Positions 1 through 64,000 of a stretch of DNA of 64,000 bases are shown here, one piece after another. Under the pieces are notes generated by a model, which saw only the letters and a program-made list of their open reading frames with translations, ran no database searches and was not told the DNA's origin. Made by a program: the position numbers and the translations under genes. Source of the DNA: Ascidia mentula (Eukaryota > Chordata > Ascidiacea > Phlebobranchia > Ascidiidae). Within the stretch, counting starts at the first letter, position 1. Each line of letters opens with the position of its first letter. Location of the stretch: assembly GCA_947561715.1 (NCBI GenBank), contig OX387203.1, forward strand, positions 1,426,001 through 1,490,000, read 5' to 3'.

Positions 1-2111
1 TGCTGCGGATGTTGTTGCAATGGGTGATTAAAATGTCTCGCTATAATTTACGTCCTCAATATCAATTACGCGATGCTCGGTGGTGAAAATTTGGCGATGA
101 CGTTGAGGCACATGTTTTTTTTGTCCCTAATTAAAATATTTTTAGCGCCCTCTGTTGATCTTTAGTGAAATTACTCATTTGGTGGTTACGCAATTTGAAA
201 TCAATTTTATCCGCATGTAACAGACTGGGGGAGTTATGTTCATTGAAATTTCAAACCGCAATCTTAATGGAATTTTGCTTATGGCTCATACCGAACAACT
301 GTTACATTTAACAATACGTTGCTTGTCGAACGAATCATAGGGTAATGTGCAACATGAGCAACAAACCTGTAAATTGTCGTTTTTAATATAAACCAGACCA
401 CATACAAATAACCGTGCAACCAGAACGTGAACTTTAATTGGGCTTGCGTTAACACAGCATGCCTTTTGCGTAAGCATGTCTAAATACTGAAATTTGTGTT
501 TGTCATAAATGGCATTCTGAACGGCTGTGCGTCAATAGGAAGTTGGTTTATTTATGTTCCCACTACAGCACTCAACTATTTATCACCGATATTTCGCGTT
601 GCCACAACATTCACAGGCATTTCAACTGCACGTCACGCAGACGTTGCCCCACATCCCAAACTTTTAATGCGTATACTTCCTATATCGTAAAACGGAGGCC
701 TTAGATTTGCGTCAAACTTTAGCGACAGCAGAAGTGAAACATTTTAAAATGTGAAAGACAAACGTTGTAGGAAATGGAGAAAAAATATTTTGCGCATTCA
801 AAAGTATTTTCGTTGGTTATTTTCCTTGAAGCGCCTAATAGTTTTTACATGACGCACAATATATGTGTAGATGACCACGCCTTGTTGATTATTTAGGGAC
901 AATAACGGAAAATACCGAATAAAACAGTGCGTCACGCAAAATTCAAAACACGCAAAACTTCGCGTGACTGTGACTGTGACTGTGACTGTGACTGCTGTGT
1001 TGGAAGTTTCTTTTAACTGGTTTCGATCTTCCTTAAACCCTTCTGAAAAGAACTCACCAAGTTTTTTACCAGTAAATTTCCACTGCTACAAACTTTTACG
1101 TACTTATTTGAGCATGTTTATCGTCACTGTTTAAATCCACCCAATGCAGTTGTTTGTTACACTGTGGTTTAGTATATTCTTGAAACATTTAAACATACAT
1201 AACGATAACCCTCATAAAATCATTATTTTCTCCATTGTGTCCGATATTGTGGCAGGTTTTCGCCAAACAATCTTTTTACACTTCACTTGTGGTCGTTAGT
1301 AAAGATCGCTGGTGAACCAAATGACCTAATTTGTGACTTTTGCGAATCCAATTACGTGTTGCGCATTTCCATACATACCACGAAAACACGGAGATAAACG
1401 TGATCAAATCTGAAACCTCGGTCATTTTTTGTAACTCTGCCAACTCAAAGCGTATCTCCTCCAAACAACTTCGGAAACTATGTTAAACAACTTGCCTGCC
1501 ACTTTATGTGCCGTAAACATTGCGGAAGCTGCAGAGGTATGCAGGCATCTCTGTAACGTCACGTTAAAATATTGCAGAGCGGAAATAAACAATATTTCCG
1601 CTTATGCTGTTCAACTGTTGAGCGTTGCAGTCAAAACAGTTCAATTCAGCCTATTTAAGCTTAATGGATGGTATAGGCTAAAAGCCCACTGTTCGCCCAT
1701 CCTAAACCCTGCAGAAATGCCATTTGTCATAAGTTGCTATATTTGTCAAAACTCGTGATTTAAAGGCCATTAGAAATTCCCTCAGTAAACGAGCCCATTT
1801 ACAATATCACCAGCAGTGAAACGCACGACCAACGAAACAATACCCTTAACTAGAACCCCAAATATTGACTAATTGTAAATTACTGCCTTACAATTATCAC
1901 ATTCAAATTTCCATTTCATTGCTTTTGTTGTTCACCGCATGTATAAAGTAACCACCTCAAAATTACAGTAGTGTTTTTTTATTCAGTCATATGTACTATG
2001 AATATGCTGTGTATGTTAGGCCATATTATGAATTATATACATCAAGTCAGGGCAAAGTACAGTAAATCAATTATGTATAAAAGCAACATGCATATAATGG
2101 CTTCAAAATCG
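1..2111. other. Intergenic, no gene recognised
   Basis: Only short open frames (60-92 codons) on both strands, with no recognisable motif, no convincing splice-site series and no similarity to the families to the right. A minus-strand AATAAA at 1978-1983 lies about 130 bases past the stop of gene A and is a plausible polyadenylation signal for it. Confidence 0.5.
964..994. repeat. GTGACT hexanucleotide microsatellite
   Basis: Five perfect tandem copies of the hexamer GTGACT. Simple sequence repeat with no associated gene. Confidence 0.9.
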
Positions 2112-3415
2112 TCACACTTCCTTTTTGGATGCATGGACGTTTAGGGCCCCTCCAATAGTTCCGAAAAGGCCTCCGACCCAAGCGCTCCAGTATCCGTACC
2201 CGTACAGCTGTATTGTGGGTCCGAGTAGGGTTTGAGCAAGTGGTATTAGGTTGAGTAAAGTAGATGACAAACCAGTGTAAACTGCAACGGCCACCAGCGT
2301 AAGAATTGCTTAACAAATAACAGAATATCACGAAATGTCGTCCAAACAACTTTTTTTTGGTCAGAAGAGCATTAAATTATGGAGTATTATGCCTGGAAGC
2401 ATCAGCAACAAACTATTAAAATTGGATGTTTTATAGCTGGCTGCTAGTATTTATGTGTTTAAAATTAAAACACTGTCAACATAGCATCCTTAAAATGCTT
2501 TCACTTCTTAACAAAAATCCAACCAAGACTTGTGTTCAAACTAAATTAAAAGTAGTCGCTTTATTTTAGTAACAAACCGCCGGTGATAATGAGACCTCCA
2601 GAGATGTGCAGATGTTTTCTGTTTTTCTTTATTCCAGTGAAGGCAAGGATTATTCCCGGAAGAACCAGTGCCACGGCGAGTAACATTAAAGCAAGGGAGA
2701 TTATATTGACGAGCGGAAAAAAAGCTGAAAGGTATACGTAATAGTGTGTCACTTTACTTTCCCCTGCAAAGCTTTACCTAAATACAACCGAAAAGGGTAG
2801 AAATTAATTTCATACCTTTATGCAATCCGGTATATCGGATATTATTTTCTTGTTGGCAGCTTAAACAAAAACCTACTTTTTTTTTTGCACATATATTGCA
2901 TTGGTGTTTTGCTTTTAGCGCTATCGGTTACCAAGCAGATCCGTTTGGCCATAGTGCGCTCCACCGTGGTTCGTCTCTGTTGTTTAGTACTCAGTATAGG
3001 GTACCCAACAGATCGACGTTGACCGGACAGGTACCACAAAGTGGAATCTAGTGTGCCTGCTAGTGTAAAAGCTAGCACAGTGCCACTGCAACAGCTGCCC
3101 TGATGAGACCTCACAGGTCGAAACAGTGCGTGTACACACCCTGTCTGCAGCTTACCAATATAACCGAGTATTTTATTCAAATTTTAAATTCGACAAGGGC
3201 TGATAAAAATAATATGAAACATAACTTTTTTCGTTGTACTTACAAGCTGGGTAGACAAAGCATTTACTCTGTGCGTTGCAGGTGTAAAAGAGACCATCAT
3301 TGTTGCCAAAGTAACGGAACCAGCTTGGACTGAACGTAGATAGAAGTATGAGCAGAACTGAGAGGAGAGACAAAGCTGTTCCGGCAACAGTTATGCGCTC
3401 CACGTTGGCAAACAT
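2112..3415 (-). CDS. Claudin/PMP22-like four-helix membrane protein (gene A), complete
   Basis: Three exons, 3415-3244, 2724-2578 and 2308-2112, joined by phase-1 introns; 516 nt, 171 aa. Exon 1 encodes helix 1 and the first extracellular loop with the claudin-superfamily pattern W...GLF..C.....C (SPSW, then DGLFYTC, then SKC). Exon 2 encodes helix 2. Exon 3 encodes helices 3 and 4 and a short basic tail ending KKEV. Donors are GTAAGT and GTTTGT; acceptors are TTTCAG and TTGTTAAG. Members of this superfamily are tight-junction or four-helix membrane proteins; the exact role here is unknown. Intron 1 contains half of a hammerhead-bearing foldback element (3001-3165). This is the only complete copy of A: a second exon 1 at 15862-16033 is an orphan made by the tandem duplication. 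Confidence 0.75.
3001..3170. mobile_element. Half foldback element (right arm only) in intron 1 of gene A
   Basis: Matches the right arm of the complete elements at 15490-15779 and 28103-28397. It begins at the central loop and ends at the outer tip (GCTTACCAATAT). The left arm is absent; the sequence to its left (2881-3000) is unrelated. It is the left partner inferred for the unequal crossover that created the 12.6-kb duplication. Confidence 0.75.
3093..3152 (+). ncRNA. Type I hammerhead ribozyme, one stem-I mismatch
   Basis: Same layout as the ribozyme at 28329-28388: core CTGATGA at 3100-3106, stem II GACCT/AGGTC with loop CAC, GAAA, stem III ACAG/CTGT, GUC, then TGCAGCT. Position 3099 is C where the other two plus-strand copies have A, so the stem I pair next to the core is lost. 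It is antisense to gene A. Confidence 0.65.
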
Positions 3416-3747
3416 ATTGCAAGTATTTGATCTTCAATTCCCCTGTCTATAGCTTAGTACGAACACACAGTGCAGACAGTTGGGCAAAATGCACATAAAT
3501 TTGTTGTTAAAAATATTTAACAACAATAACGCAGCCACGCCTATTTCCTGAGCAAAACCCCGTCTTTGTTTCCGTTCTGTTTGCAATTGCGCGAAATCGC
3601 GTTTTTTCACGCCAGAAAATGCCACTAAAACATAACAAATGCTTGTGTGCAGTCTGCAACCTTGCTGTTAATGCTCCCTGTTATTAAAACCTTCTTAGCT
3701 ACTTCAGTCTCTTGAGTAGGGACGAACTATTCATTACACTTCCGCAA

Positions 3748-4010
3748 AAAATGTTTTTATAGTTGTTACACATTGTCAGACTAGACTAAAATTATAGTGA
3801 GCTGCAGACAGGGCCACTATTTCGACCTAATAGGTCTCATCATTGCAGCCAAGGTGCGACTTACATTGATCTAGTCAACTGAATAGCCGGCAAGTCACAC
3901 CATACTTTCACTGATGAGACCTATTAGGTCGAAACAGTGGCCCTGTATGCAGCTCACTATATTTTTATTCTATAGTCCGACAATGTGTAACAACTATAAA
4001 AACATTTTTT
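3748..4010. mobile_element. Foldback element, second hammerhead subfamily, downstream of gene B
   Basis: Long near-perfect inverted repeat. The outer arms read TTTTTATAGTTGTTACACA on the left and their complement on the right (TGTGTAACAACTATAAAAA). The inner arms carry GAGCTGCAGACAGGGCC and hammerhead cores. The loop is around 3850-3900. It starts about 160 bases past the stop of gene B and would lie in or near its 3' untranslated region. Confidence 0.8.
3800..3850 (-). ncRNA. Hammerhead ribozyme with C3 core substitution
   Basis: Read on the minus strand: stem I GGCTGCA pairs with TGCAGC after the cleavage site. The core is ATGATGA where consensus is CTGATGA, so invariant C3 is A. Stem II GACCT/AGGTC, GAAA, stem III ATAG/CTGT and GUC are all present. 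The core change predicts little or no catalysis. The opposite arm (core 3911-3917, plus) has an intact core but a poor stem I and GUA instead of GUC. Confidence 0.6.
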
Positions 4011-4172
4011 GGTCTATTGCTTATATGCACTGAAGTTAATTGCGAAATTATGATTCTACTGCATGACCGCGAAATAAAAGAAAACACTGTATGTAGCGAG
4101 TTATGTACAAGTGTGCAAAACCAATGCCCCTACATGTATATATTTACACACTTAAGCTTCGTAGAAAACGTG

Positions 4173-5736
4173 TTAAACATTTGTAGATCCTGGCTCTTCA
4201 GCTTTTGGAGATTCCGCATCCGTTTTGGGTGGTTCTTCTTCTGTTTTAGGTGGTGGTTGAGCAGTGTGACCTGCTGCATCATGGTTGACCGACCCACCTA
4301 TTATCCCCAGTGTGGCACCAATCCACGTCAGCCAGTAGTTGTATCCGTGAAGGAATCCGGTGCCGACCAACGCGAAAAAGCCGGTGTAAATGGCAAGTCC
4401 AATAATTGCTGACACGCCTGAGAATAAAATAAAAACCCGACTCGGTCATAAATTCGGCGGAAAATAATGGTTGTCTTAACGTGAATTACTGTCACTACCT
4501 AGACACATATAGGAATAACCGTTTTCAAAAATAAGTAAGCTGTCGCCTGACGCATTTCTATTAGCGAAAATATTAACCTTAACATTTTTAATAGGGTCTT
4601 TTTTAGCACATACGATGTACGAAAAAAAGGCAAATCTTAAGTGTGAATTCACTGATCGAACAAGGCAACCTTTTTCATGTACGTGAGTATCGTTAAATAA
4701 AGTCCAGTCCTCTTTTTTGTAGCTTATTCAAAAACAACGAACTTTGTTGTACCTCGAAAAGCATGCAGTTTATATTTTGTGGCAATTTTCGATAAGTTTA
4801 AGGAATTATGCAAAAAATACTGAAAATCATTTTTGCCACGCCAAATATGAATGTTTCCACCAAACTCGGTAACATTATTTCACCAGCTATGCAGAGATCT
4901 AACCTCCTCCAATGAACAAACCCCCTGACGTTTTAAGATGTTTCGGGTTTCCTCTGCATCCCATGAATGCAAGCACTACCCCAGGGATCATCAGAACCAA
5001 AGCAACCAGCATGAACACAAGCGGGATGATGGTAACGAAGCTCCTAACTGAAGGTAAAGGCATAACTCACCGTAACTTTGGATACAGGTATGATTTCTGA
5101 TTATTCACATATAAAGTTAATGAATAATTCATGTTTAATCAAAATAATACACGAACAACTATTATTTGTACGCCGAAACAAAACTGTTGTTTAGAAAATG
5201 AATAAAAAAATACACGCAAGTCGTAAAATGCCTGGGCTGCGATGTCGATACGATAGCTGTGATCGCCAAGTAAGGACCTGCGCAGTGTGGCGATCTTGCC
5301 AATCATGCGATTGCATGAAACATTACTGCGTTGTAAGTGCTTTACAACTTTACATAAGAAACCTAAAGCCAAGATGCTGGACATGTCAAAAAAATGAAAT
5401 TTTAGTATGAAATTCTGTTCAATCAGCACACTTAAAACACAGTAAATTACTGTGTGTGTACCGGTTGCAAACCAACATACTTTTGTTAGTTGGAACAGTC
5501 CACAATTGTACAGCAACATTTTGCAACAGGTTCACCTACATAGCTGTTGAATAAGTTAATTGTCCAGAAAGTATGTGTCATTGCGACTTACGATAAACGA
5601 TGCACGATCGGTTGGGTGGGCACTGGTAAAAAAGTCCGTATCCAGACCGTGGCCAACCAGGGGTGAACGTTGTCACCAGTAAAACCACAATTGATATGCA
5701 TGAAATTACCGTCCCAGCAATATGATGCTCTTCCAT
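4173..5736 (-). CDS. Claudin/PMP22-like four-helix membrane protein (gene B)
   Basis: Exons 5736-5592, 5047-4904 and 4417-4173; phase-1 introns; 534 nt, 177 aa. Exon 1 starts MEEHHIAG, then helix 1 and a loop with TPGW, GLFYQC and SC, the claudin W-GLW-C-C pattern. Exon 2 encodes helix 2. Exon 3 encodes helices 3-4 and a Pro/Glu/Lys-rich tail with a repeated PPKT motif that ends STNV, matching a class I PDZ ligand (T at -2, V at 0). The start is the ATG just before the helix; a TTTCCATCAATCAG acceptor-like stretch lies 5 bases upstream. Gene C is a tandem paralogue 2.7 kb away with the same exon phases. Intron 1 carries an insertion of about 290 bp that gene C lacks. Confidence 0.75.
5215..5505. 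mobile_element. Insertion in intron 1 of gene B, absent from gene C
   Basis: Flanking intron sequence aligns between B (about 5130-5215 and 5505 onward) and C (about 7890-7965), but C lacks this block. Part of it (5245-5340, containing CGATACGATAGCTGTGATCG) recurs after gene F at 29305-29390, so it is a dispersed repeat. I cannot classify it. Confidence 0.6.
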
Positions 5737-6510
5737 TTCGACTGATTGATGGAAAGTTCCTTTTTATTTACCTAGTCGTAAAAACTAGTTTTGCAGAAAA
5801 AGGTTATTCAAGACTTCGTACCTTATTTTCAAGTACTGCAATTGTAATAATTACATCCTCAAACAAATTTTATCAATCGGTTTTAAAATCACTGACCACA
5901 CCATAACCATTGCCTGCTACTACATAGCTTAGTATCAAATAAGCGATGAGAACAACACATTTAAATTTTTAACCATGGTCCTATCATGACAATGTAGTTG
6001 ATGCGTTTATTTTAGATTTTTTGTTAAGTCATGACACGATCTTGTATTATGTTTGCTGTTTATTTAGTCGCGTTTCTGCGAGTCTTCAACACACGATGTT
6101 GTAAATTTTGTGTGATAATTAGGTCGTGGTTTAGTTGTATTAAAGTTATTCGTCTCGTATGAATCTTTTTGCACTAGTTTCTTGTCAACCATTTCTTCGC
6201 TTTAACAGCACGTAATTGAAAAGAAAAGACATTGCCCAATGAAGGTGTTTATTTTTAAACATCTCAACACTTTGAATATGTTGAACATAACATGCATATA
6301 TCGAAGCAGTATCGGTAGAACAAATTTTCAAACAAGTACAACATTCTTCACTTTTGCTGACATCCACCAAAAAGAACTAACGATGTAGTTCAGAACGATA
6401 TCACGTTGGCTATAACGTTAGGAAGTCGTATTAATGATCACCGCAAGCCATATTCATTGACTGCATGCGAAAACGAAAAAAATTAGCAAAGCGATGACGT
6501 TTAGTGTTGT

Positions 6511-6745
6511 TATACATTGTCAGAGTAGACTAAAATTATAGTGAGCTGCAGACAGGGCCACTATTTCGACCTAATAGGTCTCATCATTGCAGCCATGGTG
6601 CGACTTACATTGATCTAGTCAACTGAATAGCCGGCAAGTCACACCATACTTTCACTGATGAGACCTATTAGGTCGAAATAGTGGCCCTGTCTGCAGCTCA
6701 CTATATTTTTATTCTATAGTCTGACAATGTGTAACAACTATAAAA
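6511..6745. mobile_element. Foldback element, second hammerhead subfamily, downstream of gene C
   Basis: Paralogue of 3748-4010, carried by the older B/C duplication. The inverted arms meet around a loop at 6600-6650. The plus-strand core CTGATGA is at 6655-6661 with stem II, GAAA and GUC intact, but stem I pairs over only about two bases. Confidence 0.75.
6544..6594 (-). ncRNA. Hammerhead ribozyme with C3 core substitution
   Basis: Minus strand: 7-bp stem I (GGCTGCA with TGCAGCT, one G-U), core ATGATGA (C3 to A), stem II GACCT/AGGTC, GAAA, stem III and GUC. It has the same lesion as 3800-3850, so the change predates the B/C duplication. Confidence 0.6.
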
Positions 6746-6916
6746 ACATTTTTTGGTCTATTGCTTATATGCACTGAAGTTAATTGCGAAATTATGATTC
6801 TACTGCATGACCGCGAAATAAAAGAAAACACTGTATGTAGCGAGTTATGTACAAGTGTGCAAAACCAATGCCCCTACATGTATATATTTACACACTTAAG
6901 CTTCGTAGAAAACGTT

Positions 6917-8231
6917 TTAAACATTTGTAGATCCTGGCTCTTCAGCTTTTGGAGATTCCGCATCCGTTTTGGGTGGTTCTTCTTCTGTTTTAGGTGGTGG
7001 TTGAGCGGTGTGACCTGCTGCACTGATGTTGACCGACCCACCTATTATTCCCAGTATGGCACCAATCCACGCTAGCCAGTAGCTGTATCCGTCAAGAAAT
7101 AGATAGACAAAATACCCGAACGTGATGAAGCCCGAGAAAATAGCAGCTGCAATAAAGGCTGACACACCTAAGAATAAAATAAAAACCCGACTCAGTTATA
7201 AGTTCGGCAAAAAATAATGGCTCTTAACGTAAATTACTGTCACTACCTAGACACATATAGCAATAACCGTTTTCAAAAATAAGTAAACTGTCGCCGGATG
7301 CATTTCTATTGGCGAAAATATTAACCTTGACGTTGTTTAAAGAAGGTCTTTTTGAGCACATACGATGTACGAAAAAAAGGCAAATCTTAAGTGTGAATTC
7401 ACTGATCAAACAGGGCAACCTTTTTCATGTACGTGAGTATCGTTAAATAAAGTGCAGTCCGCTTTTTTGTAGCTTATTCTAAAGCAACAAACTTTGTTGT
7501 ACCTCGAAAAGCATGCAGTTTATATTTTGTGGCTATTTTCGATAAGTTTAAGGAATTATACAAAAAAATGAAATACATCTTCGCCACGCCAAATATGAAT
7601 GTTTCCACCAAACTCGGTAACATTATTTCACCAGCTATGCAGAGAGCTAACCTCCTCCAATGAACAAACCCCCTGACGTTCTGAGATGTTTCGGGTTTCC
7701 TCTGCATCCCATGAATGCAAGCACTATCCCAGGAATCATCAGAACCAAAGCAACACACATGAACACAAGCGGTATAATGAAAATGAAGCTCCCATCTGGA
7801 TCTAAAGGCATAAAATTAACTCACCGTTACTTCGAGTACAGGTAAGATTTTTGATTATTCAAAGTTTTTGAATAGTTTACGTTTAATCGAAATAGTACAC
7901 GAACAATTATTGTTTGTAGGCCAAAACAAAATGTTTGTTTAGAAAATGCACAAAAAAGTCAACAATTGTACAACAACATTTTGCACACCTAATTAGCTGT
8001 GAACAAGTTGTCCAGAAAGTATGTGTTTTTAAATTGATTAAATTGTATCGATCGGTTGCTGTTCTGTAAAAATCACTGCGACTTACTAAAAACGGTGCAC
8101 GGTTTGTTGGGTTGGCACTGGTAAAAAAGTCCGAATCGGGACCGTAACCAACCAGGGGTGAATGTGGAAACCAGTAAAAACACAATTGATATGCATGAAA
8201 TTACCGTCCCAGCAACATGGTGCTTTTCCAT
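6917..8231 (-). CDS. Claudin/PMP22-like four-helix membrane protein (gene C)
   Basis: Exons 8231-8087, 7795-7652 and 7167-6917; phase-1 introns; 540 nt, 179 aa. Close paralogue of gene B: exon 1 starts MEKHHVAG, with TPGW, GLFYQC and PC in the first loop. Exon 3 holds helices 3-4 and the same Pro/Glu/Lys tail ending STNV. The divergence from B is concentrated around helix 3 (SAFIAAAIFSGF here, SAIIGLAIYTGF in B), while the cytosolic tail is almost unchanged. That suggests constraint or gene conversion on the tail. Confidence 0.75.
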
Positions 8232-10025
8232 TTCGACTGATTGATGGAAAGTTCTTTTTTATTTACCTTATCGTAAAAAAAATTTTCTGCATAAAAAGCA
8301 ATTATAGATTTTACGCTTTATTTTAAAGTACTGTACATCCTCAACACAATTCAAACGGGCTTAAAACTCACTGACCACACCAATGCCTGCTACTACATAG
8401 CTTAGTATCAAATGAGCGATGAGAATGACACAATCAAATTTTTCACCAATGTCCTATCATATATGTCATTTGTATTGACATTGTGGTTGATGCGTTTATT
8501 TTAGATTAAAGTCATGACACGATCTTGTATTGCGTGTGCTGTGTATTTGGCAACCATCAGTATGCTGCAATTATTTAGTGCCCATACATCAATATTTCTT
8601 CATGTATTTTCTTTCGTTCCTTAGTTCAGACTTTGGTTTTGGGCTATTTGTGCAGGAAATAAGCGCTTCAAAAAATCATAAAGTAGAATAAAATAGCCTT
8701 TGTGTATGTGAGTTTAAGTTGGTTTGATATAAGTATTTAAGATTTTCACTCGGCCTGAAATTTTCTGTGTCGCCTGCAGACAGTCTTGGGTTATTTATAT
8801 AATATGCGCAACCTAACAAAGGTGCTTGTCACTACGACAACATAACAAATGCAATGCATTCTGTGGGCGGTTCCTGTCTTTCTGACCACTCCCCCAAAAC
8901 TCCCCTTATTTGGTTTCAGCAATCAATCACTCATAAACGATACTATAAAGTTCGCAAATAAACTTCGTGACTTAACAAACAACCGTAGAGCAATGACAAA
9001 CGTTTCTGCGACCGACGTCATAATGCAAGGGCGGACGCTTCACGTATAATAGGATTTGTTTTTGTATTACGTCATAATGAAATGTTGTCACATGATGTGT
9101 GTTGCAACAAAGAGATAGATCACATGAATTTAATTCAATTATCTCAAATAAGAACTTGAACGCATGAGAACAAAAACACACAAATCATAATGATATTGGG
9201 CACAGCTAAAAACACCTTCAAAACCATAACGGGAGGCGCTTATGTTTAAGGTGATATCACCATTTGCAGTAAGTCGCACTGCAAGTGCACAAAACACACA
9301 GTTGTATGCGAGGCAATAACACTTTTAAACTATAGGTAGAAGAACAAACAATGTAAGAAATGTAAGCGGATATTAATCAGAATTGCTCTTCTGGCACTTA
9401 GTTTCTAACGTGTTTATTGGAAACCAACGTTTCGTCTGCCATCCGGCGAGACTTCTTCAGGGTTAAAAAATAGCAGTAAGCGGATATGACCATATGGACT
9501 ATATTGAGTGTGTAATATGGAATGGCAATATATAAGTGAACGAAATCAATTTTTTTGACAAATAATCCTTGAAGGTTATTTTCTAAAACTATTTGTTATT
9601 TTTGTGTTTCAAGTGATATAGAACAATATTACTTAGATAGGATTATTGTTTTGTTTTTGGATTATTATAGACTTTATAGACTAAACAAACAAACACTGGT
9701 AAAAACTATCAAGCAACAAAGTTAGTGAAATTTTGCAAACAGTGAATATTTTACAGTTCTATGACAATTGCACAAAGTTATGAAATACTTTACAAACAAT
9801 AAAAAAATTGCAAGAACGCTGTTATTTTTTGGAAAATTATACTGCATTTCCATATGAAGACACAAACAAAACTGCATTTGAAAAGTGAACATAGAAGTAT
9901 TCAGTGCATGACAACTCACTTACTATTTGTGCTATCAAAATTATAACAAGTTTTTTGTTCGTTTTATTGTACATTATTTGTCTTTTTCGTTGGACACTTG
10001 GGTCAATGACTTCTGACCACCAGGC
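8232..10025. other. Spacer between genes C and D
   Basis: No gene recognised. From about 9240 it aligns with 12040 onward because D and E arose by tandem duplication. A Penelope-like fragment (9374-9476) is inserted only on this side. Confidence 0.55.
9374..9476 (-). mobile_element. Penelope-like terminal fragment with hammerhead-like core
   Basis: Flanked by the 11-bp direct repeat TAAGCGGATAT (9363-9373 and 9477-9487). The paralogous site near 12174-12184 has a single copy and no insert. On the minus strand it reads CTGAAGA, one extra A, stem GTCT/AGAC, GAAACGTTGG, then ends GCCAGAAGAGCAATT. It shares the TGCTCTTCTGGCA end with the element at 52210-52472. Penelope-like retroelements are known to carry such hammerhead motifs; assignment here rests on motif resemblance. 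Confidence 0.65.
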
Positions 10026-11066
10026 TTAAATGGCTGTAAAACAAAGGTAGTTGTTAAACTGAATATAACATTGTCAAATTTTTTATTGTCCAAGGCATGT
10101 TATAATATGATTAGTACACCAAAATGTAATGTAACTTGGGTACAATTTTAATGAAACTTCCATTGCCGGTCTAATTTCTAAAAACTAGCTTTGTGAACAT
10201 TAAAATAAGTACGCTTAAAGAAAAAATTGATAAAAAACATTTTACATACCCTGGTAGCTACCAAATGTTGATGACCTACACATGCTCAATCCGGCTGTGA
10301 CAAAAGTAACAATGATACCAACACAACATAATCCGAAACTGTAGCCAATGGATTTTTCAACTTGAATTTTTGAATAAAAAACAATGAACAAAGCTGTTCC
10401 AATGGAAGAAAACAGTGCTGCAAATATGTTAAGAATAATGGCCAATTTGTGTAAATGTTTGACATTTTGACGACCACTGTACAAAAATAAATTTGTACAA
10501 AACAAGTGCTGTACTTAAAATAAGTGAATTCACTCAAGTGAAAATTTTATTTGTTATGGGTGAATAAAAGAACTTGAATGCAAGCTGCTGTCAGATGGCC
10601 ACTGTTTTGAATTATAGGTGCAGCTCAATGTGACTCTTTTAGATGATCTAATTCTGACCAGTAAAATTCTCGGCAAGTTAATTTGGTAAATCTTTTATAC
10701 AAACCTGCCAAGATTAGTACAATTGCAGACCTCTTGACTGTGGAAGCATTTTTCCGAGCTACTCCAAACACATACATACAAGTTGCTATGATAACCATTG
10801 CAGCGGATATTGCTTGACATGAAAGTGTGGCTTTTAAATAAGAAGAGCTTTCTGAATAAAAACAGTCAAGTAAAATCTTGTATTAAAGATTAATGATACT
10901 TAATACCTATATGTGTGGTGCAAAATCCAAGAGCACATTCCTGGTACAGACCAGCGTGAAAATCAAGATAGCCCAAGTAATACCAGCATGGTGAAAACAG
11001 TGCAGTCACAGTTAGCCCCAAGGATAAAAAAACCCCAATTGTAATTAACAACCAACTAACATCCAT
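10026..11066 (-). CDS. Claudin/PMP22-like four-helix membrane protein (gene D)
   Basis: Exons 11066-10907, 10851-10705, 10417-10250 and a tiny last exon 10033-10026; phase-1 introns; 483 nt, 160 aa. Exon 1 starts MDVSWLLITIG and carries SPCW, then HAGLYQEC and FC, the claudin W-GLW-C-C pattern. Exon 2 encodes helix 2. Exon 3 begins at the TATTTGCAG acceptor, because the longer upstream frame is interrupted in paralogue E, and encodes helices 3-4. The last exon adds only two residues. If the final donor GTATGT is not used, the frame stops three codons later, so the C-terminus is uncertain. The tail is very short compared with B and C and has no PDZ ligand. Confidence 0.7.
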
Positions 11067-11399
11067 TGTTCAGTTGACTTACAAAATTCTGTAGACAAAA
11101 CGTATTATACAAAGTGCAGTTGCTTCGAAAGAACACAAACAACTTTCACACTGAATTTACTTGGAAGGAAGTGATGAGGCACGCTTTAACCGAAAACTAA
11201 AACGCATCGTGCCAATTTCCGCACGTGATTTCATGCCAAAGGCACATGATTTCCTGGAGGACTTACAACAGTTTTTTACAGAGTTATAATTAGATTTAAG
11301 ATCCAAAAAATCGTCACACCAGGAACGGGAAAGATTTAGCATACGTTGGAAACAACAGGTTAAATTTAAATACCGCATATCCGTATTTCTGTTAAAACA

Positions 11400-11960
11400 G
11401 TTTCGCCCGCGGGGAATGCCCGTCCTCTGGTCATAAAGAAACTCGGTGATGCATTGGGGTCAATTTTAGGGTTGAATGAGCAGGGAGTCGCGTGCTGTTG
11501 CCGGGTCGATTTTCAGCGTGTTTGGTGTAGCTTTAGTGCATTTTTTGCCCTCCTTAGTCAGTCAGTCATTTGGTGCCTGGTGCTGTAAAAAAGTTAGTTG
11601 AAAAAGCATCAAAATGTTCATAGCCCAAAATTGAATCACAGAAGTAGATCTTAATTTGTAATTTTATGTTAGGCCCACCTCTTGTCTACGCATTCAGGTC
11701 AAAATTAGTTGCAGGATAGTTGCTTAAAGTGCCCCTGGTCGGACATTATTTTAGCTCATCCAATTTGCAGCTTATATTGGTCCCAACCCTTTTCTACGCG
11801 TTGGCAAAAAAATTGTCACAGGAAAGTTGCTTTGGTTGCCCCCTGGGACTGTTTTTGCTATCCTATAGGACAAAAGATCCTCCTGGAGGCTCCTCAGATC
11901 CTTGCTGTGTTTTGGCGGATGCAGCTGCAATCAATTTTTTTTCTCTTTAATTAGTTCCAG
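11400..11960. repeat. Dispersed repeat, copy 1
   Basis: Shares diverged blocks (GGTCAATTTT, GGTTGAATGAGC, GTGCTGTTG) with 56570-56900 and 57055-57345 in the same orientation, and with 54760-55515 in the opposite orientation. The frames at 11709-11954 lie within this repeat and are not supported as a gene. Confidence 0.6.
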
Positions 11961-12668
11961 TAGATCTTTATGGGTCACCGATCACAGGAATAGTTGTTGG
12001 TAAAAATGCAAATCACTCAGTATGGGTATTAATGCTGTAGGCCTTTATAATATATAATATCACCGTCTGCAGTAGAATCGCAGCAAGTCGCATTGAGGAT
12101 GCACAAAACACACAGTTGTGTACGAGGAAATTACACTATAAACTATACATAGATAAACACACAATGTAAAAAATGTAAGCGGATATGCGCATATGTACTA
12201 TGGAGTGTGTAATATGGAATGGCAATTTATAAGTGCACGAAATATTTGTTTTTAGTTAGATATGATTTTTCGTTTTTGGAAACAGCATTATACCCTAAAC
12301 AAACAAACACTGGTAAAAACCATCAAACAACAAAATTAGTGAAGCTTTGCAAACAGTGAATATTTTACAGTTCTATGACAATTGCACAAAGTTATGAAAT
12401 ACTTCACAAACAATAAAAAAATTGCAAGAACGCTGTTATTTTTTCTGAAAATTAAGCTGCATTTCCATATGTACACACAAACTAAACTGCATTTGAAAAG
12501 CGAACATAGAAGTATTCAATACATTACAACTCACTTAATATTTGTGCTATTAAAATGATAACATTTTACAAGAATTATAACAAGGTTTTTGTTCGTTTTG
12601 TAGTACATCATTTGTTTTTTTTCATTGAACAGTTGGAAACTTGGGTCAATCACTTCTAGCCACCAGGC

Positions 12669-13716
12669 TTAAATGGCTGTGAAACAAAGGCTTTTATTAA
12701 ACTGAATATAACATTGTCAATTTTTTCTTGACCAAGGAATGTTATAATGTGATTAGTACACCAAAATGTAATGCAACTTGGGTACAATTCTAATAAAACT
12801 TCCATTGCCGGTGTAATTTCTAAAAACAAGCTTTGTGAACATTAACCTTAATTGGCTTCAATAAAAAAATTGATAAAAAAACATCTGACATACCCTGGTA
12901 GCCACCAAATGTTGATGACCATCGCCTACACATGCTCAATCCGGCTGTGACAAAAGTAACAATGATCCCACCACAACATAACCCAAAACTGTAGCCAATG
13001 GATTTTTCAACTTGAATTTTTGAATAAAAAACAATGAACCAAGCTGTTCCAGCGGAAGAAAACAGTGCTGCAAATATGTTAAGAATAATGCCCAATTTGT
13101 GTAAATGTTTGACATTTTGACGGCCATTGTACAAAAATTAATTTGTACAAAACAAGTGCTCTACTTAACATAAGTGAATTCACTCAAGTGAAAATTTTAT
13201 TTGTTATGGGTGAATAAAAGAACTGTAATGCAAGCTGCAGCCAGATGGCCACTGTTTTGAATTACCAGTGCAGCTCAGTGTGACTCTTTTAGATCATCTA
13301 ATTCTGACCAGCCAAATTCTCAGCAAGTTAATTTGGTAAATCTTTTATACAAACCTGCCGAGATTAATACATTTGCAGACCCCTTGACTGTGAAAGCATT
13401 TTTCCGAACTACTCCAAATACATACATACAAGTTGCTATGATAACCATTGCAGCAGATATTGCTTGACATGAAAGTGTGGCTTTTACATAAGGAGAGCTT
13501 CCTGAAAGAAAACAGTCAAGTAAAATCATGTATTAAAGTTTAATGATACTTTATACCTATATGTGTGGTACAAAGTCCAAGAGCACATTCCTGGTACAAG
13601 CCAGCGTGAAAATCAAGATAGTCCAAGTAATACCAGCATGGTGAAAACAGTGCAGTCTCGGTCAACCCCAAGGATAAAATAAAACCGCTTCCAATTAACA
13701 ACGAAGCAACATCCAT
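12669..13716 (-). CDS. Claudin/PMP22-like four-helix membrane protein (gene E)
   Basis: Exons 13716-13557, 13501-13355, 13067-12894 and 12676-12669; phase-1 introns; 489 nt, 162 aa. Tandem paralogue of D with the same exon plan, including the two-residue last exon. Exon 1 starts MDVASLLIGSG and keeps SPCW, HAGLYQEC and LC. Exon 3 has two more codons than D (CRRWSSTF against CRSSTF). An in-frame stop upstream of exon 3 here fixes the internal TTTGCAG acceptor for both genes. If the last donor is skipped the frame runs on for about 25 codons. Confidence 0.7.
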
Positions 13717-15326
13717 CGTCCAGTTGACTTACAAAATTCTGTAGACAAAACGTTTTATGCGAAGTGCAGTTGCTTTGAAAAAACACAAACAACTTTCACA
13801 CTGAATTTACTTGGAAGGAAGTAGGGAGGCACGCTTCAACCCAAAACTAAAAACGCATGGTGCCAATTTCCGCACGTGATTTGATGTCAAAGGCACATGA
13901 TTTCTTACAACGGTTTTTTACGGAATTATAATTAAATTCAAGGCCCGAAAAATCGTCACACCAACAGCGGGAAAGATTTACCACAGGTTAGAAACAACAG
14001 GTTCAATTTAAAAGGTGCGAGATTATTTTGATCTTTAACCCCACCTAATGTTATGTGTAAGAATAGTAAATTGATTTAAGATTGACACTATAGGGCGCTG
14101 TTTTGCAAATATATCTTGCGGTAACTTGGAGCTAAACTGGATTCGTTTGCGCCACCCAAGTTGTTACATTTTTAGTCCGACCTTTTTCATGTAATACGCA
14201 ACAGTGCTTTATGCGCATACGGACCTGTTCGAGAATGACTATCTGAACCAGCTTTCTATTCTGCTCTTATCATATGGTTACAATGACAGCAGAATTTATG
14301 TCCTAATTTAACATATTTCAAAGCGTTTTTTCATTGATAATTGTTAATTAAGGCAGATATTCTAACCCCCTCACAGACGGGCAATCGGGATTTCCCCGTT
14401 GCATGCGTGGCTACTTTAACTTACGTTTTTATGTACTAAGAGCATATTGTCGTTTGCGGTATTTACTTGAAGACGGTGAATTTCGACACTTTAGGATGTG
14501 TGTAGCATTGCCGAAGCACGTGGTGAACGAAACAAGGGTTTCGTTTGAGTAAGTTCTTTCGCTTGTTTTTAAAATACCTCTGTGCAATGCCTTGCTATTT
14601 CAGCTGCCGTCCGTGAGGTTCGTTTGAGTATCTACCGTTGATTAATGTGCCGAAGCACACACTTTGAAAACCCTGTTACAGCACAATATATATATAATCA
14701 AAAGGCACTTGCCATATTCCGCTTAGCAACTTAGTGATGGCTCTTGTGTTTAAATTTGAACGTCCACAGGAAACGAAAACATTGTTCTAATTCCAATACA
14801 TCACGTTATAATTCCTTATGTTTATTCAATAAAGAGAATTATCCACAAGATAAAATTTAAGTGTTTTGCATTGGCGTCACGCTGTTGCCGTAGCGTATAG
14901 TCCATAAAGAATCAAAATGCGGTTGGATAATTTGCGCGTGGTGCTTGTGACGTCGGTATTGGCTCCTATTTTCGATTGTTTCGTGACAATGCATGGGGCG
15001 GAAATGATATTTGTGATGTCATTTTGCCTCTTGTTGCGCGTACTTGTATTGTGATTTTTTTGTGTGGAAAATTTGTGCTGTTTGTCGTATTGTTTTCTAT
15101 TACCTTGTGTCGTAGAGGGACAGAAATTTGAGCGTCATTTAAACGAAGTTATGGGAAGACTATATTTGAAGTTTAGCAGCCATGCTTTCAAATAAAAAAC
15201 TATTGGCGCGACCAACGCATACTACTTCGTTCAGTCATTCTATGATGAAAACAGCTGTGTTTGCTTTGGGTTTTTTAATAAAAACACACTAATTTTGTTC
15301 TTGAAATTCGCAGAAAGGAAATCGTA
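13717..15326. other. Spacer between genes E and F
   Basis: Divergent spacer: E is on the minus strand and F on the plus strand, so it should hold both promoters. The first 270 bp align with the region upstream of D. No gene, RNA or clear repeat recognised in the remainder. Confidence 0.5.
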
Positions 15327-15480
15327 ATGGAAAGAAAACATGTCGTCAGTTTTTTGCTGGGCAGTCTCACAATCGTATGTGTTTTAATTTCCCTATTCTC
15401 CCCTGCTTGGTTGTTGAATGATTCGATCCAAACAGGTCTTGTTATTGTCTGTGAAGATGGGAATTGTACCAATATCAAAG
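15327..15480 (+). pseudogene. Orphan exon 1 of claudin-like gene F
   Basis: Identical to exon 1 of the complete F gene (27945-28098): start codon, helix 1, SPAW, TGLVIVC, NC and the donor at AAAG. Exons 2-4 are missing. After the hybrid foldback element the sequence switches to intron 1 of gene A on the other strand. With no downstream acceptor it can give only a truncated product that reads into the foldback and stops at 15684-15686. Its promoter region is fully duplicated and may still be active. Confidence 0.85.
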
Positions 15481-15497
15481 GTATAATAATATTGGCA

Positions 15498-15555
15498 AGC
15501 TGCAGACAGGGTGTACACGCACTGTTTCGACCTGTGAGGTCTCATCAGTACAGCT
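15498..15555 (-). ncRNA. Type I hammerhead ribozyme, left arm of hybrid element
   Basis: Identical to 28116-28173: stem I AGCTGTA/TGCAGCT with one G-U, core CTGATGA, stem II GACCT/AGGTC, GAAA, stem III ACAG/CTGT and GUC. All conserved core bases are present. Confidence 0.75.
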
Positions 15556-15710
15556 CTTGCAGTGGCACTGTGCTAGCAGGCACACTAGATTCCACTTTGT
15601 GGTACCTGTCCGGTCAACGTACCCAACAGATCGACGTTGACCGGACAGGTACCACAAAGTGGAATCTAGTGTGCCTGCTAGTGTAAAAGCTAGCACAGTG
15701 CCACTGCAAC

Positions 15711-15770
15711 AGCTGCACTGATGAGACCTCACAGGTCGAAACAGTGCGTGTACACACCCTGTCTGCAGCT
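15711..15770 (+). ncRNA. Type I hammerhead ribozyme, right arm of hybrid element
   Basis: Stem I AGCTGCA (15711-15717) pairs perfectly with TGCAGCT (15764-15770). Core CTGATGA 15718-15724; stem II GACCT/AGGTC with loop CAC; GAAA 15738-15741; stem III ACAG/CTGT; predicted cleavage after C15763. The duplication crossover lies inside this ribozyme. Confidence 0.8.
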
Positions 15771-15861
15771 TACCAATATAACCGAGTATTTTATTCAAAT
15801 TTTAAATTCGACAAGGGCTGATAAAAATAATATGAAACATAACTTTTTTCGTTGTACTTAC

Positions 15862-16033
15862 AAGCTGGGTAGACAAAGCATTTACTCTGTGCGTTGCAGG
15901 TGTAAAAGAGACCATCATTGTTGCCAAAGTAACGGAACCAGCTTGGACTGAACGTAGATAGAAGTATGAGCAGAACTGAGAGGAGAGACAAAGCTGTTCC
16001 GGCAACAGTTATGCGCTCCACGTTGGCAAACAT
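15862..16033 (-). pseudogene. Orphan exon 1 of claudin-like gene A
   Basis: Identical to gene A exon 1 (3244-3415), with its start codon and GTAAGT donor. Exons 2 and 3 lie only upstream of the first unit. What follows here is the hybrid foldback and then F exon 1 on the opposite strand, so the gene is cut off by the duplication breakpoint. Confidence 0.85.
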
Positions 16034-16365
16034 ATTGCAAGTATTTGATCTTCAATTCCCCTGTCTATAGCTTAGTACGAACACACAGTGCAGACAGTTG
16101 GGCAAAATGCACATAAATTTGTTGTTAAAAATATTTAACAACAATAACGCAGCCACGCCTATTTCCTGAGCAAAACCCCGTCTTTGTTTCCGTTCTGTTT
16201 GCAATTGCGCGAAATCGCGTTTTTTCACGCCAGAAAATGCCACTAAAACATAACAAATGCTTGTGTGCAGTCTGCAACCTTGCTGTTAATGCTCCCTGTT
16301 ATTAAAACCTTCTTAGCTACTTCAGTCTCTTGAGTAGGGACGAACTATTCATTACACTTCCGCAA

Positions 16366-16628
16366 AAAATGTTTTTATAGTTGTTACACATTGTCAGACT
16401 AGACTAAAATTATAGTGAGCTGCAGACAGGGCCACTATTTCGACCTAATAGGTCTCATCATTGCAGCCAAGGTGCGACTTACATTGATCTAGTCAACTGA
16501 ATAGCCGGCAAGTCACACCATACTTTCACTGATGAGACCTATTAGGTCGAAACAGTGGCCCTGTATGCAGCTCACTATATTTTTATTCTATAGTCCGACA
16601 ATGTGTAACAACTATAAAAACATTTTTT
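16366..16628. mobile_element. Foldback element with hammerhead cores, unit 2 copy (3' of B')
   Basis: Identical copy of 3748-4010. Minus-strand ribozyme with the C3 change at 16418-16468. Confidence 0.75.
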
Positions 16629-16790
16629 GGTCTATTGCTTATATGCACTGAAGTTAATTGCGAAATTATGATTCTACTGCATGACCGCGAAATAAAAGAA
16701 AACACTGTATGTAGCGAGTTATGTACAAGTGTGCAAAACCAATGCCCCTACATGTATATATTTACACACTTAAGCTTCGTAGAAAACGTG

Positions 16791-18354
16791 TTAAACATTT
16801 GTAGATCCTGGCTCTTCAGCTTTTGGAGATTCCGCATCCGTTTTGGGTGGTTCTTCTTCTGTTTTAGGTGGTGGTTGAGCAGTGTGACCTGCTGCATCAT
16901 GGTTGACCGACCCACCTATTATCCCCAGTGTGGCACCAATCCACGTCAGCCAGTAGTTGTATCCGTGAAGGAATCCGGTGCCGACCAACGCGAAAAAGCC
17001 GGTGTAAATGGCAAGTCCAATAATTGCTGACACGCCTGAGAATAAAATAAAAACCCGACTCGGTCATAAATTCGGCGGAAAATAATGGTTGTCTTAACGT
17101 GAATTACTGTCACTACCTAGACACATATAGGAATAACCGTTTTCAAAAATAAGTAAGCTGTCGCCTGACGCATTTCTATTAGCGAAAATATTAACCTTAA
17201 CATTTTTAATAGGGTCTTTTTTAGCACATACGATGTACGAAAAAAAGGCAAATCTTAAGTGTGAATTCACTGATCGAACAAGGCAACCTTTTTCATGTAC
17301 GTGAGTATCGTTAAATAAAGTCCAGTCCTCTTTTTTGTAGCTTATTCAAAAACAACGAACTTTGTTGTACCTCGAAAAGCATGCAGTTTATATTTTGTGG
17401 CAATTTTCGATAAGTTTAAGGAATTATGCAAAAAATACTGAAAATCATTTTTGCCACGCCAAATATGAATGTTTCCACCAAACTCGGTAACATTATTTCA
17501 CCAGCTATGCAGAGATCTAACCTCCTCCAATGAACAAACCCCCTGACGTTTTAAGATGTTTCGGGTTTCCTCTGCATCCCATGAATGCAAGCACTACCCC
17601 AGGGATCATCAGAACCAAAGCAACCAGCATGAACACAAGCGGGATGATGGTAACGAAGCTCCTAACTGAAGGTAAAGGCATAACTCACCGTAACTTTGGA
17701 TACAGGTATGATTTCTGATTATTCACATATAAAGTTAATGAATAATTCATGTTTAATCAAAATAATACACGAACAACTATTATTTGTACGCCGAAACAAA
17801 ACTGTTGTTTAGAAAATGAATAAAAAAATACACGCAAGTCGTAAAATGCCTGGGCTGCGATGTCGATACGATAGCTGTGATCGCCAAGTAAGGACCTGCG
17901 CAGTGTGGCGATCTTGCCAATCATGCGATTGCATGAAACATTACTGCGTTGTAAGTGCTTTACAACTTTACATAAGAAACCTAAAGCCAAGATGCTGGAC
18001 ATGTCAAAAAAATGAAATTTTAGTATGAAATTCTGTTCAATCAGCACACTTAAAACACAGTAAATTACTGTGTGTGTACCGGTTGCAAACCAACATACTT
18101 TTGTTAGTTGGAACAGTCCACAATTGTACAGCAACATTTTGCAACAGGTTCACCTACATAGCTGTTGAATAAGTTAATTGTCCAGAAAGTATGTGTCATT
18201 GCGACTTACGATAAACGATGCACGATCGGTTGGGTGGGCACTGGTAAAAAAGTCCGTATCCAGACCGTGGCCAACCAGGGGTGAACGTTGTCACCAGTAA
18301 AACCACAATTGATATGCATGAAATTACCGTCCCAGCAATATGATGCTCTTCCAT
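16791..18354 (-). CDS. Claudin-like gene B', identical copy of B
   Basis: Exons 18354-18210, 17665-17522 and 17035-16791; the same 177-aa product as gene B, including the PDZ-ligand-like STNV end. Its upstream region is duplicated intact, so it should be as active as B unless the second unit is an assembly artefact. Confidence 0.75.
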
Positions 18355-19128
18355 TTCGACTGATTGATGGAAAGTTCCTTTTTATTTACCTAGTCGTAAA
18401 AACTAGTTTTGCAGAAAAAGGTTATTCAAGACTTCGTACCTTATTTTCAAGTACTGCAATTGTAATAATTACATCCTCAAACAAATTTTATCAATCGGTT
18501 TTAAAATCACTGACCACACCATAACCATTGCCTGCTACTACATAGCTTAGTATCAAATAAGCGATGAGAACAACACATTTAAATTTTTAACCATGGTCCT
18601 ATCATGACAATGTAGTTGATGCGTTTATTTTAGATTTTTTGTTAAGTCATGACACGATCTTGTATTATGTTTGCTGTTTATTTAGTCGCGTTTCTGCGAG
18701 TCTTCAACACACGATGTTGTAAATTTTGTGTGATAATTAGGTCGTGGTTTAGTTGTATTAAAGTTATTCGTCTCGTATGAATCTTTTTGCACTAGTTTCT
18801 TGTCAACCATTTCTTCGCTTTAACAGCACGTAATTGAAAAGAAAAGACATTGCCCAATGAAGGTGTTTATTTTTAAACATCTCAACACTTTGAATATGTT
18901 GAACATAACATGCATATATCGAAGCAGTATCGGTAGAACAAATTTTCAAACAAGTACAACATTCTTCACTTTTGCTGACATCCACCAAAAAGAACTAACG
19001 ATGTAGTTCAGAACGATATCACGTTGGCTATAACGTTAGGAAGTCGTATTAATGATCACCGCAAGCCATATTCATTGACTGCATGCGAAAACGAAAAAAA
19101 TTAGCAAAGCGATGACGTTTAGTGTTGT

Positions 19129-19363
19129 TATACATTGTCAGAGTAGACTAAAATTATAGTGAGCTGCAGACAGGGCCACTATTTCGACCTAATAGGTCTC
19201 ATCATTGCAGCCATGGTGCGACTTACATTGATCTAGTCAACTGAATAGCCGGCAAGTCACACCATACTTTCACTGATGAGACCTATTAGGTCGAAATAGT
19301 GGCCCTGTCTGCAGCTCACTATATTTTTATTCTATAGTCTGACAATGTGTAACAACTATAAAA
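19129..19363. mobile_element. Foldback element with hammerhead cores, unit 2 copy (3' of C')
   Basis: Identical copy of 6511-6745. Minus-strand ribozyme with the C3 change at 19162-19212; plus-strand core at 19273-19279. Confidence 0.75.
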
Positions 19364-19534
19364 ACATTTTTTGGTCTATTGCTTATATGCACTGAAGTTA
19401 ATTGCGAAATTATGATTCTACTGCATGACCGCGAAATAAAAGAAAACACTGTATGTAGCGAGTTATGTACAAGTGTGCAAAACCAATGCCCCTACATGTA
19501 TATATTTACACACTTAAGCTTCGTAGAAAACGTT

Positions 19535-20849
19535 TTAAACATTTGTAGATCCTGGCTCTTCAGCTTTTGGAGATTCCGCATCCGTTTTGGGTGGTTCTTC
19601 TTCTGTTTTAGGTGGTGGTTGAGCGGTGTGACCTGCTGCACTGATGTTGACCGACCCACCTATTATTCCCAGTATGGCACCAATCCACGCTAGCCAGTAG
19701 CTGTATCCGTCAAGAAATAGATAGACAAAATACCCGAACGTGATGAAGCCCGAGAAAATAGCAGCTGCAATAAAGGCTGACACACCTAAGAATAAAATAA
19801 AAACCCGACTCAGTTATAAGTTCGGCAAAAAATAATGGCTCTTAACGTAAATTACTGTCACTACCTAGACACATATAGCAATAACCGTTTTCAAAAATAA
19901 GTAAACTGTCGCCGGATGCATTTCTATTGGCGAAAATATTAACCTTGACGTTGTTTAAAGAAGGTCTTTTTGAGCACATACGATGTACGAAAAAAAGGCA
20001 AATCTTAAGTGTGAATTCACTGATCAAACAGGGCAACCTTTTTCATGTACGTGAGTATCGTTAAATAAAGTGCAGTCCGCTTTTTTGTAGCTTATTCTAA
20101 AGCAACAAACTTTGTTGTACCTCGAAAAGCATGCAGTTTATATTTTGTGGCTATTTTCGATAAGTTTAAGGAATTATACAAAAAAATGAAATACATCTTC
20201 GCCACGCCAAATATGAATGTTTCCACCAAACTCGGTAACATTATTTCACCAGCTATGCAGAGAGCTAACCTCCTCCAATGAACAAACCCCCTGACGTTCT
20301 GAGATGTTTCGGGTTTCCTCTGCATCCCATGAATGCAAGCACTATCCCAGGAATCATCAGAACCAAAGCAACACACATGAACACAAGCGGTATAATGAAA
20401 ATGAAGCTCCCATCTGGATCTAAAGGCATAAAATTAACTCACCGTTACTTCGAGTACAGGTAAGATTTTTGATTATTCAAAGTTTTTGAATAGTTTACGT
20501 TTAATCGAAATAGTACACGAACAATTATTGTTTGTAGGCCAAAACAAAATGTTTGTTTAGAAAATGCACAAAAAAGTCAACAATTGTACAACAACATTTT
20601 GCACACCTAATTAGCTGTGAACAAGTTGTCCAGAAAGTATGTGTTTTTAAATTGATTAAATTGTATCGATCGGTTGCTGTTCTGTAAAAATCACTGCGAC
20701 TTACTAAAAACGGTGCACGGTTTGTTGGGTTGGCACTGGTAAAAAAGTCCGAATCGGGACCGTAACCAACCAGGGGTGAATGTGGAAACCAGTAAAAACA
20801 CAATTGATATGCATGAAATTACCGTCCCAGCAACATGGTGCTTTTCCAT
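19535..20849 (-). CDS. Claudin-like gene C', identical copy of C
   Basis: Exons 20849-20705, 20413-20270 and 19785-19535; the same 179-aa product as gene C. Confidence 0.75.
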
Positions 20850-21991
20850 TTCGACTGATTGATGGAAAGTTCTTTTTTATTTACCTTATCGTAAAAAAAA
20901 TTTTCTGCATAAAAAGCAATTATAGATTTTACGCTTTATTTTAAAGTACTGTACATCCTCAACACAATTCAAACGGGCTTAAAACTCACTGACCACACCA
21001 ATGCCTGCTACTACATAGCTTAGTATCAAATGAGCGATGAGAATGACACAATCAAATTTTTCACCAATGTCCTATCATATATGTCATTTGTATTGACATT
21101 GTGGTTGATGCGTTTATTTTAGATTAAAGTCATGACACGATCTTGTATTGCGTGTGCTGTGTATTTGGCAACCATCAGTATGCTGCAATTATTTAGTGCC
21201 CATACATCAATATTTCTTCATGTATTTTCTTTCGTTCCTTAGTTCAGACTTTGGTTTTGGGCTATTTGTGCAGGAAATAAGCGCTTCAAAAAATCATAAA
21301 GTAGAATAAAATAGCCTTTGTGTATGTGAGTTTAAGTTGGTTTGATATAAGTATTTAAGATTTTCACTCGGCCTGAAATTTTCTGTGTCGCCTGCAGACA
21401 GTCTTGGGTTATTTATATAATATGCGCAACCTAACAAAGGTGCTTGTCACTACGACAACATAACAAATGCAATGCATTCTGTGGGCGGTTCCTGTCTTTC
21501 TGACCACTCCCCCAAAACTCCCCTTATTTGGTTTCAGCAATCAATCACTCATAAACGATACTATAAAGTTCGCAAATAAACTTCGTGACTTAACAAACAA
21601 CCGTAGAGCAATGACAAACGTTTCTGCGACCGACGTCATAATGCAAGGGCGGACGCTTCACGTATAATAGGATTTGTTTTTGTATTACGTCATAATGAAA
21701 TGTTGTCACATGATGTGTGTTGCAACAAAGAGATAGATCACATGAATTTAATTCAATTATCTCAAATAAGAACTTGAACGCATGAGAACAAAAACACACA
21801 AATCATAATGATATTGGGCACAGCTAAAAACACCTTCAAAACCATAACGGGAGGCGCTTATGTTTAAGGTGATATCACCATTTGCAGTAAGTCGCACTGC
21901 AAGTGCACAAAACACACAGTTGTATGCGAGGCAATAACACTTTTAAACTATAGGTAGAAGAACAAACAATGTAAGAAATGTAAGCGGATAT

Positions 21992-22094
21992 TAATCAGAA
22001 TTGCTCTTCTGGCACTTAGTTTCTAACGTGTTTATTGGAAACCAACGTTTCGTCTGCCATCCGGCGAGACTTCTTCAGGGTTAAAAAATAGCAG
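21992..22094 (-). mobile_element. Penelope-like fragment, unit 2 copy
   Basis: Identical copy of 9374-9476 with the same TAAGCGGATAT flanking repeats. Confidence 0.65.
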
Positions 22095-22643
22095 TAAGCG
22101 GATATGACCATATGGACTATATTGAGTGTGTAATATGGAATGGCAATATATAAGTGAACGAAATCAATTTTTTTGACAAATAATCCTTGAAGGTTATTTT
22201 CTAAAACTATTTGTTATTTTTGTGTTTCAAGTGATATAGAACAATATTACTTAGATAGGATTATTGTTTTGTTTTTGGATTATTATAGACTTTATAGACT
22301 AAACAAACAAACACTGGTAAAAACTATCAAGCAACAAAGTTAGTGAAATTTTGCAAACAGTGAATATTTTACAGTTCTATGACAATTGCACAAAGTTATG
22401 AAATACTTTACAAACAATAAAAAAATTGCAAGAACGCTGTTATTTTTTGGAAAATTATACTGCATTTCCATATGAAGACACAAACAAAACTGCATTTGAA
22501 AAGTGAACATAGAAGTATTCAGTGCATGACAACTCACTTACTATTTGTGCTATCAAAATTATAACAAGTTTTTTGTTCGTTTTATTGTACATTATTTGTC
22601 TTTTTCGTTGGACACTTGGGTCAATGACTTCTGACCACCAGGC

Positions 22644-23684
22644 TTAAATGGCTGTAAAACAAAGGTAGTTGTTAAACTGAATATAACATTGTCAAATTTT
22701 TTATTGTCCAAGGCATGTTATAATATGATTAGTACACCAAAATGTAATGTAACTTGGGTACAATTTTAATGAAACTTCCATTGCCGGTCTAATTTCTAAA
22801 AACTAGCTTTGTGAACATTAAAATAAGTACGCTTAAAGAAAAAATTGATAAAAAACATTTTACATACCCTGGTAGCTACCAAATGTTGATGACCTACACA
22901 TGCTCAATCCGGCTGTGACAAAAGTAACAATGATACCAACACAACATAATCCGAAACTGTAGCCAATGGATTTTTCAACTTGAATTTTTGAATAAAAAAC
23001 AATGAACAAAGCTGTTCCAATGGAAGAAAACAGTGCTGCAAATATGTTAAGAATAATGGCCAATTTGTGTAAATGTTTGACATTTTGACGACCACTGTAC
23101 AAAAATAAATTTGTACAAAACAAGTGCTGTACTTAAAATAAGTGAATTCACTCAAGTGAAAATTTTATTTGTTATGGGTGAATAAAAGAACTTGAATGCA
23201 AGCTGCTGTCAGATGGCCACTGTTTTGAATTATAGGTGCAGCTCAATGTGACTCTTTTAGATGATCTAATTCTGACCAGTAAAATTCTCGGCAAGTTAAT
23301 TTGGTAAATCTTTTATACAAACCTGCCAAGATTAGTACAATTGCAGACCTCTTGACTGTGGAAGCATTTTTCCGAGCTACTCCAAACACATACATACAAG
23401 TTGCTATGATAACCATTGCAGCGGATATTGCTTGACATGAAAGTGTGGCTTTTAAATAAGAAGAGCTTTCTGAATAAAAACAGTCAAGTAAAATCTTGTA
23501 TTAAAGATTAATGATACTTAATACCTATATGTGTGGTGCAAAATCCAAGAGCACATTCCTGGTACAGACCAGCGTGAAAATCAAGATAGCCCAAGTAATA
23601 CCAGCATGGTGAAAACAGTGCAGTCACAGTTAGCCCCAAGGATAAAAAAACCCCAATTGTAATTAACAACCAACTAACATCCAT
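22644..23684 (-). CDS. Claudin-like gene D', identical copy of D
   Basis: Exons 23684-23525, 23469-23323, 23035-22868 and 22651-22644; the same 160-aa product as gene D and the same uncertainty at the C-terminus. Confidence 0.7.
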
Positions 23685-24017
23685 TGTTCAGTTGACTTAC
23701 AAAATTCTGTAGACAAAACGTATTATACAAAGTGCAGTTGCTTCGAAAGAACACAAACAACTTTCACACTGAATTTACTTGGAAGGAAGTGATGAGGCAC
23801 GCTTTAACCGAAAACTAAAACGCATCGTGCCAATTTCCGCACGTGATTTCATGCCAAAGGCACATGATTTCCTGGAGGACTTACAACAGTTTTTTACAGA
23901 GTTATAATTAGATTTAAGATCCAAAAAATCGTCACACCAGGAACGGGAAAGATTTAGCATACGTTGGAAACAACAGGTTAAATTTAAATACCGCATATCC
24001 GTATTTCTGTTAAAACA

Positions 24018-24578
24018 GTTTCGCCCGCGGGGAATGCCCGTCCTCTGGTCATAAAGAAACTCGGTGATGCATTGGGGTCAATTTTAGGGTTGAATGAGCA
24101 GGGAGTCGCGTGCTGTTGCCGGGTCGATTTTCAGCGTGTTTGGTGTAGCTTTAGTGCATTTTTTGCCCTCCTTAGTCAGTCAGTCATTTGGTGCCTGGTG
24201 CTGTAAAAAAGTTAGTTGAAAAAGCATCAAAATGTTCATAGCCCAAAATTGAATCACAGAAGTAGATCTTAATTTGTAATTTTATGTTAGGCCCACCTCT
24301 TGTCTACGCATTCAGGTCAAAATTAGTTGCAGGATAGTTGCTTAAAGTGCCCCTGGTCGGACATTATTTTAGCTCATCCAATTTGCAGCTTATATTGGTC
24401 CCAACCCTTTTCTACGCGTTGGCAAAAAAATTGTCACAGGAAAGTTGCTTTGGTTGCCCCCTGGGACTGTTTTTGCTATCCTATAGGACAAAAGATCCTC
24501 CTGGAGGCTCCTCAGATCCTTGCTGTGTTTTGGCGGATGCAGCTGCAATCAATTTTTTTTCTCTTTAATTAGTTCCAG
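24018..24578. repeat. Dispersed repeat, unit 2 copy of 11400-11960
   Basis: Identical copy carried by the segmental duplication. Confidence 0.6.
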
Positions 24579-25286
24579 TAGATCTTTATGGGTCACCGAT
24601 CACAGGAATAGTTGTTGGTAAAAATGCAAATCACTCAGTATGGGTATTAATGCTGTAGGCCTTTATAATATATAATATCACCGTCTGCAGTAGAATCGCA
24701 GCAAGTCGCATTGAGGATGCACAAAACACACAGTTGTGTACGAGGAAATTACACTATAAACTATACATAGATAAACACACAATGTAAAAAATGTAAGCGG
24801 ATATGCGCATATGTACTATGGAGTGTGTAATATGGAATGGCAATTTATAAGTGCACGAAATATTTGTTTTTAGTTAGATATGATTTTTCGTTTTTGGAAA
24901 CAGCATTATACCCTAAACAAACAAACACTGGTAAAAACCATCAAACAACAAAATTAGTGAAGCTTTGCAAACAGTGAATATTTTACAGTTCTATGACAAT
25001 TGCACAAAGTTATGAAATACTTCACAAACAATAAAAAAATTGCAAGAACGCTGTTATTTTTTCTGAAAATTAAGCTGCATTTCCATATGTACACACAAAC
25101 TAAACTGCATTTGAAAAGCGAACATAGAAGTATTCAATACATTACAACTCACTTAATATTTGTGCTATTAAAATGATAACATTTTACAAGAATTATAACA
25201 AGGTTTTTGTTCGTTTTGTAGTACATCATTTGTTTTTTTTCATTGAACAGTTGGAAACTTGGGTCAATCACTTCTAGCCACCAGGC

Positions 25287-26334
25287 TTAAATGGCTGTGA
25301 AACAAAGGCTTTTATTAAACTGAATATAACATTGTCAATTTTTTCTTGACCAAGGAATGTTATAATGTGATTAGTACACCAAAATGTAATGCAACTTGGG
25401 TACAATTCTAATAAAACTTCCATTGCCGGTGTAATTTCTAAAAACAAGCTTTGTGAACATTAACCTTAATTGGCTTCAATAAAAAAATTGATAAAAAAAC
25501 ATCTGACATACCCTGGTAGCCACCAAATGTTGATGACCATCGCCTACACATGCTCAATCCGGCTGTGACAAAAGTAACAATGATCCCACCACAACATAAC
25601 CCAAAACTGTAGCCAATGGATTTTTCAACTTGAATTTTTGAATAAAAAACAATGAACCAAGCTGTTCCAGCGGAAGAAAACAGTGCTGCAAATATGTTAA
25701 GAATAATGCCCAATTTGTGTAAATGTTTGACATTTTGACGGCCATTGTACAAAAATTAATTTGTACAAAACAAGTGCTCTACTTAACATAAGTGAATTCA
25801 CTCAAGTGAAAATTTTATTTGTTATGGGTGAATAAAAGAACTGTAATGCAAGCTGCAGCCAGATGGCCACTGTTTTGAATTACCAGTGCAGCTCAGTGTG
25901 ACTCTTTTAGATCATCTAATTCTGACCAGCCAAATTCTCAGCAAGTTAATTTGGTAAATCTTTTATACAAACCTGCCGAGATTAATACATTTGCAGACCC
26001 CTTGACTGTGAAAGCATTTTTCCGAACTACTCCAAATACATACATACAAGTTGCTATGATAACCATTGCAGCAGATATTGCTTGACATGAAAGTGTGGCT
26101 TTTACATAAGGAGAGCTTCCTGAAAGAAAACAGTCAAGTAAAATCATGTATTAAAGTTTAATGATACTTTATACCTATATGTGTGGTACAAAGTCCAAGA
26201 GCACATTCCTGGTACAAGCCAGCGTGAAAATCAAGATAGTCCAAGTAATACCAGCATGGTGAAAACAGTGCAGTCTCGGTCAACCCCAAGGATAAAATAA
26301 AACCGCTTCCAATTAACAACGAAGCAACATCCAT
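25287..26334 (-). CDS. Claudin-like gene E', identical copy of E
   Basis: Exons 26334-26175, 26119-25973, 25685-25512 and 25294-25287; the same 162-aa product as gene E. Confidence 0.7.
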
Positions 26335-27944
26335 CGTCCAGTTGACTTACAAAATTCTGTAGACAAAACGTTTTATGCGAAGTGCAGTTGCTTTGAAAAA
26401 ACACAAACAACTTTCACACTGAATTTACTTGGAAGGAAGTAGGGAGGCACGCTTCAACCCAAAACTAAAAACGCATGGTGCCAATTTCCGCACGTGATTT
26501 GATGTCAAAGGCACATGATTTCTTACAACGGTTTTTTACGGAATTATAATTAAATTCAAGGCCCGAAAAATCGTCACACCAACAGCGGGAAAGATTTACC
26601 ACAGGTTAGAAACAACAGGTTCAATTTAAAAGGTGCGAGATTATTTTGATCTTTAACCCCACCTAATGTTATGTGTAAGAATAGTAAATTGATTTAAGAT
26701 TGACACTATAGGGCGCTGTTTTGCAAATATATCTTGCGGTAACTTGGAGCTAAACTGGATTCGTTTGCGCCACCCAAGTTGTTACATTTTTAGTCCGACC
26801 TTTTTCATGTAATACGCAACAGTGCTTTATGCGCATACGGACCTGTTCGAGAATGACTATCTGAACCAGCTTTCTATTCTGCTCTTATCATATGGTTACA
26901 ATGACAGCAGAATTTATGTCCTAATTTAACATATTTCAAAGCGTTTTTTCATTGATAATTGTTAATTAAGGCAGATATTCTAACCCCCTCACAGACGGGC
27001 AATCGGGATTTCCCCGTTGCATGCGTGGCTACTTTAACTTACGTTTTTATGTACTAAGAGCATATTGTCGTTTGCGGTATTTACTTGAAGACGGTGAATT
27101 TCGACACTTTAGGATGTGTGTAGCATTGCCGAAGCACGTGGTGAACGAAACAAGGGTTTCGTTTGAGTAAGTTCTTTCGCTTGTTTTTAAAATACCTCTG
27201 TGCAATGCCTTGCTATTTCAGCTGCCGTCCGTGAGGTTCGTTTGAGTATCTACCGTTGATTAATGTGCCGAAGCACACACTTTGAAAACCCTGTTACAGC
27301 ACAATATATATATAATCAAAAGGCACTTGCCATATTCCGCTTAGCAACTTAGTGATGGCTCTTGTGTTTAAATTTGAACGTCCACAGGAAACGAAAACAT
27401 TGTTCTAATTCCAATACATCACGTTATAATTCCTTATGTTTATTCAATAAAGAGAATTATCCACAAGATAAAATTTAAGTGTTTTGCATTGGCGTCACGC
27501 TGTTGCCGTAGCGTATAGTCCATAAAGAATCAAAATGCGGTTGGATAATTTGCGCGTGGTGCTTGTGACGTCGGTATTGGCTCCTATTTTCGATTGTTTC
27601 GTGACAATGCATGGGGCGGAAATGATATTTGTGATGTCATTTTGCCTCTTGTTGCGCGTACTTGTATTGTGATTTTTTTGTGTGGAAAATTTGTGCTGTT
27701 TGTCGTATTGTTTTCTATTACCTTGTGTCGTAGAGGGACAGAAATTTGAGCGTCATTTAAACGAAGTTATGGGAAGACTATATTTGAAGTTTAGCAGCCA
27801 TGCTTTCAAATAAAAAACTATTGGCGCGACCAACGCATACTACTTCGTTCAGTCATTCTATGATGAAAACAGCTGTGTTTGCTTTGGGTTTTTTAATAAA
27901 AACACACTAATTTTGTTCTTGAAATTCGCAGAAAGGAAATCGTA

Positions 27945-29146
27945 ATGGAAAGAAAACATGTCGTCAGTTTTTTGCTGGGCAGTCTCACAATCGTATGTGT
28001 TTTAATTTCCCTATTCTCCCCTGCTTGGTTGTTGAATGATTCGATCCAAACAGGTCTTGTTATTGTCTGTGAAGATGGGAATTGTACCAATATCAAAGGT
28101 ATAATAATATTGGCAAGCTGCAGACAGGGTGTACACGCACTGTTTCGACCTGTGAGGTCTCATCAGTACAGCTCTTGCAGTGGCACTGTGCTAGCAGGCA
28201 CACTAGATTCCACTTTGTGGTACCTGTCCGGTCAACGTACCCAACAGATCGACGTTGACCGGACAGGTACCACAAAGTGGAATCTAGTGTGCCTGCTAGT
28301 GTAAAAGCTAGCACAGTGCCACTGCAACAGCTGCACTGATGAGACCTCACAGGTCGAAACAGTGCATGTTCACATCCTGTCTGCAGCTTGCCAATATCAA
28401 AGGTATGTATTAACTTTATGTTTAATTTTCTGATCGTTTAAAACCACATTTGCTCTTGGTCGAATCGCTTTTTTATGTCAAACGTTATTTGCAGTGTATC
28501 CTTGGAAAGCGGTGCTTGCCCTTGTGTTCTTATGTATTTCTTTGCTGGGTAGCATGGCTGGATTTGCTTTATGGATCATAGCGATGGTTAAAACCTTCAA
28601 CGAAACGAAAGTGTATTTGCTAGTATCGACTATCGTCCACTTCGTTACAGGTGAAGTTCTGGTTTATTTTATTGTTATTTTAAATCACCCTTAAACCAGT
28701 GGTTTGTGAAGTTTTTCGTATGCGACGCCTTTGGATGTTTCGCTACGTTGTTCCAGTATAGGCTGACTTTTACTTTGTTATTTCCTTGCATTTTTCCAAT
28801 AAATTTATTGATATGTTGATACGCGACTCCCTTGGAAACTTAAAGCGAGCATATTTTAATTATCATTTTGGGGCTTTTTTGTCGAAGTCAACGTTAAAAG
28901 CAAATCATTATACGTTTCAGCGTTCCTGTGTATTGTGGCGGGTGGAATATTCCTGTCACCGCAGGATATAAGGATGGGAATCACATTTGGTTACAGTTTC
29001 GCTTTCGCCTGGCTCGCTGCTTTGTTTTCAATGCTTTGCGGCTTGTGGAATACGAAAGTTGCCGAAGGGAGAAACTGCTGCGATACATGGCTGCGTAAGT
29101 TATTACTAAAAAGCTGATATTTACTTTCATAGATTATTTTTACTAG
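27945..29146 (+). CDS. Claudin/PMP22-like four-helix membrane protein (gene F), complete
   Basis: Exons 27945-28098, 28495-28650, 28921-29094 and 29133-29146; phase-1 introns; 498 nt, 165 aa. Exon 1: MERKHVVSF, helix 1, SPAW, TGLVIVC and NC. Exon 2: helix 2. Exon 3: helices 3-4. Exon 4: five codons ending HYFY. It is the only plus-strand member and diverges from the A-E block. An acceptor-like TTGAAATTCGCAG ends 16 bases before the start codon; in tunicates this would fit a spliced-leader site, but it could also be an ordinary 5' intron. A hammerhead foldback element sits at the exon 1 donor and displaces the original GTATGT by about 300 bases. If the small last exon is skipped, the frame continues six codons past 29094. 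Confidence 0.75.
28116..28173 (-). ncRNA. Type I hammerhead ribozyme, left arm
   Basis: Minus strand: AGCTGTA (28173-28167), core CTGATGA (28166-28160), stem II GACCT/AGGTC with loop CAC, GAAA (28146-28143), stem III ACAG/CTGT, C17 at 28123, then TGCAGCT (28122-28116). Stem I is 7 bp with one G-U. All invariant core bases are present. Confidence 0.75.
28329..28388 (+). ncRNA. Type I hammerhead ribozyme, right arm, sense to gene F intron 1
   Basis: Stem I AGCTGCA (28329-28335) pairs perfectly with TGCAGCT (28382-28388). Core CTGATGA 28336-28342; stem II GACCT (28343-28347)/AGGTC (28351-28355); GAAA 28356-28359; stem III ACAG/CTGT (28377-28380); predicted cleavage after C28381. As part of F intron 1 it could cut the pre-mRNA, unless the palindrome folds as a plain hairpin instead. 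Confidence 0.8.
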
Positions 29147-29151
29147 ATTAG

Positions 29152-29296
29152 GTTTACAGGCTTCGCAGCCCAGGCATTGCAGTCTTAACTGGACCTCATC
29201 GGGAGCTTGATTTTTCAAATCTCGCTCCGATTTGTCAGGAAAAAGAGGCCGACGATCCAGCTAGGCTGCAATGCCTGGAATGCGAAGCCTGTAAAC
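29152..29296. mobile_element. Foldback MITE downstream of gene F
   Basis: Terminal inverted repeats of about 30 bp: GTTTACAGGCTTCGCA and GGCATTGCAG at left, complements at right. The centre around 29200-29250 is unpaired. No hammerhead core seen. Confidence 0.75.
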
Positions 29297-30525
29297 TTAA
29301 TGATCGCGATACGATAGCTGTGATCGCCAAGTAAGGACCTACGCAGTTGGGCGATCATGCTCTTGCATTAAACATTACTGCGTTCTTTTTACTGGAACGT
29401 TAACTTGCTTTTTTTGCGAAGTGGACTTTCCAAGTGATTAGTTTAATAACTACAAAAGGACTTTTTCGGATGCAATTTCCAAATTTTGTTTTATAATTTA
29501 TAAATTGCTTCTTGTTGACCTTGTTGTTTTTTTCATTGAAGCTTGCTGAGATTTCACATCGGACTGGAGAAATTTGGGTTGAAGATCTTTGACATTATAG
29601 CCTTTGTCGCATATGTAAAATGTCAATAAACTACATGATTCAAATTACTCTTATGGTTCGCTTTAAAATTTAGACCATATAAACGTTAGGTTTTTTCAAT
29701 TTTAATTCGCAACCCGGAAAAAATATTAACACCAGTGTTGCGTTAATGGGTATTTCCCCTTAGCACAAGCGTTGTAAATAGAGACGCAACTATTTTGATG
29801 TTCGTAATATCTAAAAATTTTTGCCTTCAGTTGTTTTGCTTTGAGAAGCAAACAGAGTTATTGTCAAAGTAATATTAAGTCAGTCTTGGTTACTTGTTCC
29901 ATTGTAAACTTCTAATATTAGTGAATGTATGACACACGTTTCCTATTTGTGCAGAGACAGAGTATCTTTCAATATAATTTCTGTGAGCTTTAGACAGATG
30001 ACCAATGTTTCTACCTATAAGGTTAATTTCGTGCTGTCTTGTGGCATATACGTTTTTATTAAATTTGTACTACATAGACCTTGCTTTTAGTTAACTTACA
30101 TGGATGCTTGGTAGTCAGAAAAACTTGACTCAAATTGCAAAAAAATCGAATTTTTGAATACAATTTTATTTGGGTTATAAAAGACATCAAATCTAAAACA
30201 AATTATTTATGGTTAAACATTCGCATCAATATTAATTCCTTGCAGTTTTTGTGTCTAAGAAAACTGCTTTGCCCTGTAAAAAAATACTGTCAAGGCTGAC
30301 AAACATAAATTATTTTGTGCATTAAAAAAAATGCATGAGTGGACCATCACCATTTCAAAAAAAAAAAAACATTGGGAATGCTGCAGTGCATAAACTATTA
30401 AAATCGTCTTTTTTTTAAATTGAAAACCATAAACGTTAGAAACAATTTCAAATTTCATTTTAACATGACAGTGTTAATAACAATATGGGCCAGTATCTTT
30501 ATACTCTGAATTTCATTCACATGTT
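29297..30525. other. Spacer between the claudin-like and MS4A-like clusters
   Basis: Holds a dispersed repeat at 29305-29390, shared with intron 1 of gene B (5245-5340), and a decayed hammerhead relative on the minus strand at about 29985-30030. The rest is AT-rich with nothing recognised; the frame at 30255-30458 has no support. Confidence 0.5.
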
Positions 30526-32522
30526 TTAAATAGGAGATGTAGCAATTTTGTTTTTCTGTTGCTGCTGTGGTAGAAACTCGTCTGCTGCCCTCTGTTGGAA
30601 AACAACAAATATTTACCATTTGAACTAATTGAGTTAGGTATGTTGGATTTTTGTAACTAATGTTTCAAACTTAGAAACAAACCACAGGTTTCTACTTACT
30701 GTATTCTGATAGACATTTGGAATAGGAATTTGAGTTGAAGTTTGCTGCTGAATAAACTGGCTTGCTGGTATAAACTGAAAAAGTTATAATTTTGTTAAAA
30801 TTGTGTTTTAGTTTCAGCCAAATTTTATGTGTATATTTGTATAGTGCAATGGTGGTTACCTGCAATGGGACTGCTGGTCTTTGGTTATATCCATAGTTAC
30901 CTTGGTGTGCTGCACCTAAATGTAATTATGATAAGATATTTGTTTTAATGAATCGACAGCCTTTTCGAAGGCAATATAATAAATTTGAATAGGTAAAGTT
31001 TTCTTATGTAATATAGAGTATTAAAATTTTCCTCACCTGTGTAAACTGCTTGATTTGGAATTGGAAACACTTGTGGCTGACCTTGATTTGACATTGTCAC
31101 TGTTTGCTGAAATTAACAAAACAAATCCTATTAAATATGTAAATAAATTTTTGCTACTCTCATATCCCTGTTCATTGCCAAATCTTTAGTTTTCAATCCA
31201 TATGGTTTAGTCTTGCTCTTTTATGTAATAGTAATTAGAAATTGTAGTAACACTTCAGATTGCTTAAGTTTTTTACACAATTTCTAAGTTGTAACTATGT
31301 ACCATAGTTGTTGGAACTGTACTTGTTCCACAGTTAGCAGCACAGCAATAAGATGCATGCACAATAGAAACAATAAGTTCTATGAATCCAATGAATGCAA
31401 GCACGCTGTGTAAGATTATTTCAATATCCTGCAAGTTAAAAAAAGTCTTATTGATTTTGCTCTGTTTATTTAGATTTTAGCTTTAGAAAACAAGATATAG
31501 TATTTTATACAGATTTCTAGATCATCTCATCTAGATGGTTATAGATATGTTTGAATGTTGTGTTTGTTGTTTCTGTGATTTGCCATACATTTTCATCACT
31601 GTAGTCATACCTGGTATGTGTTGTAGCAAACAGTGTCAAAGGGACTACAGGAGTGGTAATAATAAGAAATGTCAATGGCTGCTATAATTTCCAAAGATAT
31701 CATTGTGCAGGATGCAAGTGCAGCAAAAATTGCCATAACCATTCCACCAGTTATCTAATAAAATACCAAATGTTTTAGGGTTGTTAAAATCTATCCTTTA
31801 TAGAATCCTTTGAATGCTCAAATATAACCTTTAACTTTTGCTACTACTCACCATGCAGCGTGATGGATTTTTTGCTGATGTGACGCCAAGAACTCCAGCA
31901 ACTAAAATCTAAAACATTATTCCATGGTGAATGTCAACAGTTTCTATGTTACACAACAATCTCTGTTCATGTTGTCCCATAGCATAAACGGACTTCTGAA
32001 TTAGTGTAATTTTATATTTTAAGATATCTCGTAATGAGCTTACAATTTACCAAGAAAAAGATTTAATTTTGTGGCTGTTAAAATATGTAGTTCTTTCCAA
32101 CTACCTACTTGCTTTTGTATATTGGATTCACAGAATTTTATTATTACTTGTACATAAGTATAACTATTCGATACTTACTAAAGCTCCACACCAAATTCCA
32201 TCTCCTACCCATACCCAAAATGAGTAGTAATAGTAGTAGTCATATTGTGCTGTTGATACCATTATCATCATAGCTGCTGCAGTTAACATTGAGAAAATTC
32301 CAAACACAATCTGTGTAATCTGGTAAAGAAAATAAAAACCTTAAAAATATTCTGAAGAAGACAAGAAATTCTTCACTCAAATTGAAAAACTGTGACTACA
32401 TGGCAAAGTGTACATATGTAATTACTTACACCAAGGCCATTAAAAGTTTTAGCATATCTTGCTCCAGTTAATCCACCTGAACCATCCGATGATGGCCCAC
32501 AACAACAGCCATTATATGACAT
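30526..32522 (-). CDS. MS4A (CD20)-like four-helix membrane protein (gene G)
   Basis: Nine exons: 32522-32430, 32319-32179, 31908-31852, 31754-31611, 31428-31303, 31106-31037, 30915-30860, 30774-30700 and 30591-30526; 828 nt, 275 aa. Exon 1 is a Cys/Gly-rich cytosolic N-terminus (SYNGCCCGP) ending FNGLG. Exon 2 holds helix 1 (ITQIVFG) and a loop with five tyrosines, then GIWCGAL. Exon 3 gives ILVAGVLGVTSAKNPSRCM, resembling the MS4A helix 2 and its cytosolic turn. Exon 4 is helix 3 and the large loop; exon 5 is helix 4 ending in a Cys pair. Exons 6-9 encode a Gln/Pro-rich tail. The start is the methionine shared with the paralogues, not the upstream one at 32576. MS4A proteins are membrane receptors or channel partners; the role here is unknown. 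Confidence 0.75.
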
Positions 32523-33433
32523 GACTATTTTTTTGTCTACACAGCTGGTTTTGAAAAAACAGTTCTTGTGTTTCATTGGTTACCTTTCAATTTGCATAAC
32601 ATTACTTTCAATACTTTTTTCACTACCTAGCAATGGTTTTTGCACTGACTTGTCGAGCTTTGAAAACCTTTATTGATAGGAAGTTCACTAAAAAAAGCTT
32701 GAAATTTCTGATTGTATATAAGTGCAAAGAGCCATAACGATCAACGAGAGCTTAAGACAGGTGTACACACTGTTGCGCCCTATAAAGTCTGGCTTGATAT
32801 TCCTTGCCCCATCTTTATCTCTTATAGTCATATGGCAGTTTTTAGACATTGGTGTTATCATTCGTCAACATTTGATGTGTGCTGTGACAAGGGCTATTTG
32901 CTTTTATCTGCGGGATTTTAAACAGTTAACTATTAGCTTGGATATATCCTATCACTAATTAAACTTTCACATGAACCTACTTAAATGTACTAACTCTCTG
33001 TAGCTACAGTTTGCAGCCTAACTGGTAAACTTTTCAATTGCGGTGTGTTTCTCGTCCAGTCCTAACCTCCTTTTTTCCTCATGACGCCTTTGATATGTCA
33101 GTGTTATCTTTGGTCAACATTTGTTTTATGCAATGGACAACGCCCTGTTTGGTTTGTTAGTCATTTATGGGTTTATGTATTGATTAATCACCAACTAATT
33201 GAAGGACATTTCCAATTGTTGATTTGACTAGGAATAATATGGGATGCAATTTTGAATTATTTATGTTTACATCAACCTAAAGTTAAACCAGCTGATTGCT
33301 ATCATGTAAGAACTGTGCATTGTTTTTATCTTTTAAAACAGAATAGTAAATGCAAGATGTGATTTTAATTTATAAATAAATTACATTTTTTTTGCTGTAA
33401 AAAACTTGGAGCTGAAAATTTTTAATAAGAAAG

Positions 33434-33588
33434 CCAAAGCTATTATGCTGACTATATTTTGTCGATCTTTTACATCCACTATCTGCTGTGGTGGGTATGA
33501 AGCTGCCTCAGCAACTTAGTTCTAGCACTGATGATGAGCACAGTCTTACTCTAAACATCTGCTAAAATGGTCAGCATAGTAGCTTTGG
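33434..33588. mobile_element. Short foldback MITE
   Basis: Terminal inverted repeats CCAAAGCTATTATGCTGAC and GTCAGCATAGTAGCTTTGG, two mismatches in 19, around a 117-bp centre. Confidence 0.65.
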
Positions 33589-34010
33589 GTTATATATAAA
33601 AATATTTTATTTTGTTTAAATGCTTCCCCTTCTACCTTGCACACAAGTATCTTCTTGTGCAAAATAAATGTTGAAATCTGTATTGCCAAAATGTTAACTG
33701 TTACAGCTTGACTAGTCAACTTTCAACTTGCTGATGTGTCTTGTTTCATGACACGTGTATAATGGCAGAATTCTCTTTGATCAACATTTGTTTTATGCAG
33801 GCAACAATCTGTTGTATAGTTTCGTTGGTTGTTTCGTTGTTCTTGTGTGTTGTTTGAATGGTAATTAATTATTGAGGAATAAGCGTTTTTATTTACCATT
33901 TTTATCACATTAATATTTGAAAAACACAAGTACAAAAAATTGATTCTAAGAATCGTTCCCCACTCTGTTGCAAGTAGCCCTGACGATTTCCACCATATTA
34001 CAAATATGTC

Positions 34011-34204
34011 CACTATCTCAGAAACTTTAGTTCAGGCTGAAATCTGTCAGTTTATCTTGGTAGTGGAGAGCCTTTTTATTTTAACTTAATTCTTGCTTTG
34101 TTTTTTTATAGACACTGATGATGCTTTTAACAAAGCGAAATATATTTGTCTAACTCAGCAAGACTGACAGATTTCAGCCTTAAACTAAAGTTTCTGAGAT
34201 AGTG
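34011..34204. mobile_element. Foldback element with hammerhead-like core
   Basis: Inverted arms CACTATCTCAGAAACTTTAG and complement, continuing through GGCTGAAATCTGTCAG. Inside, on the plus strand: CTGATGA (34115-34121), one extra T, stem GCTT/AAGC, GAAA (34137-34140), then ATA..TGT and C. The extra base and lack of an obvious stem I fit Penelope-type hammerhead motifs. A second copy with core changes is at 43911-44124. Confidence 0.55.
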
Positions 34205-34754
34205 TGTAAAAAAAATACACACTTTATAATGTTGTAAAATGCCCTAAACCATGTTAATATAAAATTGTATTCTTTTAACTAATGCCACATTGAAGTTAAC
34301 TTTATGCAATTTTTTGTTCGGAGTTGTACTTCCATGGTCCCAATTGAGTCACTCATTACCTTTATATGGAGTAACATGTTTTTTTAGCATTAACCTAGTG
34401 CACACGAAAAATTAAACAGTTTCAATCTATGTGAGGAATGAATTTTGTATTTACTGTATACGCCAAGGGTACACAACACAAATGGCAAGTTATTTCTATG
34501 CAGTAAATGAAAAAGTGAATACATTTTTGATGAGGCATGCACAATATAAAAATGGTGTTAGTATGGATCATAAACTTCTTGTTCGTAGTAAATTTAGGTA
34601 ACACTTTGTGTGTTGCTTGGAGTTTTAATTGCAAAATTAGAAATGTCAAAGTGAAAAACTTTTTTGTTGATCCTGGATAAATTCCATGAGCTACAATGAA
34701 GTTTGTAAGTGAACCGATGATGGTTAATAGCTCGTTCATTTTGTCTCTCATTTC

Positions 34755-36856
34755 TTAAGGGGGCAAAATTGGATTCTTGACCATTTCATTCTGATGTGGT
34801 AAAGGCTGATTTATTGCTTCCTGTTTTAAAACAAAGATTAATTCTGTTTTCTCGCAAGCTGTTAAACTTATATCAAATTAATTTAGCTTTAATTGCAGAA
34901 ACAAACTGTGAATTCCACTTACTGTATTCTGATGAATCGTTGCTGGATTTTGAGAACTTTGCTGCAGGTTGAACTGGTTAGCTGGTATATACTGGTAAAA
35001 TAAAGTTTTGTTACCTATTGTTTTAAATTTGTTGGTCCAAGTTGTGCTTAATTAGTTGCAAGATATTATACATTATTTTGTGAATCAGATAAACATTGCT
35101 CTAAACCACATCATTCTTTACCTGCACTTGGATGGGTGCTCCTTGATTCAATCCAAAATATCCTGGGTAGGGAGTAAAGTATAATGGTATTCGATTGTGC
35201 TGTATGCTCATGGTTTAAACGTTTATCAATGTTGATTTTCCTTACCAGCATTCATTGCTTGGTTTGGGATTGTAAACACTTGTGTGGCTGACCTTGATTT
35301 GACATTATCACTGTTTGCTGCAGATAACAAAGTACTTCAATGTATTAATCCTTATATTGTGTTTATCCTTGTGCAGTAAGTTAAGTTTACGTACCGTAGT
35401 GACAGTGCTTTTTCCACAGTTGCAGCACAGCAGTAGGATGAATGTACAATAGAAACAATAAGTTCAGTGAATCCAATGAAAGCAAGTATACTGTGTATGG
35501 CAATTACACTGTTCTGCAAGCACAATTTTCAATTTTTTTTGAATAATGATGTGCACACTAATATATTTTTTGTAAAATGTTTTGCCAACTAAAAAATTAT
35601 TTAATCCAGATAAAAAAGAATTCTACAACTATTGATTTTGTATGGACTTCTTTAGGGTTATGTTTGGTGTTTCTGTAAAGGTGGCATGATATAACTTTAC
35701 GATAGTGATTGTACCAGTTCGTTGCAATCATAGCGGCAGTAATGACGATTATTAGAAGCATCTGTGGCAGCAATTATTTCCAAAGTTATCATTGTACAGG
35801 ATGCAAGTGCAGCGAAAATTGCCATAACCATTCCACCAGTTATCTAGCAATATAATAATATGCACTTGGTTTAGAGCATATATAGCTTGTTTCAAAATTC
35901 GTTGTTAGGAATTCTTATAGACTACTGTATAATTAAAATACAACTAACATACAACTTTGCTACCAACCATGCAGCTTGATGGACTTTTTGATGATGCAAC
36001 CCCAAGAACTCCAGCAGACAAAATCCAATTTTAGATTAATTTAAAACTTAAGGCCTTGCATATTTTTTGTGCAAATAATTGTACTGACATGGGATTTAAG
36101 GAACTTTTAACTACTATCCATAGGATTCACAGTACTTAATCAACTATAGATGTCAAAAGCACACTATGAGCACTTGTGTGAAGTTGAAACAACTCTATTT
36201 AATACTCACAAGAGCTCCACACCAAATTCCATCTGATATATATGCCAAGCCATAGTAGTAGTAAGAAGTTGATGTTGTTCCCATTATCAACATAGATACT
36301 GCCAATACAATTGAAGCAAGTCCAAAAATGATCTGAGCGACCTAAAAGTAATTTTTTTATGACTCAGCAAATAAGATTAATATGTGTTTAGGCTATATTG
36401 TTAAGATAAACAAATCAGATTTATGATAAGCAAAGCGGAGCCCATAATATGAATTGTGTAAGCTGCATAAAGATGATCACTGTTTTGACCTGTAGTGCAG
36501 CTAGTGTGACTATCAGACAACTTGGCAGACCAAACCTCCAAGCCTTCCACTTTGTGGTGACTATACAATCACCGTCATCCATTGGATACCAAATTAGGTG
36601 GTTGGCAGTTTGGTCAGCAAAGTCGTTTGATAGTCACACCAGCTGCACTGATGAGACTTTATAGGTCAAAACAGTGGCCATCTGTATCAAGCTTATACAA
36701 ATAAGATTTATTTTGAAACAATATTGATAATACACTCCTGTTAAAACTTACACCAAGAGTTTTGAAAGTGTTTGCATATCTTGCTCCTGACAATCCACCT
36801 GCATAGATTAATTGAGGCCCACAGCAACCACCAGAACAACAACCATCTGAAGTCAT
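34755..36856 (-). pseudogene. MS4A-like gene H, decayed
   Basis: Exon remnants: 36856-36752, 36341-36210, 36024-35968, 35843-35715, 35513-35395, 35317-35246, about 35167-35120, 34991-34923 and 34820-34755. Lesions by comparison with L: the exon 3 acceptor AG is GG; exon 5 has lost one base (119 nt against 120); exon 6 has gained two bases (72 against 70); and the exon 7 acceptor region is deleted. Exons 1, 2, 4, 8 and 9 remain open and are clearly MS4A-like (VAQIIFG, GIWCGAL, ITGGMVMAIFAAL). Several independent lesions make a sequencing error unlikely. Confidence 0.8.
36457..36697. mobile_element. Decayed hammerhead foldback in intron 1 of pseudogene H
   Basis: Imperfect inverted repeat with tips AGCTGCATAAAG and CTTTATA/AAGCTTAT-like ends. 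The plus-strand core keeps CTGATGA and a stem II, but GAAA is AAAA. The left-arm core has lost CTGATGA. It still shares the AGCTGCACTGATGAGAC block with the F element. Confidence 0.6.
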
Positions 36857-38693
36857 AGTATTTTTTTTTAAAGACAAAAAAGGACCGGACAACCAAAGTT
36901 TAAATCCTGTTGTGATAAAAAATATTGTATGCTTGTTCTGTAATTGGTACTAGGCAGTGGTAGGATTCAAATGTTTCAGCATCCGGTTCTCTCACTAGCA
37001 GCATGCCATAGTAGCCGAGGGAATACAGTGCACAAAGTGAAACATGGGCTTATACATATGCTTGATAAAAACAGTTAGTGTAGTCATTAAATTAATGAAC
37101 CAGTTTGCACAAACCGGCTGAATCCCAAAGCTGGTTCCAGATCACATTAATTTTATCCCATTTTTTTTTGTAACATACACAATCTTTGTCATATTACTGT
37201 TTTTTCTTGAATATCAAAACCCTACCATTTCTGTTTATTTTTTAGTGCTGACTTGTTCAAAATTCAAACATTTATTTTCAGAAATATTGTACATCCTGAC
37301 CATTTAATTAACCTTAAACTTGCTGACAAGATGTTTCCCAAACAGTCACTTTCTCTTGTTGTCTTTGACATTAAATACACCAAGGTTTGTTTGATCAACA
37401 TGTGGCAATGTTGTGTTTGGTTTGTGATTCATTTGTGTGTTTATAAATGTTAATGAATTACTATGAAGTGGCTGGGTTAATAAAATGTTATTTGAAAATT
37501 TTACGTTCTTTTCAATCCTGTTTGAAAATATATATTTTTTTAGTTGCCTTAAGAATTTAATTCAAAAATAAGAAACATTAAAGATTACTAATGATAAGGA
37601 TTTGCTTTATCACCAATGAAAACAATACAACAAGAAGTCCAAATCCTAAAATAAAAACACATTACACGAAATTTGATTGAAAGCATTTATGTTTATGAGT
37701 AAAATTACTGGAAATATTTGAAAGGTCTGATTTGATGTTTTTTGTCAAATGGCAGTTTTTATACAGTGGTGTTATCTTCGTCAACATTTGTTGTGGGCTG
37801 CGACAACAGCTATTTGCTTTTCTCTGGGGAATTTTTAAGAGTCAAGTACTCACTAACTAATAGATTGGATATTTTCTATCATTAATTAAACAACATTTTT
37901 TCTCAGCGTGGATTTCATGGATTTTGTCAAACATTTTTTTGGCCACATTTGTTTTATGCAATTGACAATACCCTGATTGGTTTATTGGTCATTTAAGGGT
38001 TTTATTTATTGATTAATTACTAATTAATTGAAAGGACATTTCTGATTGTTAATTTACCTAGGTATATATTCTGGCACCTAGAAATTTTTAAATATTCTTT
38101 GTGATTGACTTGGAATGCGAAAAAAATTTCTAAAAATATAATATTGAAATGTTGCAGAATGGCCCAGAATGGCCCAGAGTGAATTAATTTAATTTTACTA
38201 TGTTATAAATATCAAGCTTTGGAATAATTAACTATGACTAATAAATATAATTTTACTCTATGTGAGGAAATATTTTTATGTTCACTGTATATGCTAAGGA
38301 TACACAACACAAACAACAAGTTATTTGTATGCATTAATTGAAAAAAACGCAATTATAACTCAATATATACAATGTAAAAATGGTTTTAACATGGATCATT
38401 AACTTTCTAGCTCTTGGCAAATTAAGAAAGACGTTTGGTGTTTTGATTGCAAATTATGAAATGCCAAAAGAAAAAATTGTATTTCAGACTGACAGACAAA
38501 GAAAAATTGAATTCTTGACCATTTTGTTCTGATGTGGTGAAGGCTGATTTATTGCTTCCTGTTTAAAAACAAAGATTAGTTCTGTTTTCTCGCTTGCTGT
38601 TAAACTTATATCAAATTAATTTAGCTTTAAATGCAGAAACAAACTGTGAATTCCACTTACTGTATTTTAATAAATTGTTGCTGAATTGGAACT
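36857..38693. other. Spacer upstream of pseudogene H
   Basis: Contains an upstream block shared by the paralogues (37385-37480) and, from about 37740, sequence that recurs at 44235-44960 because the I and L regions are old duplicates. Remnants of a last exon of gene I lie at about 38490-38565. No other gene seen. Confidence 0.5.
37449..37461. promoter_or_regulatory. Conserved motif in upstream block of H
   Basis: GTTAATGAATTAC inside a 95-bp block also found upstream of I, L, J and K. A near-palindromic homeodomain-like site; function is inference only. Confidence 0.3.
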
Positions 38694-40346
38694 TTACTGC
38701 AGGTTGAACTGGCTAGTTGGTATATACTGGTAAAATAAAGTTTTGTTACGCATTGTTTTAAATTTGTTGGTCCAAGTTGTGCTTAACTAGTTGTTAGATA
38801 TTATACATTCTTTTGTGGATCAGATAAAGATTGCTCTTAACAACATGACAGTGCTCTTAACAACATCATTTTTCTTTACCTGCATTTGGATGGGTGCTCC
38901 TTGATTAAATCCAAAATATCCTGGGTAGGGAGTACCTAAGTATAATGGTATGGAGATGATGGTATTCCATTGTATTGTTTGCTCATAGACTCTCTTGTTT
39001 AAACTTGTGTTTGAATTGTTTTTTTTGCTAATTTCTGAGTTACACAAGTTTACCAAAGTTGATTTTTCTTACCAGCATTCATTGCTTGATTTGGAATTGT
39101 AAGCACTTGTGGCTGACCTTGATTTGACATTATCACTGTTTCCTGAAGATAACAAAGTACTTTAAAGTATAAATCCTTGTATTGTGTTTGTCTTAAGTTA
39201 AGCTTACATACCGTAGATGTTGTGACAGCACAGCAGTAATATGAATGTACAATAGAAACAATACATTCAGTGAATGCAATAACAGCAAGAATACTATGCA
39301 TGGCAATTACACTTTCCTGAAAGTACAAATTTTCAATTTTTTGGGGGTAATTATGTGCACAGTAATATGTATTTTTTAAATATTTTGCTAATGAAAGCCA
39401 GATTATTTTATCCCGACACAAAAAAGATTTCTATTATAGTTGATTTTGCAAGGACTTGCGTTTGGTGTTTCTGTAAAAGTATTTTGATATAACTTTACAC
39501 CACTGTGATTGTACCAGCTCTCTCTTGTTGCAATGATTAAAATTAGGGGAGTCACAGTGGCGATAATTGTGAGAAAATTTAACGGCTGCTATAATCTCCA
39601 AACACAGCATTGTGCAGGACGCAAGTGTAGCGAAAATTGCCATAACCATTCCACCAGTTATCTATCAAAATAAAATGTACTTGGTTAAAGAGCAAATTTT
39701 GCTTGTTTCAAACCCATTCAAGGTACTGTATTTTTAAAATACAACTAACATACAACTTTTTTTACCAACCATGCTATGAGATAGACTTTTTGATGATATA
39801 ACCCCAAGAACTCCAGCGGCTAAAATCTAAAAATCATTTATCAAATTTTAATATAATGTAAAACTTAAGGCCTCCTATAAGTTAATTGTACTGACAAGTT
39901 ATAGGTGATTTATTTTTTATTCCTATTATTTATAGGCTGTGCAGTAATTTGAAATAAAATACAGGAGTCAAAAGCAAATACCATATAAAACAATAAGCAT
40001 TTAAATTTGAAACAACCTTTCAAATTGTAAAACCTATTTAATACTTACAAGAGCTCCACACCAAATTCCATCTGCTAACCATTCCCAAGAGTAGAAATGC
40101 TGGTAGGAAGACAATTCCGCCATTAGCAACAAACTTACTGTCATTACAATTGAAACAAGCGCAAACACAATCTGAGTAATCTGAGAAGTAAATTTTTATA
40201 ACTCAGAAAAAAGACAATTCTGATAATACACAGTTGTTCAAACTTACACCAAGAGTGTTAAAATTTTCCCGATATCTTGCTTCTGACAATCCACCTGTAT
40301 TTAATGATGGACAACAGCAACAAGAACAACAACCACTAGATGACAT
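38694..40346 (-). pseudogene. MS4A-like gene I, frameshifted
   Basis: Exons 40346-40248, 40180-40049, 39828-39770, 39661-39515, 39316-39212, 39142-39073, 38935-38880 and 38726-38694. All are open and in phase except exon 3, which is 59 nt where every paralogue has 57: a 2-base insertion near its 3' end (TCTCTCAT). This shifts the frame. Skipping exon 3 would restore it but remove helix 2. Exon 8 also stops early (CAG to TAG-type change, giving FNLQ then stop), leaving a ninth-exon remnant near 38500-38565. It is either a young pseudogene or a gene with a sequence error. N-terminus SSSGCCSCCCC resembles gene L, its closest paralogue. Confidence 0.7.
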
Positions 40347-41972
40347 GATTTTTTTATAGTAACCAACAAGAACAGGATAACCTAGGTGTAAATCTTGATA
40401 TGTTAAAAGTATTTTGTTCTTGTTCTGCAATTGTTTGTAGAGATTAGAGGGATTCAAATATTTTAACATCGGTTCTCTTAAAGCAGTATACCATATTAAC
40501 CACGGGAATACGTTGCTTTAAGTAAAACATAGACCTATACATATGCTTCTTAATAACCTGTTCCCATAGGTTATTAAATTCCAAGAACCCGTTCGCCTGA
40601 GTCTCACCACTGGTTCTAGACCACATATTCTGGATTATAAGTTTTATTATGACAGACATAATCTTCATCATGTCATTGTTTTTTTTGTAAATATCAAAAC
40701 CATTTATTTTTTCTCATTTTCAATCATATCATTTCTGAGTATGTTTTTGTGCTGACTTGTTTCACAATAGCACATTTATTGTCAGATATGTTGTGCAACT
40801 TGGTCAATAAACCTTAAACTTATTTAGTGACAAGATGTTTCCTGGACTGTCTTTCTCTTACTGTCTTGTGACATTTAGTACACAAAGTTTTGTTCGACCG
40901 TGGCAATGTTATGTTTGGTTTGTGATTAATTTGTGTGTTTATAAATGTTAATGAATTACTATGAAGTGGCTGGATAATTAAAACGTTAGCTGGGCATGAT
41001 ACATTCTTTCAAACCTGTTTGGAAGTACATATTTTTTTTGCTGTCTAAACAGTTTAATTTTAAAAGTAGAAACATTACATATCACTGATATTAAGGAAAA
41101 CAGTACAACAAACATTCATAAACTTCAATTCAAAACACATTTATGTTAATGAGTAAAGTGACTGGACATATTTTTTAGGTTTTCTGTATTTGATATAAAG
41201 CAACTTAAACACAAGTGAATTGCAAGCATGTCACAGATAAACAGCTATTATTTAAAGCATATTTTTATAAATCAAGTTTGTGGAACTGGTTTGCTGATAT
41301 GTTTCAGCAAACCTAAGTATTAGGGGGTAGTTGTTTGCCTGAAATTTTTATGTAGTGTTTTAAGATCTTTGGTAGCATGGAGCATGGTTATTATTATTGC
41401 AGACTGGTAGGATTTAGTGGTAGTAAAATATTTTATGCAAGTTCTGCATTTAATTTTAGATCACAGCTTTTATCATAACATACACAACCTTCATGTCATT
41501 GTTTTTTGAATATTCAAAACTTTTTTTTCAATTGATTTTTTATCACATTTCATTTCTTGTCTTTGTCTGTTTTATGTTTTTTTAAAATTGCTGTGTCCTG
41601 TAGCGACTATTTCTCTTCATATTCCATCTGCTTCTTACACCCAAACAGAAAAAATGATAGGGACACTCCTGAGTAGGCCAGTACAAAGAATTGTTTTTGG
41701 TTTAATTTCGGTAGCTAATGGCACACAACAAAAATGACAAATTATTTCTATGCAATAATTGAAAAAAGGATTGTTATAATTTTGCACTTCAAACTCTACA
41801 ACATAGAACTAGTGTTAATATGGATCAAAATTTTGAGAGAAAGTTTTGGTTGCAAACTAGGAAATGTTATAAGAAAGAATCTTCTCCCTTTTTAAAGTCT
41901 TAGATACATTCTCTGACCTGTAAAGAATTCCTTTAGTTAAAAACTTTGTGTGTCATTTTGACACCAAATGCT
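40347..41972. other. Spacer upstream of gene I
   Basis: Upstream block with GTTAATGAATTAC at 40947-40959; otherwise AT-rich, with no gene or clear element. Confidence 0.5.
40947..40959. promoter_or_regulatory. Conserved motif in upstream block of I
   Basis: GTTAATGAATTAC, identical to the motif upstream of H and L, about 600 bases before the start codon of I. Confidence 0.3.
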
Positions 41973-43581
41973 TTAAAAGAACGTTGTTGGATCTGTCGAA
42001 TCTGGCAATGGTTCACTGGTTACCTCCTGTTCGAGAGTCTCGTCCATTTCTGTCGGAGGGGTAGGGTTACCTTGATAAGGTGAATATAAATATAATTGCC
42101 AATGTAAATTTTTGTATATGGTTTGTATTCTCAGATTTCAAAATTTATCAATTAGTGTTTTCCTTACCTGGGTTTATTGCTTGGTTTAAAGTTACTAGTT
42201 GTCGAACTGGTTTGGTGGTTATCACAGTTTTCTGAAGATAACCAAACAAACTTAACATGGTATAATCATAGTTTCCACTTATTATAACACTGGAAGCAAA
42301 CATTTAACAGATATTTGTGAAATCTGCCTCTAATGGTTTTCATTTTGGCATATTTTATTGGTTCATCAACAAGTCATATTTTATTGTATTAATTGTAGTG
42401 TTTTAAGCTCATTTACCATTGTTGTTCCAACTCTGTTTGTTCCACATTTAGCAGCACAGCAGTAATATAAATGCCTAATAGAAACGATAAGTTCAATGCA
42501 TCCAATAAATACAAGCACACTGTGTATGACAGTTTCTGGTTTCTGCAAGTGATTTTTTTGTTAGACTTTGGAGAAGACTGATGAATTTTCTTAAAACACA
42601 AAACTTCATACAAATCGTTTTACTTTTTGTGTTTTAGTGTTTCTGTAAATGCAAATATAATGCATAACTGGAACTGTACCATTTCTGAATAGCAATCGTC
42701 ATATGAGGAGGGGTGGTCACAGTATTGGAAATAATCAGAAAATGCTGCTATTTCAAAATAAATCATAAAACAGGATGCAAGTGCAGCAAACATTGCCGTA
42801 ATCATTCCACAAGATATCTAGCAATAGAATGTGTAGTAGGTTAAGGGCAAATACACCCTGTTTCAAATTTCGTTGTCAAGAATCATTTGCAAAAAACCTT
42901 TTATCATTTAATGGTATTTTAAAAATACAACTAACATACAACTTTGCCACCAACCATGCAGCTTGATGAATTTTTTGATGATGTAACCCCAAGAACTCCA
43001 GCAACAAAAATCTAAAAATCTTTTGGTAAATTTTAAAACAAAATAAAACTGTAGGGCCTTTTAAATTTTTTGTGTAAATATTTGTAATGACAAGTTTGAT
43101 GTGAATTTTGTTTTTGTTGTTTAATATTTATTGGACTTACAGTACTTATTCTAGCTGATCAATAAATAATTCAAGCCGATCAAAAGAAAAATTCCAAATA
43201 AAACTATGACCACTTCTTGTGAATTTGAAACAACCCTTAAAGATGTAAAATATATTTAATACTTACTATAGTTCCACACCAAATTCCATCTGCTACCCAT
43301 ACCCAACTAGAGGAGTATTGTGATAATGTTTCTGCCATTATCATCATAGCCACTGCCAATGCAATTGAGGCAATTCCAAAAATAATCTGAGTAATCTGAA
43401 AGGTAAATTCTTTCACTCTATTGAAAAGTAAATTTTGTAACTTTATATAAATATGTATTTGAAACAATTGTGATAGTACTTGTTTGTTAAAACTTACACC
43501 AAGAGCTTTAAATGTGTTTGCATATCTTGCTCCGGGAAATCCACCTATGTCTATTGATGGTCCACAACCACCAGAAGACAT
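41973..43581 (-). CDS. MS4A (CD20)-like four-helix membrane protein (gene J)
   Basis: Seven exons: 43581-43498, 43395-43267, 43011-42955, 42817-42680, 42542-42417, 42231-42168 and 42070-41973; 696 nt, 231 aa. Exons 1-5 give the same four-helix plan as G (ITQIIFG, VADGIWCGTI, FVAGVLGVTSSKNSSSCM, then helices 3 and 4 with CCAAKCG). It differs in the tail: exons 7-9 of the paralogues are replaced by one exon encoding an acidic, Thr/Pro-rich end (about 32 residues) closing TDPTTFF. The last exon starts at an ATCAAG acceptor. The shorter N-terminus lacks the CCC cluster. It is the most divergent intact copy after M. Confidence 0.72.
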
Positions 43582-43793
43582 TCTTAGTTTTTTGCTTTAA
43601 CTAAGGATACATTTAATGGGACAAAATTTCACAGGTTAAACTGCTCTCATTAAAGTTATGCATCTCTTACTGTCAATCTCTCATGATGCCAGCTGACACT
43701 ACTATTGCAGTAAAGTCTTGTTTTAATCAACATCTGTTGGGCACCATGGCAATGGTATGTTTGGTTTGTGATGCATTTGTGTAATGTGTCAAT

Positions 43794-43806
43794 GTTAATC
43801 AACTAC
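43794..43806. promoter_or_regulatory. Variant motif in upstream block of J
   Basis: GTTAATCAACTAC within the block shared with H, I, L and K, about 215 bases before the J start codon. Confidence 0.25.
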
Positions 43807-43910
43807 TAAGTAGTGGCTGGATTATTAATAAATTTAAAATATAATTGTTATAAGATGATGTAGAAGGCCCTGACAATTTCGACCATATTTTAAATATATC
43901 CACTATCTAA

Positions 43911-44124
43911 GAAACTTTCATTTCAGGCTGAAATCTAACAAAAGCTTACACCCGTTGCATGTGGCAGGTTTTTAGTTATGGCGTGTTGTGTATTTTATTT
44001 TAACCTACTTTTTGTTTTGCTTTTTTGTGGACCCTGATGTTGCTTTTAACAAAGCGATATAAACTTATCTAATTTAACGATACTGACAGATTTCAGCCTC
44101 AAACAAAAGTTTCGTTGATAGTGG
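43911..44124. mobile_element. Foldback element, relative of 34011-34204
   Basis: Arms CACTATCTAAGAAACTTTC and GTTTCGTTGATAGTG-type complement; internal CTGATGT..AACAAAGCGATA where the relative has CTGATGA..GAAA, so the hammerhead-like core has decayed. Confidence 0.55.
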
Positions 44125-44972
44125 CAACTTTTATGCACCGACGTTTCACCTGCTATTCAGCTAGGCCATTGTGTTTCGTTTTGTTCCATGACAGTATTTT
44201 GCATTGTTGTTTTCCTTGGTCAACATTTGTTGTAATGATTTGATGATTTTTGTCAAATGGCAGTTTTTATACAGTGGTGTTATCTTTGTCAACATTTGTT
44301 GTGGGCTGCGACAACAGCTATTTGCTTTTCTCTGGGGAATTTTCAAGAGTCAAGTACTCACTAACCAATAGATTGGATATTTCCTATCATTAATTAAACA
44401 ACATTTTTTCTCAGTGTGGATTTTGTCAAACATTTTTTTTTGTGATGAACTTACTGAACTGTAGAAACTCTTATTGTAGCAACAGCATAACTGGCAAACC
44501 TATTGTTTTCTCCTGACGCTTTTGATATGCCAGTGTTATCTTTGGCCACATTTGTTTTATGCAATGGACAATACCCTGTTTGGTTTATTGGTCATTTATG
44601 GGTTTTATTTATTTATTGTTTAATTACTAACTAATTGAAAGGACATTTCTGATTGTCAATTTAACTAGGTATATATTCTGGCAACTAGAGATTTTTAAGT
44701 ATACTTTGTGATTGACTTTGGAATAAGAAAAAAAATTTCTAAAAATATAATTTTAGAATGTTGCAGAATGGCCCAGAGTAAATTAATTTAATTTTACTAT
44801 GTTATAAATATCAAGCTTTGGAATAATTAACTATGACTAATAAAAATTATTTTAGTTTATGTGAGGAAATATTTTTATGTTCACTGCATATGCTAAGGAC
44901 ACACAACACAAACAACAAGTTATTTGTATGCATTAATTGAAAAAAACGCAATTATAACTCAATATATACAAT

Positions 44973-45571
44973 CAGGGGCGTATCCAGGAATTTTGAAAGG
45001 GGGGGGTCCAAATTTTTTAGGGAATTCCCCGATTTTCAGGTATAAACTAAGGTTAATTGTGGGCGAGAATCGCAAAATACGAACGCCGGTGTTCGCGCCA
45101 ATCGTCATATAAACGGTGGCTTTCTGGCTTGCGCAATTGTGTAACGCTATGGGACACTCGATGCGAGGTTTTGCCGTATAGTGCTTGTGCCGTAGTTTTA
45201 TTACTACTGCTTTCAAAGTTTAACAACTAAACTAATTGACTTTCACGCAAGTAAACCGCTTGTCATTACAACGTGGCCACTGAAAAACGACATTTCGTCC
45301 GCAAACTGACGAAAAATGACCTTTGTTTCGTAACAATGCAACATGTTTGGGAAGAATGCCAAGTGTTCGGTAACAATGCTCCCTGTTTGGAAACAATGGC
45401 GAATGCAAGCACGATGCGGTTTTTAGGTCAACGTCAAAGAAAATTTTTGGTTTTCACGCGGATTTTGATAAAAAAAAATACAGTGGCGTTTGTTTAGTTA
45501 TCAAAAAAGACCAAAATATTTCACAAAAGGGGGGGTCTGGACCCCTCGGACCCCCCCTGGATACGCCCATG
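44973..45571. mobile_element. Non-autonomous hAT-like transposon (599 bp)
   Basis: Terminal inverted repeats CAGGGGCGTATCCAGG and CCTGGATACGCCCATG, flanked by the perfect 8-bp target duplication TATACAAT (44965-44972 and 45572-45579). The paralogous sequence at about 38360-38375 has a single TATACAAT and no insert. Ends and 8-bp duplication are typical of hAT elements. The frames inside (45273-45497, 45490-45762, 44959-45216) show no transposase. Confidence 0.85.
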
Positions 45572-45791
45572 TATACAATGTAAAAATAGTTTTGTTACGG
45601 ATCATTAACTTTCTAGCTCTTGGCAAATTTAGAAAGACGTTTGGTGTTTTGATTGCAAATTATGAAATGCCAAAAAGAAAAATTGTATCTCAGACTGACA
45701 GACAGAGACACATTCTCCACAAAGAAGCTTTTAAGTGTACTGAAGAATGTAAGGATGATTAATAGCTTGTTTCATTTTGTCTCTCATTTCC

Positions 45792-47614
45792 TTAAGCGGG
45801 CAAAATTGGATTCTTGACCATTTCATTCCGATGTGGTGAAGGCTGATTTATTGCTTCCTGTTTTAAAACAAAGATTAGTTATGTTTTCTTGCAGGCTGTT
45901 CAACTTATATCAAATTAATTTAGCTTTAAATGTAGAAACAAACTGTGAATTCCACTTACTATATTTTAATAAATTGTTGCTGAATTGGAGAACTTTGCTG
46001 TAGGTTGAACTGGTTAGCTGCTATATACTGATAAAATAACGTTTTGTTAGACATTGTTTTAAATTTGTTGGTCCAAGTTGTGCTTAACTAGTTGTAAGAT
46101 ATTATACATTCTTTTGTGGATCAGGTAAAGATTGCTCTTAACAACGTGATTCTTTACCTGCATTTGGATGGGTGCTCCTTGATTAAATCCGAAATATCCT
46201 GGGTAGGGAGTACCTAAATATAATGGTATTGAGATGGTGGTATTCCATTGTGCTGTATGCTCATGGTTTAAACGTTTATCAATGTTGATTTTCCTTACCA
46301 GCATTCATTGCTTGGTTTGGAATTGTAAACACTTGTGGCTGACCTTGATTTGACATTATCACTGTTTGCTGCAGATAACAAAGTACCACAATGTATAAAT
46401 CCTCATATTGTGTTTGTCTTAAGTTAAGCTTACGTACCGTAGTGACAGTGCTTTTTCCATAGTTAGCAGCACAGCAGTAAGATGAATGTACAATAGAAAC
46501 AATAAATTCGGTGAATCCAATAACAGCAAGTATACTGTGTATGGCACTTAGACTATACTGAAAGTACAAATTTTCAATTTTTTTTGGTTAATTATGTGCA
46601 CACTAATATATTTTTTGTAAAATATTTTGCCAATGAAAGCCAGATTATTTCATCCTATTGCAAAAAAGAATTCTATTATAATTGATTTTGTAAGGACTTC
46701 TTTATGATTGTGTTTAGTGTTTCTGTAAAGGTGGTTTCTTATAACTGTAATTACACTACTGTCATTGTACCAGCTCTGACTTGTTGCAAGGATAATCAGG
46801 GTAGAAGGGGTCGTCACAGTAGCAATAAATAAGAAAAGAAAAATAAATGGCTGCTATAGTCTCCAAACACAGCATTATCCAGGATGCAAGTGTAGCGAAA
46901 ATTGCCATAACCATTCCACCAGTTATCTATCAAAATAAAATGTACTTGGTCAATAGCAAATATGGCTTGTTTCAAAATTCGTTGTTAGGAACCCTTTCAA
47001 GGTACTGTATTTTAAAAATACAACTTTGCTACCAACCCCGCTGCGAGATAGACTTTTGGATGATGTAACCCCAAGAACTCCAGCAGCCAAAATCTAAAAA
47101 TCATTTATTAAATTTTAATATAATGTAGAATTTAAGGCCTCCTATATTTTTTTGTATGAATTCTACTGACAAGTTTTAGGTGATTTATTTTTTTCCTATT
47201 ATTTATAGGCTGTGAAGTAATTTGAAATAAACTACAGGAGTCGAAAGCAAATGCTATATAAAACAATAAGCACTTAAAGTTGAAACAACCCTTCAAGAAA
47301 CCTATTTAATACTTACAAGAGCTCCACACCAAATTCCATCTGCTAACCATTCATAGTAGTAGAAATACTGGTAGGAAGAAAACTCTGCCATTAGCAACAT
47401 AGTTACTCCCAATACAATTGAAACAAGTCCGAACACAATCTGAGTAATCTAAAAAGTGAATTTTTATAACTCAGAAAAAAGACAACTGTGATAATACACA
47501 CTTGTTCAAACTTACACCAAGAGTGTTAAAAGCTTTCCTATATCTTGCTTCTGACAATCCACCTGAATTTAATGATGGACAACAGCAACAAGAACAACAA
47601 CCACTAGATGACAT
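45792..47614 (-). CDS. MS4A (CD20)-like four-helix membrane protein (gene L)
   Basis: Nine exons: 47614-47516, 47448-47317, 47093-47037, 46926-46771, 46557-46438, 46368-46299, 46213-46158, 46027-45962 and 45857-45792; 822 nt, 273 aa. N-terminus SSSGCCSCCCCPSLNSGG, then helices in exons 2-5 (ITQIVFG, LADGIWCGAL, ILAAGVLGVTSSKSLSRSG, ITGGMVMAIFATL, CCAANYG). The tail contains MSNQGQPQVFTIPNQAMNAG and a Pro/Tyr/Phe/Gln-rich stretch. Exon 8 has a TAG directly after its last codon, so only splicing at GTAAGT reaches exon 9. It is the closest intact relative of pseudogene I, from an older local duplication of about 7 kb. Confidence 0.75.
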
Positions 47615-49002
47615 AATTTTTTTCTAGTAAATAACAAGAACAGGATAATCTGGGTTAAAAGTTTTTTGTTCTTGTTCTGCAATTGGTTCTAGAGATTGGT
47701 GAGATTCAAATATTTTAGCAACTGTTTTCTCACAACAGCATACCATATTAACCACAGGATACAGTGGTCAAAGTAAAACATAGACCTATACATACGCTTC
47801 TTAATAACCGGTTCCCATAGATTAATTAATTTCAAGAAGCATTTCGCCTGAATCTCACCACTGGATCTGGACCACACATTCTAGATTACAGGTTTTATTA
47901 TGACAAACATAATCTTCATCATGTCATTGTTTTTTTGTAAATATCAAAACCATTTTTGTCCATCTATTTTTTTTCATTTTCAATCCTATCATTTCTGAGT
48001 ACGTTTTTTGTGCTGGCTTGTTTTACAAAAGCACAATCATTGTCAGATATGTTGTAAAGCTTGATCAATTAACCTTAAACTTGCTTAGTAACAATATGTG
48101 TCCTGGACAGTCTTTCTCTTACCGTCTTGTGACATTTAGTACACAAAGTTTTGTTCGATTAACACTTGACACCGTGGCAATGTTATGTTTGGTTTGTGAT
48201 TAATATGTGTGTTTATAAATGTTAATGAATTACTATGAAGCGGCTGGATTTTTAAATATATATTTTTTCAGTTGCCTGAACAATTTAATTTTAAAAGTAG
48301 AATCATTCAATATTACTAATGATAAGGAATTTCGTTTTATCACAAGAAAATTATTAGGTGTAAAGTTTTTGGGCTGTTCTTTTTTTATTTTTGTTTGCAG
48401 AGAATATGGTTGTTGTATTTAATATTGCAGCTGGTCAGACTGGTAGGTTTAAGTAACAGTAAAATATTTTGTGCTGGTTCTGCAATTAGTTTAGGCCATA
48501 GGTTTTGTCATAATATACATAATCCTTATCATATTTAGGATTTTATCATTGTTGTTGAAATAAAGACAGCAACAAACATAACAACAGGAATCTCTAATTT
48601 TTTTCTGTCTGTTTCTTATGGAAACTAGTTTGAAAAATATGCAATCTAACGAACACAAATAAGGACAACAGTTTGAATGTTTGGGAGGAATTACGTTTAT
48701 TAATTGCAGTAGCTAGTGGTACAAACAAAAATGACAAATTAATTGTATGGAAAAATTGAAAAAGGATTGTTTATAGTTTTACACTCCAAACTGTACAACA
48801 TAGAACTGGTATTAGCATGAATCATATATTTTTTCAACATAGATATTTTTAGAGAAAAAATTGTTTCTGCTGCAAGTTTTAATCGCAAACTGGGAAATGT
48901 TATAGGGAACTTCTGTCTTTAAGTATTAGATACATTCTATAACCTGCAAAAAAATTATCCGAAATCTTTTAATAACTTGTGTGATTTTTGACACATAATG
49001 GC
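47615..49002. other. Spacer upstream of gene L
   Basis: Sequence 47615-48260 aligns with the region upstream of gene I (40347-41000), including the shared block. No gene; frames at 48018-48422 are not supported. Confidence 0.5.
48221..48233. promoter_or_regulatory. Conserved motif in upstream block of L
   Basis: GTTAATGAATTAC, identical to the sites upstream of H and I, about 610 bases before the L start codon. Confidence 0.3.
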
Positions 49003-51663
49003 TTACAAAAGGGGAACTATTGGTTCCCTGGCTATTTCTGTCTGATGTGGTAATGGTTGGTTGGTTGCTTCCTGTTGGCGATTCTTGACCATTTCTGTCT
49101 GATATGGAAATGGTTGGTTGTTTGCTTCCTGTTTGAAATTAAAGTTTGGTTTCAGTTCTTGGCCAAGTGTTAAAGTCAGGTCTCCGTCAATTTAGTTTAA
49201 ATTGCAGAAATAAACTATGGTCGTTGCTTACTGCATTGTGATAAACTGTTGCTGGATTTTGAAGTGAACTTTGCTGCAGGTTGAACTGGTTCGGTGGTAT
49301 ATACTGACAAAGCAACATTTTGTTAGACATTCATTTTATTGTATTGGTGCAGGTGGTGTATTATATTTTTTCCATGCTTTTGTATATCGTTTGCAGCTTG
49401 TTGTTTTTTCCCCTTTTTTTTCTTTGATTTTATGTTTTATCGAGCGTCCCCACAAACAAGCCAAAGCCGACAGTTCATTACCTAATCGTGAAGTCTGATT
49501 GTCAGTTTGTAAGGTTTTTTACATTTGCATTACTGTTGGTTAACTGCGTTGTTGTCTTGTTTTTTAGCGATACCGATAATGCCTGCACAGACAGGCGAAA
49601 TTTCTATGTCGTAAAACTTGAAACAGACAGACGACTTGGCATTATTTATCATTTTCTGCTTTTGTATATCAGGTATATATTGCTACATTATAATTGATTC
49701 TGAATACTTCTTTACCTGCATTGGAATGGCTCCTCCTTGATGATACCCAAAGTTACCTTGGTAAGGTGCACCTAAATATGATTGTAATAAGATTATGTAA
49801 ATGTAATTGTGGTGGACTACAAATGTACAACCTGGCTTGTAAAAAAATGCTTAAATTAGTAATGTATTAATTCTTTGATTTCACCAATTTATCAATGTTG
49901 TATTTCCTCACCGGCATTCATTGCTTGATTTGGAATTGTATATACTTGTGGCTGACCAGGATTGGTCGTTATCACTGTTTGCTAAAGATAACAAAACAAA
50001 TCCTATTGGATGTGCAAAAAAGTTAACAGTTACTGAATAAATTCCAAACTAAATTTATTGCATTCATAGATTTTGACTTATTGTGTCATCATAAATCAAC
50101 ACTTTTTGCAGATTTTTGTGGAATCTGCTTTTAATGTTTTTAATTTTAACTAATCTAAAGTTGAGTATTATTTCTATTGCTTTAAATCAGTGTTTCCCAA
50201 CCAGTGGTATGCGTACCACTAGTGGTACGAAATGTGATTCTTGGTGGTACATAAGCACCTTTCCGTAAGTTACGGATATAGTTCAAATTGGAAAAACTGT
50301 AAGTCATCTCAAAATGTTTGTTACTTCATCTCCTAGGTTACTTTGTTACACTCAACTAGGTGGTATGTGCGAAATTGTTTTACCTCCAAGTGGTATGCAA
50401 CCACAAAAAGGTCGGGAATCACTGCTATAATTAAGCTCATGTACCATGGTTGTTGCAACTGTGTTTGTTCCACAGTTAGCAGCACAGCAATAAGATGAAT
50501 GCACAATCGAAACAATAAGTTCAGTGAATCCAATGATTGCAAGCACACTGTGTATGGCAATTTCTCTGTCCTGCAAGTAAGTTTTTTTGCTTAATTAGTT
50601 TTGAGGGAATACTAGGCACAAAAATTATTTTTGTTGGTTTTGTTTATGTTTTGATTTTTATGAAGTTTTGTTTAGTGTTTCTGTAAACGTAAATTTGATG
50701 CAATACTGGAGTTGTACCAGATCTGACTTGTGGCAATCGTAGTAGTAGGGATAGTAGTTGCCACAGTAGTAGTAATAATAAGAAACATCAATGGCTGCTA
50801 TAATTTCCAAAGATATCATTGTACAGGATGCAAGTGCAGCAAAAATTGCCATAACCATTCCACCAGTTATCTAATAAAATAAATGTACTTTGTTAAAAGC
50901 CAAAATATTTTGTGTCAAACTTCACTGTTAGAAATCCTTGTGACAAATGAAATTTGTAAATCGTCAACTACTGTCAAATTTTTTTGTTACCAACCATGCA
51001 ACGGGATGGGCTTTTTGATGATGTAACACCAAGAATTCCAGCAACCAAAATCTAAAATTGTGTTAAATTTTTGAGATCAAATTTTATTTTTTATTTCTAT
51101 TTGTCAGAATATTTATACTGAAGTTTATGTGTTTTAAGGATTCGGTGCTATTATGTCATATGATTGGCAGTAATTTGAAATAAAATCTATTTAATGAAAA
51201 CAAAGCACTTATTATGTGAAGTTAAAAATATAAACCTCTTACTTACAAAAGCTCCACACCAAATTCCATCTGCTACCCATATCCAGGCAGAGTAGTAGTA
51301 GTAGTAGGAAGTATTTGATGATTGTGCCAGTATCATCATAGTTACTGCCAATACAATCGAGACAATTCCCAAAATGATCTGAGTGATCTGAAAAAGCAAT
51401 GTTCAAACCAAAAGAATGTTTTTAAAAATCTGTTGTCAACATATTTGAAACGAATAAGATTATGAACACAACTCACGGGTTTTCCCAATTCAGCCAGTCT
51501 CTTTATACTCAGAATAAGAATATCTTTTTTAAAAAAATGTGGCAATAAACTAAAGACTTACTCCAAGCCCTTTAAAAGTTTTGGCATATCTTGCTCCAGT
51601 TAATCGACCTGAATCCGGTGATGGCCCACAACAGCAACCAGAACAACAACCATCAGAGGCCAT
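49003..51663 (-). CDS. MS4A (CD20)-like four-helix membrane protein (gene K)
   Basis: Nine exons: 51663-51562, 51387-51247, 51051-50995, 50870-50718, 50570-50445, 49981-49912, 49771-49716, 49303-49232 and 49128-49003; 903 nt, 300 aa. N-terminus ASDGCCSGCCCGP; both extracellular loops are tyrosine-rich (SYYYYYSAW, and SYYYYYCGNYYPYYYDC). Helix 2 is ILVAGILGVTSSKSPSRCM; helix 4 ends CCAANCG. The tail has GAPYQGNFGYHQGG. The last exon is twice the usual length and encodes an internal duplication (EANNQPFPYQTEM then EATNQPLPHQTEI). Intron 5 carries a hAT-like MITE and intron 7 a 282-bp insertion. Closest to G by N-terminus and loops. Confidence 0.75.
49376..49670. mobile_element. Insertion in intron 7 of gene K with 13-bp flanking repeat
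   Basis: GCTTTTGTATATC occurs at 49376-49388 and 49658-49670, bracketing a 269-bp insert. Intron 7 of K is 412 bp, against 130 bp in L. No terminal inverted repeat stands out, so a retroposon or other element is possible. Confidence 0.5.
50188..50424. mobile_element. hAT-like MITE in intron 5 of gene K (237 bp)
   Basis: Terminal inverted repeats CAGTGTTTCCCAACC and GGTCGGGAATCACTG. The flanking octamers CTTTAAAT and CTATAATT are similar but not identical. Inside, GTGGTA repeats in both orientations make subterminal palindromes. Confidence 0.65.
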
Positions 51664-51915
51664 GATTTTTATATTATTCTGCCAATCAACAAAGTATGAT
51701 TCTGTCTTTTTGCGTTTTTTGCACTTGACACTGAAATCTGTCCTGTTTAACTATAGATAAGTTTTGCTTGAACCACCAACTTTGAGGTAACTAAAAGTTT
51801 GTTTCTCTTGCAGTCGGGCACTGCTATTACAGCACAGTTTTGTTTTGATCAATACCTTTTGGGCACCATGGCAACGCTGTGTTTGGTTTGTGATGAATTT
51901 GAGTGTTGTATAAAT

Positions 51916-51928
51916 ATTAATCAATTAC
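51916..51928. promoter_or_regulatory. Variant motif in upstream block of K
   Basis: ATTAATCAATTAC within the shared block, about 255 bases before the K start codon. Confidence 0.25.
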
Positions 51929-52209
51929 AGCGAGGTAGCTGGATTATTAAAAAGTTTGTTGAACATGATACGCTTTGTTAAACCTGTGTCACCTGCACAT
52001 ATTTGCTCAGTTATCTGAAAAAATTGTAATTACCGATAATAAAAAGTTGTTCTATTGTTATAATACAAGAATTTTAATTTCTGTTTGAATACCAATTACA
52101 TGAACTTTGCAAAACATTCATGATCATGAAAGTGTTACAGGTAGTTTTTTTTGTATTTAGCTTTTAAATACATGAATACAGCGACCGAAACAAACGCAAA
52201 TATCAAACT

Positions 52210-52472
52210 ACATTGTTACTGATGCTGCCAGGCATATTTATTGCTTAATACTGCTCTTCTGGCAAACTTTATTGTATTTACGTTTCTCGACGTTTCGGCT
52301 ATTATGCAACAGCCTTCATCAGGAGGAAGTATCTAAGTCTACCACAAATCGTCCACTGTGGTAGACTTAGATACTTCCTCCTGATGAAGGCTGTTGCATA
52401 ATAGCCGAAACGTCGAGAAACGTAAATACAATAAAGTTTGCCAGAAGAGCAGTATTAAGCAAATATCAAACT
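52210..52472. mobile_element. Palindromic Penelope-like element with two hammerhead-like cores
   Basis: Flanked by GCAAATATCAAACT (52196-52209 and 52459-52472). Two arms of about 80 bp, each running from TGCTCTTCTGGCAAACTTTA to CTTCCTCCTGATGAAGGCT or its complement, face each other around a 50-bp centre that is itself inverted (AGTATCTAAGTCTACCAC). Each arm encodes CTGATGA, extra A, stem GGCT/AGCC, GAAACGT. It shares its tip with 9374-9476. Confidence 0.7.
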
Positions 52473-53132
52473 GTTGATTGATAAAAGCTATTTACTGAAC
52501 GTATTTTTTATACATATTGCAGCTGGTGGAACTTGTTGAATTTTATGTTCCTGTGTTATACTAAATATATGTTGTGCCAGTTATTGGTCATCTTTTGACA
52601 TCTGTTATTGCAGAGAAACAGAAACATTAGTATTGTATTTAAAATTGCATCTGGTGAGACTGGTTTTGCGATTTAGGTTTTAGTGGCAGTAAAATTGTTT
52701 GTGCTACTTCTGGAAGTGTTTTTGATCACAGCTGAAATTATAAAATATAAGTAAAAATCTTCAACATGTCTTTGGTTTTTTGATGAATGTCAACAGCAAA
52801 GATTTTAGTCAACAAATTAGCAAGAAGTCTGTAAAGTTTTATCATTTTTAAAAGTTTGTGGTCTCTGTCTGTAGTTCTGTTCTCTTTATTTGGCAAAAAC
52901 ACTTCTAAGCATCATGAAAAAAATTATTACTTTCCTCGAACAAAACATATTTTCAATGAAGTTTATTTTTACAAAATGAATATTTTTAAAAATTCAGATG
53001 CATATAATTTCTAAATGTACATTGTTCAAGCGTCGCAAACATTTACCTTGTATTGCACTAAAGGAAGATATTGTAAAAAATAATTATGTATGTATGTCTA
53101 TGTAATGAAAAGTTTTGTTGTTTCTCCACTCG

Positions 53133-55948
53133 TCATTCCTTGTTTTGTGAATTCTCCTGCAATACATTATGCCTAAATTATAAATATTGTGCAAGGTTCA
53201 ATTAAACTTCAGTTAAAATTTAAATGTCTTGTAGAATAGGTTTGTTTTTATGTTATATATTTCCTTGTGTGTACTAGGGTAAGAAATTATTCCACAGATG
53301 CGGGAACATGTTAGTGATCAGAATTTTTGTAAGCAAACACAATGAAAAAGGCTTATTTTGTGTCTACTTACAGAATATCCATGATTTTCTCCACCAGAGT
53401 TTCCCGTTGGAGGAACATATTGGTTAACTGATGCAGGCTGTTGCAAAAATACACAAACTGGTTAGCATAATTATTTTGTTGCAATTGTTTTTAGTTTTGT
53501 CAATGATTCTTGTTAGTGTATACAAGCATTAATTTTTATAAAATGGGAATTGATAATAATTGCAAATTCAGCAATTTAAGTTATTGTCAATACATATGGA
53601 AAGTTTAGAGTTGAAAATACTAATGTCTAAAATTTTTATGCATTTTGTTATTCCTTACGCAGTGCTGATGGCAACACCCTGCTTGATTTCCAGTTTGCAT
53701 GATGGGATGATTTGATAGTCCCTGTATGAAAAGTCAGACCAACAGGTTAGTAACCAACTTTATATTTTAAAACTGCTTTTGAATATTAAAAATAAGATTA
53801 GTTTACCTGTACTGGTATCCCTGCTTCATTGACCAAAACAACTTTCTGAATATATGATGGGTTGGTTATTCCTTGCTGCATAATACTGTACTGTCGAGGC
53901 CCTGGAAGTTAAACAAACCCCTTGAATATTGCTGAACCACTGGTATTCATGCATGGATCATTGCCACGTGTTTCGAAATATATGCCTGCACACTAAAAGA
54001 TAGTCTAAAAGGTGTCTTTTAAAAAGACTAAAAGATAAAAGATAGTGAGAATTCTTAAGCCATGCTTACCACATGCACACTGGCCTTGGTGATGTGGAGT
54101 TGTCACAACTTGTCCCTGGCTCACGATTGAAGAATTCAGTGTTTGCTGAAATAGTGAAGAAATGTTTTTGCCACAAAATTGTTTCAGTCTCTTGAAAAGA
54201 CTTGTGTAATTGAGTTGTCCCCCCAAAAAAAGGCTAAAAAAGTATTTTCTTGAAAAGTTTAGAACATTTGGTGACTCACAGATGTGGGTTGGTTTGTGCA
54301 GCATTTTGCACAACAACAGTACGCTGAATGTACAACAGAAATCACCAATCCTATGAATCCAATAACAGCAAGTGTGCAATGCATTGCAAACTGTGCAATC
54401 TAAAAGTAGTCATTGTTTAGATATAGGTTTTGGCTTGTTTTCCTGGAAAAATAACTACCTTTTTTGCCATAAAAAAAATCTCTTTTATTTTGAAGAAGTT
54501 TCCATGCATGATATGTCACACTCATTAACATTTGTAACTTTTTTTACCTGATTGGAATCTTTTGGGTATTGATCGCGAAATGACAATACTGCAGAAGTAG
54601 CTTCCAACCCACACATAGCCGCTGATGCAAGCGCTCCAAAAATTGTCATCACCAAAGCGGCTGTTATCTGATATGGAAATGTTTGCACATAATAATGAAA
54701 CATGGGCAACAAGTGCATGTTGGCCTGAAGGACCTGTATGGGTATTATATTGGCGAAATCCTGTTTTTAAAGTCCTCTGCTGCAATGCATCTAGCGACTG
54801 TTCCGCTTGTTTCCCAATGACCGTTGATGGGTCTTGTGACTTACATAGGGACCTAAAATGCTTTAAAGTTGAAAAAAAAAATTTGCTTTTGGATAAGACT
54901 GTACAGAGCAAGGACTCGTTGAGCCTCCTGGAAGATCATTTGATCACAGGGGGGTATAAACTCCCCTGGGGGGAGGCCTTTGACACTTTTTCAGCAACTA
55001 AATTTGGTGCCATTGCATAGAGAAGACTTACAAAAAATGCAAATGAGTAGGTAGTTGAACGATTTATTTTTCTACAAAATTGACTAACCAGCGGGACAAA
55101 TGCCCCCAGGGGGTGGCTAAACCATTTTTCTAGTGACTAATTTTGATCAAAATTTGTAGACATGGGATGGATTTTTCATAAAATCACGAATGATCGGCCA
55201 CTTAAACGATTCATTTTTCCACAAATACAGCCTGAATTTTGTGCTCTATTTTCACCATAATTTTCAGCAGCACCCACCAGCAAGTAACTACCTGATTGAA
55301 ATAGCCCAAAACCCCACTAAAACTGCCCCCAACACCCTAAAATTTGCCATGACAACAGCACACGCATGTGCGCTCATTCAACCGAAAAATTGAGCCTTAT
55401 GCATCACTGGTTTGCTTTGTGACGTAAAATTTCTATTGTGACAAAGGTCTACACGGTGGGCATTTCCCAGCACCAAAACTTATTTTCATAGAAATACCAA
55501 TATGCGTCCTGAAAGTGATAATTGCACTTACAATGCACTGAGATGGTGTTGACGCTGATTTAATCCCAAGAATTCCATCGATTAATATCTAAAAGATTTT
55601 TTTTACGACCATTATATTTTTTGAATTTGCCAACAATTACAAACGGTAACTTCACTTACAAATACACCACACCAAATTCCAGTGGCAAACCAGGTTATAC
55701 CACCAGCGTAATCATAGGTTTGTCCAGCCACAACCAGTAGGGCACAGCCAATTTCCAATGAAAATGAACCAAGAACCACTTGAGCAATCTATAAAAAAGA
55801 AACAAGCAAATTATTGTACATTAACTTATTGCATAAAAGGCAACAAACATTTATTTACCCCCAATCCTTTGTAAACTTTGGAGTATTTTGGCGTGTAAAA
55901 AAGTGAAGGTGCCAGTAGGCAGTTTCCGTTGCAGCCATTAGATACCAT
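53133..55948 (-). CDS. MS4A (CD20)-like four-helix membrane protein (gene M), divergent
   Basis: Ten exons: 55948-55859, 55788-55660, 55588-55532, 54667-54548, 54399-54280, 54145-54070, 53901-53807, 53721-53659, 53437-53372 and 53156-53133; 840 nt, 279 aa. It has the same helix-per-exon plan and the same 57-nt exon 3 as its neighbours (IAQVVLG, FATGIWCGVF, ILIDGILGIKSASTPSQCI, ITAALVMTIFGAL, YCCCAKCC). The tail is unrelated in detail: a His/Gln/Cys-rich segment (QGQCACG, CCHQHC), then PASVNQYVPPTG. The tyrosine loops are absent. It lies at the upstream edge of the cluster and is probably its oldest branch. Intron 3 is 864 bp because of a repeat insertion. The last exon (ENSQNKE) is the least certain. 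Confidence 0.7.
54760..55515. repeat. Dispersed repeat in intron 3 of gene M (inverted relative to 11400)
   Basis: 55130-55515 is the reverse complement of 56573-56900 and of 57055-57345 at high similarity, and 54780-54960 resembles 11820-11930 in reverse. The frame 54625-55020 overlaps exon 4 and this repeat and is not a gene. Confidence 0.65.
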
Positions 55949-57345
55949 ACTTCTATGCCAGTCAATATTTTTCTCTTTGCTGCTGTGTATTTTACATAAA
56001 TATAATTGTCACTACCAAAGAAAACTTATGCCTACTTCAATGCCTAGTTTTTATTCAAACTCGATTCAATTTTAGGCACTTTAAACCCTAAATTCATCTT
56101 CCGGAGATCAAAATTCACATGAACATGAAACGACGCATTACGACATTTCTTATTTTGGAAACTAGTTAAGTTACTTTTCCAGTTGCAATTTTTCATCTGA
56201 TACAGATAATGCAAATACTCTTTGTCTTGTCGTTTAATAACGGTTGAACGTACTGCACTTGTGAGAGAATGTTTACTGCGTGCACGAGATTTGGTACAAA
56301 TATTTCAATGTTTGCATCCCACTGGTTGTATCACAAGACAAAGTGTCAATATTTACTTTGTATTGCAGATATCGGAAATGCGTTAATATTGGCAAAGTGA
56401 GCTGACCAAGCCTTCCCTGTGTCGATGGAATGCCTTCGTTTGCATTTGACCATGCAACCTTAAAACATATGAAGCGTCCATGCATGGACTGGCTTGCAAT
56501 ATAATTGTATGTGACATTACCACTTGCAGACAGATGGTAATGTTTTTTTTGGATAGATGTCATTGAATAGCCTTAAGGACGCATATTGGTATTTCTGTGA
56601 AAATAAGTTTCGCTGGTGGGAAATGCCAACGTGCAGACCTTTGTCACAATAGAAAGGGCACGGCACAGAGCAAACCAGTGATGCACAGGGGTCAATTTTC
56701 CGGTTGAATGAGCGCACATGCGTGTGCTGTTGTCATGGCGAAATTTAGGGCGTTTGGGGTAGTTTTACTTGCTGGTGGGTGCTGGTGAAAATGAAGCGCA
56801 AAATTCAGGCTGTATTTCTGTACAAATGAATCGTTTAAGTGTCCAATCACTCGTGATTTTATGAAAGATCCATCCCAGATCAAAAAATCAAAATTAGTCT
56901 GTAGAAAAATGGTTTAGCCAGCCCCTACATTCAAACTTGGCTGTAGGCGACAGTTCTTCTTTCTATCAAAAATAAATTTCGCTGATGGAAAGCTTGAATC
57001 TTGTGTCACAATGCTTTAGAACTTTTCATAAGGCAGTCAGTAATTTATGAATGCTTTTGAGAAGTTTTAGGACGCATATTGGTATTTCTATGAAAGTAAG
57101 ATTTGGTGCTGGGTAGTGCCCACCGTGTCGTCCTCTATTACAATAGAAATTTTACATTACAAAGCAAACCAGTCATGCCACATTTTTACGGTTGAATGAG
57201 CACACATGTGCGAGCTGTTGTCATGGCGAATTTTAAGGTGTTTTGGGCAGTTTTAGTGGGGTTTTGGGCTATTTGAAACAGGTGGTTACTTGCTGGTGGG
57301 TGCTGCTGAAAATTATGGTGAAAATGGAGCACAAAATTCAGGCTG
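55949..57345. repeat. Gene-free region with two dispersed-repeat copies
   Basis: Copies at 56573-56900 and 57055-57345 of the repeat in intron 3 of M, opposite orientation. 55949-56570 shows nothing recognisable apart from the 5' flank of gene M. Confidence 0.55.
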
Positions 57346-60300
57346 TATGGTCTTCAATTTGACAAGAATACATTAATAGCTTGCTCAAAAGTTGGCGATA
57401 ACGGACGAAAAACCAGTTACAAATATTTCTCGGAATGTGTGTACGACATCCATTAGGCACAACAGTCAGGAATAAATTATATGTCAAAGTGACGTTTTGA
57501 AGCAAAAAATAGATGAATAATCTCAAAGCTTGTAATATGGACAAAAATCCATCAATATTTTGCTCGAAAGTTGGTCAAAACGGACGAAAAATCAACTACA
57601 AATATTTTTCGGAATGTGTGTACCACTTCCATTAGGCACAACAGTCAGGAATAAATTATTTTTTCAAAGTGCCGTTTTCAAGCTAAAAATAGCTGAATCA
57701 TGTTAAAGCTTGTAATATGGACAAGAATCCATCAATAATTTGCTCGAAAGTTGGCTAAAACGGACGAAAAATCAAGTAATAAATTATTTTTTCAAAGTGC
57801 CGTATTCAAGTTAAAAATAGCTGATTCATCTTAAAGTTTGTAATATGGACAAGAATCCATCAATATTTTGCTCGAAAATTGGCTAAAACGGACAAAAAAT
57901 CAACTACAAATATTTTTCGGAATGTGTGTACCACATCCTTTAGGCACAACAGTCAGGAATAAATTATTTTTTCAAAGTGCCGTTTTCAAGCTAAAAATAG
58001 CTGATTCATCTTAAAGCTTGTAATATTGACAAAAATCCATCAATATTTTGCTCGAAAGTTGGTCAAAACGGACGAAAAATCAACTACAAATATTTTTCGG
58101 AATGTGTGTACCACTTCCATTAGGCACAACAGTCAGGAATAAATTATTTTTTCAAAGTGCCGTTTTCAAGCTAAAAATAGCTGAATCATGTTAAAGCTTG
58201 TAATATGGACAAGAATCCATCAATAATTTGCTCGAAAGTTGGCTAAAACGGACGAAAAATCAAGTAATAAATTATTTTTTCAAAGTGCCGTATTCAAGTT
58301 AAAAATAGCTGATTCATCTTAAAGTTTGTAATATGGACAAGAATCCATCAATATTTTGCTCGAAAGTTGGCTAAAACGGACAAAAAATTGAGTAATAAAT
58401 TATTTTTTCAAAGTGCCGTTTTTAAGTTAAAAATAGCTGATTCATCTTAAAGCTTGTGATATGGACAGGAATCCATCAATATTTTGCTCGAAAATTGGTC
58501 AAAACGGACGAAAAATCAACTACAAATATTTTTCGGAATGTGTGTACCACATCCTTTAGGCACAACAGTCAGGAATAAATTATTTTTTCAAAGTGCCGTT
58601 TTCAAGCTAAAAATAGCTGATTCATCTTAAAGCTTGTAATATGGACAAGAATCTATCAATATTTTGCTCGAAAGTTGGCTAAAACGGACAAAAAATCAAG
58701 TAATAAATTATTTTTTTAAGGTGCCGTTTTTAAGTTAAAAATAGCTGATTCATTTCAAAGCTTGTAATATTGACAAGAATCCAACAATATTTTGCTCGAA
58801 AATTGGCTAAAACGGACGAAAAATCAACTACAAATATTTTTCGGAATGTGTGTACCATATCCTTTAGGCACAACAGTCAGGAATAAATTATTTTTTCAAA
58901 GTGCCGTTTTCAAGCTAAAAATAGCTGAATCATCTTAAAGCTTGTAATATTGACAAGAATCCATCAATATTTTGCTCGAAAGTTGGCTAAAACGGACAAA
59001 AAAATGAGTAATAAATTATTTTTTTAAAGTGCCGTTTTTAAGTTAAAAATAGCTGATTCATCTTAAAGCTTGTAATATTGACAAGAATCCATCAATATTT
59101 TGCTCGAAAATTGGCTAAAACGGACGAAAAATGATCTACAAATATTTTTCGGAATGTGTGTACCACATCCTTTAGGCACAACAGTCAGGAATAAATTATT
59201 TTCTCAAAGTGCCGTTTTCAAGCTAAAAATAGCTGATTCATCTTAAAGCTTGTTATATGGACAAGAATCCATCAATATTTTGCTCGAAAGTTGGTCAAAA
59301 CAGACGAAAAATCAACTACAAAGATTTTTCGGAATGTGTGTACCACATCCTTTAGGCACAACAGTCAGGAATAAATTATTTTTTCAAAGTGCTGTTTTCA
59401 AGCTAAAAATAGCTGAATCATGTTAAAGCTTATAATATGGACAAGAATCCATCAATATTTTGCTCGAAAGTTGGCTAAAAAGGACAAACAATCAAGTAAT
59501 AAATTACTTTTTCAAAGTGCCGTTTTTAAGTTAAAAATAGCTGATTCATCTTAAAGCTTGTAATATGGACAAGAATCCATCAATATTTTGCTCGAAAGTT
59601 GGTCAAAACGGTCGAAAAATCAACTACAAATATTTTTCGGAATGTGTGTACCACATCCTTTAGGCACAACAGTCAGGAATAAATTATTTTTTCAAAGTGC
59701 CGTTTTCAAGCTAAAAATAGCTGATTCATCTTAAAGCTTGTAATATGGACAAGAATCCATCAATATTTTGCTCGAAAGTTGGTCAAAACGGACGAAAAAT
59801 CAACTACAAATATTTTTCGGAATGTGTGTACCACATCCATCAGGCACAACAGTCAGGAATAAATTATTTTTTCAAAGTGCCGTTTTCAAGCTAAAAATAG
59901 CTGATTCATCTTAAAGCTTGTAATATGGACAAGAATCCATCAATATTTTGCTCGAAAGTTGGCTAAAACGGACAAAAAGTCAAGTAATAAATTATTTTTT
60001 CAAGGTGCCGTTTTTAAGTTAAAAATAGCTGATTCATTTCAAAGCTTGTAATATTGACAAGAATCCATCAATATTTTGCTCGAAAATTGGCTAAAACGGA
60101 CGAAAAATCAACTACAAATATTTTTCGGAATGTGTGTACCACATCCTTTAGGCACAACAGTCAGGAATAAATTATTTTCTCAAAGTGCCGCTTTCAAGCT
60201 AAAAATAGCTGATTCATCTTAAAGCTTGTAATATTGACAAGAATCCATCAATAATTTGCTCGAAAGTTGGCTAAAACGGACGAAAAATCAAGTAATAAAT

Positions 60301-60350
60301 TATTTTTTGAAAGTCACGCTTTTAAGTTTAAATTAGCTGATTTATTTTAA
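57346..60350. repeat. Satellite array of 180-bp and 128-bp monomers
   Basis: About 18 tandem monomers plus a partial one, each starting near ACAAGAATCCATCAATATTT. Long monomers are about 180 bp. Short ones (127-128 bp) lack a 52-bp internal piece containing TTTCGGAATGTGTGTACC. Starts: 57362, 57541, 57721, 57849, 58029, 58209, 58337, 58465, 58645, 58773, 58953, 59081, 59261, 59441, 59569, 59749, 59929, 60057 and 60237. The block 57541-57848 recurs at 58029-58336, giving a 488-bp higher-order step. No coding sequence. Confidence 0.9.
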
Positions 60351-62218
60351 AGGGAGGAAATCCAAAGAGAACTATCAGTCACTGGAAAAAACGTTTAACT
60401 TTACAGGGACTCGAACTAGCGTCTGTTGCATTAACAACGGAAAGTCTTAACCTTTATACCACGGCAGGTGGCGAACGAACCGAATAGTAGTTTTGATTTT
60501 AGCTATGGAGCTATTCTCTTTCACTGAGTAATTGATGCCGGCTTGACATAAGGACATCTACCACCGATCCGAATCGTCGCCAGTTGTGGTGTAGAGGTTA
60601 AAGTCACTTTCATGTAATGCTCTGCACCCGAGTTCGAACCCCGGTAAAGGTAACTTCCCCGTAACCGTTAAGTCACGTCGGGTTCGAATTATCCCCTCTC
60701 AAGTAATATTGAACTGGCGATCCTCCTTAGTGCGGAGGTCTGTCCTGATAAATAACATAACGCATCCTCGCTAACAGTAAAGTCCCGGTGATAAACCAAG
60801 AGTAATCCTCATGTCTGTCGATAGTAATTCCCACACACTCTCCCAGACATTGAGTCTCTACAAGTAACACGGTGATAATAAAGTCAGTTAAATAATTATC
60901 GTAACTCTATCTAACCTCCAGTAAGTCATGGGCATAACCTTGTGAATTAAGAATATGTGCAATAACGTATGTCCCTGTAACAATAAAGTAAGTCCCGGTA
61001 ATAAACCTTGAGTGATAAATATCGGATGCAAATAAGTCATTCCCGATAAATGCCGATAGTCCCAACTCCCAATGATAATCCATCCGCATGTTATCCGTGA
61101 GCAAAACAATAACCAAACCTAAACAAACAATACAGATACCGTAAGGGGACATACGCAAATTTTTCTTAAATTTTGGAAAATCATTAGCTGACTAATCTCC
61201 TCGTGCGCCCGCTTCTGAGTTGGCCACCTGCCTATGCCCCCTTATGGGACACTTTCCCCCTGGTGGGGCGCTCCCTGATGGAGCATAAAGTGTGTTTTCG
61301 GACCTCGGTGGCCAACTCAGAAGCGGGGACTTCTTAGCCTGACTAAACGCAGGGCTACCTGGCCTTGGTCCTTAGCCTGATTTCAGTGAGTTTAACGGGG
61401 GTGAGAGAGATAACTACCGAATTACTTTTACCCATCCGTGACAGGCGCACACACGGAGAGGTGACACCAGCGTGAATTTAGTTAGAGTGGGATAAGTCCG
61501 AACCCGAAGTGAATTAACGGTTACCGGGAAAGAAGTATTAACTTTACCGGGGTTCGAACTGTGGTGTAGAGCATCAATAGAGGGGGGCGGTAACCTCTAC
61601 ACCACGGCTGGTGACGAATGTTTGAAGACCTAATTGCCCTTTTAGCTTTCTTCTTTCAAGGAATTCAGCTAAAATTTAGTGGGATCTGACCACCCTTACA
61701 GGGTTTCGAACTGTGGTGCAGCTCATCGAGATATGGAAACGTTAACCTCCACACCAGCAATGGCGACGAGTTTAATTGTAATAATTGTCATTATAACTTT
61801 GTCAGTGCCGAAATTTTACTTGAAAAATTTTACCCGCAGAGAGGTCAAGTCGCAATCCACGAAGAGTTTGCAGTCACAGCGTAAGAAAACCTACTTGACC
61901 GGGGTTCGAACTGTGGTGCACAGGATTATGATAAGGGGTCGTTAACCTTCACACTATGGCAAGGGACGTTAGTTTGAAGAAGTAGTTGCCCTTTTGGGTT
62001 TGTTGGCGCCGAAATTTACCTAAAAATTTGAGTTCTATCGGGATAAGTTCAAACTAGAAGACAGCCAGCGGTTACTTTGTCGGGGTTCGAACCGTGGTGC
62101 CGAGTATCTACAGATGGGAACGTTAACCTCTACTCCACGCCTGGTAACGTTCACTTAATGTAGCAATTGCCCTTTGTGAATTTGCGCCGACATTTTATCT
62201 AAAAATAATTATAAACAG
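60351..62218. repeat. Complex tandem unit 1 with tRNA-like segments
   Basis: Starts AGGGAGGAAATCCAAAGAGA and recurs about 1.87 kb later at 62219 with roughly 5-10% difference by eye. It contains several tRNA-like stretches: box-A-like TGGTGTAGAGGTTA and box-B-like GTTCGAACCCC. One is on the plus strand (60590-60650); others are on the minus strand (about 60400-60475, 61546-61617, 61690-61760, 61900-61965 and 62085-62150). None has a matching acceptor stem, so they look like tRNA-derived repeat heads rather than tRNA genes. Confidence 0.75.
61202..61326. repeat. Palindrome in complex unit 1
   Basis: Arms CCGCTTCTGAGTTGGCCACC and GGTGGCCAACTCAGAAGCGG with a GC-rich, partly self-complementary centre (GGGACACTTTCCCCC). 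Repeated at 63061-63184. Confidence 0.8.
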
Positions 62219-64000
62219 GGAAGGGAAACCAAAGAGAACTATCAGAAACTGGAAAACAACGTTCAACTTCACCGGGACTCGAACTCGTGTGCGTTGCATT
62301 AACAACGGAAAGTCTTAACCTCTTTTACCACGGAAGGTGGGGAGCAAACAGGATTGTAATTTATATTTTAGATATACAGCTATTCTCTTTCACTGAATGA
62401 TTCATGCCGGCATGATATAAGGACAACTACCACCGATCCGAATCGTCGCCAGTTGTGGTGTAGAGGTTAAAGTCACTTTCATACAATGCTCTGCACCCGA
62501 GTTCGAACCCCGTTAAAGGTAACTTTCCCTATCACCGTTAAGTCACGTTGGGTTCGAATTATCCCCTCTCAAGTAAAATTGAACTGGCGATCCTCCTTAA
62601 TACGGAGGTCTGTCCTGATAAATAACATAACGCATCCTCGCTAACAGTAAAGTCCCGGTGATAAACCAAGAGTAATCCCCATGTCTGTCGATAGTAATTC
62701 CTACACACTCTCCCTGACATTAAGTCTCTATAAGTAACACGGTGATAATAAGGTCAGTCAAATAACTATCGGCACTCTATCTAATTTCCAGTAAGTCATG
62801 GGCATAACCCTGCGAATTATAAAGTAAGTCCCGGTAATAAACCTTGAGCGATAAATATCGGATGTAAATAAGTTATTCACCGATAAATGCCGAAAGTCCC
62901 AACTCCCAATGATGATCCATCCGCATCAATTGTCCCCAGTAGCGTTATATGTGAGCAAAACAGTAACCAAACCTAAACAAACAATACAGATACCGTAAGG
63001 GGACATACGCAAATTTTTCTTAAATTTTGGAAAATCATTAGCTGACTAATCTCCTCGTGCGCCCGCTTCTGAGTTGGCCACCTCCCTATGCCCCCTGATG
63101 GGACACTTGCCCCCCTGGTGGGGCGCTCCCTGATGGAGCATAAAGTGTGTTTTCGGACCTCGGTGGCCAACTCAGAAGCGGGGACTTCTTAGCCTGACTA
63201 AACGCAGGGCTACCTGGCCTTGGTCCTTAGCCTGATTTCCGTGAGATTAACGGGGGTGAGAGAGATGATTACCGAATTACTTTTACCCATCCGTGACAGG
63301 CACACACACGGAGAGGTGACACCAGCGTGAATTTAGTTAGAGTGGGATAAGTCCGAACCCGAAGTGAATTAACGGTTACCGGGAAAGAAGTATTAACTTT
63401 ACCGGGGTTCGAACTGTGGTGCAGAGCATCAATAGAGGGGGGCGTTAACCTCTACACCACGGCTGGTGACAAACGTTTGATGAACTAATTGCCCTTATAG
63501 CTTTCGTATTGCAGATATTTAGAGTAAAATTTATTAGAATTTGTCCACCCTTGCCGGGTTTCGAACTGTGGTGCATAGCAATATGAGAGAGGAGCGTTCA
63601 CCTCTAGACCAAAGCAGGTGACGATTTTCGGTTGCAGTAATTGCCCTTTTAGGTTTGTTAGTGCCGACATTTATCGAAAAAACAAGTAAATTTTATTGGG
63701 ATAATCTTGAACAAAGAGAGTCAGCAGTTGCTTCCCCGGGGTTCGAACCATGGTGCAGAGTATCTACAGATGGGGGTTTTAACCTCCACACCATTACTGC
63801 CGACGTTGACTTAGCATAGCAACCGCCTTTTGAGCTTTGTTAGTGTTGACATTCTGCCTAAAATTATTTACAAACAGTGAAAAGAAACCCAAAGTGAGAA
63901 ACTAGCCGTTACTGAAAGATGTTATTTAACTTTCCTGGGACTCAAACTGTTGTGCAGATGCACCAGGATTAACTTCTTGGCCACTGCTGATGTCGCACGA
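62219..64000. repeat. Complex tandem unit 2 with tRNA-like segments, cut by the window end
   Basis: Parallel to 60351-62218: the same plus-strand tRNA-like stretch (about 62455-62520), the same palindrome (63061-63184) and minus-strand tRNA-like stretches at about 63400-63475, 63555-63625, 63740-63800 and 63930-63990. A small internal deletion near 62815 removes sequence present at 60950-60985. Confidence 0.75.

What the first reader, a model, noticed from the sequence alone, without database searches (positions are those of the whole stretch)
28103..28397. Foldback transposon carrying a complete type I hammerhead ribozyme in each arm
Both arms, read outward from the centre, contain every invariant hammerhead base (CTGATGA, GAAA, GUC), a 5-bp stem II, a 4-bp stem III and a 7-bp stem I. 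Stem I pairs sequence upstream of the core with the element tip downstream of the cleavage site. Right arm: 28329-28388, cleavage after 28381. Left arm, minus strand: 28116-28173, cleavage after 28123. The two convergent ribozymes sit at the tips, so transcripts of either strand could trim themselves about 16 nt from the end. A perfect palindrome also competes with ribozyme folding, so activity may depend on co-transcriptional folding. Hammerheads are known in Penelope-like elements, retrozymes and satellites; two in a MITE-like foldback is an arrangement I do not recognise as described.
Basis: partly seen in the sequence, partly recalled or inferred. Interest (0 to 1): 0.9.

Follow-up and report, generated by a model that had tools for sequence, protein, structure and literature searches.

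The report
Head-to-head hammerhead retrozyme insertion
The supposed foldback transposon is two outward-facing, shortened copies of a small ribozyme-carrying retroelement (a retrozyme) that landed together in one insertion, and relatives examined in the same genome bear insertion marks like those of Penelope-type elements, which bears on the open question of what moves retrozymes in animals.

Summary
The sequence observation is correct: both arms hold a complete type I hammerhead motif. The interpretation changes. The arms belong to a 291-nt family; a 28-nt core pattern has 2,549 near-matches in this 196-Mb genome (control 0). Examined copies are single 5'-truncated units, tandems and foldbacks: a metazoan-type non-LTR retrozyme, not a foldback DNA transposon. 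3' ends fall in two zones past the cleavage site (4-22 and 36-55 nt), 5' ends vary, and 9-16 bp direct repeats flank 25 of 50 insertions tested. All 20 independent foldbacks examined are head-to-head; 19 of 20 end once in each zone. The window copy is the exception (both near). GIY-YIG elements of the same genome, read as Penelope-like (their reverse transcriptase was not shown), match: 17 of 17 inverted neighbour pairs head-to-head, 8 of 8 examined insertions with a tail at one end only, and a hammerhead core upstream in 18 of 18 flank loci. Published Penelope work describes this signature. Best explanation: Penelope-type machinery copied retrozyme RNA from both cut target strands, a link the papers I read only propose. 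Cleavage and RNA were not testable.

The parts
28087..28102 (.). left target-site duplication CCAATATCAAAGGTAT (9 bp certain, up to 16 bp with 7-nt overlap with the retrozyme end)
28103..28238 (-). left arm: retrozyme unit from about u20-22 back to u162, inverted
   Evidence: outer end read by eye (BLAST edge u28)
28115..28174 (-). type I hammerhead motif, left arm; cleavage between 28123 and 28122
28237..28397 (+). right arm: retrozyme unit u147 to u9-16, sense
28239..28251 (.). 13-nt loop at the centre, at the junction of the two copies
   Evidence: (inverted repeat I2)
28329..28388 (+). type I hammerhead motif, right arm; cleavage after 28381
28391..28406 (.). right target-site duplication
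2880..3161 (+). sister copy A: single, nearly full-length unit (u26 round to u16)
15485..15779 (.). hybrid copy: left side as the element at 28103, right side as copy A; start set from the 12,618-bp shift
3745..4011 (.). divergent second hammerhead foldback (5-nt loop III), also head-to-head; related copies at 6500-6755, 16363-16629 and 19118-19373

Best explanation
The element is a metazoan-type non-LTR retrozyme insertion. SHOWN by sequence: a 291-nt family with one type I hammerhead per unit, in single, tandem and head-to-head copies, flanking direct repeats, ragged 5' ends and two 3' end zones just downstream of the hammerhead; GIY-YIG elements of the same genome with the same insertion anatomy. 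INFERRED: transcripts of tandem units cut themselves at the hammerhead and become monomeric or circular RNA; a Penelope-like (PLE) protein cuts both target strands about 9-16 bp apart, starts reverse transcription inside the retrozyme RNA at two adjacent sites, extends both target strands, and the two incomplete cDNAs are joined, giving two outward-facing ribozyme arms around one junction. If only one strand's cDNA survives, a single 5'-truncated unit results; if the enzyme goes round a circle or along a multimer, a tandem. The window copy is such a two-sided product (left arm u20-22 to u162, right arm u147 to u9-16). The ribozymes serve RNA processing before insertion; their mirror arrangement afterwards is a by-product.
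For: Family: 2,549 matches with up to 3 mismatches to a 28-nt core pattern, reversed-pattern control 0. Forms: 90 loci stitched into 56 segments hold 63 clusters, 26 head-to-head, 26 single, 11 tandem, 0 tail-to-tail; 20 head-to-head cases remain after dropping 6 that share flanks. Neighbours within 1.2 kb among the 88 exact core matches: 13 -/+, 1 -/-, 0 +/- (these overlap the 26 and include duplicated loci). Ends: of 33 single or tandem clusters in the end table, 14 end at u4-22, 16 at u36-55, 3 could not be read; 5' ends are spread. 19 of 20 foldbacks have one end in each zone (about 2e-5 if ends were independent). Direct repeats of at least 9 bp at 14 of 20 foldbacks and 25 of 50 insertions tested, against 24 of 970 mismatched flank pairings. 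GIY-YIG elements: 121 matches scored give 17 -/+, 5 +/+, 1 -/-, 0 +/- neighbour pairs within 6 kb; in 8 of 8 head-to-head insertions fetched (of 17), one end only carries a 23-42 nt tail, with 11-14 bp direct repeats (one repeat read by eye); 18 of 18 flank loci have a hammerhead core 64-83 nt before the first end site, with four different but paired stem II sequences. Published: a PLE protein cuts and extends both strands and starts at two adjacent internal sites, tail called unique to PLEs (PMC11167929, parts 1-3 of 4 read); inverted pLTRs with a 31-bp tail on one of them (PMC3846280, passages). Arms of one foldback differ by 3.1% on average (n=15), swapped arms by 5.0%, 0 of 2,000 permutations as low.
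Against: The window copy is the one foldback of 20 without a tail; its arms differ by 4 substitutions and 2 gaps in 132 aligned nt. A dropped locus, C1:25503768, has a tail at both ends. The loci are top-scoring ones, not a random sample of the 2,549. Only 11 of 30 single or tandem insertions had a repeat of 9 bp or more. That the GIY-YIG elements are PLEs rests on GIY-YIG domain, frames up to 892 aa, tandem steps, hammerheads and the insertion anatomy itself; a reverse transcriptase search scored 150 of 1,254 candidates and none of the listed places lies in the GIY-YIG elements used here, so their reverse transcriptase is not shown. No partner element was identified by shared sequence. No RNA or cleavage data. 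Rfam scores are below cut-off, and neither window arm alone is predicted to prefer the hammerhead fold, although the family 60-mer does.
Confidence: 0.82

Rival explanations
1. LINE machinery inserted the retrozyme, and the foldbacks are ordinary twin-priming inversions (inverted 5' part, sense 3' part).
For: Twin priming also gives head-to-head order with target duplications (recalled). Many reverse transcriptase genes exist in the genome (150 scored of 1,254 candidates; which of them are LINEs was not tested).
Against: In twin priming the inverted part starts at a variable internal position (recalled); here the outer ends of both arms lie within u6-u48 of 291 in 20 of 20 foldbacks, in two zones about 27 nt apart, and the GIY-YIG elements of the same genome show the same.
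Confidence: 0.09
2. Snap-back self-priming: one cDNA folds on itself and copies itself, giving an inverted repeat, as proposed for rotifer PLEs on an antisense template (PMC3846280).
For: In the window copy the inner ends nearly coincide (u162 and u147, 13-nt loop). Proposed in print for palindromic junctions of PLEs (passage).
Against: Simple self-copying would end both arms at the same unit position; 19 of 20 retrozyme foldbacks and 8 of 8 GIY-YIG foldbacks end at different ones. Inner ends of most others lie far apart (e.g. u126/u4, u78/u255, u135/u238).
Confidence: 0.05
3. A foldback or MITE-like DNA transposon that carries a ribozyme in each arm and moves as a unit.
For: Inverted arms and a flanking direct repeat.
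Against: Single and tandem units are as common as foldbacks in the sample; no two of the 20 independent foldbacks share both inner ends; 5' truncation; direct repeats of varying length.
Confidence: 0.03
4. Inverted pairs made by recombination or by insertion of one retrozyme into another.
For: Recombination between copies does happen: the 12.6-kb duplication in the window.
Against: 0 of 26 head-to-tail-reversed (tail-to-tail) clusters and 0 among 14 neighbour pairs; a direct repeat of at least 9 bp flanks the whole foldback in 14 of 20.
Confidence: 0.01

Closest known systems
Metazoan non-LTR retrozymes (Cervera and de la Pena 2020, PMC7229834; parts 1-3 of 6 and passages read)
   Same: 170-400 nt unit (291 here), type I hammerhead, G+C below 50%, dimers to multimers, target duplications longer than 4 bp, coexistence with elements that carry minimal hammerheads
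   Different: The words inverted, foldback and twin do not occur there; circRNA and cleavage shown there, not tested here; PLE mobilisation is only proposed there
Endonuclease-bearing Penelope-like elements (PMC3846280 passages; PMC11167929 parts 1-3 of 4)
   Same: Head-to-head inverted copies, tail on one end, target duplications, hammerhead near the cDNA start
   Different: The retrozyme unit is far shorter than any coding element; its near end zone lies about 38 nt after the GAAA box, against 64-83 nt in the GIY-YIG elements here; it has a 4-bp stem III with a long loop
Amphibian satellite hammerheads (as described in PMC7229834)
   Same: Type I hammerhead with a weak stem III in tandem units; loop III here often holds a palindrome (GUGUACAC or GGCC; read)
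   Different: Stem III has 4 bp here; whether dimers are needed is unknown

Membership tests
Type I hammerhead ribozyme | All core bases, three stems, open stem I | tested here: met
   the family 60-mer has the hammerhead as minimum-energy fold, the two window arms alone do not
Type I hammerhead ribozyme | Rfam covariance score over the curated cut-off (a library criterion, not a structural one) | tested here: not met
   best 25.6 bits against 56.3 and 24.1 against 48.5
Type I hammerhead ribozyme | Core and stems kept while loops vary | tested here: inconclusive
   102 copies, 65 distinct rows chosen by similarity; mean departure core 0.05, stem II 0.03, loop II 0.12, stem I 5' strand 0.11; loop III 5-21 nt with CAG kept in 63 of 65
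Type I hammerhead ribozyme | Self-cleavage | not testable with these tools
   needs in vitro transcription
Metazoan non-LTR retrozyme | Unit of 170-400 nt with one type I hammerhead, G+C below 50% | tested here: met
   291 nt, 47.8% G+C
Metazoan non-LTR retrozyme | Tandem copies, dimers to multimers | tested here: met
   11 clusters with 300 or more aligned nt in one orientation; C70:2551301-2554838 with seven full minus units and four full plus units
Metazoan non-LTR retrozyme | Target duplications longer than 4 bp | tested here: met
   9-16 bp in 25 of 50 insertions tested, null 24 of 970
Metazoan non-LTR retrozyme | Abundant linear and circular RNA | not testable with these tools
   no RNA data; the predicted circle is 68% paired, z -3.8 against 100 shuffles
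PLE-made insertion | Two adjacent internal cDNA start sites (optional tail) | tested here: met
   two 3' end zones about 27 nt apart
PLE-made insertion | Head-to-head copies from both target strands | tested here: met
   20 of 20 independent foldbacks; GIY-YIG elements 17 of 17 inverted pairs
PLE-made insertion | Tail on one of the two inverted ends | tested here: met
   19 of 20 foldbacks; the window copy itself lacks it
PLE-made insertion | A PLE of the genome with reverse transcriptase, shown as partner | tested here: inconclusive
   GIY-YIG elements found; no listed RVT_1 place lies in those used (150 of 1,254 candidates scored); no shared sequence sought systematically
Foldback or MITE-like DNA transposon | Same inverted unit at unrelated sites with constant ends | tested here: not met
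   on the sample of 20 independent foldbacks

The most novel reading that the evidence does not exclude
Each two-sided insertion uses both start sites of the RNA, each once: one target strand is extended from the near site and the other from the far site of (probably the same) retrozyme RNA or circle, by a coupled pair of Penelope-type reverse transcriptases. Retrozymes would then be the minimal natural substrate of that machinery (a hammerhead plus a short start region), and the one-tail rule a footprint of a dimeric complex working on one RNA.
Probability: 0.45. Interest if true: 0.75.

Novelty: new variant of a known kind. Interest (0 to 1): 0.6.

Why it matters
What moves retrozymes in animal genomes is open: the 2020 paper names LINEs or PLEs, with PLEs as a strong candidate (PMC7229834, passages), and a 2022 curation guide says they 'may rely on PLEs' (PMC8969392, passages). 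The end zones, the one-tail rule and the head-to-head order found here tie retrozymes to GIY-YIG elements by insertion anatomy and make the link directly testable with a purified protein and a 291-nt RNA. The same data favour two-strand priming over self-priming as the source of such foldbacks.

Tried and rejected
Foldback as a mobile unit: C72:4628630/4628827 has the same 197-nt core spacing as the window copy, but its sequence (L094) is a different, more complex rearrangement. A shared stem-loop at the cDNA start: the retrozyme zones lie on either side of a predicted internal loop, but the four GIY-YIG 3' regions do not fold alike, so no claim. Reverse transcriptase in the GIY-YIG elements: not shown by the capped search. 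Exon peptide beside the element: no Pfam match. Host identity: not established; COX1 was located but not fetched, and a paper search for the assembly size found 0 papers. A genome-wide count of hammerhead cores with free stem II did not complete. Literature: the searches listed no paper that I could see to describe head-to-head retrozymes; this rests on listings, and on passages or parts of the papers cited; the library lacks most subscription papers, and Craig 2021 is not held.

What was dropped before counts: six of 26 head-to-head clusters, C71:1439988 (hybrid of the window copy), C70:4555870, C70:15074378, C2:15898672, C1:25445974 (shared flanks) and C1:25503768 (shared right flank, tails at both ends). 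Independence of the other 20 was judged by flanks only. Single and tandem rows were not freed of duplicated loci. 13 of 63 clusters were left out of the direct-repeat test. The outer end of the window copy's left arm and of one arm of C67:19741683 were corrected by eye. The 8 GIY-YIG insertions were picked by hand from the 17 pairs.

Full report
OBSERVATION. Right arm, plus strand 28329-28388: stem I AGCTGCA/TGCAGCT, CTGATGA, stem II GACCT-CAC-AGGTC, GAAA, stem III CAG/CTG plus the closing A-U pair, GTC, cleavage after 28381. Left arm, minus strand 28115-28174, the same with one G-U pair. A strict descriptor has 4 hits in the window and 0 in 60 Markov windows. Rfam matches are below the curated cut-offs (0; E 0.012-0.13 for both arms in 701 nt), so the case rests on the family data below.

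WHAT IT BELONGS TO. The window lies in an unnamed 196-Mb genome (G000, 79 contigs). A 28-nt core pattern with up to 3 mismatches has 1,290 + 1,259 = 2,549 matches, against 0 for the reversed pattern. Searches with an arm and with a 291-nt unit and reading of 30 loci show a basic unit of 291 nt, 47.8% G+C, with one hammerhead, and copies that are single, in direct tandem at 291-nt steps (e.g. C72:13402533-13403114, C70:2551301 onward) or foldbacks. Size, composition, type I hammerhead, tandem habit and direct repeats agree with metazoan non-LTR retrozymes (PMC7229834, parts 1-3 of 6).

RIBOZYME SUPPORT. Among 102 copies (65 distinct rows) chosen by similarity, mean departure from the reference base is 0.05 in the core, 0.03 in stem II and 0.12 in loop II, all three inside the selecting pattern, and 0.11 in the 5' strand of stem I, outside it; loop III is 5 to 21 nt long while CAG is kept in 63 of 65. 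The variable stem I strand is a point against, the varying loops a point for. The family 60-mer has the hammerhead as its minimum-energy fold (-19.2 kcal/mol); the bare hammerhead of the two window arms is 3-4 kcal/mol above another hairpin, and the whole element prefers one long hairpin (-252 kcal/mol). The window arms may thus be weak ribozymes even if the family is active. Not tested.

INSERTION ANATOMY. 90 loci stitched into 56 segments hold 63 clusters: 26 head-to-head, 26 single (four are fragments of 20-36 nt), 11 with 300 or more nt in one orientation, none tail-to-tail. With u1 the first base after the cleavage site, the 3' ends of single and tandem clusters fall at u4-22 (14 of 33) or u36-55 (16 of 33; 3 unreadable), while 5' ends are spread over the unit. 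Twenty foldbacks are independent by their flanks. In all 20 both outer ends are such 3' ends, and in 19 one lies in each zone; the window copy has both in the near zone (u20-22 and u9-16). If ends were independent, 19 or more of 20 has probability about 2e-5. Inner ends differ from case to case. Direct repeats of at least 9 bp flank 14 of 20 foldbacks and 11 of 30 other insertions, against 24 of 970 mismatched pairings. The window foldback as a whole has one, CCAATATCAAAGGTAT. In the complete list of 88 exact core matches, neighbours within 1.2 kb are 13 -/+, 1 -/-, 0 +/-; the list includes duplicated loci.

SAME SIGNATURE IN GIY-YIG ELEMENTS. A search for the GIY-YIG domain gave 121 matches (150 of 382 candidates scored). 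Neighbours within 6 kb: 17 -/+, 5 +/+, 1 -/-, 0 +/-, including an array of two minus and three plus units at a 2,870-bp step. For 8 of the 17 head-to-head pairs, picked by hand before their sequence was seen apart from one inner stretch, I fetched both outer ends. In 8 of 8 the arms agree up to one site, one of them and never both carries 23-42 nt more, and an 11-14 bp direct repeat flanks the whole (that of L108/L109 was read by eye because local repeats hid it). All 18 flank loci carry a hammerhead core with a paired stem II, in four different sequences, 64-83 nt before the first end site; the same scan finds 12 in 567,294 nt of the other loci, retrozyme cores left out. In the retrozyme the distance is about 38 nt. 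I read these as Penelope-like elements from domain, long frames (up to 892 aa), tandem steps and hammerheads; a reverse transcriptase search listed 150 of 1,254 candidates and none in the elements used, so that part is not shown, and the insertion anatomy is itself part of the reading.

HOW IT WORKS. The anole PLE protein cuts and extends both target strands and starts reverse transcription at two adjacent internal sites, which explains the optional 30-40 nt tail (PMC11167929). Rotifer PLEs are bounded by inverted pLTRs with a 31-bp tail on one of them and short target duplications (PMC3846280, passages). The retrozyme family shows these marks. The simplest account is that a PLE protein used retrozyme RNA in place of its own, extended both target strands, and the two cDNAs were joined. 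Shown: family, end zones, order, direct repeats, the parallel. Inferred: ribozyme cutting, circular RNA, the enzyme, the joining. Arms of one foldback differ by 3.1% on average, swapped arms by 5.0% (0 of 2,000 permutations as low; n = 15 with 50 or more aligned bases), which fits one RNA or one source per event; differences in age between loci could add to it.

AGAINST. The window copy lacks the tail and its arms differ by 4 substitutions and 2 gaps in 132 nt, so it could come from two RNAs. One dropped locus has two tails. The sample is of close relatives. LINE twin priming would give the same order but not two fixed start zones; snap-back copying would give equal ends; neither fits well. 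No partner element was identified.

KNOWN AND NEW. Retrozymes are known; head-to-head PLE insertions with a tail are known. In the searches named under Tried and rejected I found no account of head-to-head retrozymes, and PLE mobilisation is stated as a strong candidate or a possibility. I file the element as a new variant of a known kind whose anatomy makes an open question testable.

SURROUNDINGS. Window 3001-15779 and 15619-28397 are 99.96% identical: a 12.6-kb tandem duplication whose ends lie inside copy A (2880-3161) and the element at 28103, with a hybrid of the two between them. Unequal crossing-over between two retrozymes would leave this. The element sits at a likely exon-intron border: an open frame from 27945 runs to AAAG|GTATGT in the duplicated target, so a splice donor is present on both sides of the insertion.

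Noticed in passing
window 3001-15779 and 15619-28397: 12.6-kb tandem duplication at 99.96% identity with breakpoints inside two retrozymes and a hybrid retrozyme between the copies, as after a recent unequal crossing-over.
   Followed up: partly
window 27945-28406: Likely first exon of a small membrane protein (52 residues) ends at the insertion; the target duplication copies the splice donor (AAAG|GTAT). The two putative exons joined gave no Pfam match.
   Followed up: partly
window 3745-4011, 6500-6755, 16363-16629, 19118-19373: Second, divergent hammerhead foldback (5-nt loop III, stem II GACCT-ATT-AGGTC), also head-to-head, at the edge of a 1.46-kb repeat; core damaged in the left arm.
   Followed up: partly
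window 36637-36676: Lone degenerate hammerhead of another subfamily, with GAAA changed to AAAA.
   Followed up: no
window 57361-60352: Complex tandem array with periods of 128, 180, 308 and 488 bp.
   Followed up: no
G000:C70:2551301-2554838: Large head-to-head array, seven full minus units followed by four full plus units of a 92%-identical subfamily, with partial units at the centre.
   Followed up: no
L091-L109 (GIY-YIG element flanks): After GAAA the cores read GCTT, GCTC, CGTC or CGTT, so the one possible stem III pair switches between G-C and C-G across families with no loop between; passages describe minimal PLE hammerheads that may cut as dimers.
   Followed up: no
G000:C1:25431431, 25445974, 25503768: Three copies of one foldback within about 75 kb with the same right flank, one with a different left flank and tail, perhaps another case of recombination between retrozymes.
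   Followed up: no
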